From IMG/VR virus record IMGVR_UViG_3300049432_000203, positions 1 through 43,112 of that record: DNA of 43,112 bases, one strand, 5' to 3'. Shown here piece by piece: positions 1 through 43,112 of the stretch. Each line of letters begins with the position of its first letter. Within the stretch, counting starts at the first letter, position 1. This DNA is from a virus. Position numbers and translations under genes: made by a program. Below the pieces are notes generated by a model, which did not search any database, had not been told where the DNA came from, and worked only from the letters and a program-made list of their open reading frames with translations.

Positions 1-303
1 TCATTGCGTTCTCCAATAGACATTGACGAGGAAGTTATCAACGTCACTCGTCACATAATCGTCGGTAGTGATAATTCGATTCCCTCCACCTGAGTCACTT
101 CTGTTTGACTCTGTGGGTTCTAATTCTAGTCCGCAGTTTGTTGGCGATACAGCAGAACCTCCGACAAACAAAGTGCCAGAGGCATTCCGCTTACTCGGCT
201 GGAGTCCTAGTTCCGAAACGCCGCCTACCTCCGCTGCGACCAGAACGGTACTCAGGCGATAAACAGTCAAAGCAGTTGGTAGTGTAATTGTCATTCCCGG
301 CAT
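1..303 (-). CDS. Small virion-associated protein, unknown
   Basis: This 100-aa gene is the last one of the leftward late operon; its TGA stop is the first three bases of the window. The start ATG at 303 has a good GAGGAG site upstream; a second ATG three codons later is possible. The protein is rich in Thr, Val, Gly and Ser, has no clear domain, and looks like a compact beta-rich particle protein. Its place behind tail and fibre-type genes suggests a capsid or tail decoration role, which is inference from position only. Confidence 0.6.
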   Translation of the reverse strand: MPGMTITLPTALTVYRLSTVLVAAEVGGVSELGLQPSKRNASGTLFVGGSAVSPTNCGLELEPTESNRSDSGGGNRIITTDDYVTSDVDNFLVNVYWRTQ

Positions 304-307
304 AGTT

Positions 308-961
308 TTATCTCCTCGACCTTCCTAAGTAAGCGCCGGCAGCAGCGCCGCCGGCACCAATACCCGCTAAAGCTAATTGACTCCAGAACCCCGGCCTCGA
401 TGCCTGATCCAGATAATTACTTTGAGCGTTCTGATAACCCTGAGAGGCATGTCCGTACATCCCTCCCAAAGCACCCAGAGTCGTTGCGTTCCTTGACTGC
501 CCCAGCCCGATAAGAGGCAGGGCGCTTCCTCTCACTTCGGCATTTCTGAGGCTAAATGCCCTTTCTAAGCCCCCTGCGGCGTCCTGTTGAGCCTTTCCCT
601 TGCGCTGCTCGCTTAGAAGTGCCGTGAGATTCGGATTTGACGATGTAAGCCCCATCTGGATTGCTCCAGTGCCCATTCGTTCCGAGTCCTGATTATTTGC
701 GGCGCTGTCGAAGAGTGCTAGGTTGGGCGCAAGACCCAACCGTTTATCCCTGATGTCAAACGGTGTGGAGGAACCATCATCGCCTTTACCTTCCACAGCG
801 TTGAGGAAAGAAAGGTTCTGAGTGTTGATCTTGTCTTCCACGGGCGCTGGCTTCTGCTGCACCTGAATGGCAGCATCGAGTTTGGCCTGCATCGCAGCAC
901 GTTCTGCCGCAGCCCTGTTTCTCTCCGCCTCTGCCTCTTTCTTACCTTTGTCCTTACCCAT
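308..961 (-). CDS. Candidate internal virion / DNA-injection protein
   Basis: This 217-aa protein begins with a highly charged Lys/Glu/Ala helix (residues 1-35, likely coiled coil) followed by a Gln-, Asn-, Gly- and Ala-rich middle. It ends in a hydrophobic Ala/Gly segment (about residues 193-212) and a basic tail, SRR. That layout is common in ejection or internal proteins of short-tailed phages. I do not recognise a named family. It overlaps the GNAT gene upstream by 8 bases and is followed after 4 bases by the last gene, so it belongs to the late structural operon. Confidence 0.6.
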   Translation of the reverse strand: MGKDKGKKEAEAERNRAAAERAAMQAKLDAAIQVQQKPAPVEDKINTQNLSFLNAVEGKGDDGSSTPFDIRDKRLGLAPNLALFDSAANNQDSERMGTGAIQMGLTSSNPNLTALLSEQRKGKAQQDAAGGLERAFSLRNAEVRGSALPLIGLGQSRNATTLGALGGMYGHASQGYQNAQSNYLDQASRPGFWSQLALAGIGAGGAAAGAYLGRSRR

Positions 962-1310
962 TTGCTTCCCTCCAGTAAATATCCCCGCCGACGAGTCTCA
1001 GTCCTTTTCTCTCGCACATCTTTCCCACTCTCGGGTCTTCAGCGAAGATATAAACGCTTCTATCGTTCGGCACCTTGCTTTCAACATGCTCAATCAATTC
1101 TCTGTGAACACCCTTGCCCCGGTACTCGGGAAAAACATACAGGGGTCCAAAGACCACGGGGCTTGCAACTTCCACTAACCCCGCAAGGAGCTTTCCGTCA
1201 AAAGCCGCAACCACTGATGACTCACTGGCATGAGGAATAGCGCCAAACTCTGCCATGAATAGTTCATGCAGGTGCGGCCAAACTTCGGGATGGATAGTCT
1301 CAATTCTCAT
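954..1310 (-). CDS. GNAT-family N-acetyltransferase
   Basis: This 118-aa protein is the size of a minimal GNAT domain. The acetyl-CoA binding motif A is visible at about residues 57-70 (VFPEYRGKGVH, the Arg-x-Gly-x-Gly/Ala type loop), preceded by the strand VVFGPLY and followed by an alpha helix RELIEHVES. The C-terminal VYIFAEDP and GLRLVGGDIYWRE match the last strands of the fold. The substrate cannot be told. ATG overlaps the upstream stop as ATGA, so it is coupled to the fibre-like gene. An acetyltransferase among virion genes may modify a phage or host protein, or a glycan; that is inference. Confidence 0.75.
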   Translation of the reverse strand: MRIETIHPEVWPHLHELFMAEFGAIPHASESSVVAAFDGKLLAGLVEVASPVVFGPLYVFPEYRGKGVHRELIEHVESKVPNDRSVYIFAEDPRVGKMCERKGLRLVGGDIYWREANG

Positions 1311-1855
1311 GTCGCTATAATTCCATGCGCCCTCAGTCTCAATAACAGAGCATTGATTGCCGTTCTTGCTTCCGCATCTATCGTCACTCCGCCCGCAGCA
1401 TCTGCCACTAACGCCCCCTGTGCCCCTATCACCTTTGTTCCGCCTACCTTGTACTCTGTGGCGACATTAAGTCTTGCTCTCTGTACCCACGCTCCCCCTG
1501 ACACATACCACCATCCACCTGTATCGGTAACGAAGTATTCAGCCCCGTTGTCTGCCGCTGTAACCGTCAGAGTTGCAAAGGTCGCGGCACTCCCCCTTCC
1601 AATGCCCCACGCGAACTTCCACGCCGCTCCGTCCCACCGATATGTAAAGCCTGTATCACTTTCTAAAAACAAATCACTCGTTAGTGAGCCTGTGGTGGTC
1701 GCCTTGTCTGCTCTGGTACCTACTGTCAGAGCCGCAGCAGTTCCTGACTGTGAACGAATACTCGTTAGAATGGCCTGTGTAGCCACGCTCTGAGCTTCAT
1801 AGGCCTGGGCCTGCGTAGCTATCCCTTGAGCGTCATCAATGTTGTAGTTATTCAC
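1307..1855 (-). CDS. Fibre-type structural protein
   Basis: This 182-aa protein has an N-terminal helical part (residues 1-40, Gln/Ala rich) and a beta-rich centre with aromatic clusters (FTYRWDGAAWKF, GGWWYVSGGAWVQRA). Its C-terminus (AGGVTIDAEARTAINALL then RLRAHGII) resembles the short trimerising helix seen at the end of many phage head-fibre and tail-fibre proteins. The start is GTG at 1855, overlapping the upstream stop as GTGA. A receptor- or glycan-binding fibre is the best guess from family resemblance and from its place just after the nozzle-like gene. Confidence 0.6.
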   Translation of the reverse strand: MNNYNIDDAQGIATQAQAYEAQSVATQAILTSIRSQSGTAAALTVGTRADKATTTGSLTSDLFLESDTGFTYRWDGAAWKFAWGIGRGSAATFATLTVTAADNGAEYFVTDTGGWWYVSGGAWVQRARLNVATEYKVGGTKVIGAQGALVADAAGGVTIDAEARTAINALLLRLRAHGIIAT

Positions 1856-3636
1856 AATGACACCCCACTGGTCGTGCCTTCTACCCTCACCCCATCCGGC
1901 CCGTCATCCCCGCCCGTACTTCTATGAGTCAAGTAAATAGAATGTGTTTTGGCCCCTCTCACGTTTAACTTCATCGTTGGAAGAATCTGGAAGCCTGTTC
2001 TGGTCGGCGTCATGGACTTTGAGACCGCATGGTTAGTCCTGTCACCATTCCTGAACATCTTGGCTGCTAATGTATAAGTCGTGTTATCGAACCTTCCCCC
2101 GATCTTCAGTCTCAGTGCCTGGCTTGCTTCATCAACAGAAAGACGTTCGCCCGACCACACTTCCCAGATGCTTCCCGTTCCCGAATTCCACGCATAGAAC
2201 CTGACATTGGCGCCGTTCTCAGTAGCAAAGTAGAGTTCGTTCCCTACAGTCACCGTGGCGCAGATGTTGCCGATGATCAGTGTTGATAAATCAAGCGGCG
2301 TTGACCACTCTTCTGTCTGCACATTAAACGCGAGGATTGTCTGCCCGTGCGCGTAAACCACGAACTTGCCTTTAGCATCCCATCCCAGCACTACCGCTGA
2401 TTGAATCCACGAGGCCATATCCTCTGAAACGCGGTCGCCGAACTCGGTATCAGGCTCAGGCGTATTATTTATTCGCGCAGGCTGTCCCGCATACGCATAA
2501 AGTCGTCCCCCTTCAGCAATGCACATATTGTGCTGTGCCGCTATGCCTGTTGATGACCACACGGTCTGGAGGTTCAGAGGGATGCGCCCACCTGTGTAGG
2601 TCAGGGCATGCATGGAGTTTTTGCATCCGACGAAACAGAAGCCATCTGAGGCGCGGGAAAGAACACCAACGGGGGGTTCAGGCAGAATCAGGAGATTGTC
2701 CGGTGGGTAACTCTCTGGAAAGAGTGGAAGTGAAACGGCAATAGCGGAACCCGGCGTTGTAGCAGTAACCCCTGAGGTGGTGTCCCCGTAACATCCGATG
2801 AGCGCAACGACATCCATGACTGCCACCGCAAAGACGGCAGCGGGTGGGGTGAAATCATCTATCGGGGCAAGGTCTTTGCCCACTAAATCTGTGGAGGAAT
2901 ATTCAAGCTCGTACGAGTTAGCAACACCGTCAACTGTAGTCAGGGAGGTGGTAGCAATCTCGATATATTGGTAATGTGGGCCAGTTGAGCCGAAGCCCCA
3001 CGCGGGCAAATCTATCCCGATGCGGTCAATCCCGACGGATGCCGCATAGGTCAAATCTGCCGCGTCAATGGTGACTCTCACCTTGAACCCGTCCACCACT
3101 AAAACATTAGAAGCGGTAGAGGCCCTTGATCTTGCGCCAGTAGTCGAGCGCACGTAGTGAATTCTTGCGCTTGTCGTGCCTGAATTGATGGTTGAAGCGT
3201 TTGGGGTAGTAGCAATCACCGGAGCCGTGGGCACATTTAGTCCTGCCGTAACGGGTCCGGTCGTGCCCCCGAAATATGAACCCCCCTTGTAGAGCAGCAA
3301 CTGAAACGCGGTTGATGCGCTGACAGCACGACTACCTCCATTGATAATCAGCAAGCCCTGTCCGATGAATCCCATCACTCGAGAGATTAAGCCGACAATA
3401 GACCCGATGCCGTTCTGGGTGTGATTTCCGAGTCCTGCCCACCCCCCATCGGGAGAGTTGAACATCACACGTCCCCCAACAATGGCAGCATTAATGAGTG
3501 GGCCTTTGTAGGCGGTAGCTTTGCTGTTTCCGCCAAACAATAAATTCTTAGAGCCGAACGCACACCTGCCCTCACCGACCACGCCTGAGCGGTTTCCATC
3601 GTACCCATTGAATTCTATGGTGGACAGGTTATCCAT
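1852..3636 (-). CDS. Beta-rich tail protein, candidate nozzle/hub
   Basis: This 594-aa protein, the largest in the tail end of the operon, is almost entirely predicted beta structure. It has repeated Gly/Tyr/Trp-rich strands (FVVYAHGQTILAFNVQTEEW, NELYFATENGANVRFYAW) that look like blades of a propeller. Short-tailed phages have a propeller-bearing nozzle of similar size (T7 gp12, P22 gp10 type), and the position after four small connector-like genes fits that role. I see no catalytic motif. It begins at ATG 3636 and overlaps the preceding gene by 8 bases. Identification rests on length, composition and order, not on a recognised motif. Confidence 0.5.
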   Translation of the reverse strand: MDNLSTIEFNGYDGNRSGVVGEGRCAFGSKNLLFGGNSKATAYKGPLINAAIVGGRVMFNSPDGGWAGLGNHTQNGIGSIVGLISRVMGFIGQGLLIINGGSRAVSASTAFQLLLYKGGSYFGGTTGPVTAGLNVPTAPVIATTPNASTINSGTTSARIHYVRSTTGARSRASTASNVLVVDGFKVRVTIDAADLTYAASVGIDRIGIDLPAWGFGSTGPHYQYIEIATTSLTTVDGVANSYELEYSSTDLVGKDLAPIDDFTPPAAVFAVAVMDVVALIGCYGDTTSGVTATTPGSAIAVSLPLFPESYPPDNLLILPEPPVGVLSRASDGFCFVGCKNSMHALTYTGGRIPLNLQTVWSSTGIAAQHNMCIAEGGRLYAYAGQPARINNTPEPDTEFGDRVSEDMASWIQSAVVLGWDAKGKFVVYAHGQTILAFNVQTEEWSTPLDLSTLIIGNICATVTVGNELYFATENGANVRFYAWNSGTGSIWEVWSGERLSVDEASQALRLKIGGRFDNTTYTLAAKMFRNGDRTNHAVSKSMTPTRTGFQILPTMKLNVRGAKTHSIYLTHRSTGGDDGPDGVRVEGTTSGVSL

Positions 3637-4189
3637 TAGCCCTCAGCACCTGCGTGTCGTGTCCCTGTGACCTACTAAGCCGCGCTAACGTGCCTGTTAG
3701 CGGTCTCGCGTTAGCCCAACCGCAATCGCAGACCTCCAGCGCCACAACGTCCCCGTGCCTGCGACTGTAGACCATCTGCTTGATGTTCGTCGGCGGCACC
3801 TCAATCTCCACGTCGTTCAACCTTGCCTTCTCAGGCTTGCAGTTACACTCCTCCTCGTCAGGTTGCTCAATAGCTTTAGCCGTGTCCCGGTAGCGTTTCC
3901 GCATATCCCTGTCGTGGTGCGTCGTGGCCGCTTCCTCATATTTGCCCTGCATGGCCATCGCATCGGCTAACTGGTTCTCTGCCAGTTCCCTTGCGGCAGC
4001 ATCCTTGCCCCTTGCTGCTTCCAAGTTCCCTTTAGCGGTTTCCTCAAGTAGTGCCCCTCGCCCAACAAGTCTTTCGGCTTCCGTCAGGTTAGCCCTCGTG
4101 AATGAAGCGCGAAGCAGTTCCTGCGCCCGCTCATCCTCTGCTGTAGGCTTGTCCAGCAGCACCTTGACCGATGGATGCAAATTAGTCAT
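3629..4189 (-). CDS. Virion-region protein with Cys pairs, unknown
   Basis: I place the start at ATG 4189 because it has a GGAGG site 7-8 bases upstream and overlaps the previous gene by 8 bases, giving 186 aa. A longer reading to 4237 lacks a site. The first 110 residues are a charged Ala/Glu-rich helix, likely coiled coil (ARGKDAAARELAENQLADA). Two Cys-x-Cys pairs (ECNC and VCDC) flank a beta-rich segment and may bind zinc. The family is not recognised. It lies between connector-like and nozzle-like genes, so a structural or assembly role is inferred. Confidence 0.6.
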   Translation of the reverse strand: MTNLHPSVKVLLDKPTAEDERAQELLRASFTRANLTEAERLVGRGALLEETAKGNLEAARGKDAAARELAENQLADAMAMQGKYEEAATTHHDRDMRKRYRDTAKAIEQPDEEECNCKPEKARLNDVEIEVPPTNIKQMVYSRRHGDVVALEVCDCGWANARPLTGTLARLSRSQGHDTQVLRANG

Positions 4190-4730
4190 CCGGCCCCTCC
4201 TGCTCCTTCTGCATTGCAAGACGAACCAGAGACTCAATGAGCATGGATTCCATCCTCACAGGAATATCTATCGTCCCGCCTGTAGTCACTGGCGTCCCGA
4301 TGGCCTTGATGGTCACCGTTCCCGCTAGTGTTCCCGTTGCTCCAGCAATATCTGAAAAGTAGAGCTTCACGCCTTCGCGGGCAACGCCGAGATTTCCGGC
4401 AACAGCAAGCAACTTCAAGGTGGTGACATCCGGCATCCACTCCATCTGGTAGGGACTTGATGGGTGATAGAGTTCGGCTAGATGGAGAGCATCAGGAGCA
4501 AGTCCCTGTGTAAGCAAGGTGGATATATCTGCCTCGCCACTTGCTGCCGTCACAGTGAATGTTCTGGTCAGGGCGTCTGCCCACGTCTCGTCGTCAATAA
4601 CCTCGGAGGTTAGTTGTGCGAGAGCTGCGGGCACCATCGTCTTTAAGCGAGGAACAATTGACGGGGAGACCTTAAGCCCCATCGCTTTAAGGCGTTCGTA
4701 CGCGAGTAGTGCTAAAGTTTGCTCCGTCAT
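4182..4730 (-). CDS. Structural protein, possible head-tail connector
   Basis: This 182-aa protein has a helical N-terminus (residues 1-60, ALLAYERLKAMGLKVSP) and a beta-rich middle with a Thr-rich stretch. It has a C-terminal helix rich in Met and Leu that ends in an acidic tail. The alternation of short helices and strands suits adaptor or stopper proteins below the portal, but no specific family motif is visible. ATG at 4730 overlaps the upstream stop codon as ATGA, so it is coupled to the 234-aa gene. Confidence 0.55.
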   Translation of the reverse strand: MTEQTLALLAYERLKAMGLKVSPSIVPRLKTMVPAALAQLTSEVIDDETWADALTRTFTVTAASGEADISTLLTQGLAPDALHLAELYHPSSPYQMEWMPDVTTLKLLAVAGNLGVAREGVKLYFSDIAGATGTLAGTVTIKAIGTPVTTGGTIDIPVRMESMLIESLVRLAMQKEQEGPDD

Positions 4731-5431
4731 CCTTCTACCGCCTGTGCCACTTGAACAGGTGAACTGACCTGCGCCCTCATCTCAATCCTCGCCAACTCCT
4801 CGCGGGCATCCCTGATTGCTTCCGCGTGAAGTCCCGCATCGCCCTCTTTAAGTAGATTCCCGAGTGCTATTCCGAAGACAATATCCTCATCCACCTCGGG
4901 GGCTTGGCAGGCGCTTGTCCTCGTCACGTTGGCTATCAAACACTTGGCGTCCGAACCCGTGTAGAAAAGCTGGCTCCCGTGCTCTATGTAGAACCCCGAA
5001 ATAGAAGAACCCGAGGCGTCGTGGTTAATTCCATAAATGCCCCCGACGTTCTCCCTCCAGTTCTCTATGTCCGCCAACTCAAGATGCTCATCGAATTTCC
5101 CAGCCTTGAAAGTTCCTCCGCTCACATGCTGAATTACGACTTGTTCAATGGGCCCGAGGTGGTCAGGAATCTTTGCCCCGTGAACTATTGAACCTGAGTC
5201 GTTGAGGAACAGCGAACGATAGCCATCCCCCAGTGTGGAGGCACGGGCAACGCACACACGGGCATCTGCCGCAAGGACAGCCTTATCAATCTCGGTGTCA
5301 GAGCGCCGGTCGTCGGCTTGCCACGCCGGGACGCTTGCCAGCGTGGTCGTCCACGTAGAGGCTTGTCCGGCATTCAGTGCCTGAATAAGCCTTCCGCGCA
5401 GCACTGATAAGTCACAACGATTGATTGCCAC
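4727..5431 (-). CDS. Structural protein, unknown
   Basis: This 234-aa protein starts with GTG at 5431, whose G is shared with the upstream TAG stop (TAGTG). Helices at the N-terminus and at the C-terminus (AIRDAREELARIEMRAQV) bracket a beta-rich core with Gly, Tyr and Asn turns. The neighbouring 230-aa gene has the same helix, beta core, helix layout, so the two may be related connector proteins of the neck. Function is inferred from order only. Confidence 0.55.
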   Translation of the reverse strand: MAINRCDLSVLRGRLIQALNAGQASTWTTTLASVPAWQADDRRSDTEIDKAVLAADARVCVARASTLGDGYRSLFLNDSGSIVHGAKIPDHLGPIEQVVIQHVSGGTFKAGKFDEHLELADIENWRENVGGIYGINHDASGSSISGFYIEHGSQLFYTGSDAKCLIANVTRTSACQAPEVDEDIVFGIALGNLLKEGDAGLHAEAIRDAREELARIEMRAQVSSPVQVAQAVEG

Positions 5432-6123
5432 TAATCACTCCTCGGCCAATCTGTTGACCCGTAACTGCGTCCCTCGTTGAACGCTTCCTTGAATATGACT
5501 CCCTGATTCCTTGAGATGTTGACCCACTTCTTAAACCTTTCATCCTGCTTCACTAAATCAATGGTTAAGATTCGCTCCATCCTTTGAGCGCGGGCCATCC
5601 ACTCGGGAGAGGTATCATTGACCATTGCCAGACAATCCAGAGTTACCTCGTCAAATAAAAGTGGAATGAAGATTCCTGCGAGTTCAACGTCATCCGTTAG
5701 GCTTGAAATCGTCACATCCCCCGTCTCGTAGAGAATCCGAAACTCCCTCTGGGTAACGTCACTATTCAAGACCATCCTCGTGGGAGTGCCGTAAAAGGCC
5801 ACTGCTGGCCTGTTCGTGGAGTTCCAGCCCGCGTAATCAACTATCTCTTCTTCTTCCCACTCGCCATCAGAGCCTTGCAAGCGTGACTCGACTCTGACCG
5901 GAATCGAATATGAATCAAGATTGAGCGCGACATCCTGAGAACTGAACGTCTTCACCGGAGACAGACGCGCTCTCCAGTTATTTGAAGACAGTTGCATATC
6001 AAGGAGTCGACCATTGACCTTGCGGTTAAGGGACTCAATGATGGACTGATACGGTAGACGGGCTTCAGAGGGCTTGCCCAGATACCGTATCGCCTGTCTC
6101 ACAATATCCGCCGATGTGGCCAT
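5431..6123 (-). CDS. Possible head-tail adaptor protein
   Basis: This 230-aa protein opens with a helix carrying the pattern IVRQAIRYLGKP, followed by the segment VNGRLLDMQLSSNNW. It then has a beta region (YSIPVRVESRL, REFRILYETGDVTI) and a long C-terminal helix with MARAQRMERILTIDL. Adaptor proteins of P22-like and related phages share this kind of layout, with a helix pair, a beta insertion and a final helix. No decisive motif is visible. ATG 6123 overlaps the previous TGA by one base (TGATG). Confidence 0.5.
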   Translation of the reverse strand: MATSADIVRQAIRYLGKPSEARLPYQSIIESLNRKVNGRLLDMQLSSNNWRARLSPVKTFSSQDVALNLDSYSIPVRVESRLQGSDGEWEEEEIVDYAGWNSTNRPAVAFYGTPTRMVLNSDVTQREFRILYETGDVTISSLTDDVELAGIFIPLLFDEVTLDCLAMVNDTSPEWMARAQRMERILTIDLVKQDERFKKWVNISRNQGVIFKEAFNEGRSYGSTDWPRSD

Positions 6124-7064
6124 CAGTCCTCTTTCTTGCCCTTCGGCTTCGCCAATTGCTCGATAGTTGCCGTCAAGCGATTAACGGTCTCTTCCAACTG
6201 TGCCACCCTGGTGTCTTCACCCTTGTTGGCCTCGCGCTCAAGGAAGATTGCGAGTGCGGTCTCAAGCTGCGGATTGATTGTAGGCGCAACGGGAGCAACA
6301 GGAGTCTGGTCTTTCGGCCTCACTGTCGGCACAGAGCGATTAAGGCTCTCAGCCAGCATCCGGTCTCTACCATCTGCCCTTGCTTTACCCTTACCGCCAC
6401 TCGCCTTCTGGTGAATCTCCTCGTCCGTTTCATCCAAAGTGATAGAAGCGAAGTCCTGCGCCTGCCCAGCGCCTTCCAGCAGTTGAGCGCGCACACTCTC
6501 TGCGAGATCGGCACACGACATTGATTGACCGTTTATCCTTGCAAGTTCACCTTGAGGCCACTCTGTCTCAGCAATGTTGATAGGACTAACAGCTTGGAGA
6601 TACTCGATCATCTCTGGGAGTGGGAGGGGTTTGGGAAGGACAGCGCGGAGGATGCCTGAGACCACTTTCGCGTCAAGCCCGGTGAGTGCATTGAAGATCG
6701 TGAACCCCCACGGGTTATTGTTGGAGTAAGCGTGGCGAATCTCCTCGGCACAGGCATACGCTGTCTTCTCGTGGACTTCTAACTGGGCATCACTTGGAGC
6801 ACCAAACCCCACACTCGGATTAGACGGCATTCCTCCAGTGTCGTCCCCTCGCAGAACCTTGTACTCACGATTGCGGAAGGGTGTCATCGCCATGCGCTTG
6901 ATGACCCGAACACCATCGGGCAGAACGATGCGGTCTGAGATGTTGATGTCGAATGCGGGACTCATGCCCCAACGTGTGGCGGATAGATTCCTGTACTCCT
7001 GAAGCTGCCTGCCCTCTCCAAACTCCTGAAAGTCCATGACCTCAGTTGTGCCTTCGTAACTCAC
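6123..7064 (-). CDS. Virion-region protein with C-terminal coiled coil
   Basis: This 313-aa protein starts with GTG at 7064, which has a strong AAAGGAG site. Residues 1-200 are mixed alpha/beta. Residues 215-250 are Lys/Gly/Ala rich and likely flexible. A Pro-rich linker near 255-265 leads to a C-terminal coiled coil (residues 270-305, VAQLEETVNRLTATIEQL) and a basic tail. I do not recognise it. The coiled coil suggests an oligomer; candidates are a head protein or an assembly factor. Confidence 0.55.
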   Translation of the reverse strand: MSYEGTTEVMDFQEFGEGRQLQEYRNLSATRWGMSPAFDINISDRIVLPDGVRVIKRMAMTPFRNREYKVLRGDDTGGMPSNPSVGFGAPSDAQLEVHEKTAYACAEEIRHAYSNNNPWGFTIFNALTGLDAKVVSGILRAVLPKPLPLPEMIEYLQAVSPINIAETEWPQGELARINGQSMSCADLAESVRAQLLEGAGQAQDFASITLDETDEEIHQKASGGKGKARADGRDRMLAESLNRSVPTVRPKDQTPVAPVAPTINPQLETALAIFLEREANKGEDTRVAQLEETVNRLTATIEQLAKPKGKKED

Positions 7065-7074
7065 AATTTCTCCT

Positions 7075-7644
7075 TTAGATTTCCCGGTAAACTTCCGGCG
7101 TAATGTAGTCAGTGGTCAGTGCACGACCCACTGGCGCGTTGTCTTCGTCAATCTGTTTCTGCAACTCTCTGTCGGTTTCCCTGTCTCTTTCGGCCTGTGT
7201 GTTGATGCACACCTGAAGATGCTCAATCGTATCTCGCCCCGGCGACCTGTAATTCCCCTGCAAGTCTTCAACCTCGTAGTAGAAGGTGTAACGACCTCGG
7301 GGGTGGGCTTCACGTTCCACCGGACTGAGCCTTGACGGGTCAGTGAATCTTTCAGCGATCCACCGAGGAGTACCGACCTCAACCACTTTCTCTCTGACTG
7401 CCCAGATACTGTTCACAAGTGTGGGCGCCATGACAGTCTTGGTCTTTCCGGGTATCCAGTATTTGAGTCCCCACGTGCCGTCAGACTTTCGCTCTCTCTC
7501 GTTGCCGCCCCACACGATCTTGACGTTGGGTTCATTAAACCTGTTAAGCCCGAAGGTCTTGGTCAGTTCTTCCTGCACCCAACTATCAAGGGGAGGAGGA
7601 ATGGAGTAGTCCTCTTGGGGACGATCTATCGTTTTCTCTCTCAT
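7075..7644 (-). CDS. Conserved-looking virion-region protein, unknown
   Basis: This 189-aa charged protein has a Trp/Tyr-rich N-terminal half (NVKIVWGGNERER, GLKYWIPGKTKTV, PRGRYTFYYEVEDL) and an Arg/Glu/Asp-rich helix near residues 145-170. It is the first gene after the major capsid protein, separated from it by a strong GC-rich hairpin. Position suggests a head or neck component. No motif allows a more exact call. The start at 7644 has only a weak upstream site. Confidence 0.55.
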   Translation of the reverse strand: MREKTIDRPQEDYSIPPPLDSWVQEELTKTFGLNRFNEPNVKIVWGGNERERKSDGTWGLKYWIPGKTKTVMAPTLVNSIWAVREKVVEVGTPRWIAERFTDPSRLSPVEREAHPRGRYTFYYEVEDLQGNYRSPGRDTIEHLQVCINTQAERDRETDRELQKQIDEDNAPVGRALTTDYITPEVYREI

Positions 7645-7659
7645 AAAGTCTTGAGGAGT

Positions 7660-7686
7660 GGGGGTGCGCAGGCCACCCCCCTTTTT
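7660..7686 (+). terminator. GC hairpin with T-tract facing the plus strand
   Basis: A perfect 7-bp stem GGGGGTG / CACCCCC with a 7-base loop is followed on the plus strand by C and five T. In the plus direction this is an intrinsic terminator, opposite to the genes on both sides. In the minus-strand transcript it is a stable hairpin between capsid and downstream genes without a U-tract, so there it could protect mRNA ends or lower downstream expression. Confidence 0.6.
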
Positions 7687-7712
7687 CAGCTAATGCATTC
7701 TCCTCGTCCTGA

Positions 7713-8954
7713 TTACAAGCCCGACGGAATCGCCAGTGCTTTGATAAGCGCCAGTGAGTTCGGTTGCGGACTTCCTATGTCGCCCTTAAAGCTGAAGTAG
7801 AACAACACGCTGTCGGCATGAATCCCAGTCCCGGGCTTCATGAACAACGTCTGTCCGCCACGATTCAACAGTCCCGGCTCCCTCACGACGAAGCGTTGCA
7901 GTCCGCCCGGAGTGATGAAGTAGATACGGTCACGGGGGCAGTCAACATCCGTCTTCCACGGGATGCCGTTGTGCGCGACGTTCGGGAACCCAAGGTCGAG
8001 CTTGTTGTTCCCCGAAGCATTGACGTTTCGCGTCAGTGAATAACCGAGTGAACGGTAAGCCTGTTGCTGTGCTGGATGACTGATCATGTACATCTGGCCG
8101 CCAACCTCACTGGACGAGGTGATCTCCATCTTGGTCAGCAGCACGTCAATGAGGGAGGTGGAGAGTGCGCCACTGGAGGCATCCGTCACCGTTGCCCTCA
8201 AGGAAGGATAGGTGGTGCGCCCGTTGGTCAGTCCCTGGTAGGTACCGGTAGCATCGTCAACGTGATAGGCGAGGCCGTGAATGTCCCGACCGTAACTACC
8301 TTCATAGGTCACGATGTCGCCCACCACGGCATCCGTGGGAACCGAGTCGAAGGTTACAACCCCGGTGGCGACGTTGACCGCCGTAACTGTGGAAACACTC
8401 GCACCCGTGACGTGTGCCACGCCTGCCGTGGTGTAGAAGTTCATGCGGGCGCCAACTAAGAATTGGCGTGCGCCACGAGCGTCACCGTTCATCGTTGCGG
8501 TACCGGCAGCACCTGTGGTGATTGCGGAGACGATGCCTTTGGCACCTGAACCATCCTGATAGCACTGTTGATTGATCTCTTTCTTGAAGCTCTGCGCCAT
8601 CCTCTTCGTGGTACCCGAAAGGAGGTTGCCGATGGTGTTGCTATCTTGCAGGTCGAGGACATCACCCGTGACGGCGCCTGTTTTCCACTTGCGACGAATA
8701 GGGACTCTCATCTCTACGTCGGTCGGTGCGCCTGGAAGAGGAAGGTAAGCACCCTCATCGAGAGAGGCGTTGGAGGCATCGGGGGCAACATACGCTGTAA
8801 TGCGTGCGCCGCCTGCGCGGGGATTGTTTTTCTGTGAGCGCCCGTCCATCAGAAGATCAAGGAGAACTGCTTTCTCCTGGAACATCTTTCTGGTTTCGGG
8901 CTGAACATACTCAATGAACCAACTGTTCAGAGTAGTGGTGGTAACTTCAGCCAT
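7713..8954 (-). CDS. Major capsid protein (HK97 fold)
   Basis: This 413-aa protein starts at ATG 8954 with a GGGAG site. Length, position after the scaffold-like gene and features of the HK97-fold N4-gp56-like capsid class support the call. These features are an N-terminal arm (residues 1-40), the segment RKWKTGAVTGDVLDLQDSNT and helix SFKKEINQQCYQDG, a Gly/Thr/Val-rich inserted beta domain (about 140-240), and the late motif GQMYMISHPAQQQAYRSLG with NVAHNGIPWKTDVDC. It would form the icosahedral shell. The Thr/Val-rich insertion may be exposed on the capsid surface. Confidence 0.85.
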   Translation of the reverse strand: MAEVTTTTLNSWFIEYVQPETRKMFQEKAVLLDLLMDGRSQKNNPRAGGARITAYVAPDASNASLDEGAYLPLPGAPTDVEMRVPIRRKWKTGAVTGDVLDLQDSNTIGNLLSGTTKRMAQSFKKEINQQCYQDGSGAKGIVSAITTGAAGTATMNGDARGARQFLVGARMNFYTTAGVAHVTGASVSTVTAVNVATGVVTFDSVPTDAVVGDIVTYEGSYGRDIHGLAYHVDDATGTYQGLTNGRTTYPSLRATVTDASSGALSTSLIDVLLTKMEITSSSEVGGQMYMISHPAQQQAYRSLGYSLTRNVNASGNNKLDLGFPNVAHNGIPWKTDVDCPRDRIYFITPGGLQRFVVREPGLLNRGGQTLFMKPGTGIHADSVLFYFSFKGDIGSPQPNSLALIKALAIPSGL

Positions 8955-8966
8955 TTTAGAATCTCC

Positions 8967-10094
8967 CTATTGGGAGACGCCCTGCCTTGCTAGAATGTCA
9001 TCGAACACCTGTGCTGCTCTTGATTCATCAAAAGCCGGGGTGGTGTCCTGTTTCACAGCAAAGGCAGCCGCACCCGAATTACCGGGCACAACTGTGGGTG
9101 TCTCGTTGTTTAAGTTCTGGGTCTGGAGATTCCTACTCTGGGCACGACGACCTGTGAATATCTGTATCTGTCTGGCAGCCTCGCGCTCAATCCTCGCTTG
9201 AAGTTTGAGCATGTGTTTTTTAGCCACAAGAGAGTTCTGGCTTCTGATTCCTGCCTCAGTCTCGTCCACGATTGACTTATTGTTGGGGTCTCGGTAGACC
9301 TTTTGATAGGCTCTCTCGTAGACGGCTTCAGCTATCTCCTGCTTGGCAGATATTTCTTCGGGTGTGTCGTTGGGTAGAACCTTCAGCCCCGCATCTTCAA
9401 ACAACTTACCGAGCGGACTCATGGCTTCCGTGATGATCTCCTGACCAAACTTCTCTACCTTTTCCGCCTGCTGTTGCTCGAGCATTTCACCGAACTTGTT
9501 GGCTTTGGATTCCACCTCTGGAAACTTACCCATCAGTTCGTCGTAAGCTTTGAGCTTGGCTTCGTCTTCAGGTGAGCGCCGGTACTCAGTCTCATCGTCG
9601 GTAAAGGGCTCACTTTCAGGTACTGCGGGCTTCTCTAAAGCCTGCTGCACCATCTCGAACGTCACACCTTTGCCGAACTTCTGTTCAAGCGTGGCGTCAA
9701 GTAGAACCTGGCCGAGTTGCTGGTAAGCGTCAGGATTGAGTGAGTGAATCTTCTGGGCGAGTCTCGCCGCATCGGGTGAACCGGAAACAAGGTCTTCCGT
9801 TATTTCACGGGTGGCATTGAAGACGGCCTCGCCGCCCATCTGCTCCACCTGCATGAAATACTTTCTACCCAGTTGTTTGTTGTACGGGATGCGAGTTTGT
9901 TCGTCACCGAATTCACTGCCTTCAATCCACTCCTGCTCATCAACGGACGCTGGCTCACTGGCTACCACCGTCTCAGTGCTTTGGTCAGTTGATTCGTTGG
10001 AGTTCACCACGGCCTCGTCGACCGTGATTTGAGCTGATTCGCTTGGGGCTGCTGGCTGCTCCGTGCCTACTCCCAGTTGTGATTCATCAGTCAT
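8967..10094 (-). CDS. Scaffold-like head assembly protein
   Basis: I choose ATG 10094 because a GAGAGG site precedes it, giving 375 aa. A reading from 10136 adds 14 residues without support. The protein is strongly acidic (Glu/Asp-rich residues 20-65 and 165-185) with long helices (residues 95-300) and a basic C-terminal half containing AKKHMLKLQARIEREAARQ. Acidic N-terminus, helical body, basic end, and its place between portal and capsid genes are typical of phage scaffolding proteins. No protease motif is visible. Confidence 0.75.
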   Translation of the reverse strand: MTDESQLGVGTEQPAAPSESAQITVDEAVVNSNESTDQSTETVVASEPASVDEQEWIEGSEFGDEQTRIPYNKQLGRKYFMQVEQMGGEAVFNATREITEDLVSGSPDAARLAQKIHSLNPDAYQQLGQVLLDATLEQKFGKGVTFEMVQQALEKPAVPESEPFTDDETEYRRSPEDEAKLKAYDELMGKFPEVESKANKFGEMLEQQQAEKVEKFGQEIITEAMSPLGKLFEDAGLKVLPNDTPEEISAKQEIAEAVYERAYQKVYRDPNNKSIVDETEAGIRSQNSLVAKKHMLKLQARIEREAARQIQIFTGRRAQSRNLQTQNLNNETPTVVPGNSGAAAFAVKQDTTPAFDESRAAQVFDDILARQGVSQ

Positions 10095-10143
10095 AATGTG
10101 CCTCTCTGCCCATATAGCGGGACAGGGTCGCTTCAATGGGCAC

Positions 10144-10172
10144 AGTTTAGCACAGGTTTAACATTGTTGAAC
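10144..10172 (-). promoter_or_regulatory. Candidate promoter/operator upstream of scaffold gene
   Basis: On the minus strand an extended -10-like TGCTAAACT is preceded by TGTTCAAC and TGTTAAAC. A similar arrangement (TGCTAATAT with TGTTTAAC repeats) lies upstream of the 170-aa gene near 13.8 kb. The two are the only AT-rich gaps inside the packaging and head genes. The -35 match is poor, so a phage-specific activator may be needed. Confidence 0.35.
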
Positions 10173-10213
10173 ACCAAATCTTTACATTTATAGGGAATTA
10201 TTTAGGGCAGGGA

Positions 10214-12802
10214 TTAGCCTATAGGGGTAGGTAACGCCGGAGCAATCTGTTCCTTCATCGCCATAGCTTGCTCAGGTGCAATAGAACCATCAGCTACACC
10301 ACCAATGAGGGCTTCATGCTCACGGTCTCTCTCTGTGAGCATCTGCTGGCCTGTGGCTTCCAGCACAGCCCGTTCCTGCTGCTGTGCCTCTTGAGCCTTC
10401 TGAGCATCAATCTCGGGCTGCATGGTCTTCATCTCTTCCTGTTTCATCAACTGCGCCTGCTCCGTCTTGGCAGAGATGTGACGCATGGCACAGGTGGAGA
10501 TAATTGCTCTGGCGAATGGTGTGGCCTCTCTGCCCGCTGAGGTCTTTAGGTAGGTAGTGTAAGCGTCAATGTACTGGTCGTGCCTGTCCCACAAGATGTC
10601 AACACAGTCATTCGGCTTCTCAGGTATCAGGTCTGATTTCTCAAGCGCAAGCTGTACCATTGAAATAGCAGGTGTACCGTCCACCTCGTAGACATTTACA
10701 CCGGATTCTTTCTCGAGGAAGTTAGCGACCTCTTTGAGCCGTTCTAATCGAATCTGCGCCTCAACCTTGTCGGATGAGTAGTCCTCGATATTCAAGTCAC
10801 GGCCATAGAGGTCTCCGGCTTTCTTCAGCACTTGTTTAATTAACTGCGGGTCAGTTCCTACCAGTGGAAGAACAATTCTCAGGTATGCGTCAAAGTCCAC
10901 TCGCGCTCTGGTTTCAGATTGTGGTGCCCACGATCCCGGCACGGCCTCAATCCTGAAATCCCTGCGAATGTTGCTTTCTCTAAACCACCTACCTGCGTCC
11001 CCACCAACCTTATGGTCGAAGGACTTGTACATCTCTTCAGGCCAGTTCTGCTGCCTCAACTCTAATATCTGATAAGCCTGTTCAACCTGCATCTCTGCAA
11101 TTAACTGGAGTGGTGGACCCACTCTAGTATTACTGTTCTCCTGCGCCGCCATGACTCCTGTAGCCGTGCTGAGGCTCTTAATGTCGGGGGCATTACCAGT
11201 GCTGGACAGGCTGTTTGCTCCCGATAAATTAAGCATGGAGTTAGAGAGGACTTCATCAAGGCTGTAAGCCTCGGGCACACCGTTTGTACCCTGAACGCGG
11301 GCAACGGCAGCATTCAATGGGGCTTCGTCGGGGATATTGACCACGGGCACCATCGCGCCTGGCTTGTTGGGCAGTTTCCCACCTTCCAGCCACGCCGCAC
11401 GGAAAAGGGTTTGGCTTACACTGTCCCTCATCACAGAAGCGAACTGTAAGCTCCGTAGTTCATTACGTTGCTCCTGAAGTGGCACAAGATGATTCAGCCC
11501 TATGCCGTGGAACCCATCTGTCTGTAGATAGCAAGTATGAACCCAGTGTCTCGCCTTATCCTGTGGATAAATATCTAACACGACGTTCCCGACAGAGCAG
11601 AAGTACAGACCCTCCTTGAAACTTCCTCTCTTGGTCTTGAGGTCAATTAACTTGGTACCTTTGGGAATCTCTGTCCCGTCAGGTAACTTAGCGTTCTCTT
11701 CAAACATATAGGAGTTATACAAACAGGGATCGAGCCACACTTCCTTGAAATGTAAAAGTTCAAACTGCTCACCACCCGCTGCCTTCTCGGGCGTTTCTAC
11801 CGTCCCGATCTCGCCCGTGCCCTGAGAGGCATCCTTAGTATCTTTCTGCCACTGAAGTCGCATCGGCACTGCTGTAGATGGGATGTCGTCACGCTTGAAT
11901 ATCGTCTCAAGTATGCCGCGCATGATGAGGCGATCACGAGACAGATACGGGGAATCCTTGACGGTGAAAGCGTAGTTGCTCGCCTTCATCTCTAAGGGGT
12001 CGGGGGATTCACAGAACACATCTCCCGCAGGGACTTCCTTGTAGCCTGTTATCACCGAAGTCTCGAAGGCTTCAGTCTCAACTACATTAACTTTCTCGTA
12101 GCCACATTCGGGACATGGGAATTCGTTGGCGTCAATCGCACCCTTAACTTCAGGTGTCAGTTTGCCTTCATGGTCACAATCTGGACATTCATAAATAGAA
12201 TTCGACGGCTCAACCATCTTCTGCTCTGAGACGGGAACCTTGACCTCAGTTCCTTCTACGTTCCTTGAGAAATAAGTGTGCCTATACGCTTCACCGGCAA
12301 GAAGTAGATGCTTACCTTCTCTCTGCATGAAAGACGCTTTTAACATCTCCCGCTGCACGTCCTCATAGAGTGCTTTCGCATATCTTGCAGCTTCAGTCTT
12401 ATCAACTCTCTCTTCAGACCTCGCCAGCACATCAATCTCAGGACGACTCTTAACTATCGTGGCGAGGTTAGTATCAACGTGGAATGAGAGTTGGGGATCA
12501 ACGTACAGTGGTGCATCTTTACCTCGACGCTTCCACACCAATGGTTCGTTGGCCTTGCGTGAGAAACTGCCTATCTGATCACCAACGTAGAACTTCCTGA
12601 GCTTAACGACCATCCTGAGGCGGTCCATCTCGGACTCGGGGTCAATGTTGTCTATATGCCGTCCGGTATTGAGTAAGAACTGTGGGAGAGGTACGAACTG
12701 CTTTTGAGGTTTTAGTGCGGAATTAGGTTCTACAGGGACAAGTGACCCTCTCGCAAGCGGAGAAGGGGCGACGTTGACATTCTGTTCGTAGTTAGTGCTC
12801 AA
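10214..12802 (-). CDS. Portal protein with embedded zinc ribbon
   Basis: This 862-aa protein lies between terminase and scaffold genes, where a portal is expected. It has long helices and the Gln/Glu-rich C-terminal tail often seen in large portals of short-tailed phages. It would form the dodecameric DNA channel. Residues about 206-233 hold CPDC and CPEC pairs separated by 20 residues, a zinc ribbon inserted in the N-terminal half. The start is TTG at 12802 (TTGA overlap with the upstream stop); no earlier ATG is available. The zinc ribbon is unusual for portals. Confidence 0.8.
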   Translation of the reverse strand: MSTNYEQNVNVAPSPLARGSLVPVEPNSALKPQKQFVPLPQFLLNTGRHIDNIDPESEMDRLRMVVKLRKFYVGDQIGSFSRKANEPLVWKRRGKDAPLYVDPQLSFHVDTNLATIVKSRPEIDVLARSEERVDKTEAARYAKALYEDVQREMLKASFMQREGKHLLLAGEAYRHTYFSRNVEGTEVKVPVSEQKMVEPSNSIYECPDCDHEGKLTPEVKGAIDANEFPCPECGYEKVNVVETEAFETSVITGYKEVPAGDVFCESPDPLEMKASNYAFTVKDSPYLSRDRLIMRGILETIFKRDDIPSTAVPMRLQWQKDTKDASQGTGEIGTVETPEKAAGGEQFELLHFKEVWLDPCLYNSYMFEENAKLPDGTEIPKGTKLIDLKTKRGSFKEGLYFCSVGNVVLDIYPQDKARHWVHTCYLQTDGFHGIGLNHLVPLQEQRNELRSLQFASVMRDSVSQTLFRAAWLEGGKLPNKPGAMVPVVNIPDEAPLNAAVARVQGTNGVPEAYSLDEVLSNSMLNLSGANSLSSTGNAPDIKSLSTATGVMAAQENSNTRVGPPLQLIAEMQVEQAYQILELRQQNWPEEMYKSFDHKVGGDAGRWFRESNIRRDFRIEAVPGSWAPQSETRARVDFDAYLRIVLPLVGTDPQLIKQVLKKAGDLYGRDLNIEDYSSDKVEAQIRLERLKEVANFLEKESGVNVYEVDGTPAISMVQLALEKSDLIPEKPNDCVDILWDRHDQYIDAYTTYLKTSAGREATPFARAIISTCAMRHISAKTEQAQLMKQEEMKTMQPEIDAQKAQEAQQQERAVLEATGQQMLTERDREHEALIGGVADGSIAPEQAMAMKEQIAPALPTPIG

Positions 12803-13128
12803 GCTCTGCGCCTAGCCTCTTCTCTCAACTCGGCCTTCTTGTCTTCGCTCAGCCCCGACATGAAATACTCTCTCTCCTCCACTTCCTCTTCCTCATGGAT
12901 AGCCGCATGAATCGGAGGAACAAGTGAGATTGCCTGCTCCTGCCTGCTACTCTTCACCTCTGCCGTCTCATGCAGTGGTGTGAATCCATGCCTAGCGAGG
13001 GTCTTGGTCAATAGTGCCTGATTATCTTCAAGCAACCTCGCGTTCTCCCCGACGAGTATCTGGTGACGACCCCACAGGTAGGCCGCTATGCCTAAGAGAA
13101 TGAAATTTGAGATTATGAGAAAGGTCAT
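12799..13128 (-). CDS. Membrane-anchored coiled-coil protein
   Basis: This 109-aa protein has an N-terminal hydrophobic helix (residues 2-19, FLIISNFILLGIAAYLW), a coiled-coil stretch (25-45) and an acidic run EEEEVEERE near residue 79. The form, one membrane helix plus a helical stalk, resembles small i-spanin-like or membrane-tethered phage proteins, but it sits between packaging genes. It could be a minor virion or DNA-entry protein. Function is unknown. Confidence 0.6.
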   Translation of the reverse strand: MTFLIISNFILLGIAAYLWGRHQILVGENARLLEDNQALLTKTLARHGFTPLHETAEVKSSRQEQAISLVPPIHAAIHEEEEVEEREYFMSGLSEDKKAELREEARRRA

Positions 13129-13169
13129 TGATGGCTAGGGGCGGCGCAAGAGTGTGTGCCCGCCTTACG

Positions 13170-13191
13170 CTACCACCTCCACTGGTGGCAG
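13170..13191 (-). other. Stable hairpin between late genes
   Basis: CTACCACC and GGTGGCAG form an 8-bp stem with one non-Watson-Crick position around a 6-base loop, in the 76-base gap between two leftward genes. No T-run follows on either strand, so it is not a simple terminator. It may be a processing or stability element of the late mRNA. Confidence 0.4.
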
Positions 13192-13204
13192 ACCGCCCCG
13201 CCTC

Positions 13205-13717
13205 TTACGTTTCGTCTTCCGCTTTCCACTGAGCCTCAGCAGCCTTGCGGCGTGCCGCGCTCCTGGACTTGTCCACCGGGCCGATCAACGCTTCACCCTC
13301 GGGCGTGCGAATCTGGTCAACGGTAGTGACATCACCCTGAATGGTGAACCGTCCGCCGTCCTTCAAGCGAACTTCTCGCCCATCGAAGGGACTTGCCAGT
13401 TGAAGTGGATTAAGTTGGATTGACTTTGCGAGGCGAGCATCGTCCATCGCTTCGGGACGCTGACCGATATACTGCTCGTGCGCTCCGTTGTCCTGAACCC
13501 ACCAATAGCCCGAATCACTAATACGAGTGGCGAGTGAGTTCTCGTTAGCAGTGAACTCTGCCTCACGCGCCGCTTCCTTTGCCGCTTTCTGCTCTTCGGT
13601 CTGTCCCACGACAGCACCAATTACAGGAGTGCCCTGAACTACGACGGGGACGGATGCCCCGACGGTTTCCGCCTGGGTCGCGGGTTGTTTACTTGCCGAT
13701 CTTGCTTTATTAGTCAT
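13205..13717 (-). CDS. Hypothetical packaging/head-region protein
   Basis: The start is ATG 13717, preceded by a GAGGAGA site, giving 170 aa; the longer reading to 13744 is not supported. The N-terminus is Ala/Gln/Val rich and probably disordered. A charged helix (residues 43-58) precedes a compact C-terminal domain with SGYWWVQDNGAHEQYIG and DGGRFTIQGDVTTV. It lies between the large terminase and the portal and has a candidate promoter upstream. I do not recognise it; a head completion or connector function is possible. Confidence 0.55.
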   Translation of the reverse strand: MTNKARSASKQPATQAETVGASVPVVVQGTPVIGAVVGQTEEQKAAKEAAREAEFTANENSLATRISDSGYWWVQDNGAHEQYIGQRPEAMDDARLAKSIQLNPLQLASPFDGREVRLKDGGRFTIQGDVTTVDQIRTPEGEALIGPVDKSRSAARRKAAEAQWKAEDET

Positions 13718-13766
13718 TATCTTCTCCTCAAATCGTGCCCCCACGATTCGGTTAGTTGAAAGGATG

Positions 13767-13815
13767 CTGTTAAACAGCGTTAAACATCAAGGGCATATTA
13801 GCACAATTCCCTGAG
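13767..13815 (-). promoter_or_regulatory. Candidate late promoter with TGTTTAAC repeats
   Basis: On the minus strand an extended -10 element TGCTAATAT (13795-13803) is followed by two direct copies of TGTTTAAC 10 bases apart (13767-13784). The following gene starts at 13717, so the leader would be about 70 bases. The same motifs recur at 10.15 kb. A weak TTCTTG lies 18 bases before the -10. Support is by repetition of the arrangement only. Confidence 0.4.
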
Positions 13816-13827
13816 AATCAAGAACAA

Positions 13828-15573
13828 TTATCTGCGTGTGAGACTCTGTTCCAGATAGAACCTTTCCTCTTCCTCATCATCGGACGGCGCAAACTCCTGC
13901 GACCAGAAATCGTGTGCTTCCACTGCCCTGTGTTTAGTCTCACTTTCGGGCATCTGTTTGATAGTCTCGATCTTTATCTTCTTGGGTAACAATTCCTCTA
14001 AAGCTTCCTGCTCGGTCAGAGGCAACGTGTTCGGCCAGTAGTCGGCGGCAGCAGCCCTCACGGTATCCATCGCGTCATTAAACAACGCATAAGGGACTAG
14101 GGCTGTAAGGGTGGGTTCGCCGGATTTCAAGGTTGCCCAGTGATAGGCGGGAGCTTCAGCACGGTGCCTCACTAGTCCTGCATCATTCTTTGCATACCCC
14201 ACCTGATCGTCATCAACAACGTAATAGAGATGGGGATGCCCCATGATTACAGGATTAAACGGGTGTGGCTTATCAGTTTCCACAAGTTCAAGAGCATTCC
14301 TCAGTTGTGCAATACCTCTCGTCTTACCTGTCTTCCACGCCTGAAAGTTCAGCTTATGCTCTCTCTGGTAGGCAATGCGTTCACTGGATGCCTCGTGCGA
14401 CATCAGCATTCTGCTTGCACGGGACAGCTCACCACGCGGCTTCATCAGCTTATTTATCGTGTTGGCTACCTCACGAACGGTCTGATCCCATACAGTCAGT
14501 CCGCGATAGAGGAACACTGCTCCGGCCATTGAGACACCCTTGACTGTGGGGGATTTAGCGGGAGCGGTGGCAAACCAACTGGTTACGCAAGGGTGCTCAG
14601 GAGTTGTGCCCCAATCCTGATAGACGCTGATCGGCCACGTATCGGGGATATATCTGGTGCCGAATATTCTTTCAAACTGACTCCAGCTTATTACATGAAC
14701 ATCCTCATCCCACATAGAGAGAATGTCGCCGCGTTCCTTGATCTGCCAATCACCCTTGAGTAATTGTTCGCGGGTTACTGCGTCCAACTCTGAGAGTGAG
14801 CGCCTGTACTCCGCACGATCTAAATGCGGATTATCATCCAATGTGGCAGGAACAAACGCTCTCCTGGTCGGATTCCCCTCATCATCCTCCCCTACCTTCC
14901 ACCTGACAACATTCTCTCTCGCCATTTCAGGGCTGAAACCCTCGGGGATAAACCTTGAATTGACCCAATCAGCGCCCACACCGCCGGGGTTACTTGCGCT
15001 CCTCATCCTCAGAGGCACGTCTACACCCTCTAAACGTCTCAGACGAGAGAAAAGATAAGTGTAGGCAGACTCTTTGAACTGTGTGAGTTCATCGAACCCA
15101 ATAAACTGATACTCCGCGCCCTGATAGTTGTATTTATCGTTCTCGGTGTCTATGTAGCCGAAAGTAAGAGACGCGCCGCTCGGAAACGTCCATTGCTTCT
15201 TTTGTTCGTTCCACGCCGCACCTGAGCCTCTTAACCACTGATGAGCGCGATCCATCAATGCTCCGGGCTTGGAGAGGTCAGCGTATGTACGTCTGAGGAG
15301 TAGTGCAGCGTAACCTTTGAGGTGGACGTACTCGAGTGCAGCCATCAGGAGGCATGAAGATTTACCACCACCTGCTGCGCCTCCGTAGAACACTTCTCGT
15401 TCGGTGTCGAGAGAGAGGAATAGGGCTTGGCGGTCTGTGGGTTCCTGTGGGGATTCCCACCTTGATTGCTTAATGGACGGCTTCTGCTTGAGGCGTTTCA
15501 GCATCTCCAGCTTCGCTTCCACCGGCAATTCTCGCCAACTCCCGTTCGATTTGATTGTCAAGTTCTGTGACAC
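13828..15573 (-). CDS. terL: Terminase large subunit
   Basis: This 581-aa packaging motor pumps DNA into proheads and cuts it. Walker A is GGAAGGGKSS at residues 64-73, Walker B is FIGFDE at 157-162, and the coupling motif SNPGG is at 194-198. The C-terminal nuclease begins with VYQDWG (Asp320) and ends near AVEAHDFW. The start is GTG 15573, supported by AAGGTGAG about 8 bases upstream; this lies 104 bases inside the small-subunit gene. An internal ATG at 15504 would still keep the motifs but has poor spacing to its site. Confidence 0.95.
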   Translation of the reverse strand: MSQNLTIKSNGSWRELPVEAKLEMLKRLKQKPSIKQSRWESPQEPTDRQALFLSLDTEREVFYGGAAGGGKSSCLLMAALEYVHLKGYAALLLRRTYADLSKPGALMDRAHQWLRGSGAAWNEQKKQWTFPSGASLTFGYIDTENDKYNYQGAEYQFIGFDELTQFKESAYTYLFSRLRRLEGVDVPLRMRSASNPGGVGADWVNSRFIPEGFSPEMARENVVRWKVGEDDEGNPTRRAFVPATLDDNPHLDRAEYRRSLSELDAVTREQLLKGDWQIKERGDILSMWDEDVHVISWSQFERIFGTRYIPDTWPISVYQDWGTTPEHPCVTSWFATAPAKSPTVKGVSMAGAVFLYRGLTVWDQTVREVANTINKLMKPRGELSRASRMLMSHEASSERIAYQREHKLNFQAWKTGKTRGIAQLRNALELVETDKPHPFNPVIMGHPHLYYVVDDDQVGYAKNDAGLVRHRAEAPAYHWATLKSGEPTLTALVPYALFNDAMDTVRAAAADYWPNTLPLTEQEALEELLPKKIKIETIKQMPESETKHRAVEAHDFWSQEFAPSDDEEEERFYLEQSLTRR

Positions 15574-15856
15574 TTACACTCACCTTGTCCGACATTCCGC
15601 GTCTGGTCTTCTCGTACCAGATAATTGCGGCAATATTGCCCTTTTTGCATTGTTGGAAGAGTTGATTGCTGACTTCGCTACAGGCATTAGCTTTGCCTCT
15701 TTTTATTGCCTCGCTATAAACGCTATCTTGCGCCTTGTATTTGCGGAGCGTGCTTTCGCCAATCCCAAGTGATAGCGCAATCTCTTCCTGCGTTAGCCCG
15801 AGGCCAGCAAGCCTTTCGACTTCCTTAACGTCTATCTCAGCTTTCGGTCTGCCCAT
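15470..15856 (-). CDS. terS: Terminase small subunit (HTH)
   Basis: This 128-aa protein begins with a helix-turn-helix of the resolvase/terminase type: LAGLGLTQEEIALSLGIGES at residues 16-35. It is followed by TLRKYKAQDSVYSEAIKRGK, a pattern common in small terminase subunits, and by ALA/Glu helices for oligomerisation. It would recognise phage DNA and feed it to the large subunit. The two genes overlap by 104 bases. Its ATG shares a base with the stop of the small membrane protein upstream (TAATG). Confidence 0.8.
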   Translation of the reverse strand: MGRPKAEIDVKEVERLAGLGLTQEEIALSLGIGESTLRKYKAQDSVYSEAIKRGKANACSEVSNQLFQQCKKGNIAAIIWYEKTRRGMSDKVSVSVTELDNQIERELARIAGGSEAGDAETPQAEAVH

Positions 15857-15999
15857 TAGAACCTCTGCCCCGCTAAGATAGCCCCTACCACACAGGCCAC
15901 GCCAAGCCAGCCCAAACTCACCTTGCTACTTGCCACGTTAAATCCTGCAAGGATAAGCAGCACTAATGCTGCCACGAGTAATATCATTGACAATGTCAT
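15856..15999 (-). CDS. 47-aa two-helix membrane protein
   Basis: A short gene of 47 aa reads MTLSMILLVAALVLLILAG at its start and WLGVACVVGAILAG near its end, giving two membrane helices joined by a short polar turn (NVASSK). It has a strong GGGAGGA site, its ATG overlaps the upstream TGA as ATGA, and its TAA overlaps the terS ATG. Such tight packing on both sides argues that it is translated. It could be a holin-like, superinfection or assembly protein; nothing in the sequence decides. Confidence 0.7.
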   Translation of the reverse strand: MTLSMILLVAALVLLILAGFNVASSKVSLGWLGVACVVGAILAGQRF

Positions 16000-16436
16000 A
16001 GTTCTTCCTCCCTGATGTTCCACTGAGTTACTAACTTATCTAGTTCAGCTTGAGCTTTCCGCTCCTGCTCCTCCTGATACGATGCACCGAACGCTGGAAG
16101 GTTCTTTTGCTGCTCTTTCCAGTGCTCGACCCTTTGCTTTACTTCTCGAGCAGCACGGACATGGAAGGTACGTTGCTGTGCTTCACTTGCCCGTGATGAG
16201 TCGAATCTTGACCTCTCTGCTATTTCCTGCGCCTTCTCACGCTTTCGCCTTTCCTGCATCTCATGCAAGTCCTTGTCGCCGATGGTAATGGCATAATAAA
16301 GTGCAGCCCGCCGAGGGTTGATCTCCATCAGCCTGTCCACGTCAAGATTGTGCGCGGCCTCATTGAACTCCGCGCCCAGCGCGTCAAGCTCTTTCCTCAG
16401 CTCCTCCAGCTTTTGATGCAGTTCCGTTATCTCCAC
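15996..16436 (-). CDS. Coiled-coil protein, unknown
   Basis: This 146-aa protein is nearly all helix with heptad-like patterns (residues 1-25 LHQKLEELRKELDALGAEF, and 55-140), rich in Glu, Gln, Arg and Lys. The start is GTG 16436, with AAAGGATAA before it and sharing a base with the upstream TAG. No enzymatic motif is seen. Given its place between the long virion protein and the terminase genes, it may be an assembly or internal head protein. Confidence 0.6.
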   Translation of the reverse strand: MEITELHQKLEELRKELDALGAEFNEAAHNLDVDRLMEINPRRAALYYAITIGDKDLHEMQERRKREKAQEIAERSRFDSSRASEAQQRTFHVRAAREVKQRVEHWKEQQKNLPAFGASYQEEQERKAQAELDKLVTQWNIREEEL

Positions 16437-19400
16437 TATTTATCCTTTCGGGGTGCGCCCCTCTTCTCTTCTCGCTTGTAAGTATTAACTCCGACACCGA
16501 CGAATCCCGGTGCCGTCTTGGCGACACCTGTCAGACCTTCTTCCTGAAATGCCTTATACAAGTCATTAAGGTACAAGGGGGTGACTAACTCTATCGCTTC
16601 TTTGCCCATTGAGGTTTTCTCGCCCACGGCATTCTTACCCTGTGCGACGTTTAAGACACTGGCGGGAATAGGCGCCAGCTTGTATCTCAGGAACCGCTTG
16701 AGATTATCTTCCGCAGTTTTACCGAACCCATCGTCTTTACCTTGAGTCCAGTTCTGCGCGTTCTTAAACAGCCTTGCGGCCAGAGTCACATACTGTCCCT
16801 GCCCAAACGCCAGATCGTATCTGGTGTTCCCCATCCGCAACTTCATAAACTCGGACTCTTCCGGGTCAGTCGTGACTTGTTGATTGAATCCGTGCTTGAG
16901 AAGCAGACCAACTGTAGCAATGGTGCCGAAGTATTGAACAGCCTGCCTCATTGCCGTCCTCCTTGCTCCCTGTGGCAATCTTGCATACACCCTCGGGTCA
17001 AAGATTTGAACCTTACTTGCTGCATACTTTGGAGCGAAGAACAGGGCGTTGAGGATTGGTGAAGCGTTATTCAGTGCACCCTTGCCTAAGTTCCCTCTCC
17101 CCGTTCCGATGTTCACGAAGTTGGCGATTGTCTTGTAGTCCTCAGTTGAGAGCTTCTTTCCACCCTTTAGTGCCGCATCATCAGCCTGCGCCTTTAACTG
17201 CTTGAACCATGACACCCTCGCCGTGTCAATGAAGGTCGTGTAAGCCCTCTCGGACTGTTTGACTCCCGGCAACTTGCCCGCAATCTTCGACATGAATGCT
17301 TCTTCGCGGGCACTCAAGGCTCCACTCTTCGGTGTAGTAGTGAGTTCAAGCCCTGCCCTCTGCATCACGGGGTAATCAGGGTCGCTCATCAGTTCATCAA
17401 CATACTTATCGAAGTTCTTCTCCCGCATTGCTTTTAGTTGCTTGCCGAAGAATAGCTTTGTTCCCTGACCGGGATGAGTCACTGCCCACATTGCGCCTTG
17501 ACGTAAAGCAGATAGGTCAACAGAGGATTTCAGGGTCTTGGGAATATTGAGCACATCGCCCGCAACACGTTTTACTTTCTGGCCGCGGGTGAGAGTCAAG
17601 TCCTCAAACCTTCTGGCTAACTCAGCACTCGCCGTCCTCGCATCCTTCCTAGCCTGAACTCTCTGCTCAACTAGCTTCTCAACTTCAACGTCGGGCAAAT
17701 CTTTGCCTTTAGTCACGCCCCGGCGTTCACTAGCCTTTCTTAACTCCTTACGCGTCGCGTCATATTGCCGATAGCTTTCACGATAAATAGCCTGCAACTT
17801 CGGCTTAATCTCGTCCCCGAACTCTCCCACCATGTCCTGTGACCACTTGGCGAAAGTTACGCCTTTCTGGGCTAACTTACTCGCACCAATAATGGCGTAG
17901 TCAGCAATGTCCAGTGGGATTGTTGAAGCGCCAACTTGTCCACCTTTACCCACACCGATGCGTGCAGCCAATCTAGCCCGTGCATCACTCTCAGCCTTAG
18001 CAAGTCGCTCCTGTAGGGTCTCCAGCTTCGGACGGGGTGCGCGAGTCGTTGCCCTCATGCTGAGTTCAGCAATCTGCTTCTCTAACGTGGAAACCTTCGC
18101 TTCTGCTTCACGGACTTTAGTCGCAGTCTCGGTCAACACCTTAGCCTGATCGGGGGCTAGTGTTTGACCCGACTTCATCTGCCTCTGTGCAGTGAGTAAT
18201 ATTCCCTCGGGGGATAGGCGGGAAATGATACTTGCTGCCTGTACAGCCTGCCCTGCCTCAGTGAGCTTCCTTGAAAGATGGTCTGCAACTTCAGCGGCCC
18301 GCTTGATGTCGGTTTTCTGGAGTGTCCTGAGAAGCTCCACTCCTGTAGCAGTATCTTCTGCCGTCAACTCCCTCTTGATAATCAAATCTGAAATGGAACG
18401 GTCAACACCCTTCTCTTTAATTGCAGCCTGAGCCTTCTCTAGCGTCTCCCTGTTCGTTAGAACGTCATAGGTAGTATCTGAGCCTTTGGGGAGTCCTGCT
18501 GCTTCCAGATTCTTTGGTGTGGCACGTTGCCCCATTCTGATAGGGACCACAGGCGCGTCAGGCGCTTTCTCCCTCACTGGAATTGCACGTTGATTACCCG
18601 CACCCGTTCCGGTTGGTTTCTGTATCACGTGCTCCACACTTTGAGCGTCAACTACCTTGACCTTTCCCTGCGGAACTCCAGCCTGATTAGGCGCTTCAAC
18701 AACCTCACCAAAATCCCTGTGCTGAAACTTCTTCTTTCCTACTGGTAGCAGTGCGCCCTCGACAAACGATTCCACCGGGTTCTTATCACTACCGGACACT
18801 TTGTCTGTAATAACATTTGTCGCCCCGCCCATTCCTCTTGCTGTCAGTTGGCGCGTAACTGCTCCGGCGCTGTTGAGGGCGGCGCCCGCACCACGAGACA
18901 CGCCCGAGGGAACGCCCATCGTCATCCCTGCTTTAACCGCCTCACTTTTCCCCTTCTGTAAGTTCTCGGCCATTGCTACTACTGGAGCGGCAGGATTCAT
19001 GTAGCGAGGTGCCGACCCTATTGCGCCCGTGATGCCCCGAACAATTCTCCCTGTGGCCGTCTTCTCCTGTGGGATGGCAGCAGAAGCGTTTTCAATAATT
19101 TGAGCATCCCTTGCAGAGTCTTTCGGGTCGCGCACAAAGCCCTGTACATTGTTGAGAAGGCTCGCCCCTCCGATAGCAGCGTCACCCAATCCTTTAGCAA
19201 TCGGACCATTGCCTTCCGACATCCCGAATTTTTGCGCCACCTCCTGAGCAACAGCACGGCCTTGAGCGACCTTTTCGTCTGAAGACTTAACTTCCCCACG
19301 CATTGCCGCTATCTCAGCCTGTGCTGCCCCTACTCCACCCTTTGAGTAAGCATTGATAATGCGTATGTCCGCAGACGTGGGCTGAACCTCAAAGCTGTAA

Positions 19401-20302
19401 GACTTGGATTCCGGGTCATATCCGCGCTTCAACTCTTCAAGACCAATCTCAGGTGTGACGAGGTTGCGCCCTGTCTCCGCTCGATACCGTCTGCCGACTT
19501 CGCCGGCACCCATTGCATCAAGCAAGGCGTCCGCCATCTCATTAGCGTTCGGGTATGAGTGATTACCAGCCGTCTTGACTGTAGCCTTGACGAGCTTGCC
19601 ACCACGCAGCGGCGATGACTCAGGCACTTCCTGCATATTGGCTCCGGCGATACGTGCACCACCGGCGGCCACCCGAGCAGCGAAGGGGAGGTCGGACGCC
19701 TCAAAGGGTTTGAACTCTATCGGAGGAACTGCACCCTCTAACGGCATATCGAATGCCGCATCGTCTTCACGGACAGTTGACGTTACTCGGGGTTCTATCG
19801 GAGGAACCGAACTCTTGGTACTTATCAACTCATCTAGGACCGCATCAATGTCGTCGGCAGGGGCGGGTGCTTCACCGAGCGTCGTGCCTATCGCGTACCT
19901 TTGCTTGGTTGAGCTACTTGGAAGTCCCACATGAATGTGCGGGCCCGTTGATGCAACTTTCCCTGTCTTACTACGTGCCGGACCACCGAAGGCATTAAAC
20001 GGAATGTTGTTCTGGCGAAGATAGTTTAATAACTCCTGACCTTCGGGCGTTGTGGGATTAAGTGCCACGTCAGCAGCGTTGCGGTGATCCCACCCCTGTG
20101 AGTTATGAATATTCCCCTGTCCCTGATTTCTAACGGGCAAATCCCTGCCCGTCTTCGTACGGTAGAAGTCTTTAATCTTGTTGATGTCAGCGACAGACCA
20201 CGAACTATTAGCGGGCACGAACTTTTCACGGCCCACAGGCCGAGCGGGCTTTCGCTTGGCAGTCACAAGTGAATTAAGAATGTCGTCTATTTCGTCTGGC
20301 AT
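16436..20302 (-). CDS. Giant virion protein with N-terminal zinc-peptidase-like domain
   Basis: This 1288-aa protein is the largest in the window. Residues 35-128 look like a small peptidoglycan-peptidase domain: GWDHRNAADVAL (His73, Asp78) and GPHIHVG (His122, His124) match the His/Asp and His-x-His pattern of LAS/M15-like zinc peptidases. The His-to-Asp spacing is 5 rather than the usual 7, so catalysis is uncertain. The rest is helical, with coiled coil near 730-800, and the C-terminal 250 residues resemble large polyvalent phage proteins (FVNIGTGRGNLGKGALNNAS, ELVTPLYLNDLYKAFQEEG). It is likely ejected with DNA to open the cell wall and form a channel. Confidence 0.65.
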   Translation of the reverse strand: MPDEIDDILNSLVTAKRKPARPVGREKFVPANSSWSVADINKIKDFYRTKTGRDLPVRNQGQGNIHNSQGWDHRNAADVALNPTTPEGQELLNYLRQNNIPFNAFGGPARSKTGKVASTGPHIHVGLPSSSTKQRYAIGTTLGEAPAPADDIDAVLDELISTKSSVPPIEPRVTSTVREDDAAFDMPLEGAVPPIEFKPFEASDLPFAARVAAGGARIAGANMQEVPESSPLRGGKLVKATVKTAGNHSYPNANEMADALLDAMGAGEVGRRYRAETGRNLVTPEIGLEELKRGYDPESKSYSFEVQPTSADIRIINAYSKGGVGAAQAEIAAMRGEVKSSDEKVAQGRAVAQEVAQKFGMSEGNGPIAKGLGDAAIGGASLLNNVQGFVRDPKDSARDAQIIENASAAIPQEKTATGRIVRGITGAIGSAPRYMNPAAPVVAMAENLQKGKSEAVKAGMTMGVPSGVSRGAGAALNSAGAVTRQLTARGMGGATNVITDKVSGSDKNPVESFVEGALLPVGKKKFQHRDFGEVVEAPNQAGVPQGKVKVVDAQSVEHVIQKPTGTGAGNQRAIPVREKAPDAPVVPIRMGQRATPKNLEAAGLPKGSDTTYDVLTNRETLEKAQAAIKEKGVDRSISDLIIKRELTAEDTATGVELLRTLQKTDIKRAAEVADHLSRKLTEAGQAVQAASIISRLSPEGILLTAQRQMKSGQTLAPDQAKVLTETATKVREAEAKVSTLEKQIAELSMRATTRAPRPKLETLQERLAKAESDARARLAARIGVGKGGQVGASTIPLDIADYAIIGASKLAQKGVTFAKWSQDMVGEFGDEIKPKLQAIYRESYRQYDATRKELRKASERRGVTKGKDLPDVEVEKLVEQRVQARKDARTASAELARRFEDLTLTRGQKVKRVAGDVLNIPKTLKSSVDLSALRQGAMWAVTHPGQGTKLFFGKQLKAMREKNFDKYVDELMSDPDYPVMQRAGLELTTTPKSGALSAREEAFMSKIAGKLPGVKQSERAYTTFIDTARVSWFKQLKAQADDAALKGGKKLSTEDYKTIANFVNIGTGRGNLGKGALNNASPILNALFFAPKYAASKVQIFDPRVYARLPQGARRTAMRQAVQYFGTIATVGLLLKHGFNQQVTTDPEESEFMKLRMGNTRYDLAFGQGQYVTLAARLFKNAQNWTQGKDDGFGKTAEDNLKRFLRYKLAPIPASVLNVAQGKNAVGEKTSMGKEAIELVTPLYLNDLYKAFQEEGLTGVAKTAPGFVGVGVNTYKREEKRGAPRKDK

Positions 20303-20306
20303 AGCC

Positions 20307-20335
20307 TTGCACCGTTCTCATTTTCGACGTAGCAT
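20307..20335 (+). promoter_or_regulatory. Candidate promoter of the plus-strand zinc-ribbon gene
   Basis: TTGCAC at 20307-20312 and TAGCAT at 20330-20335 are 17 bases apart. Transcription would start near 20342, only about 3 bases before the ATG at 20345, and no ribosome site is visible. The mRNA would be leaderless or nearly so. This is the only promoter-like match in the 42-base gap. Confidence 0.4.
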
Positions 20336-20344
20336 GTCCGCACC

Positions 20345-20725
20345 ATGTGGACTTGCTCCAAATGCAACCAAGCAATTCAAGATGATTACAGTATCTGCTG
20401 GAATTGCGGACTAAGAAATTTACAGCGTCCTAGAAGCAAAGAAGATATAGCCAAAGGGACTCCCACATTTGGCTCCTTTGATGAATTAGCGCCCACTCCT
20501 CCGAAACCCAAACAAAGCCTACGTGAATATGTTGGGGGCACTGTTTTTGACAGCATAGTTGCCGTCATATTCGCCGCAATCATTATTCCGCTCCTCCGAA
20601 CTTTCGTTTATCCATACGAACCTTATGTCTCAATCAGTTTAGTTATCGCAGTCGCCGCATTTATCATATGGCGCGTTTTCAAGCGTGACCCCCTTGACGG
20701 AAGAGGTATAGACTTATCGAAGTAA
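20345..20725 (+). CDS. Zinc-ribbon membrane protein (moron)
   Basis: This 126-aa protein has a zinc ribbon at its N-terminus (Cys4, Cys7, Cys18, Cys21), a polar linker rich in Pro and Lys, and two membrane helices (about residues 66-84 and 92-110). It ends in a basic tail. It is encoded against the surrounding late operon, in locally AT-rich DNA, and ends two bases before the stop of the convergent 407-aa gene. That pattern fits an independently expressed cargo gene of host origin. Zinc-ribbon plus two-helix proteins are common in bacterial chromosomes and have varied or unknown roles. Confidence 0.7.
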   Translation: MWTCSKCNQAIQDDYSICWNCGLRNLQRPRSKEDIAKGTPTFGSFDELAPTPPKPKQSLREYVGGTVFDSIVAVIFAAIIIPLLRTFVYPYEPYVSISLVIAVAAFIIWRVFKRDPLDGRGIDLSK

Positions 20726-20727
20726 AC

Positions 20728-21951
20728 CTACAACCATCCTTTGATTTTTGCCCGTCTTACGGCCTCATCAGCCTTGCCCCTATCATTTGGAAACTTCGCC
20801 CGTATCTCATTCTCTGAAAGTTTGATCGCTGGCATAATAGCTCTCTGAGCAGTACGAGGCTTCATCTTCACCTGCCTGCTGCCTTTCATCGCCACTACAC
20901 CGCCAACCTTCACCGCTGGAGTTTCCTGCACCTCTACCACATCACCGAGGTTCGCCGCGTCGTCCCTATACTCGTCGGCTATTCTGTTGAACTCGGCGGC
21001 AGCTTCCGGAGTCCTGGCTGAGGCAGCACGGGCACGAAATGTTCTTTCCTTGTCGAGCAACCTTTGAGCAGCCGCGCTCGCCTTTGATGTGACTACCGGG
21101 GGGACTCCCGTAGACGTTCCCGCTGACCCCTCCCGCCTGATGTTATTGGACTCCCGGCGAATATCATTCGACTCCCTACGAAGCTCTATACCGGCAACCC
21201 CCAATTCCTTTTGCTGTTCAAGTCTCCGCTCCCCGATGTCCTGCTGCCACTTCAAATAGTCCTCGCGGGTCTTTGTCGTGCGGTCTCCATTCTCCTTACG
21301 CCACTCCAGCCAATCTTCGTAGCTATCAGCCCTACGGTCCCCATTTGCCTGACGCCACCCGTCAAAATCCTTCTTCTGCTCAAACTTGTCGCGCTCTAAG
21401 ATTGGTTTAGCTAAAATGCCGGGAATCCGGGCAAGTCGCTCGTCGTTGCGCGACATATCACCCTCAATGGCAATCACCTGTTTCTGCGCTTCAATCGCCC
21501 GCTGATAATCAGTTTCAGCCTGCGCGACATTCACGTCCTTCCTCGCCTGCCCTTCGATTCCCGGCACAGCAGCACCTACTATTCCTGACCCTGCCACGTT
21601 GCCTATGATTCTCGCTGCCGCGCTCTCGCCACGCTCCAGTGGCCTGCTATTCACATGCCCGAGATTCCTCAGGATGGTTGCCAGTGCCGCTTTCCAGCGG
21701 GGCACATCTTCCACAGGAGCGTTCCTACGATTAGCAGCCACTTCCCCGAGTCTCCCGATCTCATCCATCTGGCTCCACTCGCGTTCCTGCTGGACGAGTG
21801 GAGGCACTTCAAGAGGTGGGACTATTGGCCTCTGGGGGATGTCCGTGTTGATTTCTATAGGACCTGGCTCTATCGGAGCAGGTGCAGCCACAGGTCGTCG
21901 CCTGCGTGGTAAAGGAATCCTCCGACGATCGCTTATTAAGTTTCCAAGCAT
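20728..21951 (-). CDS. Structural or scaffold-like Arg-rich coiled-coil protein
   Basis: I choose ATG 21951 because GGGAGG lies directly upstream, giving 407 aa; a longer reading to 22023 runs over a separate small gene. A basic start (residues 10-20, Arg/Pro rich) leads to Pro-rich sequence and then to a long helical region. That region has internal repeats of the type DRRADSYEDWLEWRKENGDR at about 205-250 and the alternating RRESNDIRRESNNIRREG near 270-290. The repeats point to a fibrous virion or internal protein. No enzymatic motif is seen. It lies just ahead of the giant virion protein. Confidence 0.6.
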   Translation of the reverse strand: MLGNLISDRRRIPLPRRRRPVAAPAPIEPGPIEINTDIPQRPIVPPLEVPPLVQQEREWSQMDEIGRLGEVAANRRNAPVEDVPRWKAALATILRNLGHVNSRPLERGESAAARIIGNVAGSGIVGAAVPGIEGQARKDVNVAQAETDYQRAIEAQKQVIAIEGDMSRNDERLARIPGILAKPILERDKFEQKKDFDGWRQANGDRRADSYEDWLEWRKENGDRTTKTREDYLKWQQDIGERRLEQQKELGVAGIELRRESNDIRRESNNIRREGSAGTSTGVPPVVTSKASAAAQRLLDKERTFRARAASARTPEAAAEFNRIADEYRDDAANLGDVVEVQETPAVKVGGVVAMKGSRQVKMKPRTAQRAIMPAIKLSENEIRAKFPNDRGKADEAVRRAKIKGWL

Positions 21952-21961
21952 ACTACCTCCC

Positions 21962-22117
21962 TTACGCCGCTGCTGCGTCTTCTTCGCGTATCGGCACAAG
22001 GCCAACACCGCTGAGAGTGTCATAGACCAGTTTCATGTCCTCTTCGGGGTCTCCCTGATATTCGCCGCCTTCCCCGAAATAGTTCAGTAATCGTGTTGCC
22101 GCTTCTTCTACTCTCAT
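21962..22117 (-). CDS. 51-aa acidic small protein
   Basis: A short gene reads MRVEEAATRLLNYFGEGGEY at its start and ends in EEDAAAA. It has a strong AAAGGAG site, its ATG overlaps the upstream TGA as ATGA, and it fills the gap before the 407-aa gene. The protein is acidic, soluble and single-domain, with an N-terminal helix. Function is unknown. It was found by reading the gap directly. Confidence 0.7.
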   Translation of the reverse strand: MRVEEAATRLLNYFGEGGEYQGDPEEDMKLVYDTLSGVGLVPIREEDAAAA

Positions 22118-22305
22118 CTTTTCTCCTTTAACTGTTCACCCTCTAGAAACTCCACTCTTTCCCACTCATGTCCCCTACCATTCTCTTGTATCCCAAATAT
22201 TTCCCCAACCCTTTCATCCACATACTCATCACTTGCTACTCTGTGAACCAAAATACTTGGACGATCTGTGATGGTCGTGATGGTAATTTGGTGGATGTCG
22301 GTCAT
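22114..22305 (-). CDS. 63-aa hypothetical protein
   Basis: This small protein has a beta-rich first half (HQITITTITDRPSILVHRVA) and a charged Glu/Arg-rich second half. Both ends overlap the neighbours as ATGA, so it is in the same coupled operon. There is no membrane segment and no recognisable motif. It probably folds as a small beta-sheet protein. Confidence 0.6.
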   Translation of the reverse strand: MTDIHQITITTITDRPSILVHRVASDEYVDERVGEIFGIQENGRGHEWERVEFLEGEQLKEKR

Positions 22306-22670
22306 TTCGGATAATTGGCCTCACCCGCAACCTGTCTCAATATCCGTTCCTCTTCCGCACTGAACCATCCCCTCTGGATTGCCCTATTAAGCAGTTCTTT
22401 CTGGACTATTCCGCGATTGCCATAAAACTTGTGGTCTGCTTCCAACGAGGCTTCCAGCACATCCAACCTTTTAATCACCTCATCCTGTTTGTGCCTCACG
22501 TCCTGCTGCTCACGGATAATCGCGCTATCAAGTGAAGCGCCGCGCTTTTCAATCTGAGACTGTGACCACAGGCTATAAGCCAGAAGTGCTACGAGGACAC
22601 CACCAAGCACTATCGGCACAATTAGAATGAGCCTCAACATCGAATCTGAGATATAACGATTATCTCTCAT
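22302..22670 (-). CDS. Membrane-anchored coiled-coil protein, i-spanin-like
   Basis: This 122-aa protein has one N-terminal membrane helix (about residues 12-34, LRLILIVPIVLGGVLVALLA) followed by a long coiled coil (40-85) and a short polar end. That is the plan of inner-membrane spanins, which help fuse the two membranes at lysis, and the endolysin is 1.6 kb upstream in the same operon. No outer-membrane lipoprotein partner lies next to it. The nearest small lipoprotein is at 26.1-26.3 kb. The spanin call is inference from layout and place. Confidence 0.5.
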   Translation of the reverse strand: MRDNRYISDSMLRLILIVPIVLGGVLVALLAYSLWSQSQIEKRGASLDSAIIREQQDVRHKQDEVIKRLDVLEASLEADHKFYGNRGIVQKELLNRAIQRGWFSAEEERILRQVAGEANYPK

Positions 22671-23083
22671 GCCAGTGCCGCCTTTATCCGCACCATTACA
22701 TCATCGAGTAATCTCACTGCATCCGTGTCCTTCAAATAACAATCGTTTCTAGTAATCCTGTTTCCTTTCAAGTCCTGCATCTGCTCATACAGTCCCTCGT
22801 GGCCGGTATAGATAAGTATGTCGGCAATGCTTTGCAGGACTCCGCTATGCTCCAAACAGTGGATAGCTTTGATAAGTGACACACCATCCACATACGGCAT
22901 GGCAACGTCAACGACCATCAAATCAAAGGCAGTGGTCTTGATTGAGCGGATGATTTCTATCAGCCCATCAGCACCATCACGCGCTGTGACGACCTCACAC
23001 CCTGCCGATTCCCACGCTGTCCTGAGCATGTCGGAAGCGTCGGCAAAATCATCTACAATTAATACTCGAAAGGTCTTCTTCAT
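22667..23083 (-). CDS. Stand-alone response-regulator receiver protein (CheY-like)
   Basis: This 138-aa protein is a single receiver domain with all key residues: acidic pair Asp11-Asp12 (VLIVDD), phospho-acceptor Asp59 (MVVDVAMP), Thr93 (LIYTGH) and Lys118 (YLKD). There is no output domain. I start at ATG 23083, which overlaps the upstream TGA as ATGA; a longer reading to 23188 lies in the upstream gene. Receiver domains accept a phosphate from a histidine kinase and change partner binding; none is encoded here, so a host kinase is implied. Such a gene in a phage lysis region is unusual. Confidence 0.9.
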   Translation of the reverse strand: MKKTFRVLIVDDFADASDMLRTAWESAGCEVVTARDGADGLIEIIRSIKTTAFDLMVVDVAMPYVDGVSLIKAIHCLEHSGVLQSIADILIYTGHEGLYEQMQDLKGNRITRNDCYLKDTDAVRLLDDVMVRIKAALA

Positions 23084-23460
23084 CCTCGACTCGTCAACCT
23101 CTCGTCGGGCGGTAGTTCCCCATAGGTGCGGGTGTAGCGGTCTAGCTGTGCCAGCGTGCGGCTGTGTTCCTGAAAATGCAGCTCCCATCGTGCCTCTTTC
23201 TGCTCCAACTCGCGCTCGACTTTCACCTTCTCCGCTTCCGCATCAACAAGTCGGACGCCTCGTCTCTCGGCAATCTGCTTCCACGAATCCTCTTTCTTGA
23301 TTCTCAGTGCCGCCCAGACCATGACAACGAGGCCAACGAAAAACAGGAGCGCGCCTAAAATAGCGGCAACCGTCACCACGTCCGTTGACTCCAGTGAGGC
23401 TAAAATAATCATCCATATCCCCATCCATTTGATTGCGAGTCCCAATTTACTCGCCGCCAA
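23080..23460 (-). CDS. Two-helix membrane protein with coiled coil
   Basis: The TTG start at 23460 gives 126 aa; an internal ATG at 23424 would remove 12 residues and has no better site. Two membrane helices (about residues 12-24 and 29-52) are followed by a charged coiled coil (60-100). The gene directly precedes and is coupled to the receiver gene, so the two products may act together, for example as membrane anchor and switch. A lysis role such as holin partner or spanin is equally possible. Confidence 0.6.
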   Translation of the reverse strand: MAASKLGLAIKWMGIWMIILASLESTDVVTVAAILGALLFFVGLVVMVWAALRIKKEDSWKQIAERRGVRLVDAEAEKVKVERELEQKEARWELHFQEHSRTLAQLDRYTRTYGELPPDERLTSRG

Positions 23461-23465
23461 CCTAG

Positions 23466-23621
23466 CTATTGAAACTCTTCGTCGTCACCATAGTTCGCCT
23501 GGATAGCCCGGTAGAGCTTCAGGACAGCCGCCTTATACTTCGCCTTGTTCTTCGCACCCTTCAGCCCCTTGAGGAACGTGAAGAGTGTTGAGAAGCCCAT
23601 TGAGATTAAAAAGTCGTTCAT
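23466..23621 (-). CDS. 51-aa basic amphipathic protein
   Basis: A short gene with an AAGGAGAAAA site reads MNDFLISMGFSTLFTFLKGL, then a Lys/Ala-rich amphipathic helix (KGAKNKAKYKAAVLKLYRA), and ends in an acidic DDEEFQ. It sits six bases before the next gene and eleven after the holin-like gene. The hydrophobic start and cationic helix suggest a membrane-active peptide within the lysis region; that is inference. Confidence 0.65.
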   Translation of the reverse strand: MNDFLISMGFSTLFTFLKGLKGAKNKAKYKAAVLKLYRAIQANYGDDEEFQ

Positions 23622-23632
23622 CGTTTTTCTCC

Positions 23633-23860
23633 TTAGTCGTTTTTGGTAGTAGTGATATTCGTATCGCCTGTCTTCGGGCTGGCATCAATGGTCGCGCCCG
23701 TCTTCAGGAGTGCGGCGAAAGCACCTGCGAAGAGTAGCGCGACGTTCTTCAGGAACTCGTCAGGGTGTCCCATCCAGACCGTGACCATGTAGGCTGCGAT
23801 TGCTGCCATTGACGCGAAGAGGGCAAGATACTTGTCCTGCATCTGTGGATTGATTGCCAT
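23633..23860 (-). CDS. Holin-like two-helix membrane protein
   Basis: This 75-aa protein has two hydrophobic helices (about residues 12-30 LALFASMAAIAAYMVTVW and 36-53 LKNVALLFAGAFAALL) and a polar, Thr/Asp/Lys-rich C-terminal tail. An AAAGGA site precedes the ATG at 23860. Size, two helices with both ends likely cytoplasmic, and closeness to the endolysin match class II holins, which form the pore that lets endolysin reach the wall. No family-specific motif is needed or seen. Confidence 0.65.
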   Translation of the reverse strand: MAINPQMQDKYLALFASMAAIAAYMVTVWMGHPDEFLKNVALLFAGAFAALLKTGATIDASPKTGDTNITTTKND

Positions 23861-23863
23861 CAG

Positions 23864-23989
23864 TTATCCTTTCGAGAACACTCCCAACAAATACAAGATG
23901 AAGATGGCTGCCAGCACAATGATGACAGTAGAGAAGATTATCGCTACCTTTCGTGCATCATCTTCGGCCAAGCGTTCGTTGAATTTCAT
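23864..23989 (-). CDS. 41-aa single-span membrane protein
   Basis: I start at ATG 23989, giving a charged N-terminus (KFNERLAEDDARK), one membrane helix (about residues 15-36) and a short GVFSKG end. A reading to 24127 would run through the previous gene. Small one-helix proteins beside a holin are often antiholins or auxiliary lysis proteins. The upstream site is weak. Confidence 0.55.
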   Translation of the reverse strand: MKFNERLAEDDARKVAIIFSTVIIVLAAIFILYLLGVFSKG

Positions 23990-23993
23990 ATCT

Positions 23994-24257
23994 TCAGCAC
24001 CGATATTTGTTGCCCTGAGCGTCCGTGCCGCCAATTTGGAGCTTTCCGTCGTGGACTGCTTGTGCCACTTGAGCATCGGCCTTCTGAGCATTCTCAAGAT
24101 CAATCTCGTGGAGAAAGACCAGCGCAAGGTGATTCTGAATCACATCAACTTGCAGCGGGTTTAGAGCATGTCGCACTGGACGCGCCGGGTCTGTTGATTG
24201 CGCGCCGTTGATTTCCAGATAGCCTTGCAGCCAATACGCAAAATCTCGTGATGTCAT
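23994..24257 (-). CDS. Conserved small phage protein of lysis region
   Basis: The start at ATG 24257 follows AAAGGGTAGAT and gives 87 aa. The beginning MTSRDFAYWLQGYLEINGAQ and the middle QVDVIQNHLALVFLHEID match a pattern I associate with small proteins of many tailed phages, found near lysis or tail genes. It is soluble and mostly helical. No function is established that I know of. Confidence 0.65.
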   Translation of the reverse strand: MTSRDFAYWLQGYLEINGAQSTDPARPVRHALNPLQVDVIQNHLALVFLHEIDLENAQKADAQVAQAVHDGKLQIGGTDAQGNKYRC

Positions 24258-24259
24258 AT

Positions 24260-25069
24260 CTACCCTTTCAAAAGTGCTGTCCATGTGGCAGCGTCAATGA
24301 TGCCCGTTTGCGGCAATCCCACGCGCTTTTGAAACGTCCGCACCGATGAACGTGTGTTCTCCCCAAAATACCCGTCGGCAGCAAGCACGGCCCCGTGATG
24401 CTTCAATCGTCTCTGAGCCGTCAAAACATTCTCACCGCGCGTCATGGGACTTGAGATTTTAAGTGTGGGAAGGAGAGCGGTGTTGTCTTCCTCTGTGGTT
24501 GGCGCGTATAAGTCAGCCATCAATGCCGTGTAGCCTTTGTCTGCCAACTTTTTATATTGAAAATGCCAGAATTCGCGCTTCGTCCAGTTGCCCTTTTTCT
24601 CCCAGCCAATGTGTGCGCGTATCCGTTCCCAGCCGTGCCGTTCAGCCAATGCCGTGAAGTCCAATGCCCAGCCCGTATACTGTCCTGCGTTCTCTGTGCG
24701 GACGTTTATCTTTGAAACAAACTCGGAAGGCTTTTGAAGAGATACGTCTTTAATCCTGATGTACGTTCGCCACCATACGCGGTCTTGTGGCGCGGTTTCA
24801 CGGACTAAGACGAGGTTAGGTTCGCCCTGATTATAATCGTAAGCTACGCCACATTTGTGAAGGGATGTAGTAACTGAGCCGGGAGAGTTCTTAACGAATG
24901 ACTTGGAGCGGAAGCAATCGCCTAATATTTTCAAAAAGTCCACGCCGCTAAGTCTGAGGGTGTCCGCGCGCAGGGCATCGTAAGAGTCCGCCGCTTCCAA
25001 GCGCAGATATGGATAGTTGCCTGTTACGACGTTCTGAATCACCCTCAGTTTTCTACTTGGCATACTCAT
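24260..25069 (-). CDS. Endolysin: M15-type zinc peptidase with peptidoglycan-binding domain
   Basis: ATG 25069 shares a base with the upstream stop (TGATG) and has GGAG before it, giving 269 aa. The catalytic domain shows the M15 zinc pattern: Ser69-x-His71 with His71-x6-Asp78 (SLHKCGVAYD), and Glu166-x-x-His169 (EFWHFQY). These would cut peptide links in peptidoglycan. The C-terminal 65 residues are a classic PG_binding_1 fold (LTAQRRLKHHG, DGYFGENTRSSVRTFQKRVG, IDAATWTALL). There is no signal peptide, so release depends on a holin. Confidence 0.88.
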   Translation of the reverse strand: MSMPSRKLRVIQNVVTGNYPYLRLEAADSYDALRADTLRLSGVDFLKILGDCFRSKSFVKNSPGSVTTSLHKCGVAYDYNQGEPNLVLVRETAPQDRVWWRTYIRIKDVSLQKPSEFVSKINVRTENAGQYTGWALDFTALAERHGWERIRAHIGWEKKGNWTKREFWHFQYKKLADKGYTALMADLYAPTTEEDNTALLPTLKISSPMTRGENVLTAQRRLKHHGAVLAADGYFGENTRSSVRTFQKRVGLPQTGIIDAATWTALLKG

Positions 25070-25281
25070 CAATGAAGTTCTCCACTTGTCCCACTGAACC
25101 AAAAAGCGTCCAACGAATCTCCACACGTTATTCGGTAAGGCTCAAACGTCGGATAGCTCGGCTGATACGGCTGAACGCACACAGGCGGGTAATAGTGATA
25201 ATGGTTTTCGCGTGGCTGCGTTTCTAATTCCTTAACGCGCTTTTCCAAGTCGGCAATTTTCTTCTCAAGTTCTTTACTCAT
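25069..25281 (-). CDS. 70-aa coiled-coil protein with Tyr/Pro-rich tail
   Basis: Residues 1-22 are a Lys/Glu coiled coil (ELEKKIADLEKRVKELE). The rest is rich in Tyr, Pro and His (NHYHYYPP, PYQPSYPTFEPY) and probably unfolded. ATG and upstream TAA share a base, and the stop shares a base with the endolysin start, so it is coupled to the endolysin. Role unknown; a helper or small virion protein is possible. Confidence 0.6.
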   Translation of the reverse strand: MSKELEKKIADLEKRVKELETQPRENHYHYYPPVCVQPYQPSYPTFEPYRITCGDSLDAFWFSGTSGELH

Positions 25282-25439
25282 TAGTCCCTCACTGCCTCAA
25301 GCTGCCTGACAAACACCTTCCACCAAATTCCCTTAACTTCTAAAAATGCAAACACGCGGTCTTTATCGAGCTTAACGAGTTTGCCAGTGCCGATGTGTTT
25401 GACGTGGAATGTTTTATCTTTCAAAGTTTCGTGTGCCAT
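25281..25439 (-). CDS. 52-aa small beta-barrel-like protein
   Basis: The ATG at 25439 gives 52 aa (MAHETLKDKTFHVKHIGTGK), with alternating charged and hydrophobic residues suggesting a small beta barrel (GKLVKLDKDRVFAFLEVKGIWWKVF). A longer reading from a TTG at 25493 is possible. No good ribosome site is seen for the ATG. It heads the lysis operon after a 182-base gap. Confidence 0.5.
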   Translation of the reverse strand: MAHETLKDKTFHVKHIGTGKLVKLDKDRVFAFLEVKGIWWKVFVRQLEAVRD

Positions 25440-25621
25440 AAACGACAAAATGCGCCCGCCTTGTCTACCGTCCTTTCGGAAAAGTAGGAACAAAACGAGC
25501 GCAGCATTACCCGAAGCTCTATATTAAGTTATTATCCAGCTCAGAGTAGCAGCTCACGGTTTTCCTTGCGACGGGTTCACCAGAGTTCGCTGACATACTA
25601 AGAGCTGGAATCTCTAAAGAC

Positions 25622-26113
25622 CTATGCCACATCTTTCTCAAGATTGGCTACTACTGACCTCAGAGCGCGGGCAGCATCCTTGCGAATCTGCGCCTCTGAC
25701 TTGGCGAGTATTGTAACACCGTTTGTCTCTTTTTCTACAGCAATCTTGATATAGCGAAGTGCTGCGCGCGACGTTACCATTGCAGGAGTAACTTGAATGA
25801 CCACGAATCCCAAACTCACGGCTTCATTCAACTTCTCAATGTCGCGCACAACGCCGCTTGTCGAGCGGTGTCCCGTAGCCTGTGCCTGATAAAGTCCACC
25901 TTGATATTCAATCAGCACCCGCTCACCAATCTTCCAATCAGCGCGATACTTCCGCTCAGGGTGAAACTTAAATTCAGGCACAGGGTCCGGCAAGCCAGCT
26001 TCTTTAATCTGGCGCAACAATTCTGCTTTATAGTCAGTTACAGCAGAGAGTCGCCCACGCAGTTGCAGACCGCTCTTAACGAACTCTGATGATTTCATGC
26101 GTTCCTGTGGCAT
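25622..26113 (-). CDS. PD-(D/E)XK-type nuclease
   Basis: The ATG at 26113 follows GGGAG, giving 163 aa; a GTG two codons before and an ATG at 26098 are alternatives. The core YRADW, then RVLIEYQGG (Asp59, Glu69, Gln71), and the following HRST plus DIEKLNEAVSLGFVVIQVTP match a phage nuclease family with the restriction-endonuclease fold (typically arginine-rich strand, Asp, Glu-x-Gly, Gly-Arg-His). It may resolve branched DNA or act in recombination. Gln in place of Lys in the last motif position is a variation to note. Confidence 0.7.
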   Translation of the reverse strand: MPQERMKSSEFVKSGLQLRGRLSAVTDYKAELLRQIKEAGLPDPVPEFKFHPERKYRADWKIGERVLIEYQGGLYQAQATGHRSTSGVVRDIEKLNEAVSLGFVVIQVTPAMVTSRAALRYIKIAVEKETNGVTILAKSEAQIRKDAARALRSVVANLEKDVA

Positions 26114-26336
26114 TTTCACTCCCGCACTTGTGAATTGGATTCTTGCAATCGCCTTTGTGGGTCAAAGAATAGACACGCATCTGTCCAAAGCCCGCGTCGT
26201 ATTCAATGTATTCACAACTATCTACCACTTTGACGTTGTATCCCCTGCCCGTATCAGTCGTAGCACCCTGCGGTGGTTCGGGATTACAGCCAACGAAAAA
26301 GACTAAAACCGCAATCAATAAAATCTTTATTCTCAT
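26076..26336 (-). CDS. Small phage lipoprotein
   Basis: The ATG at 26336 follows a GAGGAA site (86 aa). A hydrophobic signal (residues 3-16) ends in a lipobox-like FVGC (Cys17), so the mature part starts with a lipid-linked Cys. The mature part has three more Cys and the pattern DSCEYIEYD and YSLTHKGDCKNPIHKC, which I recognise as a recurrent small phage protein of unknown function. It overlaps the nuclease gene by 38 bases. Membrane location makes a surface or exclusion role possible. Confidence 0.7.
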   Translation of the reverse strand: MRIKILLIAVLVFFVGCNPEPPQGATTDTGRGYNVKVVDSCEYIEYDAGFGQMRVYSLTHKGDCKNPIHKCGSENATGTHEIIRVR

Positions 26337-26381
26337 CAATCATTCCTCTCCGTCTGCTTGGCGTTTGTTACACATCAGTAG

Positions 26382-26597
26382 CTATGCCCTTCGTTTCCAA
26401 GAGTACATACACTTGAATGCGGCATGGTGTCTCCCGCAAAGGGATTCCATCATCTTCTTGAAGGGCATGACGGCTGCAAATAACATTGCCATCCACGCAT
26501 CTTGATTGCGGTGACTACGCTCCCGTTCATAGTCGCAAAACCAGCATATAGGCATAGCACCCCCATCCACCTGACCGCCCTCTTCTCTCTCAACCAT
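26382..26597 (-). CDS. Small Cys/His protein
   Basis: The ATG at 26597 has a strong GGGAGGAT site and gives 71 aa, removing six residues from the longest reading. Cys pairs CWFC and C-GRHHAAFKC could bind one zinc. The centre is Met/Ala/Phe rich (WMAMLFAAVMPFKKMME). No family is recognised. It is placed among small accessory genes upstream of the lipoprotein. Confidence 0.55.
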   Translation of the reverse strand: MVEREEGGQVDGGAMPICWFCDYERERSHRNQDAWMAMLFAAVMPFKKMMESLCGRHHAAFKCMYSWKRRA

Positions 26598-26611
26598 TGG
26601 TATCCTCCCTC

Positions 26612-26860
26612 TCACACATCCAACTTAATCAACTTCTTCTTAATAATATTCTCATTCGGGATCGAATAAATTCCCCGCCATGCGCCCGTCTTATCATCCC
26701 TGTCCTGTGCCATGATGATTTCACTCTTGTTGTGTGCAACCAGTAGTCCTGATGAGACAAACACGGCAAGCGCGTCGTATCGCTCTACGTCACCATCGTA
26801 GAGATAATTCGGATCGCCGTTGGCATCACGCCACTTGACTATGACAATGGTTCGTTTCAC
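26612..26860 (-). CDS. 82-aa small beta-rich protein
   Basis: I choose GTG 26860 because it forms a GTGA overlap with the stop of the 42-aa zinc protein and has GGAG five bases upstream. The protein begins with strands (KRTIVIVKWRDANGDPNYLY) and ends in a Lys-rich helix (NIIKKKLIKLDV). It resembles a small sheet-forming domain. A longer reading from TTG 26905 overlaps the upstream gene. Confidence 0.6.
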   Translation of the reverse strand: MKRTIVIVKWRDANGDPNYLYDGDVERYDALAVFVSSGLLVAHNKSEIIMAQDRDDKTGAWRGIYSIPNENIIKKKLIKLDV

Positions 26861-26985
26861 TTGTTCTCCGCTTCCTGTTCCTTTAGATCGAACCAGCAAT
26901 GACAACTTTCACACGCCACAAGTTCACAATGTTCACCCTTCCATTTAGGGTGGAGAATGCCGTTACAGTTTGGGCAATTATTCAT
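26857..26985 (-). CDS. 42-aa zinc-ribbon protein
   Basis: This short gene begins MNNCPNCNGILHPKWKG and has CESCHC further on, giving CxxC ... CxxC, a single zinc ribbon with a short tail. The ATG overlaps the metallophosphoesterase stop as ATGA, and its TGA overlaps the next start as GTGA. Tight coupling on both sides supports translation. Role unknown; binding nucleic acid or protein is usual for such ribbons. Confidence 0.7.
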   Translation of the reverse strand: MNNCPNCNGILHPKWKGEHCELVACESCHCWFDLKEQEAENK

Positions 26986-28109
26986 GCTGCCACCAACTCA
27001 TCTTTCTCTCGCTGATAGAACCTTCCGCCAATCATGCACCCTTCAAACGTCGTATCGAGGTACTCCATCTGAGTTCGCTTCCGCTTGGTGTCCACATGAG
27101 CCAGCAGAAATCCATTCGACCACCGTTCCGCAGCCGTGTAGATCGCGCTCCTGATGTGTCCGCACCCCGTCTGATGCCATTCGTATGAGCCGAACGCGGG
27201 ACTGTAGTTGCTCCAAACCAGATGCTTATGTTCGTGGCCGTTCGTGCCGGGATAGCCCATCAATCTTCCGTGTGGAAAATGGTGGCAGAGCAGCGCATCC
27301 CAAAAGATCATGTAATTCTTATTCAACTCTTTTTTGATGTCCGACTCGTTGAAGGCCGAGAGGTCAGCACGAGCAACGTAATTCACTTCGTACTTAGTGA
27401 GTCCGAGAAGATCAGGGATGGACATGCCGTGCAGGTCGGATAGAACAGTAACGAGTGCTGGGGTTGCCTCGGTCAAGTGCCTCAGTAGTCGGAACTCATG
27501 GTTGCCTTCACAAAGTGTGACTTCCGAATTTGGCGCGGCGTGTCTGAGGTCGTCAAGGAAAGCGTGTACCCACTTGATTCTACCCACTACATCAAATTGT
27601 CTCGGGTCTTGGGTGTATTTACTGAACTCCGTCATATCGAAGATGTCGCCGTTCAGGACTATCTTTTCAGGCTGTACCCTCCGGGCTGTGTCAACAAAGA
27701 GTCTGCGATAGAACGGATCACAAAGTTTGTCGTGGATGTCTGAACCTACAAGTGCGGTCTGCCACCGCTTATTCGATGGTCTTAAATATTTATCCTCCCA
27801 ACCACTTTTCTCCTCATTCATCTTTCGCTGAACATCCTTGCTGGCGTGTTTGGCAATGGCCTTCTCAAGTGTGTGAGCGTGGCGAGAGAGGATGATGTTG
27901 GCTTGCCGCTTAAACTCAAGAAAAGTTCCGAAATTTGCATTCCAGACTGACTCTGCAAATCGTGAATGGACTCTAAAGAAGTTGCGTGTAACAACCCTGT
28001 CAGGGTTAGCTTCTGCGATGCGACGAAGCTCTGCGATACACTCTTCGAGTGAAAGCGGCGTGGTTATCTTCCTTGTGTCCTGCGAGAGAGGAACTTCTTT
28101 TTTACGCAT
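26982..28109 (-). CDS. Calcineurin-like metallophosphoesterase
   Basis: This 375-aa protein has the full metal-binding set: Asp124-x-His126 (GSDIHD), Gly-Asp155 (NGDIFD), Gly-Asn203-His204-Glu (GNHEFR), His near 277 (LCHHFPHG) and Gly-His292-x-His294 (NGHEHKH). It would hydrolyse phosphodiester or phosphomonoester bonds with two metal ions, on DNA, RNA or nucleotides. Residues 20-75 form a separate helical module (EANPDRVVTRNFFRVHSRF) that looks like a DNA-binding repeat found with homing-endonuclease-type proteins. AAGGAA precedes the ATG. It is likely a phage nuclease or phosphatase of the early operon. Confidence 0.85.
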   Translation of the reverse strand: MRKKEVPLSQDTRKITTPLSLEECIAELRRIAEANPDRVVTRNFFRVHSRFAESVWNANFGTFLEFKRQANIILSRHAHTLEKAIAKHASKDVQRKMNEEKSGWEDKYLRPSNKRWQTALVGSDIHDKLCDPFYRRLFVDTARRVQPEKIVLNGDIFDMTEFSKYTQDPRQFDVVGRIKWVHAFLDDLRHAAPNSEVTLCEGNHEFRLLRHLTEATPALVTVLSDLHGMSIPDLLGLTKYEVNYVARADLSAFNESDIKKELNKNYMIFWDALLCHHFPHGRLMGYPGTNGHEHKHLVWSNYSPAFGSYEWHQTGCGHIRSAIYTAAERWSNGFLLAHVDTKRKRTQMEYLDTTFEGCMIGGRFYQREKDELVAA

Positions 28110-28154
28110 CTATTTCCTTTTGGTTTAAGGCGGACGCCCAACTCACCAAGAGCG

Positions 28155-28362
28155 TTAAATTCGCTCAATCTTAAATCGCACTTTGCAACCAATCGCTTTT
28201 GCATACCTTGTCACCGTTCCCCAACTCATTCGACTTCTGCCGATTATTAAAGAACTGTGAAACGCTGGCACGACTGACTTCCATGCGCCGCGACAACTCA
28301 GCTTTAGTGATGCCCTGCTCCTTCATTCTCTTTAGTAATTCAACTTTTAACTTAGCCATCAT
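28155..28362 (-). pseudogene. XRE/HigA-like HTH protein, frame broken at a G4 run
   Basis: The open frame gives 63 aa with a clear helix-turn-helix (GITKAELSRRMEVSRASVSQ at residues 17-36), but it ends in an odd tail. If one G of the GGGG run at 28219-28222 is skipped, the frame continues GTVTRYAKAIGCKVRFKIER and stops at 28155, restoring a 68-aa protein whose end is typical of small XRE antitoxin-type regulators. The single-base change could be a real inactivation, a sequencing error or a slippage site. The ATG has GAGAGG upstream. The intact form would be a repressor or antitoxin. Confidence 0.7.
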
Positions 28363-28511
28363 TCACCTCTCTGCATCTCCGACATCAATTCATCTTCAAC
28401 CTTATCCGCTATTAGCTTCACCAGTATTTCTAGGTCAGATGGTGGCTGATAGGTCAGTACCTCGTTTAGTGCAATGTTGAGGTTGTTGATTCTTTGCTCT
28501 ATGTCAGCCAT
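28359..28511 (-). CDS. 50-aa acidic helical protein
   Basis: A short gene reads MADIEQRINNLNIALNEVL at the start and ends ELMSEMQRGE. It is acidic and helical, probably forming a helical pair. It has an AGGAAGAG site and its TGA overlaps the next ATG. It may partner the HTH protein downstream in the same operon. No family is recognised. Confidence 0.65.
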   Translation of the reverse strand: MADIEQRINNLNIALNEVLTYQPPSDLEILVKLIADKVEDELMSEMQRGE

Positions 28512-28534
28512 TTCTCTTCCTCTTTGGTAGCGCA

Positions 28535-28699
28535 CTAAAACTGTCCTCTGGCAACGCTGTTCTTTTTATTCAGTTGAAGCGCACACCTTGCACAGTTACC
28601 TCGCCAGTGTGGAAGATCAACAATCTGTTTGAAGTATTTGACATGACAAGTTTGGCACTCGACTTCTACTCGTTTCTGTGGTGTTGATTTCTTTTTCAT
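28535..28699 (-). CDS. 54-aa basic zinc-ribbon protein
   Basis: A Lys-rich start (MKKKSTPQKRVEVECQTCH) is followed by CxxC and later CARC, a single zinc ribbon of 22-residue spacing, with a Lys/Asn-rich tail. Basic residues suggest nucleic-acid binding. ATG overlaps the upstream TGA as ATGA. Found by reading the gap between longer genes. Confidence 0.65.
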   Translation of the reverse strand: MKKKSTPQKRVEVECQTCHVKYFKQIVDLPHWRGNCARCALQLNKKNSVARGQF

Positions 28700-28938
28700 G
28701 TGAATAAGTTCTGTGGTTTAGAATTAGCTATCCACGCTTGTTTCCAAAGCGCAAAGGCATCACGAATAACTGAAAGTGGTGCGCCTTGCTCGTACTCACG
28801 AACAGCAACGGCAACTCTGTTCTCAGCCTCTTGAGTGTCGAATGTTTCCGGCAAGCCGAAGTTAATCTCAGGATGAGCCATTGCGAGCGTTTCCCAGCCA
28901 TCCAAGAGTCTTTTGTAGGCAAGCTCTCTATGTGTCAT
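28696..28938 (-). CDS. 80-aa hypothetical helical protein
   Basis: The protein is mostly helix with many Ala, Glu and Trp (RELAYKRLLDGWETLAMA, SVIRDAFALWKQAWIA). It overlaps both neighbours by four bases (ATGA). There is no motif to assign function. It is probably a small soluble phage protein in the replication and recombination operon. Confidence 0.6.
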   Translation of the reverse strand: MTHRELAYKRLLDGWETLAMAHPEINFGLPETFDTQEAENRVAVAVREYEQGAPLSVIRDAFALWKQAWIANSKPQNLFT

Positions 28939-29363
28939 GCTTCACCTTCCGGGTAAAAGACAGCGTTCAACTTAGCAATCAATTCTTGGAGCGCAGCGTG
29001 ATTAACAAACCACTCACCGCCGATGCGAAAGTTTTTCAATATCTGGTGCAACCACAGTTCGTCCTCTTTCTCGCCGGGAAACATCAACAGGATGCGAAGC
29101 AGTTCAGGATGTCCGGTTTGAAGCTGACCTAACCGCCTGTATGGGTTGCCGGAGTAGCCAATCTTAATCGGGCCATCATCGCCAACCTGGATGAAATAAA
29201 TGAATGGCGCACGACGGTCGAATCGGTGAGCCTGACTGAGGAAGCCGGGATTGAACCTTTCTACAATTTCGCCCATTAACTCGTCGGCCTCGGCTTCCTC
29301 TACGCGACGACCAAAGAACTTATCTACCCGACGCTTCAACTTTCGGTACTCTCCGTTTGTCAT
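28935..29363 (-). CDS. GIY-YIG superfamily protein (T5orf172/MUG113 type)
   Basis: This 142-aa protein has the T5orf172-type domain: FIYFIQVGDDGPIKIGYSGN, then PYRRLGQLQTGHPELL, a helix with Glu (KEDELWLHQILKNF) and GGEWF at the end (residues 53-125). This family is related to GIY-YIG nucleases. Here the second motif reads KIGYSGN and the conserved Arg (YRRL) is present, so DNA binding or cutting is plausible. The N-terminal 45 residues are a charged helical extension. The gene lies among early genes after the replication initiator. Confidence 0.75.
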   Translation of the reverse strand: MTNGEYRKLKRRVDKFFGRRVEEAEADELMGEIVERFNPGFLSQAHRFDRRAPFIYFIQVGDDGPIKIGYSGNPYRRLGQLQTGHPELLRILLMFPGEKEDELWLHQILKNFRIGGEWFVNHAALQELIAKLNAVFYPEGEA

Positions 29364-29370
29364 ACCTTCC

Positions 29371-29460
29371 CTACCTTCTTTCTTTTAATAAAGCTAAGAA
29401 TGAAAACGCTTTGAATAGTCCTCTGGCGTACCGCCAATAATCTAAATATTCAACTTGCAT
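29371..29460 (-). CDS. Possible 29-aa peptide
   Basis: An open frame MQVEYLDYWRYARGLFKAFS fills the gap between the replication gene and the GIY-YIG gene, with AAGGAAA before its ATG and its stop 8 bases before the next start. It is short, aromatic and basic at the end. Spacing fits a real gene but the ribosome site is close to the ATG and the size is small, so confidence is limited. Confidence 0.4.
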   Translation of the reverse strand: MQVEYLDYWRYARGLFKAFSFLALLKERR

Positions 29461-29464
29461 TTTC

Positions 29465-29489
29465 CTTATACCGCAAAATGCGGCATAAG
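29465..29489 (-). promoter_or_regulatory. 25-bp near-perfect palindrome
   Basis: CTTATACCGCA, three A, TGCGGCATAAG form 11-bp arms with one mismatch, directly downstream of the replication gene. No T-run follows on either strand, so a terminator is unlikely. The symmetric AT-edge, GC-core layout suggests a dimeric protein operator, or a replication-related site given the neighbouring initiator-like gene. Confidence 0.5.
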
Positions 29490-29492
29490 AAA

Positions 29493-30392
29493 TCATTGGG
29501 CTTTTTGCTTGTTTTCGTAGGCCTCCCAGAACTTCTTGACGGTTGCGGTCATCTCGTCCTGAAGTTTTGGTAAAGCCTCAGTCAACGAATAGCCCGACTG
29601 ATGCACCAGTTCGCACCAGCTTTCAAACTCTCTCATTATCCTTTCGTGGGTTCTGTTGAGGCGATCTACCTTGCTGTCTTGCGGCGTAACATTCTTCTCG
29701 CTCTGCTTGCGCGGCAGCATCTCAATGATTGGTAATCCATCGGCCAGGTCTTCGGCCATCTCCTGATGCCCTGCGTCAATAGCTGCTTGTAGAAGCTCCG
29801 GGGATTGTCTTTCTGTGAATTGAAGCCCTTTGGCTCGCTTGGCGTACTCTTCGACGTAGGGGCCGATGAGGACTCTATAAAGGGTTGGTTGATACTTTCT
29901 TGCTTTGTAATCGTAGGGCTGTTTCTGAATCTCGATGACTACCCGCTTGAATTTTAGTTCAAACTCTTCGAGGGCTTTCAGTTTCCTTTGGACGGTATCG
30001 AGGGAGACACCCATAGAGTCGGCCATTTGTTGCTGGGTGACGGTGAAGAGGTCTTTATAGTTTCCTTCGCTGTAGCCCATGAACCAGATAATTAAATCCC
30101 GCACGTCACCGGGAAACTGAAGTAATCCTAAAAAGACGTATGCCTGTTTGATGAATAGACACTTCTCTTTAAGCTGGCCTGTATGCTCGACTATCTTTAC
30201 TTTCGCCCCGACTACCCCGACATTGCTTTCGGCTACTACGCTTCGGGCTAAAGCGGTCAGGGCTTTTGAATCTTCAACTTCAGCGGGAAGGTTAAGAGTA
30301 GCGAAGACTGTAGGCTCCTTACTTGTCGCCTGGCCGCTTCTTTTCTGTTCGGCTCTTGTAGCCAGTTGCCTTGCGATGTCCTGAATGCTCAT
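29493..30392 (-). CDS. Winged-helix replication initiator-like protein
   Basis: This 299-aa protein has an HTH of the winged-helix type near residues 116-142 (TVTQQQMADSMGVSLDTVQR). A strand pattern after it and Lys/Arg-rich sequence suggest DNA binding. The N-terminal 40 residues are Ala/Gln rich. Length, single HTH and location after recombination genes fit phage replication organisers that bind the origin and recruit a helicase; there is no helicase gene visible, so host helicase would be used. It overlaps the next upstream gene as ATGA. Confidence 0.6.
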   Translation of the reverse strand: MSIQDIARQLATRAEQKRSGQATSKEPTVFATLNLPAEVEDSKALTALARSVVAESNVGVVGAKVKIVEHTGQLKEKCLFIKQAYVFLGLLQFPGDVRDLIIWFMGYSEGNYKDLFTVTQQQMADSMGVSLDTVQRKLKALEEFELKFKRVVIEIQKQPYDYKARKYQPTLYRVLIGPYVEEYAKRAKGLQFTERQSPELLQAAIDAGHQEMAEDLADGLPIIEMLPRKQSEKNVTPQDSKVDRLNRTHERIMREFESWCELVHQSGYSLTEALPKLQDEMTATVKKFWEAYENKQKAQ

Positions 30393-30904
30393 GCTGCCCT
30401 TTCGAGGTCTGGGATAAATGGAACCGCTCTTGCTCCGTAAACGAGTCCGATGGATTCAAAAAGTTTAGGAGTGGCTTTAACGTGCGGATAGATGAGAAGT
30501 CCCTGAATGTAATCTGTTCCGTTAAAGTAGGGTTTAATGATTCCCTGCTTATAGGGAAGGAACATTCTGTAGCACTCGTCAAAGTAGAATCCCGGCACAC
30601 GTAAGAGATTGAATTTCCTGCCCATCTCAGCGGCGAAGATTGACTTTTGAATGTCGGTCGGGATCGAGCGAAGCAATCTCATTTCGTGCGCTGAAGGATT
30701 CCAATACTCTTTGATTGCTCTTGCGTCCTGTTCGGTCAGGTAAGGGGTTGTGATGTCGTGCAGACAACGATCAACGGAGTGGTGACTGCCGCGCTTTCGA
30801 CAATCGCAGGTGTAATCCGGATTCGGCACACGCACCGTCAGGCACTCATTCAGGAGATATGAATAAGCGAGATGCCTGTTTATTTCTTTGCCGAGTTCGC
30901 TCAA
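30389..30904 (-). CDS. Possible primase-related/DNA-binding protein
   Basis: This 171-aa protein starts with TTG 30904 (site GAGGG, TTGA overlap). A cysteine/histidine cluster (CDCRKRGSHHSVDRC at about residues 33-47) may hold zinc. The later pattern RVPGFYFDECYRMFLPYKQG, then IQGLLIYPH, resembles the stretch between zinc-binding and Toprim parts of bacterial/phage primases, where gvPGFY is followed by a glycine-rich strand. No catalytic Toprim residues follow, so it is a fragment-like or accessory form. Coupled to the initiator-like gene. Confidence 0.45.
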   Translation of the reverse strand: MSELGKEINRHLAYSYLLNECLTVRVPNPDYTCDCRKRGSHHSVDRCLHDITTPYLTEQDARAIKEYWNPSAHEMRLLRSIPTDIQKSIFAAEMGRKFNLLRVPGFYFDECYRMFLPYKQGIIKPYFNGTDYIQGLLIYPHVKATPKLFESIGLVYGARAVPFIPDLERAA

Positions 30905-31272
30905 TGCTTACCCTCGTATAAATAAAGACCGAGGCCAAATTTCGCCGCCGCACGTTTGAGTGCCATTGCCTCCGCGTTAGAAGATGAGTCGCCGTAGCCC
31001 TTAACGTCGGCCTCTTCTTGTCCTGTAGCGTAGCGGGTCACTAATCCCTCTTCGCAGGGAATGGAGATTCCGATAGCGACGATGAGAGTGCCGCCGACTT
31101 CCGTCACTTTCGGCTCAGTCGTTGACCATCCCGGCGCGTACAGATCAAGGAAACGGACAGCCGTGTACCATGTGATAAAGGTAATGTCGGAGCCGCCCAT
31201 CTTCTTATGCTTTAAGAATCTGTCAGGCAGAGGTTTTGACAGGTCGGCAATGATGTCCGTGATGCTTCTCAT
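30901..31272 (-). CDS. Rad52-family single-strand annealing protein
   Basis: The ATG at 31272 has GGAGAC upstream and shares a base with the preceding TAA, giving 123 aa. The sequence GYGDSSSNAEAMALKRAAAK followed by FGLGLYLYEG is the signature of Rad52/Rad22-like annealing proteins of phages. It would anneal complementary single strands in recombination and replication. The protein is shorter than usual, representing the core domain. It is in a cassette with NinB-like and HNH genes. Confidence 0.85.
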   Translation of the reverse strand: MRSITDIIADLSKPLPDRFLKHKKMGGSDITFITWYTAVRFLDLYAPGWSTTEPKVTEVGGTLIVAIGISIPCEEGLVTRYATGQEEADVKGYGDSSSNAEAMALKRAAAKFGLGLYLYEGKH

Positions 31273-31709
31273 TATCTTGTCTCCGCAAACATTTCGGCTG
31301 GCAAGATAATCAGGCCACAAAACTCAGCCAGAAACTTAGCCGCCAAATCCAAATAGATTGAGAATTGTTCCGTATCCATATCGTGGGTTGTAGGCACAAG
31401 CTCTAATGCTTGCCCCGTCTGTTCGTTGACCTTTGTTCTGGGGTCTATGACAGCGCACTTCAGGGTGATGTGGGCTTGCTCGGCGGTAATGGAAGGATCG
31501 CCGTACTCGCGCCTTAACCATTCAAGCCAGGGCGGAATAAAGGCTGACCAGTAATAAGCGTTCTGGTCTAAAGAACGTGTCCGCTTTCGTGCTTTTAATT
31601 TGACTTCCCACAGGCCTTCTAGGGTTGAAATATGGGTCATCAACTTTCGCTTCTCTTCGAGGTTTGAGAGGTTATGCACTGGCGTTGGTTCGCGTTCTGA
31701 TAGTTTCAT
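31272..31709 (-). CDS. ninB: NinB/Orf-family recombination mediator
   Basis: This 145-aa protein carries the recognisable NinB pattern KARKRTRSLDQNAYYW at residues 39-54 and a later TEQFSIYLDLAAKFLAEFCG helix. NinB (lambda Orf) binds single-stranded DNA and SSB and helps load annealing proteins. It directly precedes the Rad52-like gene with TAATG overlap, so both are made together. The first 20 residues are a variable tail. Confidence 0.85.
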   Translation of the reverse strand: MKLSEREPTPVHNLSNLEEKRKLMTHISTLEGLWEVKLKARKRTRSLDQNAYYWSAFIPPWLEWLRREYGDPSITAEQAHITLKCAVIDPRTKVNEQTGQALELVPTTHDMDTEQFSIYLDLAAKFLAEFCGLIILPAEMFAETR

Positions 31710-32077
31710 GCTGCTTCCTCAAACGCTGTCTCACGTTTAGCAATCAACTCTAAAATCCTGGTCTTCATTTCCTCTGCTGGGAGAACTTCCAGTTGATCGT
31801 GGCAGGGGATACAGACAAGTGCGGCAACGGTCAGTTCTTCAGGGGTCAATCGTCTTCGTTTCGAGTGATGCGCCCACGACAAAGCAACGTCACCCCAGCA
31901 ACCTTTTAATCTGGCTTCGCAGTATTGGACGCCTTTGAAATTCTTTGCCATTGTCGCGTTAGCCTTCTTGTTCAACTTACCCTTCTTGCCTACAGGGTTG
32001 AGCGCGCGGCGCATCCGTAAACGTGCCGCATCTACTTTGACTTTGAATGCTGTCCTCTGAAGTGGTGAACGTCTCAT
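31706..32077 (-). CDS. HNH nuclease domain protein
   Basis: The ATG at 32077 has GGGAGTGAAGAG before it, giving 123 aa; a longer reading adds nine residues. A basic region (residues 1-50) precedes an HNH-type motif: YCEARLKGC, then ALSWAHHSKRRRL with the catalytic His, and VCIPCHDQLE with a CxxCH pair. It likely cuts or nicks DNA during recombination, or resolves junctions. It is coupled to the TPR gene upstream (ATGA) and to ninB downstream. Confidence 0.8.
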   Translation of the reverse strand: MRRSPLQRTAFKVKVDAARLRMRRALNPVGKKGKLNKKANATMAKNFKGVQYCEARLKGCWGDVALSWAHHSKRRRLTPEELTVAALVCIPCHDQLEVLPAEEMKTRILELIAKRETAFEEAA

Positions 32078-32640
32078 CTCTTCACTCCCTGAGCGTCTAA
32101 ACACAGTCCCAGCGTCCTGTGTGCCCTTCTCACCGCATCCCCATCTGAATACCCGCGTAACAGGTCAAACGCTTTCTGTGCGGCCTCTACAGCCTCATCC
32201 GGGTTGTTCTGTGCAAGAAAGATGAGCGCCCTTGTTTCTAATACCTCTCCGAGATTCGCGGAGTCGGAAATACCTTCAAAATAGTTTGCAGCGTCAGTGA
32301 GAAACAGATGGGCTTCGTCGTATCTTTTAAGGTGCAAAAGAGCATAGGCAAGGTTTGCATTGATTGAAGCAATGTCACCCGTTTCACGTTCCTCTGTGAT
32401 GGGAATGCCGAGAGCAATCAGGTACTCGTCAACGGCTAAATCCAGACGGTCAAGCGCGCGGTATATCAGTCCTAAATTGCAATGGTAAAATCTAAGATAA
32501 AGAGGCTCGGAATCATCATAGAAACTTCTGATAGCGAGGAAGTGTTTCAAGGCCGCTTCATGCTCTCCGGCTGACCACAACCCGATACCTTCAAGGTTAG
32601 CCTGACTCAAGCGTTGTCGGGTTTTGGTTAATGTCGTCAT
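32074..32640 (-). CDS. TPR-repeat protein
   Basis: This 188-aa helical protein holds about four tetratricopeptide-like repeats; the pattern GLWSAGEHEAALKHFLAI, LGLIYRALDRLDLAVDEYL, LAYALLHLKRYDEAHLFL and ALIFLAQNNPDEAVEAAQ is clear. TPR repeats mediate protein binding; none is typical of phage recombination. It is the first gene of the recombination operon, next to a palindromic operator, so it could be a regulator or a host-derived adaptor. Confidence 0.8.
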   Translation of the reverse strand: MTTLTKTRQRLSQANLEGIGLWSAGEHEAALKHFLAIRSFYDDSEPLYLRFYHCNLGLIYRALDRLDLAVDEYLIALGIPITEERETGDIASINANLAYALLHLKRYDEAHLFLTDAANYFEGISDSANLGEVLETRALIFLAQNNPDEAVEAAQKAFDLLRGYSDGDAVRRAHRTLGLCLDAQGVKR

Positions 32641-32661
32641 ACGAAGAATTGAATAATCAGT

Positions 32662-32689
32662 TAAAATGTTGGTGTCGGAATTGTCCGAC
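32662..32689 (+). promoter_or_regulatory. Candidate -10 and palindromic operator between divergent genes
   Basis: TAAAAT at 32662 is followed directly by a perfect palindrome GTCGGAattgTCCGAC at 32674-32689, where transcription of the plus-strand gene would begin. The same site lies about 35 bases before the TPR gene start on the other strand, so one protein could control both. No good -35 is seen for either direction. Confidence 0.4.
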
Positions 32690-32710
32690 CAACTTCAAAG
32701 GAAAAATAGA

Positions 32711-32908
32711 ATGAAAAAGTTAATGTCTCTCCTGTGCGCTCTGGCTCTTGCTATCGCCTTTGCCGTTCCCGTCAGTGCGGGTGAAATCCCCATCGGCTAC
32801 TGCGCTGACATGGCCTGTGTCCAAGCTAATCCTGCTGGCCCGAATGAGTTCTGGCAGTATGATTTGAGTGCTGAGCAATGGATTAAGTACCTTCAATGTG
32901 AATGTTAA
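32711..32908 (+). CDS. 65-aa secreted cysteine-rich peptide (moron)
   Basis: The ATG at 32711 follows AAAGGA. A Sec signal (residues 1-24, LMSLLCALALAIAFAVPVSAG with an AxA-type cleavage site) leaves a mature peptide of about 41 residues with four Cys (CADMAC and CEC), likely two disulfides. It is encoded against the early leftward operon and has its own palindrome and a candidate terminator. It looks like a lysogenic-conversion gene whose product leaves the cell or stays in the periplasm. No homologue is recognised. Confidence 0.65.
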   Translation: MKKLMSLLCALALAIAFAVPVSAGEIPIGYCADMACVQANPAGPNEFWQYDLSAEQWIKYLQCEC

Positions 32909-32914
32909 TTTCCC

Positions 32915-32988
32915 TGACGGGCAAGCCTTCCGAACCAACTCTCACGAAAGCCCGGATGGAATCACATAGCCCGCCCGTCAAGTTTTTT
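32915..32988 (+). terminator. Candidate intrinsic terminator after secreted-peptide gene
   Basis: TGACGGGC (32915-32922) pairs perfectly with GCCCGTCA (32973-32980) and is followed by AG and six T. The loop is long (50 bases), so this is weaker evidence than a compact hairpin. It overlaps the 3' end of the oppositely oriented 162-aa gene. Confidence 0.35.
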
Positions 32989-33450
32989 AATGTCATCGTT
33001 ACCACCAAGTGGTCTTCCTCTCGGAGGGTCAAGCACCTGCATCAACTGGTTCACCTGCGCGCTCAGTTTTGCTGTCGCCGCCTTTAATTCCCCTCTCCCC
33101 TGTCTCGTCCTGTACGCCGTCAATAATTGCGTGTACGCCTTACTAGCAGCCTCTAACAGCACGTCTACGCTTTCGTTCGACCTTCCTGATTGGCCGGGCA
33201 TCTTCAACTCATCCACGATCCGCCGAACCTCATCGTCAATCATGGCGAGGGCTTCAGGACTTTCCTCTGCTACGCGCTCCATAAACAATAGGTAGCCATA
33301 CACATGACCATCTGTTTCACTGGATGCACTGAGGATGTCGGAAATCCAGAACTCGGATTTGCCGTAACTCTTGGCTAACTTCGCGGCGAGTCCGCGCGCC
33401 ATGTGGATTGAGTCGTGGACGAACTGTTTGATCTTGAATTTGTCGAGCAT
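32962..33450 (-). CDS. 162-aa candidate phage regulator
   Basis: The protein is largely helical: FKIKQFVHDSIHMARGLAAK, then KSEFWISDILSASSE, and ESPEALAMIDDEVRRIVDEL, with a Gln/Ala helix at the end and a basic tail (PRGRPLGG). The layout recalls small DNA-binding regulators but no HTH is certain. It is preceded by a hairpin-bearing leader. Position early after PL makes an antiterminator or CII-like role possible; this is inference. Confidence 0.5.
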   Translation of the reverse strand: MLDKFKIKQFVHDSIHMARGLAAKLAKSYGKSEFWISDILSASSETDGHVYGYLLFMERVAEESPEALAMIDDEVRRIVDELKMPGQSGRSNESVDVLLEAASKAYTQLLTAYRTRQGRGELKAATAKLSAQVNQLMQVLDPPRGRPLGGNDDIKKLDGRAM

Positions 33451-33504
33451 AAGGTTGATAAATTTCTTAGATTGAATCGCTAACCATTAAAGCCTAAAGT
33501 CTCT

Positions 33505-33533
33505 CTCGTCAGACCTCACTGGCCTGACACGAG
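33505..33533 (-). other. Leader hairpin upstream of 162-aa gene
   Basis: GTCAGACC and GGCCTGAC pair with one position that is a G-U wobble only in the minus-strand RNA, around a 5-base loop, and CTC/GAG extend the stem across a 2-base bulge. No T-run follows. The wobble supports function as RNA in the direction of the neighbouring genes. Confidence 0.45.
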
Positions 33534-33590
33534 GCGCGGCAGTCGGTTTAAGTAGAGAGATTCCGGGTGTCGCGCTTCAAGGGTTCTTTT

Positions 33591-34031
33591 TCAACTTAAT
33601 AAGGTAGACACGAAAGCGAGTTCCGGCAGTTCGTGTGGTTGTGCGCTTTCAGCGACACCGCTTGTTGAATGGCGCTCAGGATCATCGGAAATGATTTCGC
33701 ACAGGCCAAGTTTTTCTTCGACTGTGGCGACAAATCCGGCGATGCGTTCGCGTGACCACAGGTGGTCATCGTTAAGGTGTTGAATGGTTATGATGGTGCA
33801 GCTTGCGGGATACGAACAATCAGGAACTGGACACGAAGTTTTGACATCCAGAGTTGACGCAAACGTGCCTCTATCAAGGTCGTAACCTTCTTGAGCATCG
33901 CCTGAAATGGCTTGAGAGGCCGCGCCAAGCGCGCAGGTATGGCCTTGTGAGTTAAGGAGTTGACCAAAACCTTGTTCGGCTAGACGTGAACCATCAATAA
34001 TCGCGTCCGAAAGAAGCTTGTAGTTGTTCAT
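33591..34031 (-). CDS. Small phage protein with Cys motif (early)
   Basis: The ATG at 34031 follows GAGAGG and gives 146 aa. The N-terminal part (LLSDAIIDGSRLAEQGFG then GHTCALGAA) resembles two rightward genes at 36.6 and 37.0 kb (with CNTAACLFG and CGTICCYAG). The second half has CPVPDC and HLNDDHLWSRERIAGFV, a pattern I associate with small proteins of many phages. Family function is unknown. Its leader is the highly structured 34.05-34.28 kb region. Confidence 0.6.
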   Translation of the reverse strand: MNNYKLLSDAIIDGSRLAEQGFGQLLNSQGHTCALGAASQAISGDAQEGYDLDRGTFASTLDVKTSCPVPDCSYPASCTIITIQHLNDDHLWSRERIAGFVATVEEKLGLCEIISDDPERHSTSGVAESAQPHELPELAFVSTLLS

Positions 34032-34052
34032 CGTTTCAACCTCTCCACCGCG

Positions 34053-34278
34053 AACGGGCATTGTCCCGTTGGTTAATCTGGTTAAAGTGGTGGGCAACGC
34101 CGCAAGACAATTACCCACCGAAACCGACCGCGTATGGTCGGTAAGGAACTTGATTGTGGGCTGCTACTCCCCGACTAGCGTTGCACTTTTGTTTGTTCCG
34201 TTTTCACGGTATGGCAACCTCTGTGGAGACTCGCTCTTGGTAGTGCGTCTTGCAGCCCTTGTCGCCACTCCACAAGAG
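34053..34278 (-). ncRNA. Candidate structured leader RNA (five stem-loops)
   Basis: No protein fits this gap, but the minus-strand RNA would fold into several local hairpins. They are AACGGG/CCCGTT (34053-34070), a 9-bp stem GGTGGGTAA/TTGCCCACC (34089-34119) and ACCGACC/GGTCGGT (34123-34142). A 4-bp stem CCGT/ACGG has a GAAA tetraloop (34198-34209), and a 10-bp stem with one bulge closes 34219-34278. The 9-bp stem needs a G-U pair that exists only in the minus RNA, and the GAAA loop also exists only there. It lies directly upstream of the 146-aa gene. Confidence 0.55.
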
Positions 34279-34299
34279 ACGTGGCAGACGTTGAAAGAG

Positions 34300-34404
34300 C
34301 TATTCGTAATCTTTATCAACACCCGACACCGCAATGTCCGCGATAATCAATACGCAGATAAATGCGGCTATCAGGAAGAGAAATAGAATGGTGTCGTCAA
34401 TCAT
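34300..34404 (-). CDS. 34-aa single-span membrane protein
   Basis: MIDDTILFLFLIAAFICVLI is one membrane helix with a short acidic start, and the end DKDYE is acidic. The ATG overlaps the stop of the preceding tiny gene as ATGA. It is the last of three coupled small membrane proteins after PL. Confidence 0.6.
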   Translation of the reverse strand: MIDDTILFLFLIAAFICVLIIADIAVSGVDKDYE

Positions 34405-34496
34405 TTCGTATGCATCCTTTTGAAGAGCCAACCGCCGATTCGATAGCCGACAAGGAAGAGAATTATGTAGAGGCACATCTGAAGCGCGGTTTCCAT
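34401..34496 (-). CDS. 31-aa single-span membrane protein
   Basis: METALQMCLYIILFLVGYRI is a membrane helix followed by a basic end (FKRMHTK), so the C-terminus should stay in the cytoplasm. A strong GGAGATAG site lies directly upstream of the ATG. Its TGA overlaps the next start codon. Confidence 0.6.
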   Translation of the reverse strand: METALQMCLYIILFLVGYRIGGWLFKRMHTK

Positions 34497-34498
34497 AT

Positions 34499-34636
34499 CT
34501 ATCTCCTCGCCTCGCGCCGTCTCTGCCTCAGTGCGCGCCCGTATTCAGATTTATCTACCCACCACGCAACAAGTGGGTTGCCGTAGCAGATCAGGAAGAT
34601 TGTGATGATGGTGGCGGTGATTGCTAGTAGAATCAT
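34499..34636 (-). CDS. 45-aa single-span membrane protein
   Basis: MILLAITATIITIFLICYGN is a membrane helix, followed by PLVAWWVDKSEYG and a very basic end (RQRRREARR) that would anchor to the inner face of the membrane. The ribosome site is weak. It is the first of three tiny membrane genes in a row. Confidence 0.55.
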   Translation of the reverse strand: MILLAITATIITIFLICYGNPLVAWWVDKSEYGRALRQRRREARR

Positions 34637-34680
34637 AGTCTTCACATAAAGGGCACATAGCACGCGCCAAAAGGGGGAAG

Positions 34681-34854
34681 TTAGGCTGCCTTTTGCTGTT
34701 CAGCTTCGGCACGTTGGGCATCACTTAGCACCATCACCGCAAACTTCTGCGGCGAGTTCAGGCCGTGAATGCCCGCCTTCTTTTGAAGCCATTTATCAAG
34801 CTGCTTTGGCAACACGATGTAGCGTCCGATGTTTCCGTCTTTTAGTTTTGGCAT
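34681..34854 (-). CDS. RHH DNA-binding protein, first gene of PL
   Basis: A 57-aa protein with a ribbon-helix-helix plan: strand GRYIVLPKQL, helix DKWLQKKAGIHGL, turn NSP, helix QKFAVMVLSDAQRAEAE. The ATG at 34854 has GGAGGAGG directly upstream, and PL starts only about 20 bases before it. As the first product of the leftward operon and divergent to another RHH gene, it may be the Cro- or Arc-like antagonist of the switch. RHH proteins bind as dimers by the beta ribbon. Confidence 0.7.
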   Translation of the reverse strand: MPKLKDGNIGRYIVLPKQLDKWLQKKAGIHGLNSPQKFAVMVLSDAQRAEAEQQKAA

Positions 34855-34870
34855 CTGCCTCCTCCAAACT

Positions 34871-34908
34871 TTCTAGGGGATTCTAGAATCTTCTAGCGGC
34901 GATGTCAA
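34871..34908 (-). promoter_or_regulatory. Leftward early promoter PL with operator OL
   Basis: On the minus strand TTGACA (34908-34903) and TAGAAT (34885-34880) are exactly 17 bases apart, a near-consensus sigma-70 promoter. A 24-bp operator (34896-34873) of CTAGAA, two bases, TTCTAGAAT, three bases, CTAG covers the -10. Transcription would begin near 34873, ending in a leader of about 20 bases. The same promoter and operator pattern recurs at 36.27-36.31 kb in the opposite direction. Confidence 0.85.
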
Positions 34909-34928
34909 GAAAATAATCTTGCGAGGAC

Positions 34929-34936
34929 TTCTAGAA
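34929..34936 (+). promoter_or_regulatory. Third operator half-pair TTCTAGAA at the RHH start codon
   Basis: TTCTAGAA lies immediately before the ATG at 34937, between it and the GAGGA ribosome site. It repeats the core of OL and OR. A bound protein would block transcription or translation start of the RHH gene, suggesting autoregulation. A weak plus-strand promoter (TTCTAG, 17 bases, TAATCT) overlaps OL just upstream. Confidence 0.5.
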
Positions 34937-35212
34937 ATGACTAATATGTTTGCCGTGCCTGTAAAAGAAGGAAAAGTTCAATTAAATCTGTGGGTTTCTG
35001 AAGACATGGACAAGGCTCTCAAGCGTCTTGCACAGCAGCGGAATCTGCGCGGACGTACTCAAATGGCTGAAATAATTCTCAATCAATATCTGGACGACGC
35101 GGCAACTGAGGACTTCAGCGCACCGCTCTTTAAGGTCAAGGCGGGGGAATCACACCCAAGCATCCAGCTTAAAGGCGCGGCGAAGCCATCAAAGAGGGGC
35201 GGTAAGAAGTGA
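34937..35212 (+). CDS. RHH repressor-type DNA-binding protein
   Basis: This 91-aa protein has a ribbon-helix-helix domain at residues 13-52: strand KVQLNLWVSE, helix DMDKALKRLAQQRNL, turn RGR, helix TQMAEIILNQYLDDA. A flexible basic tail (KPSKRGGKK) may add DNA contacts. It is the first gene between the twin promoters and overlaps the UmuD-like gene as GTGA. RHH proteins such as P22 Arc bind TAGA half-sites, and the operators here are built from TCTAGA. It is the best candidate for the lysogeny repressor. Confidence 0.75.
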   Translation: MTNMFAVPVKEGKVQLNLWVSEDMDKALKRLAQQRNLRGRTQMAEIILNQYLDDAATEDFSAPLFKVKAGESHPSIQLKGAAKPSKRGGKK

Positions 35213-35643
35213 ACGCTACAATCCGGCAATTCTACAGTCCTGACGAAGTACCCAAGTCAGACTTACCTCTGTTCTCCGTCCAGCTTCCCGCCGGATACCC
35301 CACACGCATTGATTGTGACAATCCGAGCCGCCTCAACATCGTAGAATTTCTCATCAGGCATCCTGACGACACCGTGTTTGGAACTGTCTCAGGTGATTCG
35401 ATGGAAGGTGAAGATATTTACGATGGCGACTTGCTGGTGATTGATCGTGCGCTCGAGCCGGTGGAGGGATGCGTGATTGTCGCTTTCATCAACGGAGATT
35501 TTACGGTCAAGAAATTCTCACACAGAGACGGAAAGATGTTCCTTGTATCCGGTAACAGACGATACCCGCCTCAAGAGATTAAAGAACACAATGATTTTGA
35601 AGTGTGGGGTGTGGTTTCTCACGTCATTCATAAACGAATCTAA
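35209..35643 (+). CDS. UmuD-like S24 self-cleaving peptidase
   Basis: This 144-aa protein has the UmuD/LexA pattern. The cleavage site Ala28-Gly29 (LPAGYPTR), nucleophile Ser64 in SGDSM and base Lys101 in FTVKKF are spaced 36 and 37 residues apart, exactly as Cys24, Ser60 and Lys97 in UmuD. RecA filaments would trigger self-cleavage after DNA damage. No UmuC follows and it starts with GTG inside the stop of the RHH gene, so it is more likely a switch component than a polymerase subunit. Confidence 0.88.
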   Translation: MNATIRQFYSPDEVPKSDLPLFSVQLPAGYPTRIDCDNPSRLNIVEFLIRHPDDTVFGTVSGDSMEGEDIYDGDLLVIDRALEPVEGCVIVAFINGDFTVKKFSHRDGKMFLVSGNRRYPPQEIKEHNDFEVWGVVSHVIHKRI

Positions 35644-35657
35644 AAGGAAGGCTCACC

Positions 35658-36185
35658 ATGAAACGACTCTTCACGCTGACGGCCTGCATTCTTTTCCTCG
35701 CCGCCGGAGCTTTCGCGCAAAGGTTGCCGAACCCGAATATTCGCGTCAAGCATGATAAATTCAAGGATTCAACGTCAATTTTAATGAAAGGCGGCGACGT
35801 TGAGAACTTAAAAGGATTAGCAACGTCTGCACACTTTTCCGCTGTAGCTATCCATCCAGGCGAGAAACTTACTTCGCCCATTGATGGTATAGGAATCGCC
35901 GTCTCAACCAAATCTGAGAATTGGCTTTTCCTCGACAACGAAACTATTTTGAGGGTGATTTTGAACGACAAGGAGCGGATAATTCTTGGCAAGATGAGTC
36001 GGACATCCAGCGACGTTGAAAGGGGTTATGTGTCAGAGTTGCTTACTTTAGTAATCTCCAATAAAGATTTGAACAAACTTGCCAACGCAAAGAAAGTTGA
36101 GATGCAAGTTGGACGAATTGAATTTGAATTGACCGAAGCTATCCTCGCAGACCTCAAAGAATTTGCTGGAATGTTAGTTCCCTAG
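35658..36185 (+). CDS. Secreted 175-aa protein (moron) in the switch region
   Basis: A strong AAGGAAGG site precedes the ATG at 35658. A Sec signal (residues 1-20, RLFTLTACILFLAAGAFAQ with AFA-Q cleavage) leads to a mature beta-rich protein of about 155 residues ending in a helix (EAILADLKEFAGM). It shares an operon with the repressor-type genes and precedes a terminator, so it should be made during lysogeny, like lambda rex or conversion genes. No family is recognised. Confidence 0.7.
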   Translation: MKRLFTLTACILFLAAGAFAQRLPNPNIRVKHDKFKDSTSILMKGGDVENLKGLATSAHFSAVAIHPGEKLTSPIDGIGIAVSTKSENWLFLDNETILRVILNDKERIILGKMSRTSSDVERGYVSELLTLVISNKDLNKLANAKKVEMQVGRIEFELTEAILADLKEFAGMLVP

Positions 36186-36211
36186 CCTCATATTTCACCG
36201 ATAACTATTAG

Positions 36212-36245
36212 GCGTTCGGTCTTCGGATCGGACGCTTTTCTTTTT
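36212..36245 (+). terminator. Intrinsic terminator with UUCG loop
   Basis: A 10-bp stem GCGTTCGGTC / GATCGGACGC (two G-U pairs in RNA) closes a TTCG tetraloop and is followed by TTTTCTTTTT. It lies 27 bases after the secreted-protein gene and 27 bases before PR, so it separates the repressor operon from the rightward operon. Confidence 0.9.
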
Positions 36246-36271
36246 CCTTCTACCTTACACGAAATAGTATG

Positions 36272-36307
36272 TTGACTATCATCCTAGAAAGTTCTAGAAT
36301 CCTCTAG
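36272..36307 (+). promoter_or_regulatory. Rightward early promoter PR with operator OR
   Basis: TTGACT (36272-36277), 17 bases, TAGAAT (36295-36300) is a near-consensus promoter. The 24-bp operator at 36284-36307 matches OL at all positions except in the two short variable spacers, and covers the -10 in the same way. Transcription would start near 36307 and reach the first gene at 36345. Two identical operators at outward promoters indicate joint repression by one protein. Confidence 0.88.
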
Positions 36308-36344
36308 TCGTTGAGGGAACAAACATTCAAAACGGAGGCGAGAG

Positions 36345-36524
36345 ATGCAAACACCAATTCAACAACTCAAGAACTCAATCAGCCTCGCGCGCCGCATTGC
36401 TGCCAATGACACCCTTGACTACGAGGACATGGATGCCTTGAGACGGACGTTGATTGATGCGAGTGCGGAGTTGGAAGCGATTGAGTTAGATGCTTTGCCA
36501 GAGGTTGATGAGGTGTGGGCGTAA
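36345..36524 (+). CDS. 59-aa acidic helical protein, first gene of PR
   Basis: This short gene reads MQTPIQQLKNSISLARRIA and continues with a Leu/Glu/Asp-rich helix to EVDEVWA. A strong ACGGAGG site precedes its ATG. It is acidic and probably two-helix. As the first product of PR it may have a regulatory or antiterminator role, by analogy only. Confidence 0.7.
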   Translation: MQTPIQQLKNSISLARRIAANDTLDYEDMDALRRTLIDASAELEAIELDALPEVDEVWA

Positions 36525-36557
36525 GCATTTCACCCGCTACCAGACAGAAGGAGAGAG

Positions 36558-36947
36558 ATGGCAATCAATAAAACACTTTTACGTCGCGTGAGGAATCACA
36601 TCCTTGCTGAACCCCGCAGATATGCTCAAGAAACCTTTGGACGATATGAGCCACAATCGCCATGCAATACCGCCGCTTGTCTATTCGGGTGGGCAGACTA
36701 TCTGGCAAATGAGACAAGCCTTGAGGATGTACAGGAATACTATCACTCGCCCACGTTGGTTGCGAAGCGTGCTACTGCTGCGCTGGGGCTAAAACCTTCT
36801 CAGGCTAAGGTAGTCATGTCTAGTAGTGGCGAAAAATGGCCTGAGCCTTATCGCAGCAAATTCCTACACGCCCGCACTGACGAGGCCGAAGCCCGCGTTG
36901 CCGCCGACTACATCAACTACATACTAAGAACGGGCAAAGTTGATTAA
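36558..36947 (+). CDS. Small phage protein, Cys-motif family (paralogue 1)
   Basis: The ATG follows GAAGGAGAG. This 129-aa protein has residues 1-20 helical, the segment PCNTAACLFGWADYLA at about 35-50, a helix with KRATAALGLKPSQAK, and YINYILRTG at the end. The next gene has the same order: helix, CGTICCYAGE, a Pro-rich segment, helices. The two are clearly related and the 34.0-kb gene shares the first part. This is a recurrent phage family without known function. Confidence 0.7.
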   Translation: MAINKTLLRRVRNHILAEPRRYAQETFGRYEPQSPCNTAACLFGWADYLANETSLEDVQEYYHSPTLVAKRATAALGLKPSQAKVVMSSSGEKWPEPYRSKFLHARTDEAEARVAADYINYILRTGKVD

Positions 36948-36972
36948 CCGCATGGACTGAAGGAGAAGAGAG

Positions 36973-37383
36973 ATGAAACTTAACTTAACCGACACCCAAA
37001 AGGAAATGCTGCGTAAAGGGTATAGACGGGCGCAGGAGTTGCCGAGGGGATTCAACATGGGAACGTGGGGGTACGAATCAGAACAAGCTCCCTGTGGGAC
37101 GATCTGCTGCTACGCGGGGGAATTGCTGATTGTTGGCGGCGTGGTCAGCCCTAAAGAACTGCCAGCATTTGCAAACGCAGATTTCTTTGCGGTTCCTACC
37201 AGAGCAGCTGAACTTCTTGAGATTCCTGATGAGGCGATTAAAGCCATGTTCTTTGTTGAGAATTGGCCTAGAGAACTCCGCAAGAAATACGAAGCCGCCA
37301 ACATTCCATCTGTTCGCGCCGAAGCCTTAGCAGAGGCAGTTGAGATGTTCATTGCCGCTGATGGCGATACCTCAAGCTGGTAA
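36973..37383 (+). CDS. Small phage protein, Cys-motif family (paralogue 2)
   Basis: This 136-aa protein has an N-terminal helix (residues 6-20), the motif APCGTICCYAGELLIVGG, then TRAAELLEIPDEAIKAMF, WPRELRKKYEAAN and an alpha-helical end. Order and motifs match the preceding gene, suggesting tandem duplication and divergence. The leader (CTGAAGGAGA) is also nearly identical to that of the preceding and following genes. Function unknown. Confidence 0.7.
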   Translation: MKLNLTDTQKEMLRKGYRRAQELPRGFNMGTWGYESEQAPCGTICCYAGELLIVGGVVSPKELPAFANADFFAVPTRAAELLEIPDEAIKAMFFVENWPRELRKKYEAANIPSVRAEALAEAVEMFIAADGDTSSW

Positions 37384-37406
37384 GCCGTACTGAAGGAGAG
37401 TAACCA

Positions 37407-37772
37407 ATGTCAACTATTACAGATGAAAAGGAAGTGGGACATACGATGAAACTACTTCCCTGTCCGCATTGCGGAGGCAAGGCCGGAATTGGGCACAGGC
37501 GGTTAGGTGATATGTCGTTGATGTTCGCCGTTGGCTGCGACAACTGCCGCGCTGGATTTGCTGATAAAGATTCCGCTGAAGCGATTGCTAGATGGAATAA
37601 GCGCGTTGACTCCCACGATGAATTAGTTGCCGCCGCTGAAAAGGTACTGGCGCACCTTGAAGACGAAGACGGATTTTGCGTTACCGGCGGTGAGTGGGAA
37701 TGTAAATGCTGCCATCCCATTCTCATGCTGCTACACGATGCGATCAAGAAAGCAAAGGGGGAATCCAAGTGA
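37407..37772 (+). CDS. Lar-like restriction-alleviation zinc protein
   Basis: This 121-aa protein carries the Lar-family pattern LPCPHCGGKA, then GCDNCRAGFADKDSAEAIAR and WNKR: a zinc ribbon followed by a short helix and Trp-Asn. Lar proteins of Rac and related phages reduce restriction by host type I enzymes. The C-terminal extension (residues 70-121) adds Cys-rich WECKCCHP, which is not usual. A GAAGGAGAG site precedes the ATG, and an internal ATG 13 codons later could give a shorter form. Confidence 0.75.
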   Translation: MSTITDEKEVGHTMKLLPCPHCGGKAGIGHRRLGDMSLMFAVGCDNCRAGFADKDSAEAIARWNKRVDSHDELVAAAEKVLAHLEDEDGFCVTGGEWECKCCHPILMLLHDAIKKAKGESK

Positions 37773-38071
37773 GCTACACCACACCCGAACAAGTCTACCC
37801 AAGTTCGCTACAGGTGAAAGCCGAGTACGACAAGTTGTCCAGAGAACTTCGCGCCGGACTAATCTCAGATGAGCAGCTTATCGAGCGCAGGCATAAATTG
37901 ATTCACATGGAGTACGAATCTTTGAAGCCTTATCGCTTAGAGAAGACGGTTGACGATCCTGATTGCTTCATGTGCCGGGAAGAGGAGCGTGGTTTAGCTC
38001 ATCGTGTTGATGAACCGATGCTGATGCCGAAGGTGGATGAGAGCGAGAAGGTAAGGGGTATCAGAATTTAA
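37769..38071 (+). CDS. 100-aa hypothetical protein
   Basis: The GTG at 37769 overlaps the stop of the Lar-like gene (GTGA) and follows GGGGGAA; earlier readings lie inside that gene. Residues 10-50 are a charged coiled helix (VKAEYDKLSRELRAGLISDE). The second half has one CFMC pair and an acidic tail. The TAA shares a base with the next ATG. Function unknown. Confidence 0.65.
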   Translation: MSYTTPEQVYPSSLQVKAEYDKLSRELRAGLISDEQLIERRHKLIHMEYESLKPYRLEKTVDDPDCFMCREEERGLAHRVDEPMLMPKVDESEKVRGIRI

Positions 38072-38577
38072 TGCACTGGCAACTTTCACATAGAGCGGAT
38101 AAGAGGGCATTGCCGCTGGCTGACAGGCATTACAACCGCCAGAAGATAGGTAGTCCACAGTTTGTTCCGCCCGGACGCTGCATTGTCTTAGGACTTGAAG
38201 TGGCAGGCCAATATGACTACGTAGCCTTGTGGGTAAGTAGTTGGCCTTTCGCTGAATATGTGCGGCACGCATGGGCGGGTGCTTGGGTTTGCACGATGTT
38301 TCGCAATGAATCAAGTGTCCTGTCCAGTGAACTGATACGCGAAGCCGTTGCTATCACTCGTGGTCGCTGGGACGTTCCTGAACTTGGAATGATTACTTTT
38401 GTTGACAGATCGAAAGTAAGGCACAAGCGAGACTTCGGCAGATGTTATAGGCGAGCTGGGTTCAAGCCGTGTGGGTTTACAAAAGGCGGTTTGGTTGCTT
38501 TGCAATTATTGCCTGTTGACATGCCCGAACCATTAAAGGTTGAAAGCGCGCAAAGGTCGTTCCTTGATGCCGCTTAA
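38071..38577 (+). CDS. GNAT/Mom-like candidate DNA-modification protein
   Basis: This 168-aa protein has many conserved-looking motifs: LADRHYNRQKIGSPQFVPPG, VALWVSSWP, HAWAGAWVCTMFRNES, SSELIREAV, GMITFVDRSKVRHKRDFG and CYRRAGF. These match a phage family I associate with Mom-like acetyltransferase-fold proteins that alter DNA bases to evade restriction. I cannot prove the assignment by motif alone. It is next to the Lar-like gene, another anti-restriction candidate, which is supportive. Confidence 0.5.
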   Translation: MHWQLSHRADKRALPLADRHYNRQKIGSPQFVPPGRCIVLGLEVAGQYDYVALWVSSWPFAEYVRHAWAGAWVCTMFRNESSVLSSELIREAVAITRGRWDVPELGMITFVDRSKVRHKRDFGRCYRRAGFKPCGFTKGGLVALQLLPVDMPEPLKVESAQRSFLDAA

Positions 38578-38645
38578 TCAGTAAAGAATCTGAATGTGGC
38601 TAAGCCAGCGGAGAAGATTAACGGATTGCCGAAAGGATTGAGGAT

Positions 38646-38966
38646 ATGAAGGAGTGGCTGGAAAATATTAAGCAGGGTGATGAAGTCATTATCGCTGGTC
38701 GTGATTCTCGCAGAATTGCAAAGGTCAGTCGCACGACTCAAACCCTCATCATTGCAGACGGTAGTCGGTTCAATAAGTCTTATGGGCAGCAGGTCGGAGT
38801 TGACGACTTTTACTCCTCATCTATCCACGAAGCCACGCCTGAGATTAAAGCCAGAACACTTGAACAGATGAAGCGCAGAAAGATAGTCACCCGCCTTGAA
38901 TCTATCCGCTGGAAGGATGTCTCCACAGAGATTCTGGAAAAGATTGCGGAGTTGATTAAGACGTAA
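38646..38966 (+). CDS. 106-aa small conserved phage protein
   Basis: Residues 5-55 form a small beta barrel (IKQGDEVIIAGRDSRRIAK, VSRTTQTLIIADGSRFNKSY), followed by a helical tail with two Leu/Ile-rich helices. I have seen this barrel plus the segment ATPEIKARTLEQMKRRK in other phage proteins of unknown function. An AAGGATTGAGGAT sequence precedes the ATG. A fold related to RNA- or DNA-binding barrels is possible. Confidence 0.6.
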   Translation: MKEWLENIKQGDEVIIAGRDSRRIAKVSRTTQTLIIADGSRFNKSYGQQVGVDDFYSSSIHEATPEIKARTLEQMKRRKIVTRLESIRWKDVSTEILEKIAELIKT

Positions 38967-39026
38967 TTTAAGGGATACACGGAAGCGATTTACGGATATG
39001 TTTCTCGCGCTGGAGGGATTGAAACA

Positions 39027-39284
39027 ATGAAAACGATACAACGTGTTTCAAGTGATGCTTATGCTGCTCTTGGCGGCTGTGGTTGCGTAGCGATATTCGC
39101 TGCCATTGGTTTAACCATTGGCGGCTTAGCCTTTCAATATTCATTGTGGGCGATATTCGGCAAGGATATTCCGTGGTATGCCGACGCCCTTTGCGGTGTT
39201 GTTCTAGGTGCTGCCGCCCTGCCGCTGGCCTTCATCCTGTGGATATTAAGTTTGTGCGGCATCGCGTTTCCACTTGTTCATTAA
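39027..39284 (+). CDS. 85-aa two-helix membrane protein
   Basis: Two hydrophobic helices (about residues 16-40, including GCVAIFAAIGLTIGGLAFQY, and 52-78, AALPLAFILWILSL) flank a short polar loop (GKDIPWYAD). The ATG follows GGAGGGATTG. It is soluble at neither end, so it is embedded in the membrane. Superinfection exclusion is a typical role for such genes in this location but cannot be shown. Confidence 0.65.
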   Translation: MKTIQRVSSDAYAALGGCGCVAIFAAIGLTIGGLAFQYSLWAIFGKDIPWYADALCGVVLGAAALPLAFILWILSLCGIAFPLVH

Positions 39285-39394
39285 ATTGCTACATGCCAGC
39301 GCGGGACTCGGAGACAGCTCGGCAACACTTGAGAGTCCTACTTCCCCTGAGATTTAACTTATTAGCCGGGCGTGAACCGGGAATGGAGGTACAC

Positions 39395-39691
39395 ATGAAC
39401 GACGATTGGGAATACAGCGAATCGGATTGCCCAAAGTGTCAAAGTCAAATGGCGTGGCAACGGTGCAACCCATGCGGCGGTGAAGGCTACGTCGAGGATG
39501 ATGATGAATGGGGCATCGGGGAAGAACGCTGCGACGAGTGCAACGGTCAAGGCAGTTCGGAATGGTGTCGAGAATGTGGGTGGGATGACGGCTTCAAGTG
39601 CTTTCTCAGCCCGGAATACGAACAGGAATATCTTGCGAAACAAACCGCTACGGGACGTTTAGCACCTGTCTGCGTCAAAGGAAAAGGTTAA
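39395..39691 (+). CDS. DnaJ-like zinc-finger protein
   Basis: The ATG at 39395 follows GGAGGT and gives 98 aa. Four CxxC-type pairs (CPKC, CNPCGGEG, CDECNGQG, CREC) repeat the CxxCxGxG pattern of DnaJ zinc fingers, separated by an acidic run EDDDEWG. It should hold two zinc ions and bind protein. DnaJ-type fingers without a J domain occur as phage small proteins. A longer in-frame start at 39293 lacks a site. Confidence 0.75.
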   Translation: MNDDWEYSESDCPKCQSQMAWQRCNPCGGEGYVEDDDEWGIGEERCDECNGQGSSEWCRECGWDDGFKCFLSPEYEQEYLAKQTATGRLAPVCVKGKG

Positions 39692-39767
39692 TTAGTGAGG
39701 AAGACGAGCGATTTAATCATGGCTAGGGCTGTGCGCTAACCGCTTACACATTGAAAGGTTAATTGAG

Positions 39768-40085
39768 ATGGGAACAGTAAACAACGATTCATGCTTGGAA
39801 AAGATTAAAGAGCGAAGTGATAGGTGTGCTGTATGTGGTGTGCCACGCTTCCATAAAGAACCAGGCGCATGGGGCGATGAAATAGCACACGACAATAGCG
39901 AACATGCGTTTGTTGATGCTGGTAATGAGCCAATATTCGTTCTCCGCGCTCAAGATGTAACGATGGTCGAAACCGTCCAGCATTGGCTCAAGCTAAATCC
40001 CGATCTTCCGACAGAAAAGCGAGATGAGGCAGTTGAATTGCTAGGCAAAGTTCTTTCGTGGCCGAAGAAAAAGACCGCTGATTAA
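39768..40085 (+). CDS. 105-aa small phage protein with Cys/His
   Basis: The first 50 residues hold CAVCG and two separated His (IAHDNSEH), suggesting one zinc site. The second half, FVLRAQDVTMVETVQHW and ELLGKVLSW, resembles a recurrent small phage module with the pattern [FV]-x-RAqD and a helical end. Function unknown. An AAAGGTTAATTGAG leader precedes the ATG. Confidence 0.6.
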   Translation: MGTVNNDSCLEKIKERSDRCAVCGVPRFHKEPGAWGDEIAHDNSEHAFVDAGNEPIFVLRAQDVTMVETVQHWLKLNPDLPTEKRDEAVELLGKVLSWPKKKTAD

Positions 40086-40159
40086 AGTCGAGGGGCGTGA
40101 AGGGTTCAAAGAGGGGACGGCAACCACAGTTTTGACCAATGGGGGAGGCGAGAGAGGGA

Positions 40160-40384
40160 ATGACAACGGATAGATTCAAACGATTTGATGAGATGGTGTG
40201 GCCTGACCCGCACAAGCTCTCTGACCTTGCGTGGAGACTTACATGGTCGCCCGATTCTATAACTTGTGCCGACAAGATGTTGCTCACTTCGGTCATACAG
40301 GCTTATCGGCAGATAGTAATTGACCCGCGAGCAAAGCGTGAACACGTTTGCAGGAAGCTACGCGAGGATACCAGTAAGAGGTAA
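40160..40384 (+). CDS. 74-aa hypothetical protein
   Basis: The ATG at 40160 follows GAGAGAGGGA and is preferred over the in-frame ATG at 40139, which has no site. It is a mixed helical protein with many Trp/Asp/Arg residues (MVWPDPHKLSDLAWRLTW) and a basic end. It precedes the excisionase-like gene by 5 bases. No motif is recognised. Confidence 0.55.
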   Translation: MTTDRFKRFDEMVWPDPHKLSDLAWRLTWSPDSITCADKMLLTSVIQAYRQIVIDPRAKREHVCRKLREDTSKR

Positions 40385-40389
40385 GAGAT

Positions 40390-40656
40390 ATGAGCGAAAT
40401 AGAACAAGTATTTGAAGCTATTGCAAACCGCGTCTTTGATCGGCGCAAAGATGAACTTCTACAGTCCCGGCCTGAGCCTGCAAAACTCTCACTTGTCGAG
40501 CCACTGGTCAGCGTGGCACAGGCTGCTAAACATCTGGACATCTCCGAGAGGAAGTTGAGACAGATGGTGGCAGACAGGAAGATTCCGTTTCGCAGGATAG
40601 ATGGAAGCGTGAAGTTTAAGTTGAGTGAGTTGGATGATTGGAGTGTGGCGGCGTGA
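40390..40656 (+). CDS. xis: Excisionase-like HTH protein (AlpA/Xis)
   Basis: This 88-aa protein ends in a winged-helix excisionase/AlpA domain at residues 38-86: LVSVAQAAKHLDISERKLRQ, then MVADRKIPFRRIDGSVKFKL and SELDDW. This pattern (HTH followed by PFRRIDG and a short strand) is typical of phage recombination directionality factors, which bend DNA at att sites and favour excision. It precedes the integrase by 1.4 kb on the same strand. The N-terminal 35 residues are a charged extension. Confidence 0.8.
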   Translation: MSEIEQVFEAIANRVFDRRKDELLQSRPEPAKLSLVEPLVSVAQAAKHLDISERKLRQMVADRKIPFRRIDGSVKFKLSELDDWSVAA

Positions 40657-41216
40657 GGCAATCCACGCCTAGCAAGTACACGCCTGAATTTCTACGCAAT
40701 CTTTTAGCGTGGGAGGGTGATACGTGTGCGATGCCGCGATGTGGCCGACTTTGGACTGACAGGCTTGGCCTACCTAGCACCAGAGCAGAATGGCACGTGT
40801 GTTTAGAATGTTGGCGAAAGTTGGGTGGGCACCTTCAAGTCAAGCAAAGGCAATATGAGCAAACCCAATGGAAACTAGAGAAACCTAGAGAGTTGCGTTG
40901 CTTTATTTGTGACGATTTTGGGAGCGGTAAGCAGCCAATAGAATATAGCAAGAATGTGGGTCAATACACTTTCTTGCGGCATTGTTATCCCCATTCGGAT
41001 GAGGCTCGCAATGTGTGTGCCTATATCTATAACGCGAAAGATCGAAGCGCAGCCGAAACCCTGATTCAGCTTGAACGGCTGCACTACAGCAAACCCACAT
41101 GGGGGAAGGTTTTTAGACTTCTCGCCGTATACAAAAGGCTAAATAAAGAGGGAGAGGTTTCATGGCATATCCACAGACGGCTTACTTGCGCCCTAGCAGT
41201 GAACGCAAGGGTATAG
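40653..41216 (+). CDS. 187-aa Cys-rich zinc protein
   Basis: The GTG at 40653 overlaps the excisionase stop as GTGA; GGAG lies upstream. Cys pairs (CAMPRC, CLEC, CFIC, and HCYPHSDEARNVC) suggest two zinc sites around residues 25-50 and 85-125, while the rest is charged and helical. Its last 55 bases overlap the next gene, which is longer than usual here. Family not recognised; nucleic-acid binding is likely for such proteins. Confidence 0.6.
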   Translation: MRQSTPSKYTPEFLRNLLAWEGDTCAMPRCGRLWTDRLGLPSTRAEWHVCLECWRKLGGHLQVKQRQYEQTQWKLEKPRELRCFICDDFGSGKQPIEYSKNVGQYTFLRHCYPHSDEARNVCAYIYNAKDRSAAETLIQLERLHYSKPTWGKVFRLLAVYKRLNKEGEVSWHIHRRLTCALAVNARV

Positions 41217-41950
41217 ATAGCGGCAAGAAAATCACGCTCAGTTTGCGACAACTCTCTTACGAGAAAGAGTTGCGGAAGATGTTTCTTCCAAAAGACACGA
41301 AAGAACTAATCAACCTTATGTTAAAGGCGCGGCAAGATGGACTTGAGAGTAAATACAACCTGACATTTTATTTGATAGAAGCCGAGAAGCGCGGTGAATT
41401 TTGGAGAGCCTCGAAACATCGTTCATTAAATGCTTGGCTTGCTGATTTCGACTTGCCTTATGGTGAGACGTTGGCAACACGAAAGCACATCGTGAAGCTA
41501 TTCAGCAAAGAAACATTTCTGCTTGCAGGTGACGGCATATTGCATGAAATGGTTCTTGAGGTAGCTGATTACCAATCAGACCTCGATAAAAGAGAATCTG
41601 TCTATCAGGCCATCTTTGATGATTATTGCCGACAGTATGACGCTTTTGATAAAGGCGAATTTCGGAGAATCCTTCGCACTTACATTAACACAAAGTATAT
41701 CAAACCGGGCGGCGTAAAGGTTGTAGACAACACCGCCAAGCCGCCTCGAAAAGAAGCTACAGGTACACACCGCCAAAAAAGCGTGAAAACTGTTGAGCAT
41801 AACGGTGAAACTAAAGAAGCCGTTGTTGTTGAGACTGTGGCTTGTGCTGGATGCAAGCTCTGGAAGAATTACGCTGAATCGCTCGAAACAATCATCCGTT
41901 CTGAACTGGGAGCGAAGCGACTTCCTAAGCGCCCTAGTGGGCTATCCTGA
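41162..41950 (+). CDS. 262-aa hypothetical protein, possibly DNA-binding
   Basis: The ATG at 41162 follows GGGAGAGG. Residues 35-130 are helical with an HTH-like stretch (KHRSLNAWLADFDLPYGETL then ATRKHIVKLFSKETFLLA). Residues 140-190 contain an acidic and aromatic helix (QAIFDDYCRQYDAFDKGEF), followed by a basic, Thr/Lys-rich linker and a CAGC pair near the end. This layout suggests a regulator or DNA-binding protein of the integration operon. Identity unknown. Confidence 0.55.
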   Translation: MAYPQTAYLRPSSERKGIDSGKKITLSLRQLSYEKELRKMFLPKDTKELINLMLKARQDGLESKYNLTFYLIEAEKRGEFWRASKHRSLNAWLADFDLPYGETLATRKHIVKLFSKETFLLAGDGILHEMVLEVADYQSDLDKRESVYQAIFDDYCRQYDAFDKGEFRRILRTYINTKYIKPGGVKVVDNTAKPPRKEATGTHRQKSVKTVEHNGETKEAVVVETVACAGCKLWKNYAESLETIIRSELGAKRLPKRPSGLS

Positions 41951-41956
41951 GAAACC

Positions 41957-41984
41957 TTGAACCTTTCACCCCTCTGCATATAAA
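41957..41984 (+). promoter_or_regulatory. Candidate integrase promoter
   Basis: TTGAAC (41957-41962), 16 bases, TATAAA (41979-41984) is a good sigma-70 match in the 82-base gap before int. The transcript would begin near 41991 at a small hairpin GCCAC/GTGGC (41991-42005), which lies ahead of the AGGAGG site. Integrase could therefore be made separately from PR. Confidence 0.5.
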
Positions 41985-42032
41985 CTCCCCGCCACTCCAT
42001 GTGGCTGCGACCAACAATCACAGGAGGAAAAC

Positions 42033-43112
42033 ATGACAGTCAGACGCAGAGGGAAGGCCGGGAGATTCTGTTACGATTTCATGATCCGGCGAGTCCGTTA
42101 CAAAGCTGCTATTCCAGAAGCCAGAACCAAGCAGGAAGCGTTACAGGCAGAAGCCGACGCGCGCCGTGCGGTATATGAAGGGAGGTATGGCAAGCAAGCC
42201 TCAAGCACAGGTTTCGAGAAGTTCGTGCGCGAGGTATTCGTACCGTACTGCAAGGCCAATAGAAAGAACCATGAGCAGGATGAACAGAAAGCGAATCTAT
42301 TCATCCAGTTCTTCAAAGGTAAAACATTCTCCGAGATTAGCCCGATGCAGATAGAGAAGTTCAAAAAGGAACGCAGAGACGGGATTACCAAACGAAACAC
42401 CGTCAGGAAAGCGTCAAGTGTGAACCAGGAACTATCCGTGTTGAGCCGTGTCTTTAATCTGGCGATAGAGAACGGCTACACCAATGTCAATCCTGTTGAT
42501 AAGGTCAGGATGATTAGAGGCATTGAAGCGCGGGAGCGGTATCTTGGTTACGATGAGGAAGTGAGATTGAGAAGGGTGATTGAGGCGGATTTCCCTGAGC
42601 TTCTACCTCTTCTCGATCTGGCATTGAACACCGGCATGAGGCACAGGGAAATGACCAACCTTGCCGTCCATGAAGTTAATCTGCAAGCCCGGTCAATTAC
42701 CCTGCCAGCCGAGAGAACCAAAGAAAAGAAGTCCAAGACCATTCCGCTCAATGATGTGGCTTACAACGTGGTTTCCCGGCTCGTGGGGGACGCCGACAGA
42801 GGCAGATTGTTTGATAGAGGCTACGAAGCCTCGTGGATAGAAAGGCGGTGGAGAGAGGCATGCAAAGCAGCAGAAGTGCTTGATCTGCGTATCCACGACC
42901 TCCGCCACACCTTTGCTACTCGCCTGTCGGAGTCGGGTGTCACGGAAACCGCCATCGCCGCCCTGCTCGGCCACTCATCTATCAGGATGACAAAAAGGTA
43001 CACGCACGCAACACCAGAGGCCACACGCGCCGCTGTGGGGAATCTTTGTCTCAAGATTGTACCAGCAACGGCAGAAACCGCTAATTTACGCCTGCATAAA
43101 TCTGCATCCTAA
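42033..43112 (+). CDS. int: Tyrosine site-specific integrase
   Basis: This 359-aa protein has the tyrosine recombinase layout: an N-terminal Arg-rich arm-binding part (1-55), a SAM-like core-binding domain (62-165) and a catalytic domain. Its residues are Arg203 (NTGMRHREM), Lys230 (ERTKEK), His288-x-x-Arg291 (HDLRHTF), His314 (LLGHSS) and nucleophile Tyr323 (KRYTH). It joins phage and host DNA at att sites. The AGGAGG site is strong. The window ends at its stop codon, so attP is not seen. Confidence 0.95.
   Translation: MTVRRRGKAGRFCYDFMIRRVRYKAAIPEARTKQEALQAEADARRAVYEGRYGKQASSTGFEKFVREVFVPYCKANRKNHEQDEQKANLFIQFFKGKTFSEISPMQIEKFKKERRDGITKRNTVRKASSVNQELSVLSRVFNLAIENGYTNVNPVDKVRMIRGIEARERYLGYDEEVRLRRVIEADFPELLPLLDLALNTGMRHREMTNLAVHEVNLQARSITLPAERTKEKKSKTIPLNDVAYNVVSRLVGDADRGRLFDRGYEASWIERRWREACKAAEVLDLRIHDLRHTFATRLSESGVTETAIAALLGHSSIRMTKRYTHATPEATRAAVGNLCLKIVPATAETANLRLHKSAS

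Follow-up and report, generated by a model that had tools for sequence, protein, structure and literature searches.

A stand-alone receiver domain in a phage lysis cassette and its possible part in the timing of lysis

The lysis cassette of the phage in the window (the whole stretch of DNA analysed, 43,112 nucleotides) encodes a stand-alone receiver domain, and the gene of this receiver overlaps the gene of a small membrane protein. The arrangement recurs in at least six further phages that are unrelated or only distantly related, which suggests that host signalling kinases may set the time of lysis in some phages. Lysis timing is usually viewed as a clock set by the accumulation of holin, and few inputs to this clock are known (T4 lysis inhibition, membrane potential). 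If the proposal is true, the cassette receiver would link host two-component signalling directly to the lysis clock. Individual receivers are already annotated in these genomes as 'response regulator' or 'CheY-like protein'. It is the lysis-cassette setting that appears to be new, and we found no description of a receiver as a lysis-cassette component in the open-access literature. The arrangement is also present in cultured Alteromonas phages, which makes the proposal directly testable.

The lysis cassette and its receiver

Genes for a terminase, a head protein and an integrase are present in the window, a virus record of 43 kb. Therefore, the phage is probably temperate. On the minus strand, the genes of the cassette follow in the order endolysin, open reading frames of 96, 41, 75 and 51 aa, the 126-aa membrane protein, the receiver and a 122-aa Rz-like protein:

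24260-25126, minus strand: endolysin with the M15-like motif SLHKCGVAYD and a C-terminal PG_binding_1 domain (63 bits; PHROG endolysin, E 2.5e-14)
23994-24284, minus strand: 96-aa phage protein (phrog_35763, E 1.6e-6)
23864-23989, minus strand: 41-aa protein with a single transmembrane (TM) helix, possible holin or antiholin (open reading frame from the ATG at 23989; hydropathy)
23633-23860, minus strand: 75-aa protein with two TM helices, holin candidate (hydropathy; no family match in Pfam or PHROG)
23466-23621, minus strand: 51-aa open reading frame with an amphipathic start (no family found in Pfam or PHROG)
23080-23460, minus strand: 126-aa membrane partner of the receiver, TTG start uncertain (hydropathy; ATGA junction)
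22667-23083, minus strand: 138-aa stand-alone receiver domain with an ATG start (Pfam, residues, AlphaFold2 model, PDB matches)
22302-22670, minus strand: 122-aa protein with an N-terminal TM helix (14-32) and a coiled coil, Rz-like i-spanin candidate (weak match to PHROG 89, E 0.024)

The product of 22667-23083 matches Response_reg (PF00072) with 46.1 bits (E 6.5e-12) at a cut-off of 30.2 bits, which excludes a chance match. A complete CheY-like receiver had been predicted here from the DNA, and residues, Pfam and fold agree with this: D11, D12, D59, T93 and K118 were verified letter by letter. The Pfam match reaches only to residue 97, short of K118. Therefore, T93 and K118 were checked via an alignment and an AlphaFold2 model. 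In the 15-row receiver alignment, D12, D54, D59, G67 and K118 are invariant. An additional residue ahead of b4 shifts T93 by one column in some alignments; the assignment of T93 is backed by a local T-G-H-[DE] match with the receiver of phage record L039. A single-sequence AlphaFold2 run was poor (pLDDT 49), and the model based on the 15-row alignment was used instead. It has the canonical b1a1b2a2b3a3b4a4b5a5 fold (pLDDT 87.8, pTM 0.83), as one would expect of the predicted receiver. In this model D59 closes strand b3, and T93 and K118 follow b4 and b5, respectively. Residues 90-120 are modelled more weakly (block pLDDT 73-77). All structural matches in the PDB are receivers, the best with Z 17.6 and an rmsd of about 2 A over 119 aligned residues. 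A deviation is K118-D119, where Lys-Pro is usual. No output domain is present in the 138 aa, and helix 5 ends at residue 137 of the model. By score, fold, catalytic residues and absence of an output domain, the protein is a single-domain response regulator, and its phosphorylation is predicted.

The receiver is placed in a lysis cassette by the endolysin of the same operon, which was recognised by both PG_binding_1 and PHROG; its M15 pattern SxHxxGxAxD was read directly from the sequence. ATGA overlaps are found at both ends of the receiver gene, where its start overlaps the stop of 23080-23460 and its stop overlaps the start of 22302-22670. Thus, the predicted coupling of the receiver to a two-helix membrane protein is real as regards the overlap, and hydropathy gives the partner a weak hydrophobic helix at 6-24 and a strong one at 28-46, followed by a charged, coiled-coil-like tail that is predicted to be cytoplasmic. 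Our searches found no homologue of this partner, and no two-component H-box was seen in it by eye. The original prediction also had the receiver flanked by holin-like and spanin-like genes. From topology, 23633-23860 is a holin candidate, and from topology together with the weak PHROG match at E 0.024, 22302-22670 is a spanin candidate. Promoter and terminator scans gave a signal no better than that of shuffled sequences. A kinase of the HATPase_c type is encoded neither in the window phage nor in the record of L022, a phage with a similar cassette that is described below. A phage-encoded kinase partner for the window receiver was ruled out on this ground.

Upstream of the endolysin lies a small lipoprotein-like open reading frame with the lipobox VGC (26076-26339, minus strand). 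It is the only nearby o-spanin candidate.

Recurrence of the arrangement in other phages

A search for the pair of receiver and membrane protein elsewhere, as the original prediction had advised, was positive. Stand-alone receivers with the catalytic residues are located directly after a small TM or coiled-coil gene in the lysis cassettes of the IMG/VR phage L022 and of five Alteromonas phages, namely PT11-V22 (a myovirus), PT15-A5 (Schitoviridae), R9Y1, XX1924 and PB15. L022 was found by a scan with the receiver alignment, PT11-V22 by a fold search of viral models, and PT15-A5 and R9Y1 by a search with the PT11-V22 receiver. The records of XX1924, PB15, R7M and ZP6 were taken by accession.

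L022 shares no protein similarity with the window beyond the receiver (20 kb compared). Its receiver (Response_reg, 74 bits) has its own C-terminal TM helix and stands in the order 161-aa holin-like protein, receiver, lipoprotein, 64-aa TM protein and CHAP endolysin, with genes that abut or overlap. The PT11-V22 cassette has, in the same order as the window, a coiled-coil protein, the receiver and an Rz-like spanin (PHROG 4297, E 7e-6), and then a two-TM protein. Its receiver, ORF30 (L055 25749-26198), is a lone 149-aa receiver, and the annotation as a hybrid histidine kinase is wrong. PT15-A5 has a coiled-coil protein, a CheY-like protein, an Rz-like protein (E 3e-8), a two-TM protein and an annotated endolysin. 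In R9Y1, a protein with TM helix and coiled coil is followed by the receiver and a GH108 lysozyme. The XX1924 cassette consists of an XhlA-like protein (PHROG 937, E 1e-12), the receiver, a DUF5675 protein and a 3TM holin (GTA_holin_3TM, E 1e-14; PHROG holin, E 2e-39); that of PB15 consists of an XhlA-like protein, the receiver, a carboxypeptidase and a 3TM holin 94% identical to the XX1924 one. In both, the receiver start overlaps the stop of the XhlA-like gene by ATGA. The start of the PB15 receiver (L061 30533-30910) is misannotated 7 codons too far downstream, and the overlap appears with the true start. Such coupling of receiver and partner is present in the window, XX1924, PB15 and R9Y1. 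The Alteromonas phages R7M and ZP6 have no receiver in the parts examined (about 50/56 kb and 37/38 kb).

None of the seven lysis-cassette receivers, at 20-35% identity, has lost the acidic pair, the acceptor Asp, the Ser/Thr or the Lys. These residues were read from the alignments; the automatic S/T column was off by one in several rows, and the Lys column of L022 was misplaced. No homology links the membrane partners of the different families, with no match between those of the window and L022 or in the whole set; in the other phages, the coupled partner is XhlA-like or holin-associated. Between XX1924 and PB15, the receivers are 62.9% identical, with dN 0.32 and dS saturated. On these sequence estimates, the receiver of this pair is under purifying selection. 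Its neighbours are more conserved than the receiver (dN/dS 0.05 for the XhlA-like gene and 0.02 for the holin).

With the index case excluded, six of the eight stand-alone receivers in the phage records examined lie in a lysis cassette (L022 and the five Alteromonas phages; the other two are in L024 and L039). If a cassette makes up 5% of a genome, the chance of this is about 4e-7, a figure that serves as a guide only, given a small sample partly picked by similarity. When the Alteromonas phages are counted as one lineage, the count becomes 2/4 and the chance about 0.014, for the same small and similarity-biased sample. In a weak receiver tree, the lysis-cassette receivers do not form one clade, and the branches of the window and XX1924 sequences are long. 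The receivers may still have a single origin.

DUF5675 proteins (L055 27828-28235; L059 37745-38143) were seen in or beside two of the receiver-bearing lysis cassettes and may be lysis enzymes. Most other 'phage' receiver matches (fecal MT83xxxx, Listeria OR84xxxx) were rejected as full-length cellular response regulators or likely host flanks. The match in Komp_PAO1_1 was dropped because its strand is opposite to that of the annotated gene.

Relatives of the window phage and origin of the gene

Response_reg is absent anywhere in the records of ten TerL relatives of the window phage (50-66% identity; several of these records are fragments). Therefore, the receiver is not required for lysis as such. 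The nearest of them, L002, has no lysis cassette of the window kind upstream of TerL. Judging from these sequences, either the receiver is accessory in the window lineage, or the TerL relatives are too distant to tell. Conservation, which the original prediction had proposed to check, thus gave a divided result: the pair of receiver and membrane protein recurs in other phages, but it is absent from the distant TerL relatives of the window phage. Scans of genome contigs for TerL and the phosphoesterase gave no match.

Had the gene been a recent host gene fragment, the original prediction would have lost its basis. The gene is not such a fragment: the databases hold no near receiver, codon use is phage-like, and overlaps join the gene to those on either side. 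Its codon-position GC (0.55/0.36/0.54) is in line with the rest of the phage. In the collections searched, no cellular receiver is close to that of the window, and the databases searched contain no close relative of the receiver, the membrane partner, the endolysin, the MCP or the 1288-aa protein.

Several other genes of the window phage were noted. The metallophosphoesterase at 26982-28109 (minus strand) is 66% identical to that of Bordetella phage PHB04, far above the other searched proteins of this phage, and is probably a recent transfer. An S24 (LexA/UmuD-like) peptidase gene (35209-35643, plus strand) overlaps a ribbon-helix-helix gene (34919-35212, plus strand) near the switch of transcription direction. 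On the opposite strand between two minus-strand late genes, a 126-aa open reading frame (20345-20725, plus strand) begins like a zinc ribbon (CxxC...CxxC) and has hydrophobic segments. The large virion-type protein at 16436-20302 (minus strand) has in its N-terminal 150 aa the M15-peptidase-like motif GWDHRNAADVAL...GPHIHVG, and the corresponding motif of its L002 homologue (3668-9496) is SLHYSGNAVDIKG...GPHVHLEY. Going by this motif, the protein is perhaps an entry peptidoglycan hydrolase.

A possible role in lysis timing

We propose that the receiver is a host-phosphorylated cytoplasmic switch that acts on its coupled membrane partner and sets the timing of lysis, a function to which we give an even chance. 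Acetyl phosphate, a phosphorelay or a histidine kinase of the host would supply the receiver with phosphate late in infection. The alpha4-beta5-alpha5 face of the receiver would be altered by phosphorylation, and with it the way in which the receiver binds the cytoplasmic portion of its membrane partner. The altered binding could speed or delay hole formation, either direction being possible, and lysis time would then track host physiology. The receiver would work through contact with a protein at the membrane, much where the T4 antiholin RIII acts, but switching like CheY, DivK or EpsW. Sequence and model support the chemistry of the switch and its genetic coupling; the phosphate donor, the contact with the partner and the direction of the effect are what we infer. 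A broader proposal is that several unrelated phage lineages independently placed a phosphorylatable receiver in the lysis cassette, coupled to a coiled-coil partner in the membrane, and that host kinases set lysis timing post-translationally, via a phosphorelay, once the late proteins have been made. We put it forward tentatively, as somewhat short of an even chance. Several points stand against a role in lysis timing: the TerL relatives, R7M and ZP6 do without a receiver, the partners are non-homologous, Asp takes the place of Pro after K118, the receivers are not united in a single clade of the weak tree, the holin and spanin labels of the window come from topology, and cassettes beside tail-fibre genes also gather accessory genes. 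The variant in which the receiver would control late gene expression, also raised in the original prediction, is unsupported because the receiver has no output or DNA-binding domain.

Some of these points would suit an accessory 'moron' at an insertion-prone junction of tail-fibre and lysis genes, that is, a host-derived receiver altering motility, envelope or superinfection exclusion. Such cargo would be present in some relatives and missing in others and would not form one clade, and the cassette does come after tail-fibre genes in PT11-V22, PT15-A5, R9Y1 and XX1924. However, the same partner type is immediately upstream in every case, four of the phages have the ATGA coupling, and the receiver is sandwiched by lysis genes, an order that cargo would not need. 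We consider this explanation rather unlikely. A functionless gene, decaying or recently captured from a host, is hardly credible. The window phage's distant relatives lack a homologue, as would be expected, but the reading frame is intact with two ATGA overlaps and a full catalytic set, the codon positions resemble the rest of the phage, no close cellular receiver turned up in the collections searched, and the XX1924/PB15 counterpart is under purifying selection.

It is also conceivable that the receiver is a phosphate sink or decoy, which drains host kinases so that the cognate regulator (of envelope stress or the response to phage) stays inactive late in infection. The intact catalytic set, the absence of an output domain and the lack of a phage-encoded kinase agree with a sink. 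Nevertheless, a position in the lysis cassette implies late and modest expression, and the coupling to a membrane protein and the TM anchor of the L022 receiver would be left unexplained; we regard a sink as improbable. The receiver fold might serve independently of phosphorylation as a mere cytoplasmic binding domain, as an antiholin or a spanin assembly factor. This is quite improbable: K118-D119 in place of K-P and the high divergence (long branch) of the window receiver speak for such a scaffold, but DD, D, S/T and K are retained in 7/7 lysis-cassette receivers in spite of their low identity.

The proposed switch can be compared with known systems. CheY, DivK, Spo0F and EpsW share with the window receiver the fold, the catalytic residues, the lack of an output domain and, presumably, action by protein contact; EpsW, for example, is a single-domain receiver whose phosphorylated form is reported to act on the membrane enzyme EpsZ (PMC12802240). 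Unlike them, the window receiver is phage-encoded, lies in a lysis cassette, is coupled to a TM/coiled-coil gene, has no cognate phage kinase and has K-D for K-P. T4 RIII is a cytoplasmic antiholin (PMC8385771), and the window receiver resembles it as a small phage protein of the cytoplasm whose expected target is the cytoplasmic portion of a membrane protein of lysis. In contrast, RIII is not a receiver and has no phosphate switch, and it is inhibitory, whereas the window receiver might act in either direction. XhlA-type proteins combine a coiled coil with a TM helix, as the partner genes do, and the XX1924 and PB15 partners are XhlA-like (PHROG 937), whereas that of the window starts with two helices and shows no detectable homology to XhlA. 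Phages also draw on two-component signalling where host CtrA controls the expression of their genes, a control put forward as 'lytic deferment' (PMC9437464), and in the response regulator and histidine kinase pairs of Stenotrophomonas phage Bhz63 and Mycobacterium prophage prophiGD05-1. These systems act via DNA-binding response regulators, whereas the window receiver has no DNA-binding domain. Among the window cassette proteins scanned (Pfam, PHROG), there is no gene for an NAD/ADP-ribose enzyme. Such enzymes are linked to cREC of jumbo phages (PMC7824862), which is also a phage-encoded receiver-like fold but a divergent one, whereas the window receiver is canonical and lies in a lysis cassette.

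Two stand-alone receivers were seen outside lysis cassettes. That of L039 (6001-6812) is beside a P-loop kinase-like gene, and in L024, a jumbo phage of 436 kb, the receiver (5077-6378) follows a macro-domain-like gene.

Follow-up and report, generated by a model that had tools for sequence, protein, structure and literature searches.

The window, meaning the whole 43,112-nucleotide stretch of viral DNA analyzed here, contains what its sequence indicates is a real and conserved lambda-style switch with an unusual predicted type of repressor and possibly a detached sensor, and one relative of it was found. The likely reading is an immunity region, belonging to a temperate phage and laid out as a mirror image of lambda, in which an RHH repressor would act at both operators and an S24 protein would be the likeliest sensor.

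Twin outward promoters and their operators

A first-pass annotation of this DNA had described twin outward promoters of the form TTGAC[A/T]-17-TAGAAT with the same 24-mer over each -10, and both were located exactly as claimed. They are the top two sigma-70 matches in the region, and each has a counterpart in IMGVR_UViG_3300020152_000027, another virus contig, whose structural genes differ (hereafter G001, the immunity locus of which is cited in L004 coordinates). The control elements are as follows:

34880 to 34908, minus strand: sigma-70-type promoter ("PL" of the first-pass annotation), with TTGACA at 34908-34903, a 17-nt spacer, and TAGAAT at 34885-34880; 11/12 match
36272 to 36300, plus strand: sigma-70-type promoter ("PR" of the first-pass annotation), with TTGACT at 36272-36277, a 17-nt spacer, and TAGAAT at 36295-36300; 10/12 match
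34873 to 34896, minus strand: three CTAG boxes in 10-bp steps, predicted to be the operator at the early promoter on the repressor side, which is PR-like in lambda terms
36284 to 36307, plus strand: three CTAG boxes in 10-bp steps, predicted to be the operator at the distal promoter, which is PL-like in lambda terms
34929 to 34936, no strand assigned: single TTCTAGAA box, an exact match, kept in G001 at L004:4110-4117
34912 to 34917, plus strand: candidate -10 of the repressor promoter (AATAAT, PRM-like, with a weak -35), chosen by eye
36210 to 36237, plus strand: predicted intrinsic terminator between the repressor operon and the distal promoter

Transcription is predicted to start near 34873 from the minus promoter and near 36307 from the plus promoter. 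The only exact matches to CTAGAANNTTCTAGAATNNNCTAG in the window are the two operators, both of which sit over a -10, and 100 dinucleotide shuffles yielded no match. As had been claimed, only spacer bases distinguish the two 24-mers, which mismatch at three positions, each inside the N spacers. One feature absent from the first-pass annotation is that the CTAG cores are spaced by exactly 10 bp (34873/83/93 and 36284/94/304). Since such steps approximate one helical turn, three protein dimers could line up over the -10 on a single face of the helix. Within the operator stretch, CTAGAA-NN-TTCTAG also forms an inverted repeat of 14 bp, and the boxes could accordingly be recognized individually or as pairs.

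A third copy of TTCTAGAA had been placed on the start codon of the RHH gene. This copy is indeed present, but it directly abuts the ATG at 34937 instead of covering it, and its position makes it a possible autoregulation site. Just upstream of this box and the RHH start lies the weak -10-like AATAAT, and the corresponding position in G001 reads TAAAAT. The window has three exact copies of TTCTAGAA, all within the region singled out in the first-pass annotation, compared with 0.66 copies expected from Markov models. With G001 included, 7/7 exact copies fall inside the immunity regions, which span just 1.4–2.3 kb.

Gene order and conservation in a second phage

The genes that bear upon the comparison with lambda are the following:

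34681 to 34854, minus strand: 57-aa protein in the Cro position, leading the early transcript on the repressor side
34937 to 35212, plus strand: RHH protein of 91 aa, the predicted repressor
35209 to 35643, plus strand: UmuD-type S24 protein of 144 aa
35658 to 36185, plus strand: 175-aa protein with a signal-peptide-like N terminus and no informative family, located where the lysogenic operon of lambda has rex
30901 to 31709, minus strand: NinB-like and Erf/Rad52-like genes, downstream of the minus promoter
40390 to 40656, plus strand: excisionase-like HTH_17 gene, downstream of the plus promoter
42033 to 43112, plus strand: tyrosine integrase, downstream of the plus promoter

Lambda has the order PL/OL - rexB rexA cI - PR/OR - cro, with a helix-turn-helix repressor and 17-bp operators. 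Here, the minus arm comprises the 57-aa gene, the recombination genes, and then the late genes, which makes the minus promoter PR-like, while the plus arm comprises early genes, the xis-like gene, and the integrase, which makes the plus promoter PL-like. By this gene content, the layout is that of lambda, mirrored. Two outward early promoters, each overlapped by a copy of one operator, flank an operon that begins at the Cro side and heads toward the other promoter, with integration genes on one arm and recombination and late genes on the other; that this operon encodes the repressor is suggested by the protein comparisons below. This assignment puts the start of the repressor operon on the PR-like side, similar to cI-rexA-rexB. 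The first-pass annotation had it running from the OL side, a labelling slip that arose from naming the promoters by strand. Unlike lambda, the predicted repressor is RHH-type rather than helix-turn-helix, the RHH-like protein and the S24 protease are encoded by two genes rather than fused, and the operators consist of three 10-bp-spaced CTAG boxes rather than 17-bp sites.

The first-pass annotation had also named conservation of the operators in related phages as a check, and a pattern scan of viral contigs returned one genuine relative, G001. Its promoters combine TTGACA in one case and TTGACT in the other with TAGAAT across 17-nt spacers, and the boxes occupy the same place, the distal copy having 1 mismatch. 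As an exact word, TTGAC-N18-TAGAAT is found at two sites in the window and at two in G001, and the operator is present at 4/4 of these sites. In G001, TTCTAGAA likewise abuts the RHH ATG, a terminator again lies between the repressor operon and the distal promoter, and a fourth TTCTAGAA precedes a 130-aa gene of the repressor operon. The intergenic stretch from the RHH gene to the 57/59-aa gene aligns end to end between the two. The proposed lambda-like twin-operator logic therefore held up, with the same architecture in an otherwise different phage and the expected genes on both arms. The window and G001 share just five matching protein pairs, none of them structural, so the switch was either kept or transferred en bloc.

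With the RHH, S24, and 57-aa proteins as queries, searches of viral, genome, phage, and plasmid collections turned up no holder of the switch besides G001. The promoter-operator pattern gave 2 matches among 85,462 species (one genome per species), neither with this gene context. Matches at L003, L014, L015, L016, L017, and L023 were set aside because this context is missing. No tRNA genes were found in the window.

Several further observations concern these two contigs. At 38071-38577 (+), the window encodes a 168-aa protein of PHROG 24928 (unknown function, 1e-47) that is 49% identical to the product of G001 7302-7826 and has weaker relatives encoded on plasmids, including those of Brevibacillus and Cytobacillus. 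G001 encodes a ParA-type ATPase at 47640-48440 (+) (L012; Pfam AAA_31, 3e-45), from which it may be a phage-plasmid, and the next gene contains CTAG-rich coding repeats (48488-48937). The final genes of both lysogenic operons (window 35658-36185 (+); L004:2605-2994 (-) and 2010-2648 (-)) start with signal-peptide- or membrane-like segments; by analogy with rex, a role in superinfection exclusion is a guess.

The predicted repressor, the coupled S24 protein, and the Cro-position protein

The 91-aa protein matches Pfam RHH_1 at E=0.007, which is below gathering, and its G001 counterpart is 29–34% identical and returned no RHH family match. Its structural model is strand-helix-helix (E14-21, H22-34, H40-57), with a modest pLDDT of about 70–80 in the fold, and Foldseek matches to it, all weak, include permuted Arc and NikR. 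Strand residues K13, Q15, and N17 alternate and are common to the window and G001 proteins, whereas the intervening residues vary. Thus, across these two sequences only, the alternating DNA-facing strand residues are conserved alongside a conserved operator, as is typical of the RHH superfamily. Arc contacts a TAGA box through strand residues Gln9, Asn11, and Arg13 (PMC12645479). The TCTAGA box here consists of TCTA overlapping TAGA, and together with K13-x-Q15-x-N17 it resembles the Arc arrangement, a likeness of pattern rather than a test of homology; Arc was not returned among sequence matches of the RHH query to solved structures. The 91-aa RHH protein is the most probable repressor of both early promoters and would also restrict its own production via the start-codon box.

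The S24 gene starts with a GTG that overlaps the RHH stop codon by 4 nt (GTGA). Its product (Pfam Peptidase_S24, 7e-22; PDB UmuD, 1e-19) is separate from the RHH protein, has no DNA-binding domain, and in alignment retains the Ser64-Lys101 dyad and the self-cleavage-site Gly of the UmuD family (Ala28-Gly29). We propose tentatively that it acts as a detached SOS sensor, the least secure claim of this report. An alternative is that the RHH protein is the entire repressor and the S24 gene an accessory UmuD-type gene, for instance one affecting host SOS mutagenesis, with only an incidental position in the lysogenic operon; we regard this as a serious contender, if somewhat short of an even chance. 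The nearest solved structure is UmuD and not LexA or CI, the protein matches the NCBIfam polymerase V subunit model at 8e-32, just under the cut-off, and G001 keeps the operators even though profile search detected no S24 gene there. The same absence renders the sensor claim less secure, and by that search the sensor lies outside the conserved core of the switch. A 170-aa gene following the G001 RHH gene was suspected by eye to encode a decayed S24 protein, but this was dropped as profile searches were unsupportive. On the other hand, the window has no UmuC gene beside the S24 gene, the neighbor being the 175-aa protein gene, unlike its gut UmuD relatives, which adjoin UmuC-like genes, or the relative in a Morganella phage, which is annotated with UmuC. 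The start-stop overlap with the RHH gene also suggests a common function.

The identity of the box reader raises a second alternative, since three 10-bp-spaced boxes together with a 57-aa product that may itself be RHH do not fix this role to the 91-aa protein. The 57-aa protein is better conserved in G001 (L004:4194-4370) than the RHH protein, at 66% identity by BLAST (67% in alignment), and for this reason it remains a rival: it could be the main reader of CTAG boxes, which are themselves nearly identical in the two phages, with the RHH protein as its partner or regulator. Its Foldseek matches are mostly RHH proteins (CopG, NikA, ParD2, FitA, and Arc), though with weak E-values of about 3–10, and on this modelling it may be a small RHH protein, perhaps a Cro-like antagonist with that fold. 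Profile comparison with the 91-aa protein gave only 3.4% probability. We nonetheless judge it unlikely to be the main reader, as it is transcribed from the very promoter that it would repress, which fits Cro but not a lysogenic repressor; moreover, its outward strand positions G10, Y12, and V14 look poor for base reading, and the strand itself does not form in the model. It is far less probable still that a host repressor, such as one of the LexA type, binds the boxes and was borrowed by the phage. GIL01 is reported to borrow LexA in this way (PMC4551915), but the 85,462-species scan argues against it, and the boxes flank a predicted DNA-binding protein encoded by the phage and abut its start codon. 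Finally, a chance likeness of two AT-rich promoters, which has nothing in its favor past the shared -10 hexamer and is contradicted by the empty shuffles and the conservation in a second phage, can be dismissed.

Proposed mechanism and comparison with known systems

For the preferred reading, an RHH repressor supported by the S24 protein, we infer which protein binds, repression, autoregulation, and the entire sensor step. In a lysogen, RHH dimers would lie side by side on the three CTAG boxes, spaced by 10 bp, that cover the -10 at each early promoter, thereby silencing the minus arm (the 57-aa gene, recombination, and late genes) as well as the plus arm (early genes together with xis and int), while the single box at the RHH start codon would restrain synthesis of the repressor itself. 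Full-length S24 protein, produced from the coupled gene, would stabilize the repressor complex or keep it active, and RecA-stimulated self-cleavage of S24 would take this support away, leading to phage induction. It is conceivable, though less likely than not, that the pair amounts to a split CI-type repressor, in which operator recognition falls to RHH while damage sensing and control of RHH fall to a free UmuD-type protein, with the cassette exchanged among structurally different phages.

Partial parallels exist for each component. Arc and Mnt are likewise RHH repressors of a bacterial phage, P22, in which they work in the secondary immunity region and not at paired PL/PR-like promoters as proposed here; sequence searches also found no match to Arc. 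The RHH lysogeny regulator F55 of SSV1, a UV-inducible virus, binds tandem TAGA-containing ATAGATAG repeats both at its own promoter and at several early ones, but the virus and promoters are archaeal, the ATAGATAG repeats are direct, and no attached S24 gene is described there (PMC5569661). In Pseudoalteromonas phage ACA1/C5a, gp4 is a standalone S24 SOS-sensing protease, the repressor has no such domain, and noncovalent association of the two was proposed (PMC10612066). The S24 domain is thus a separate polypeptide in both cases, and gp4 is 44% identical to the window S24 protein over 61% of the latter. ACA1/C5a is P2-like and its protease gene lies apart from the repressor gene, whereas here it is coupled directly to the RHH gene, so by analogy the RHH-S24 operon would be the tighter case.

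If this reading is right, lambda wiring, with its paired outward promoters, shared operators, Cro-position gene, and autoregulation, can use an unrelated DNA-binding fold. Likewise, damage sensing can fall to a protein of its own, and the noncovalent SOS sensor proposed for ACA1 gp4 becomes testable in a two-gene operon. The operator would also become searchable, as TTGACN(7)CTAGAN(3)TTCTAGAATN(3)CTAG, for phages with repressors missed by sequence annotation.

Among the pattern matches that were set aside is L014:1518-1553 (-), on a Thiotrichaceae contig where no RHH or phage genes were seen; there, an IscR/Rrf2-like gene is preceded by TTGACT-17-TAGAAT with three CTAGs spaced by 10 bp. A Prevotella intergenic region, L015:2020-2065 (-), has four CTAG boxes in 10-bp steps. 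Many such boxes at 10-bp steps also occur within longer repeats on an unrelated viral contig (L003:8973-9774), where GAANNTTCNNGAA fits a eukaryotic heat-shock element as well.
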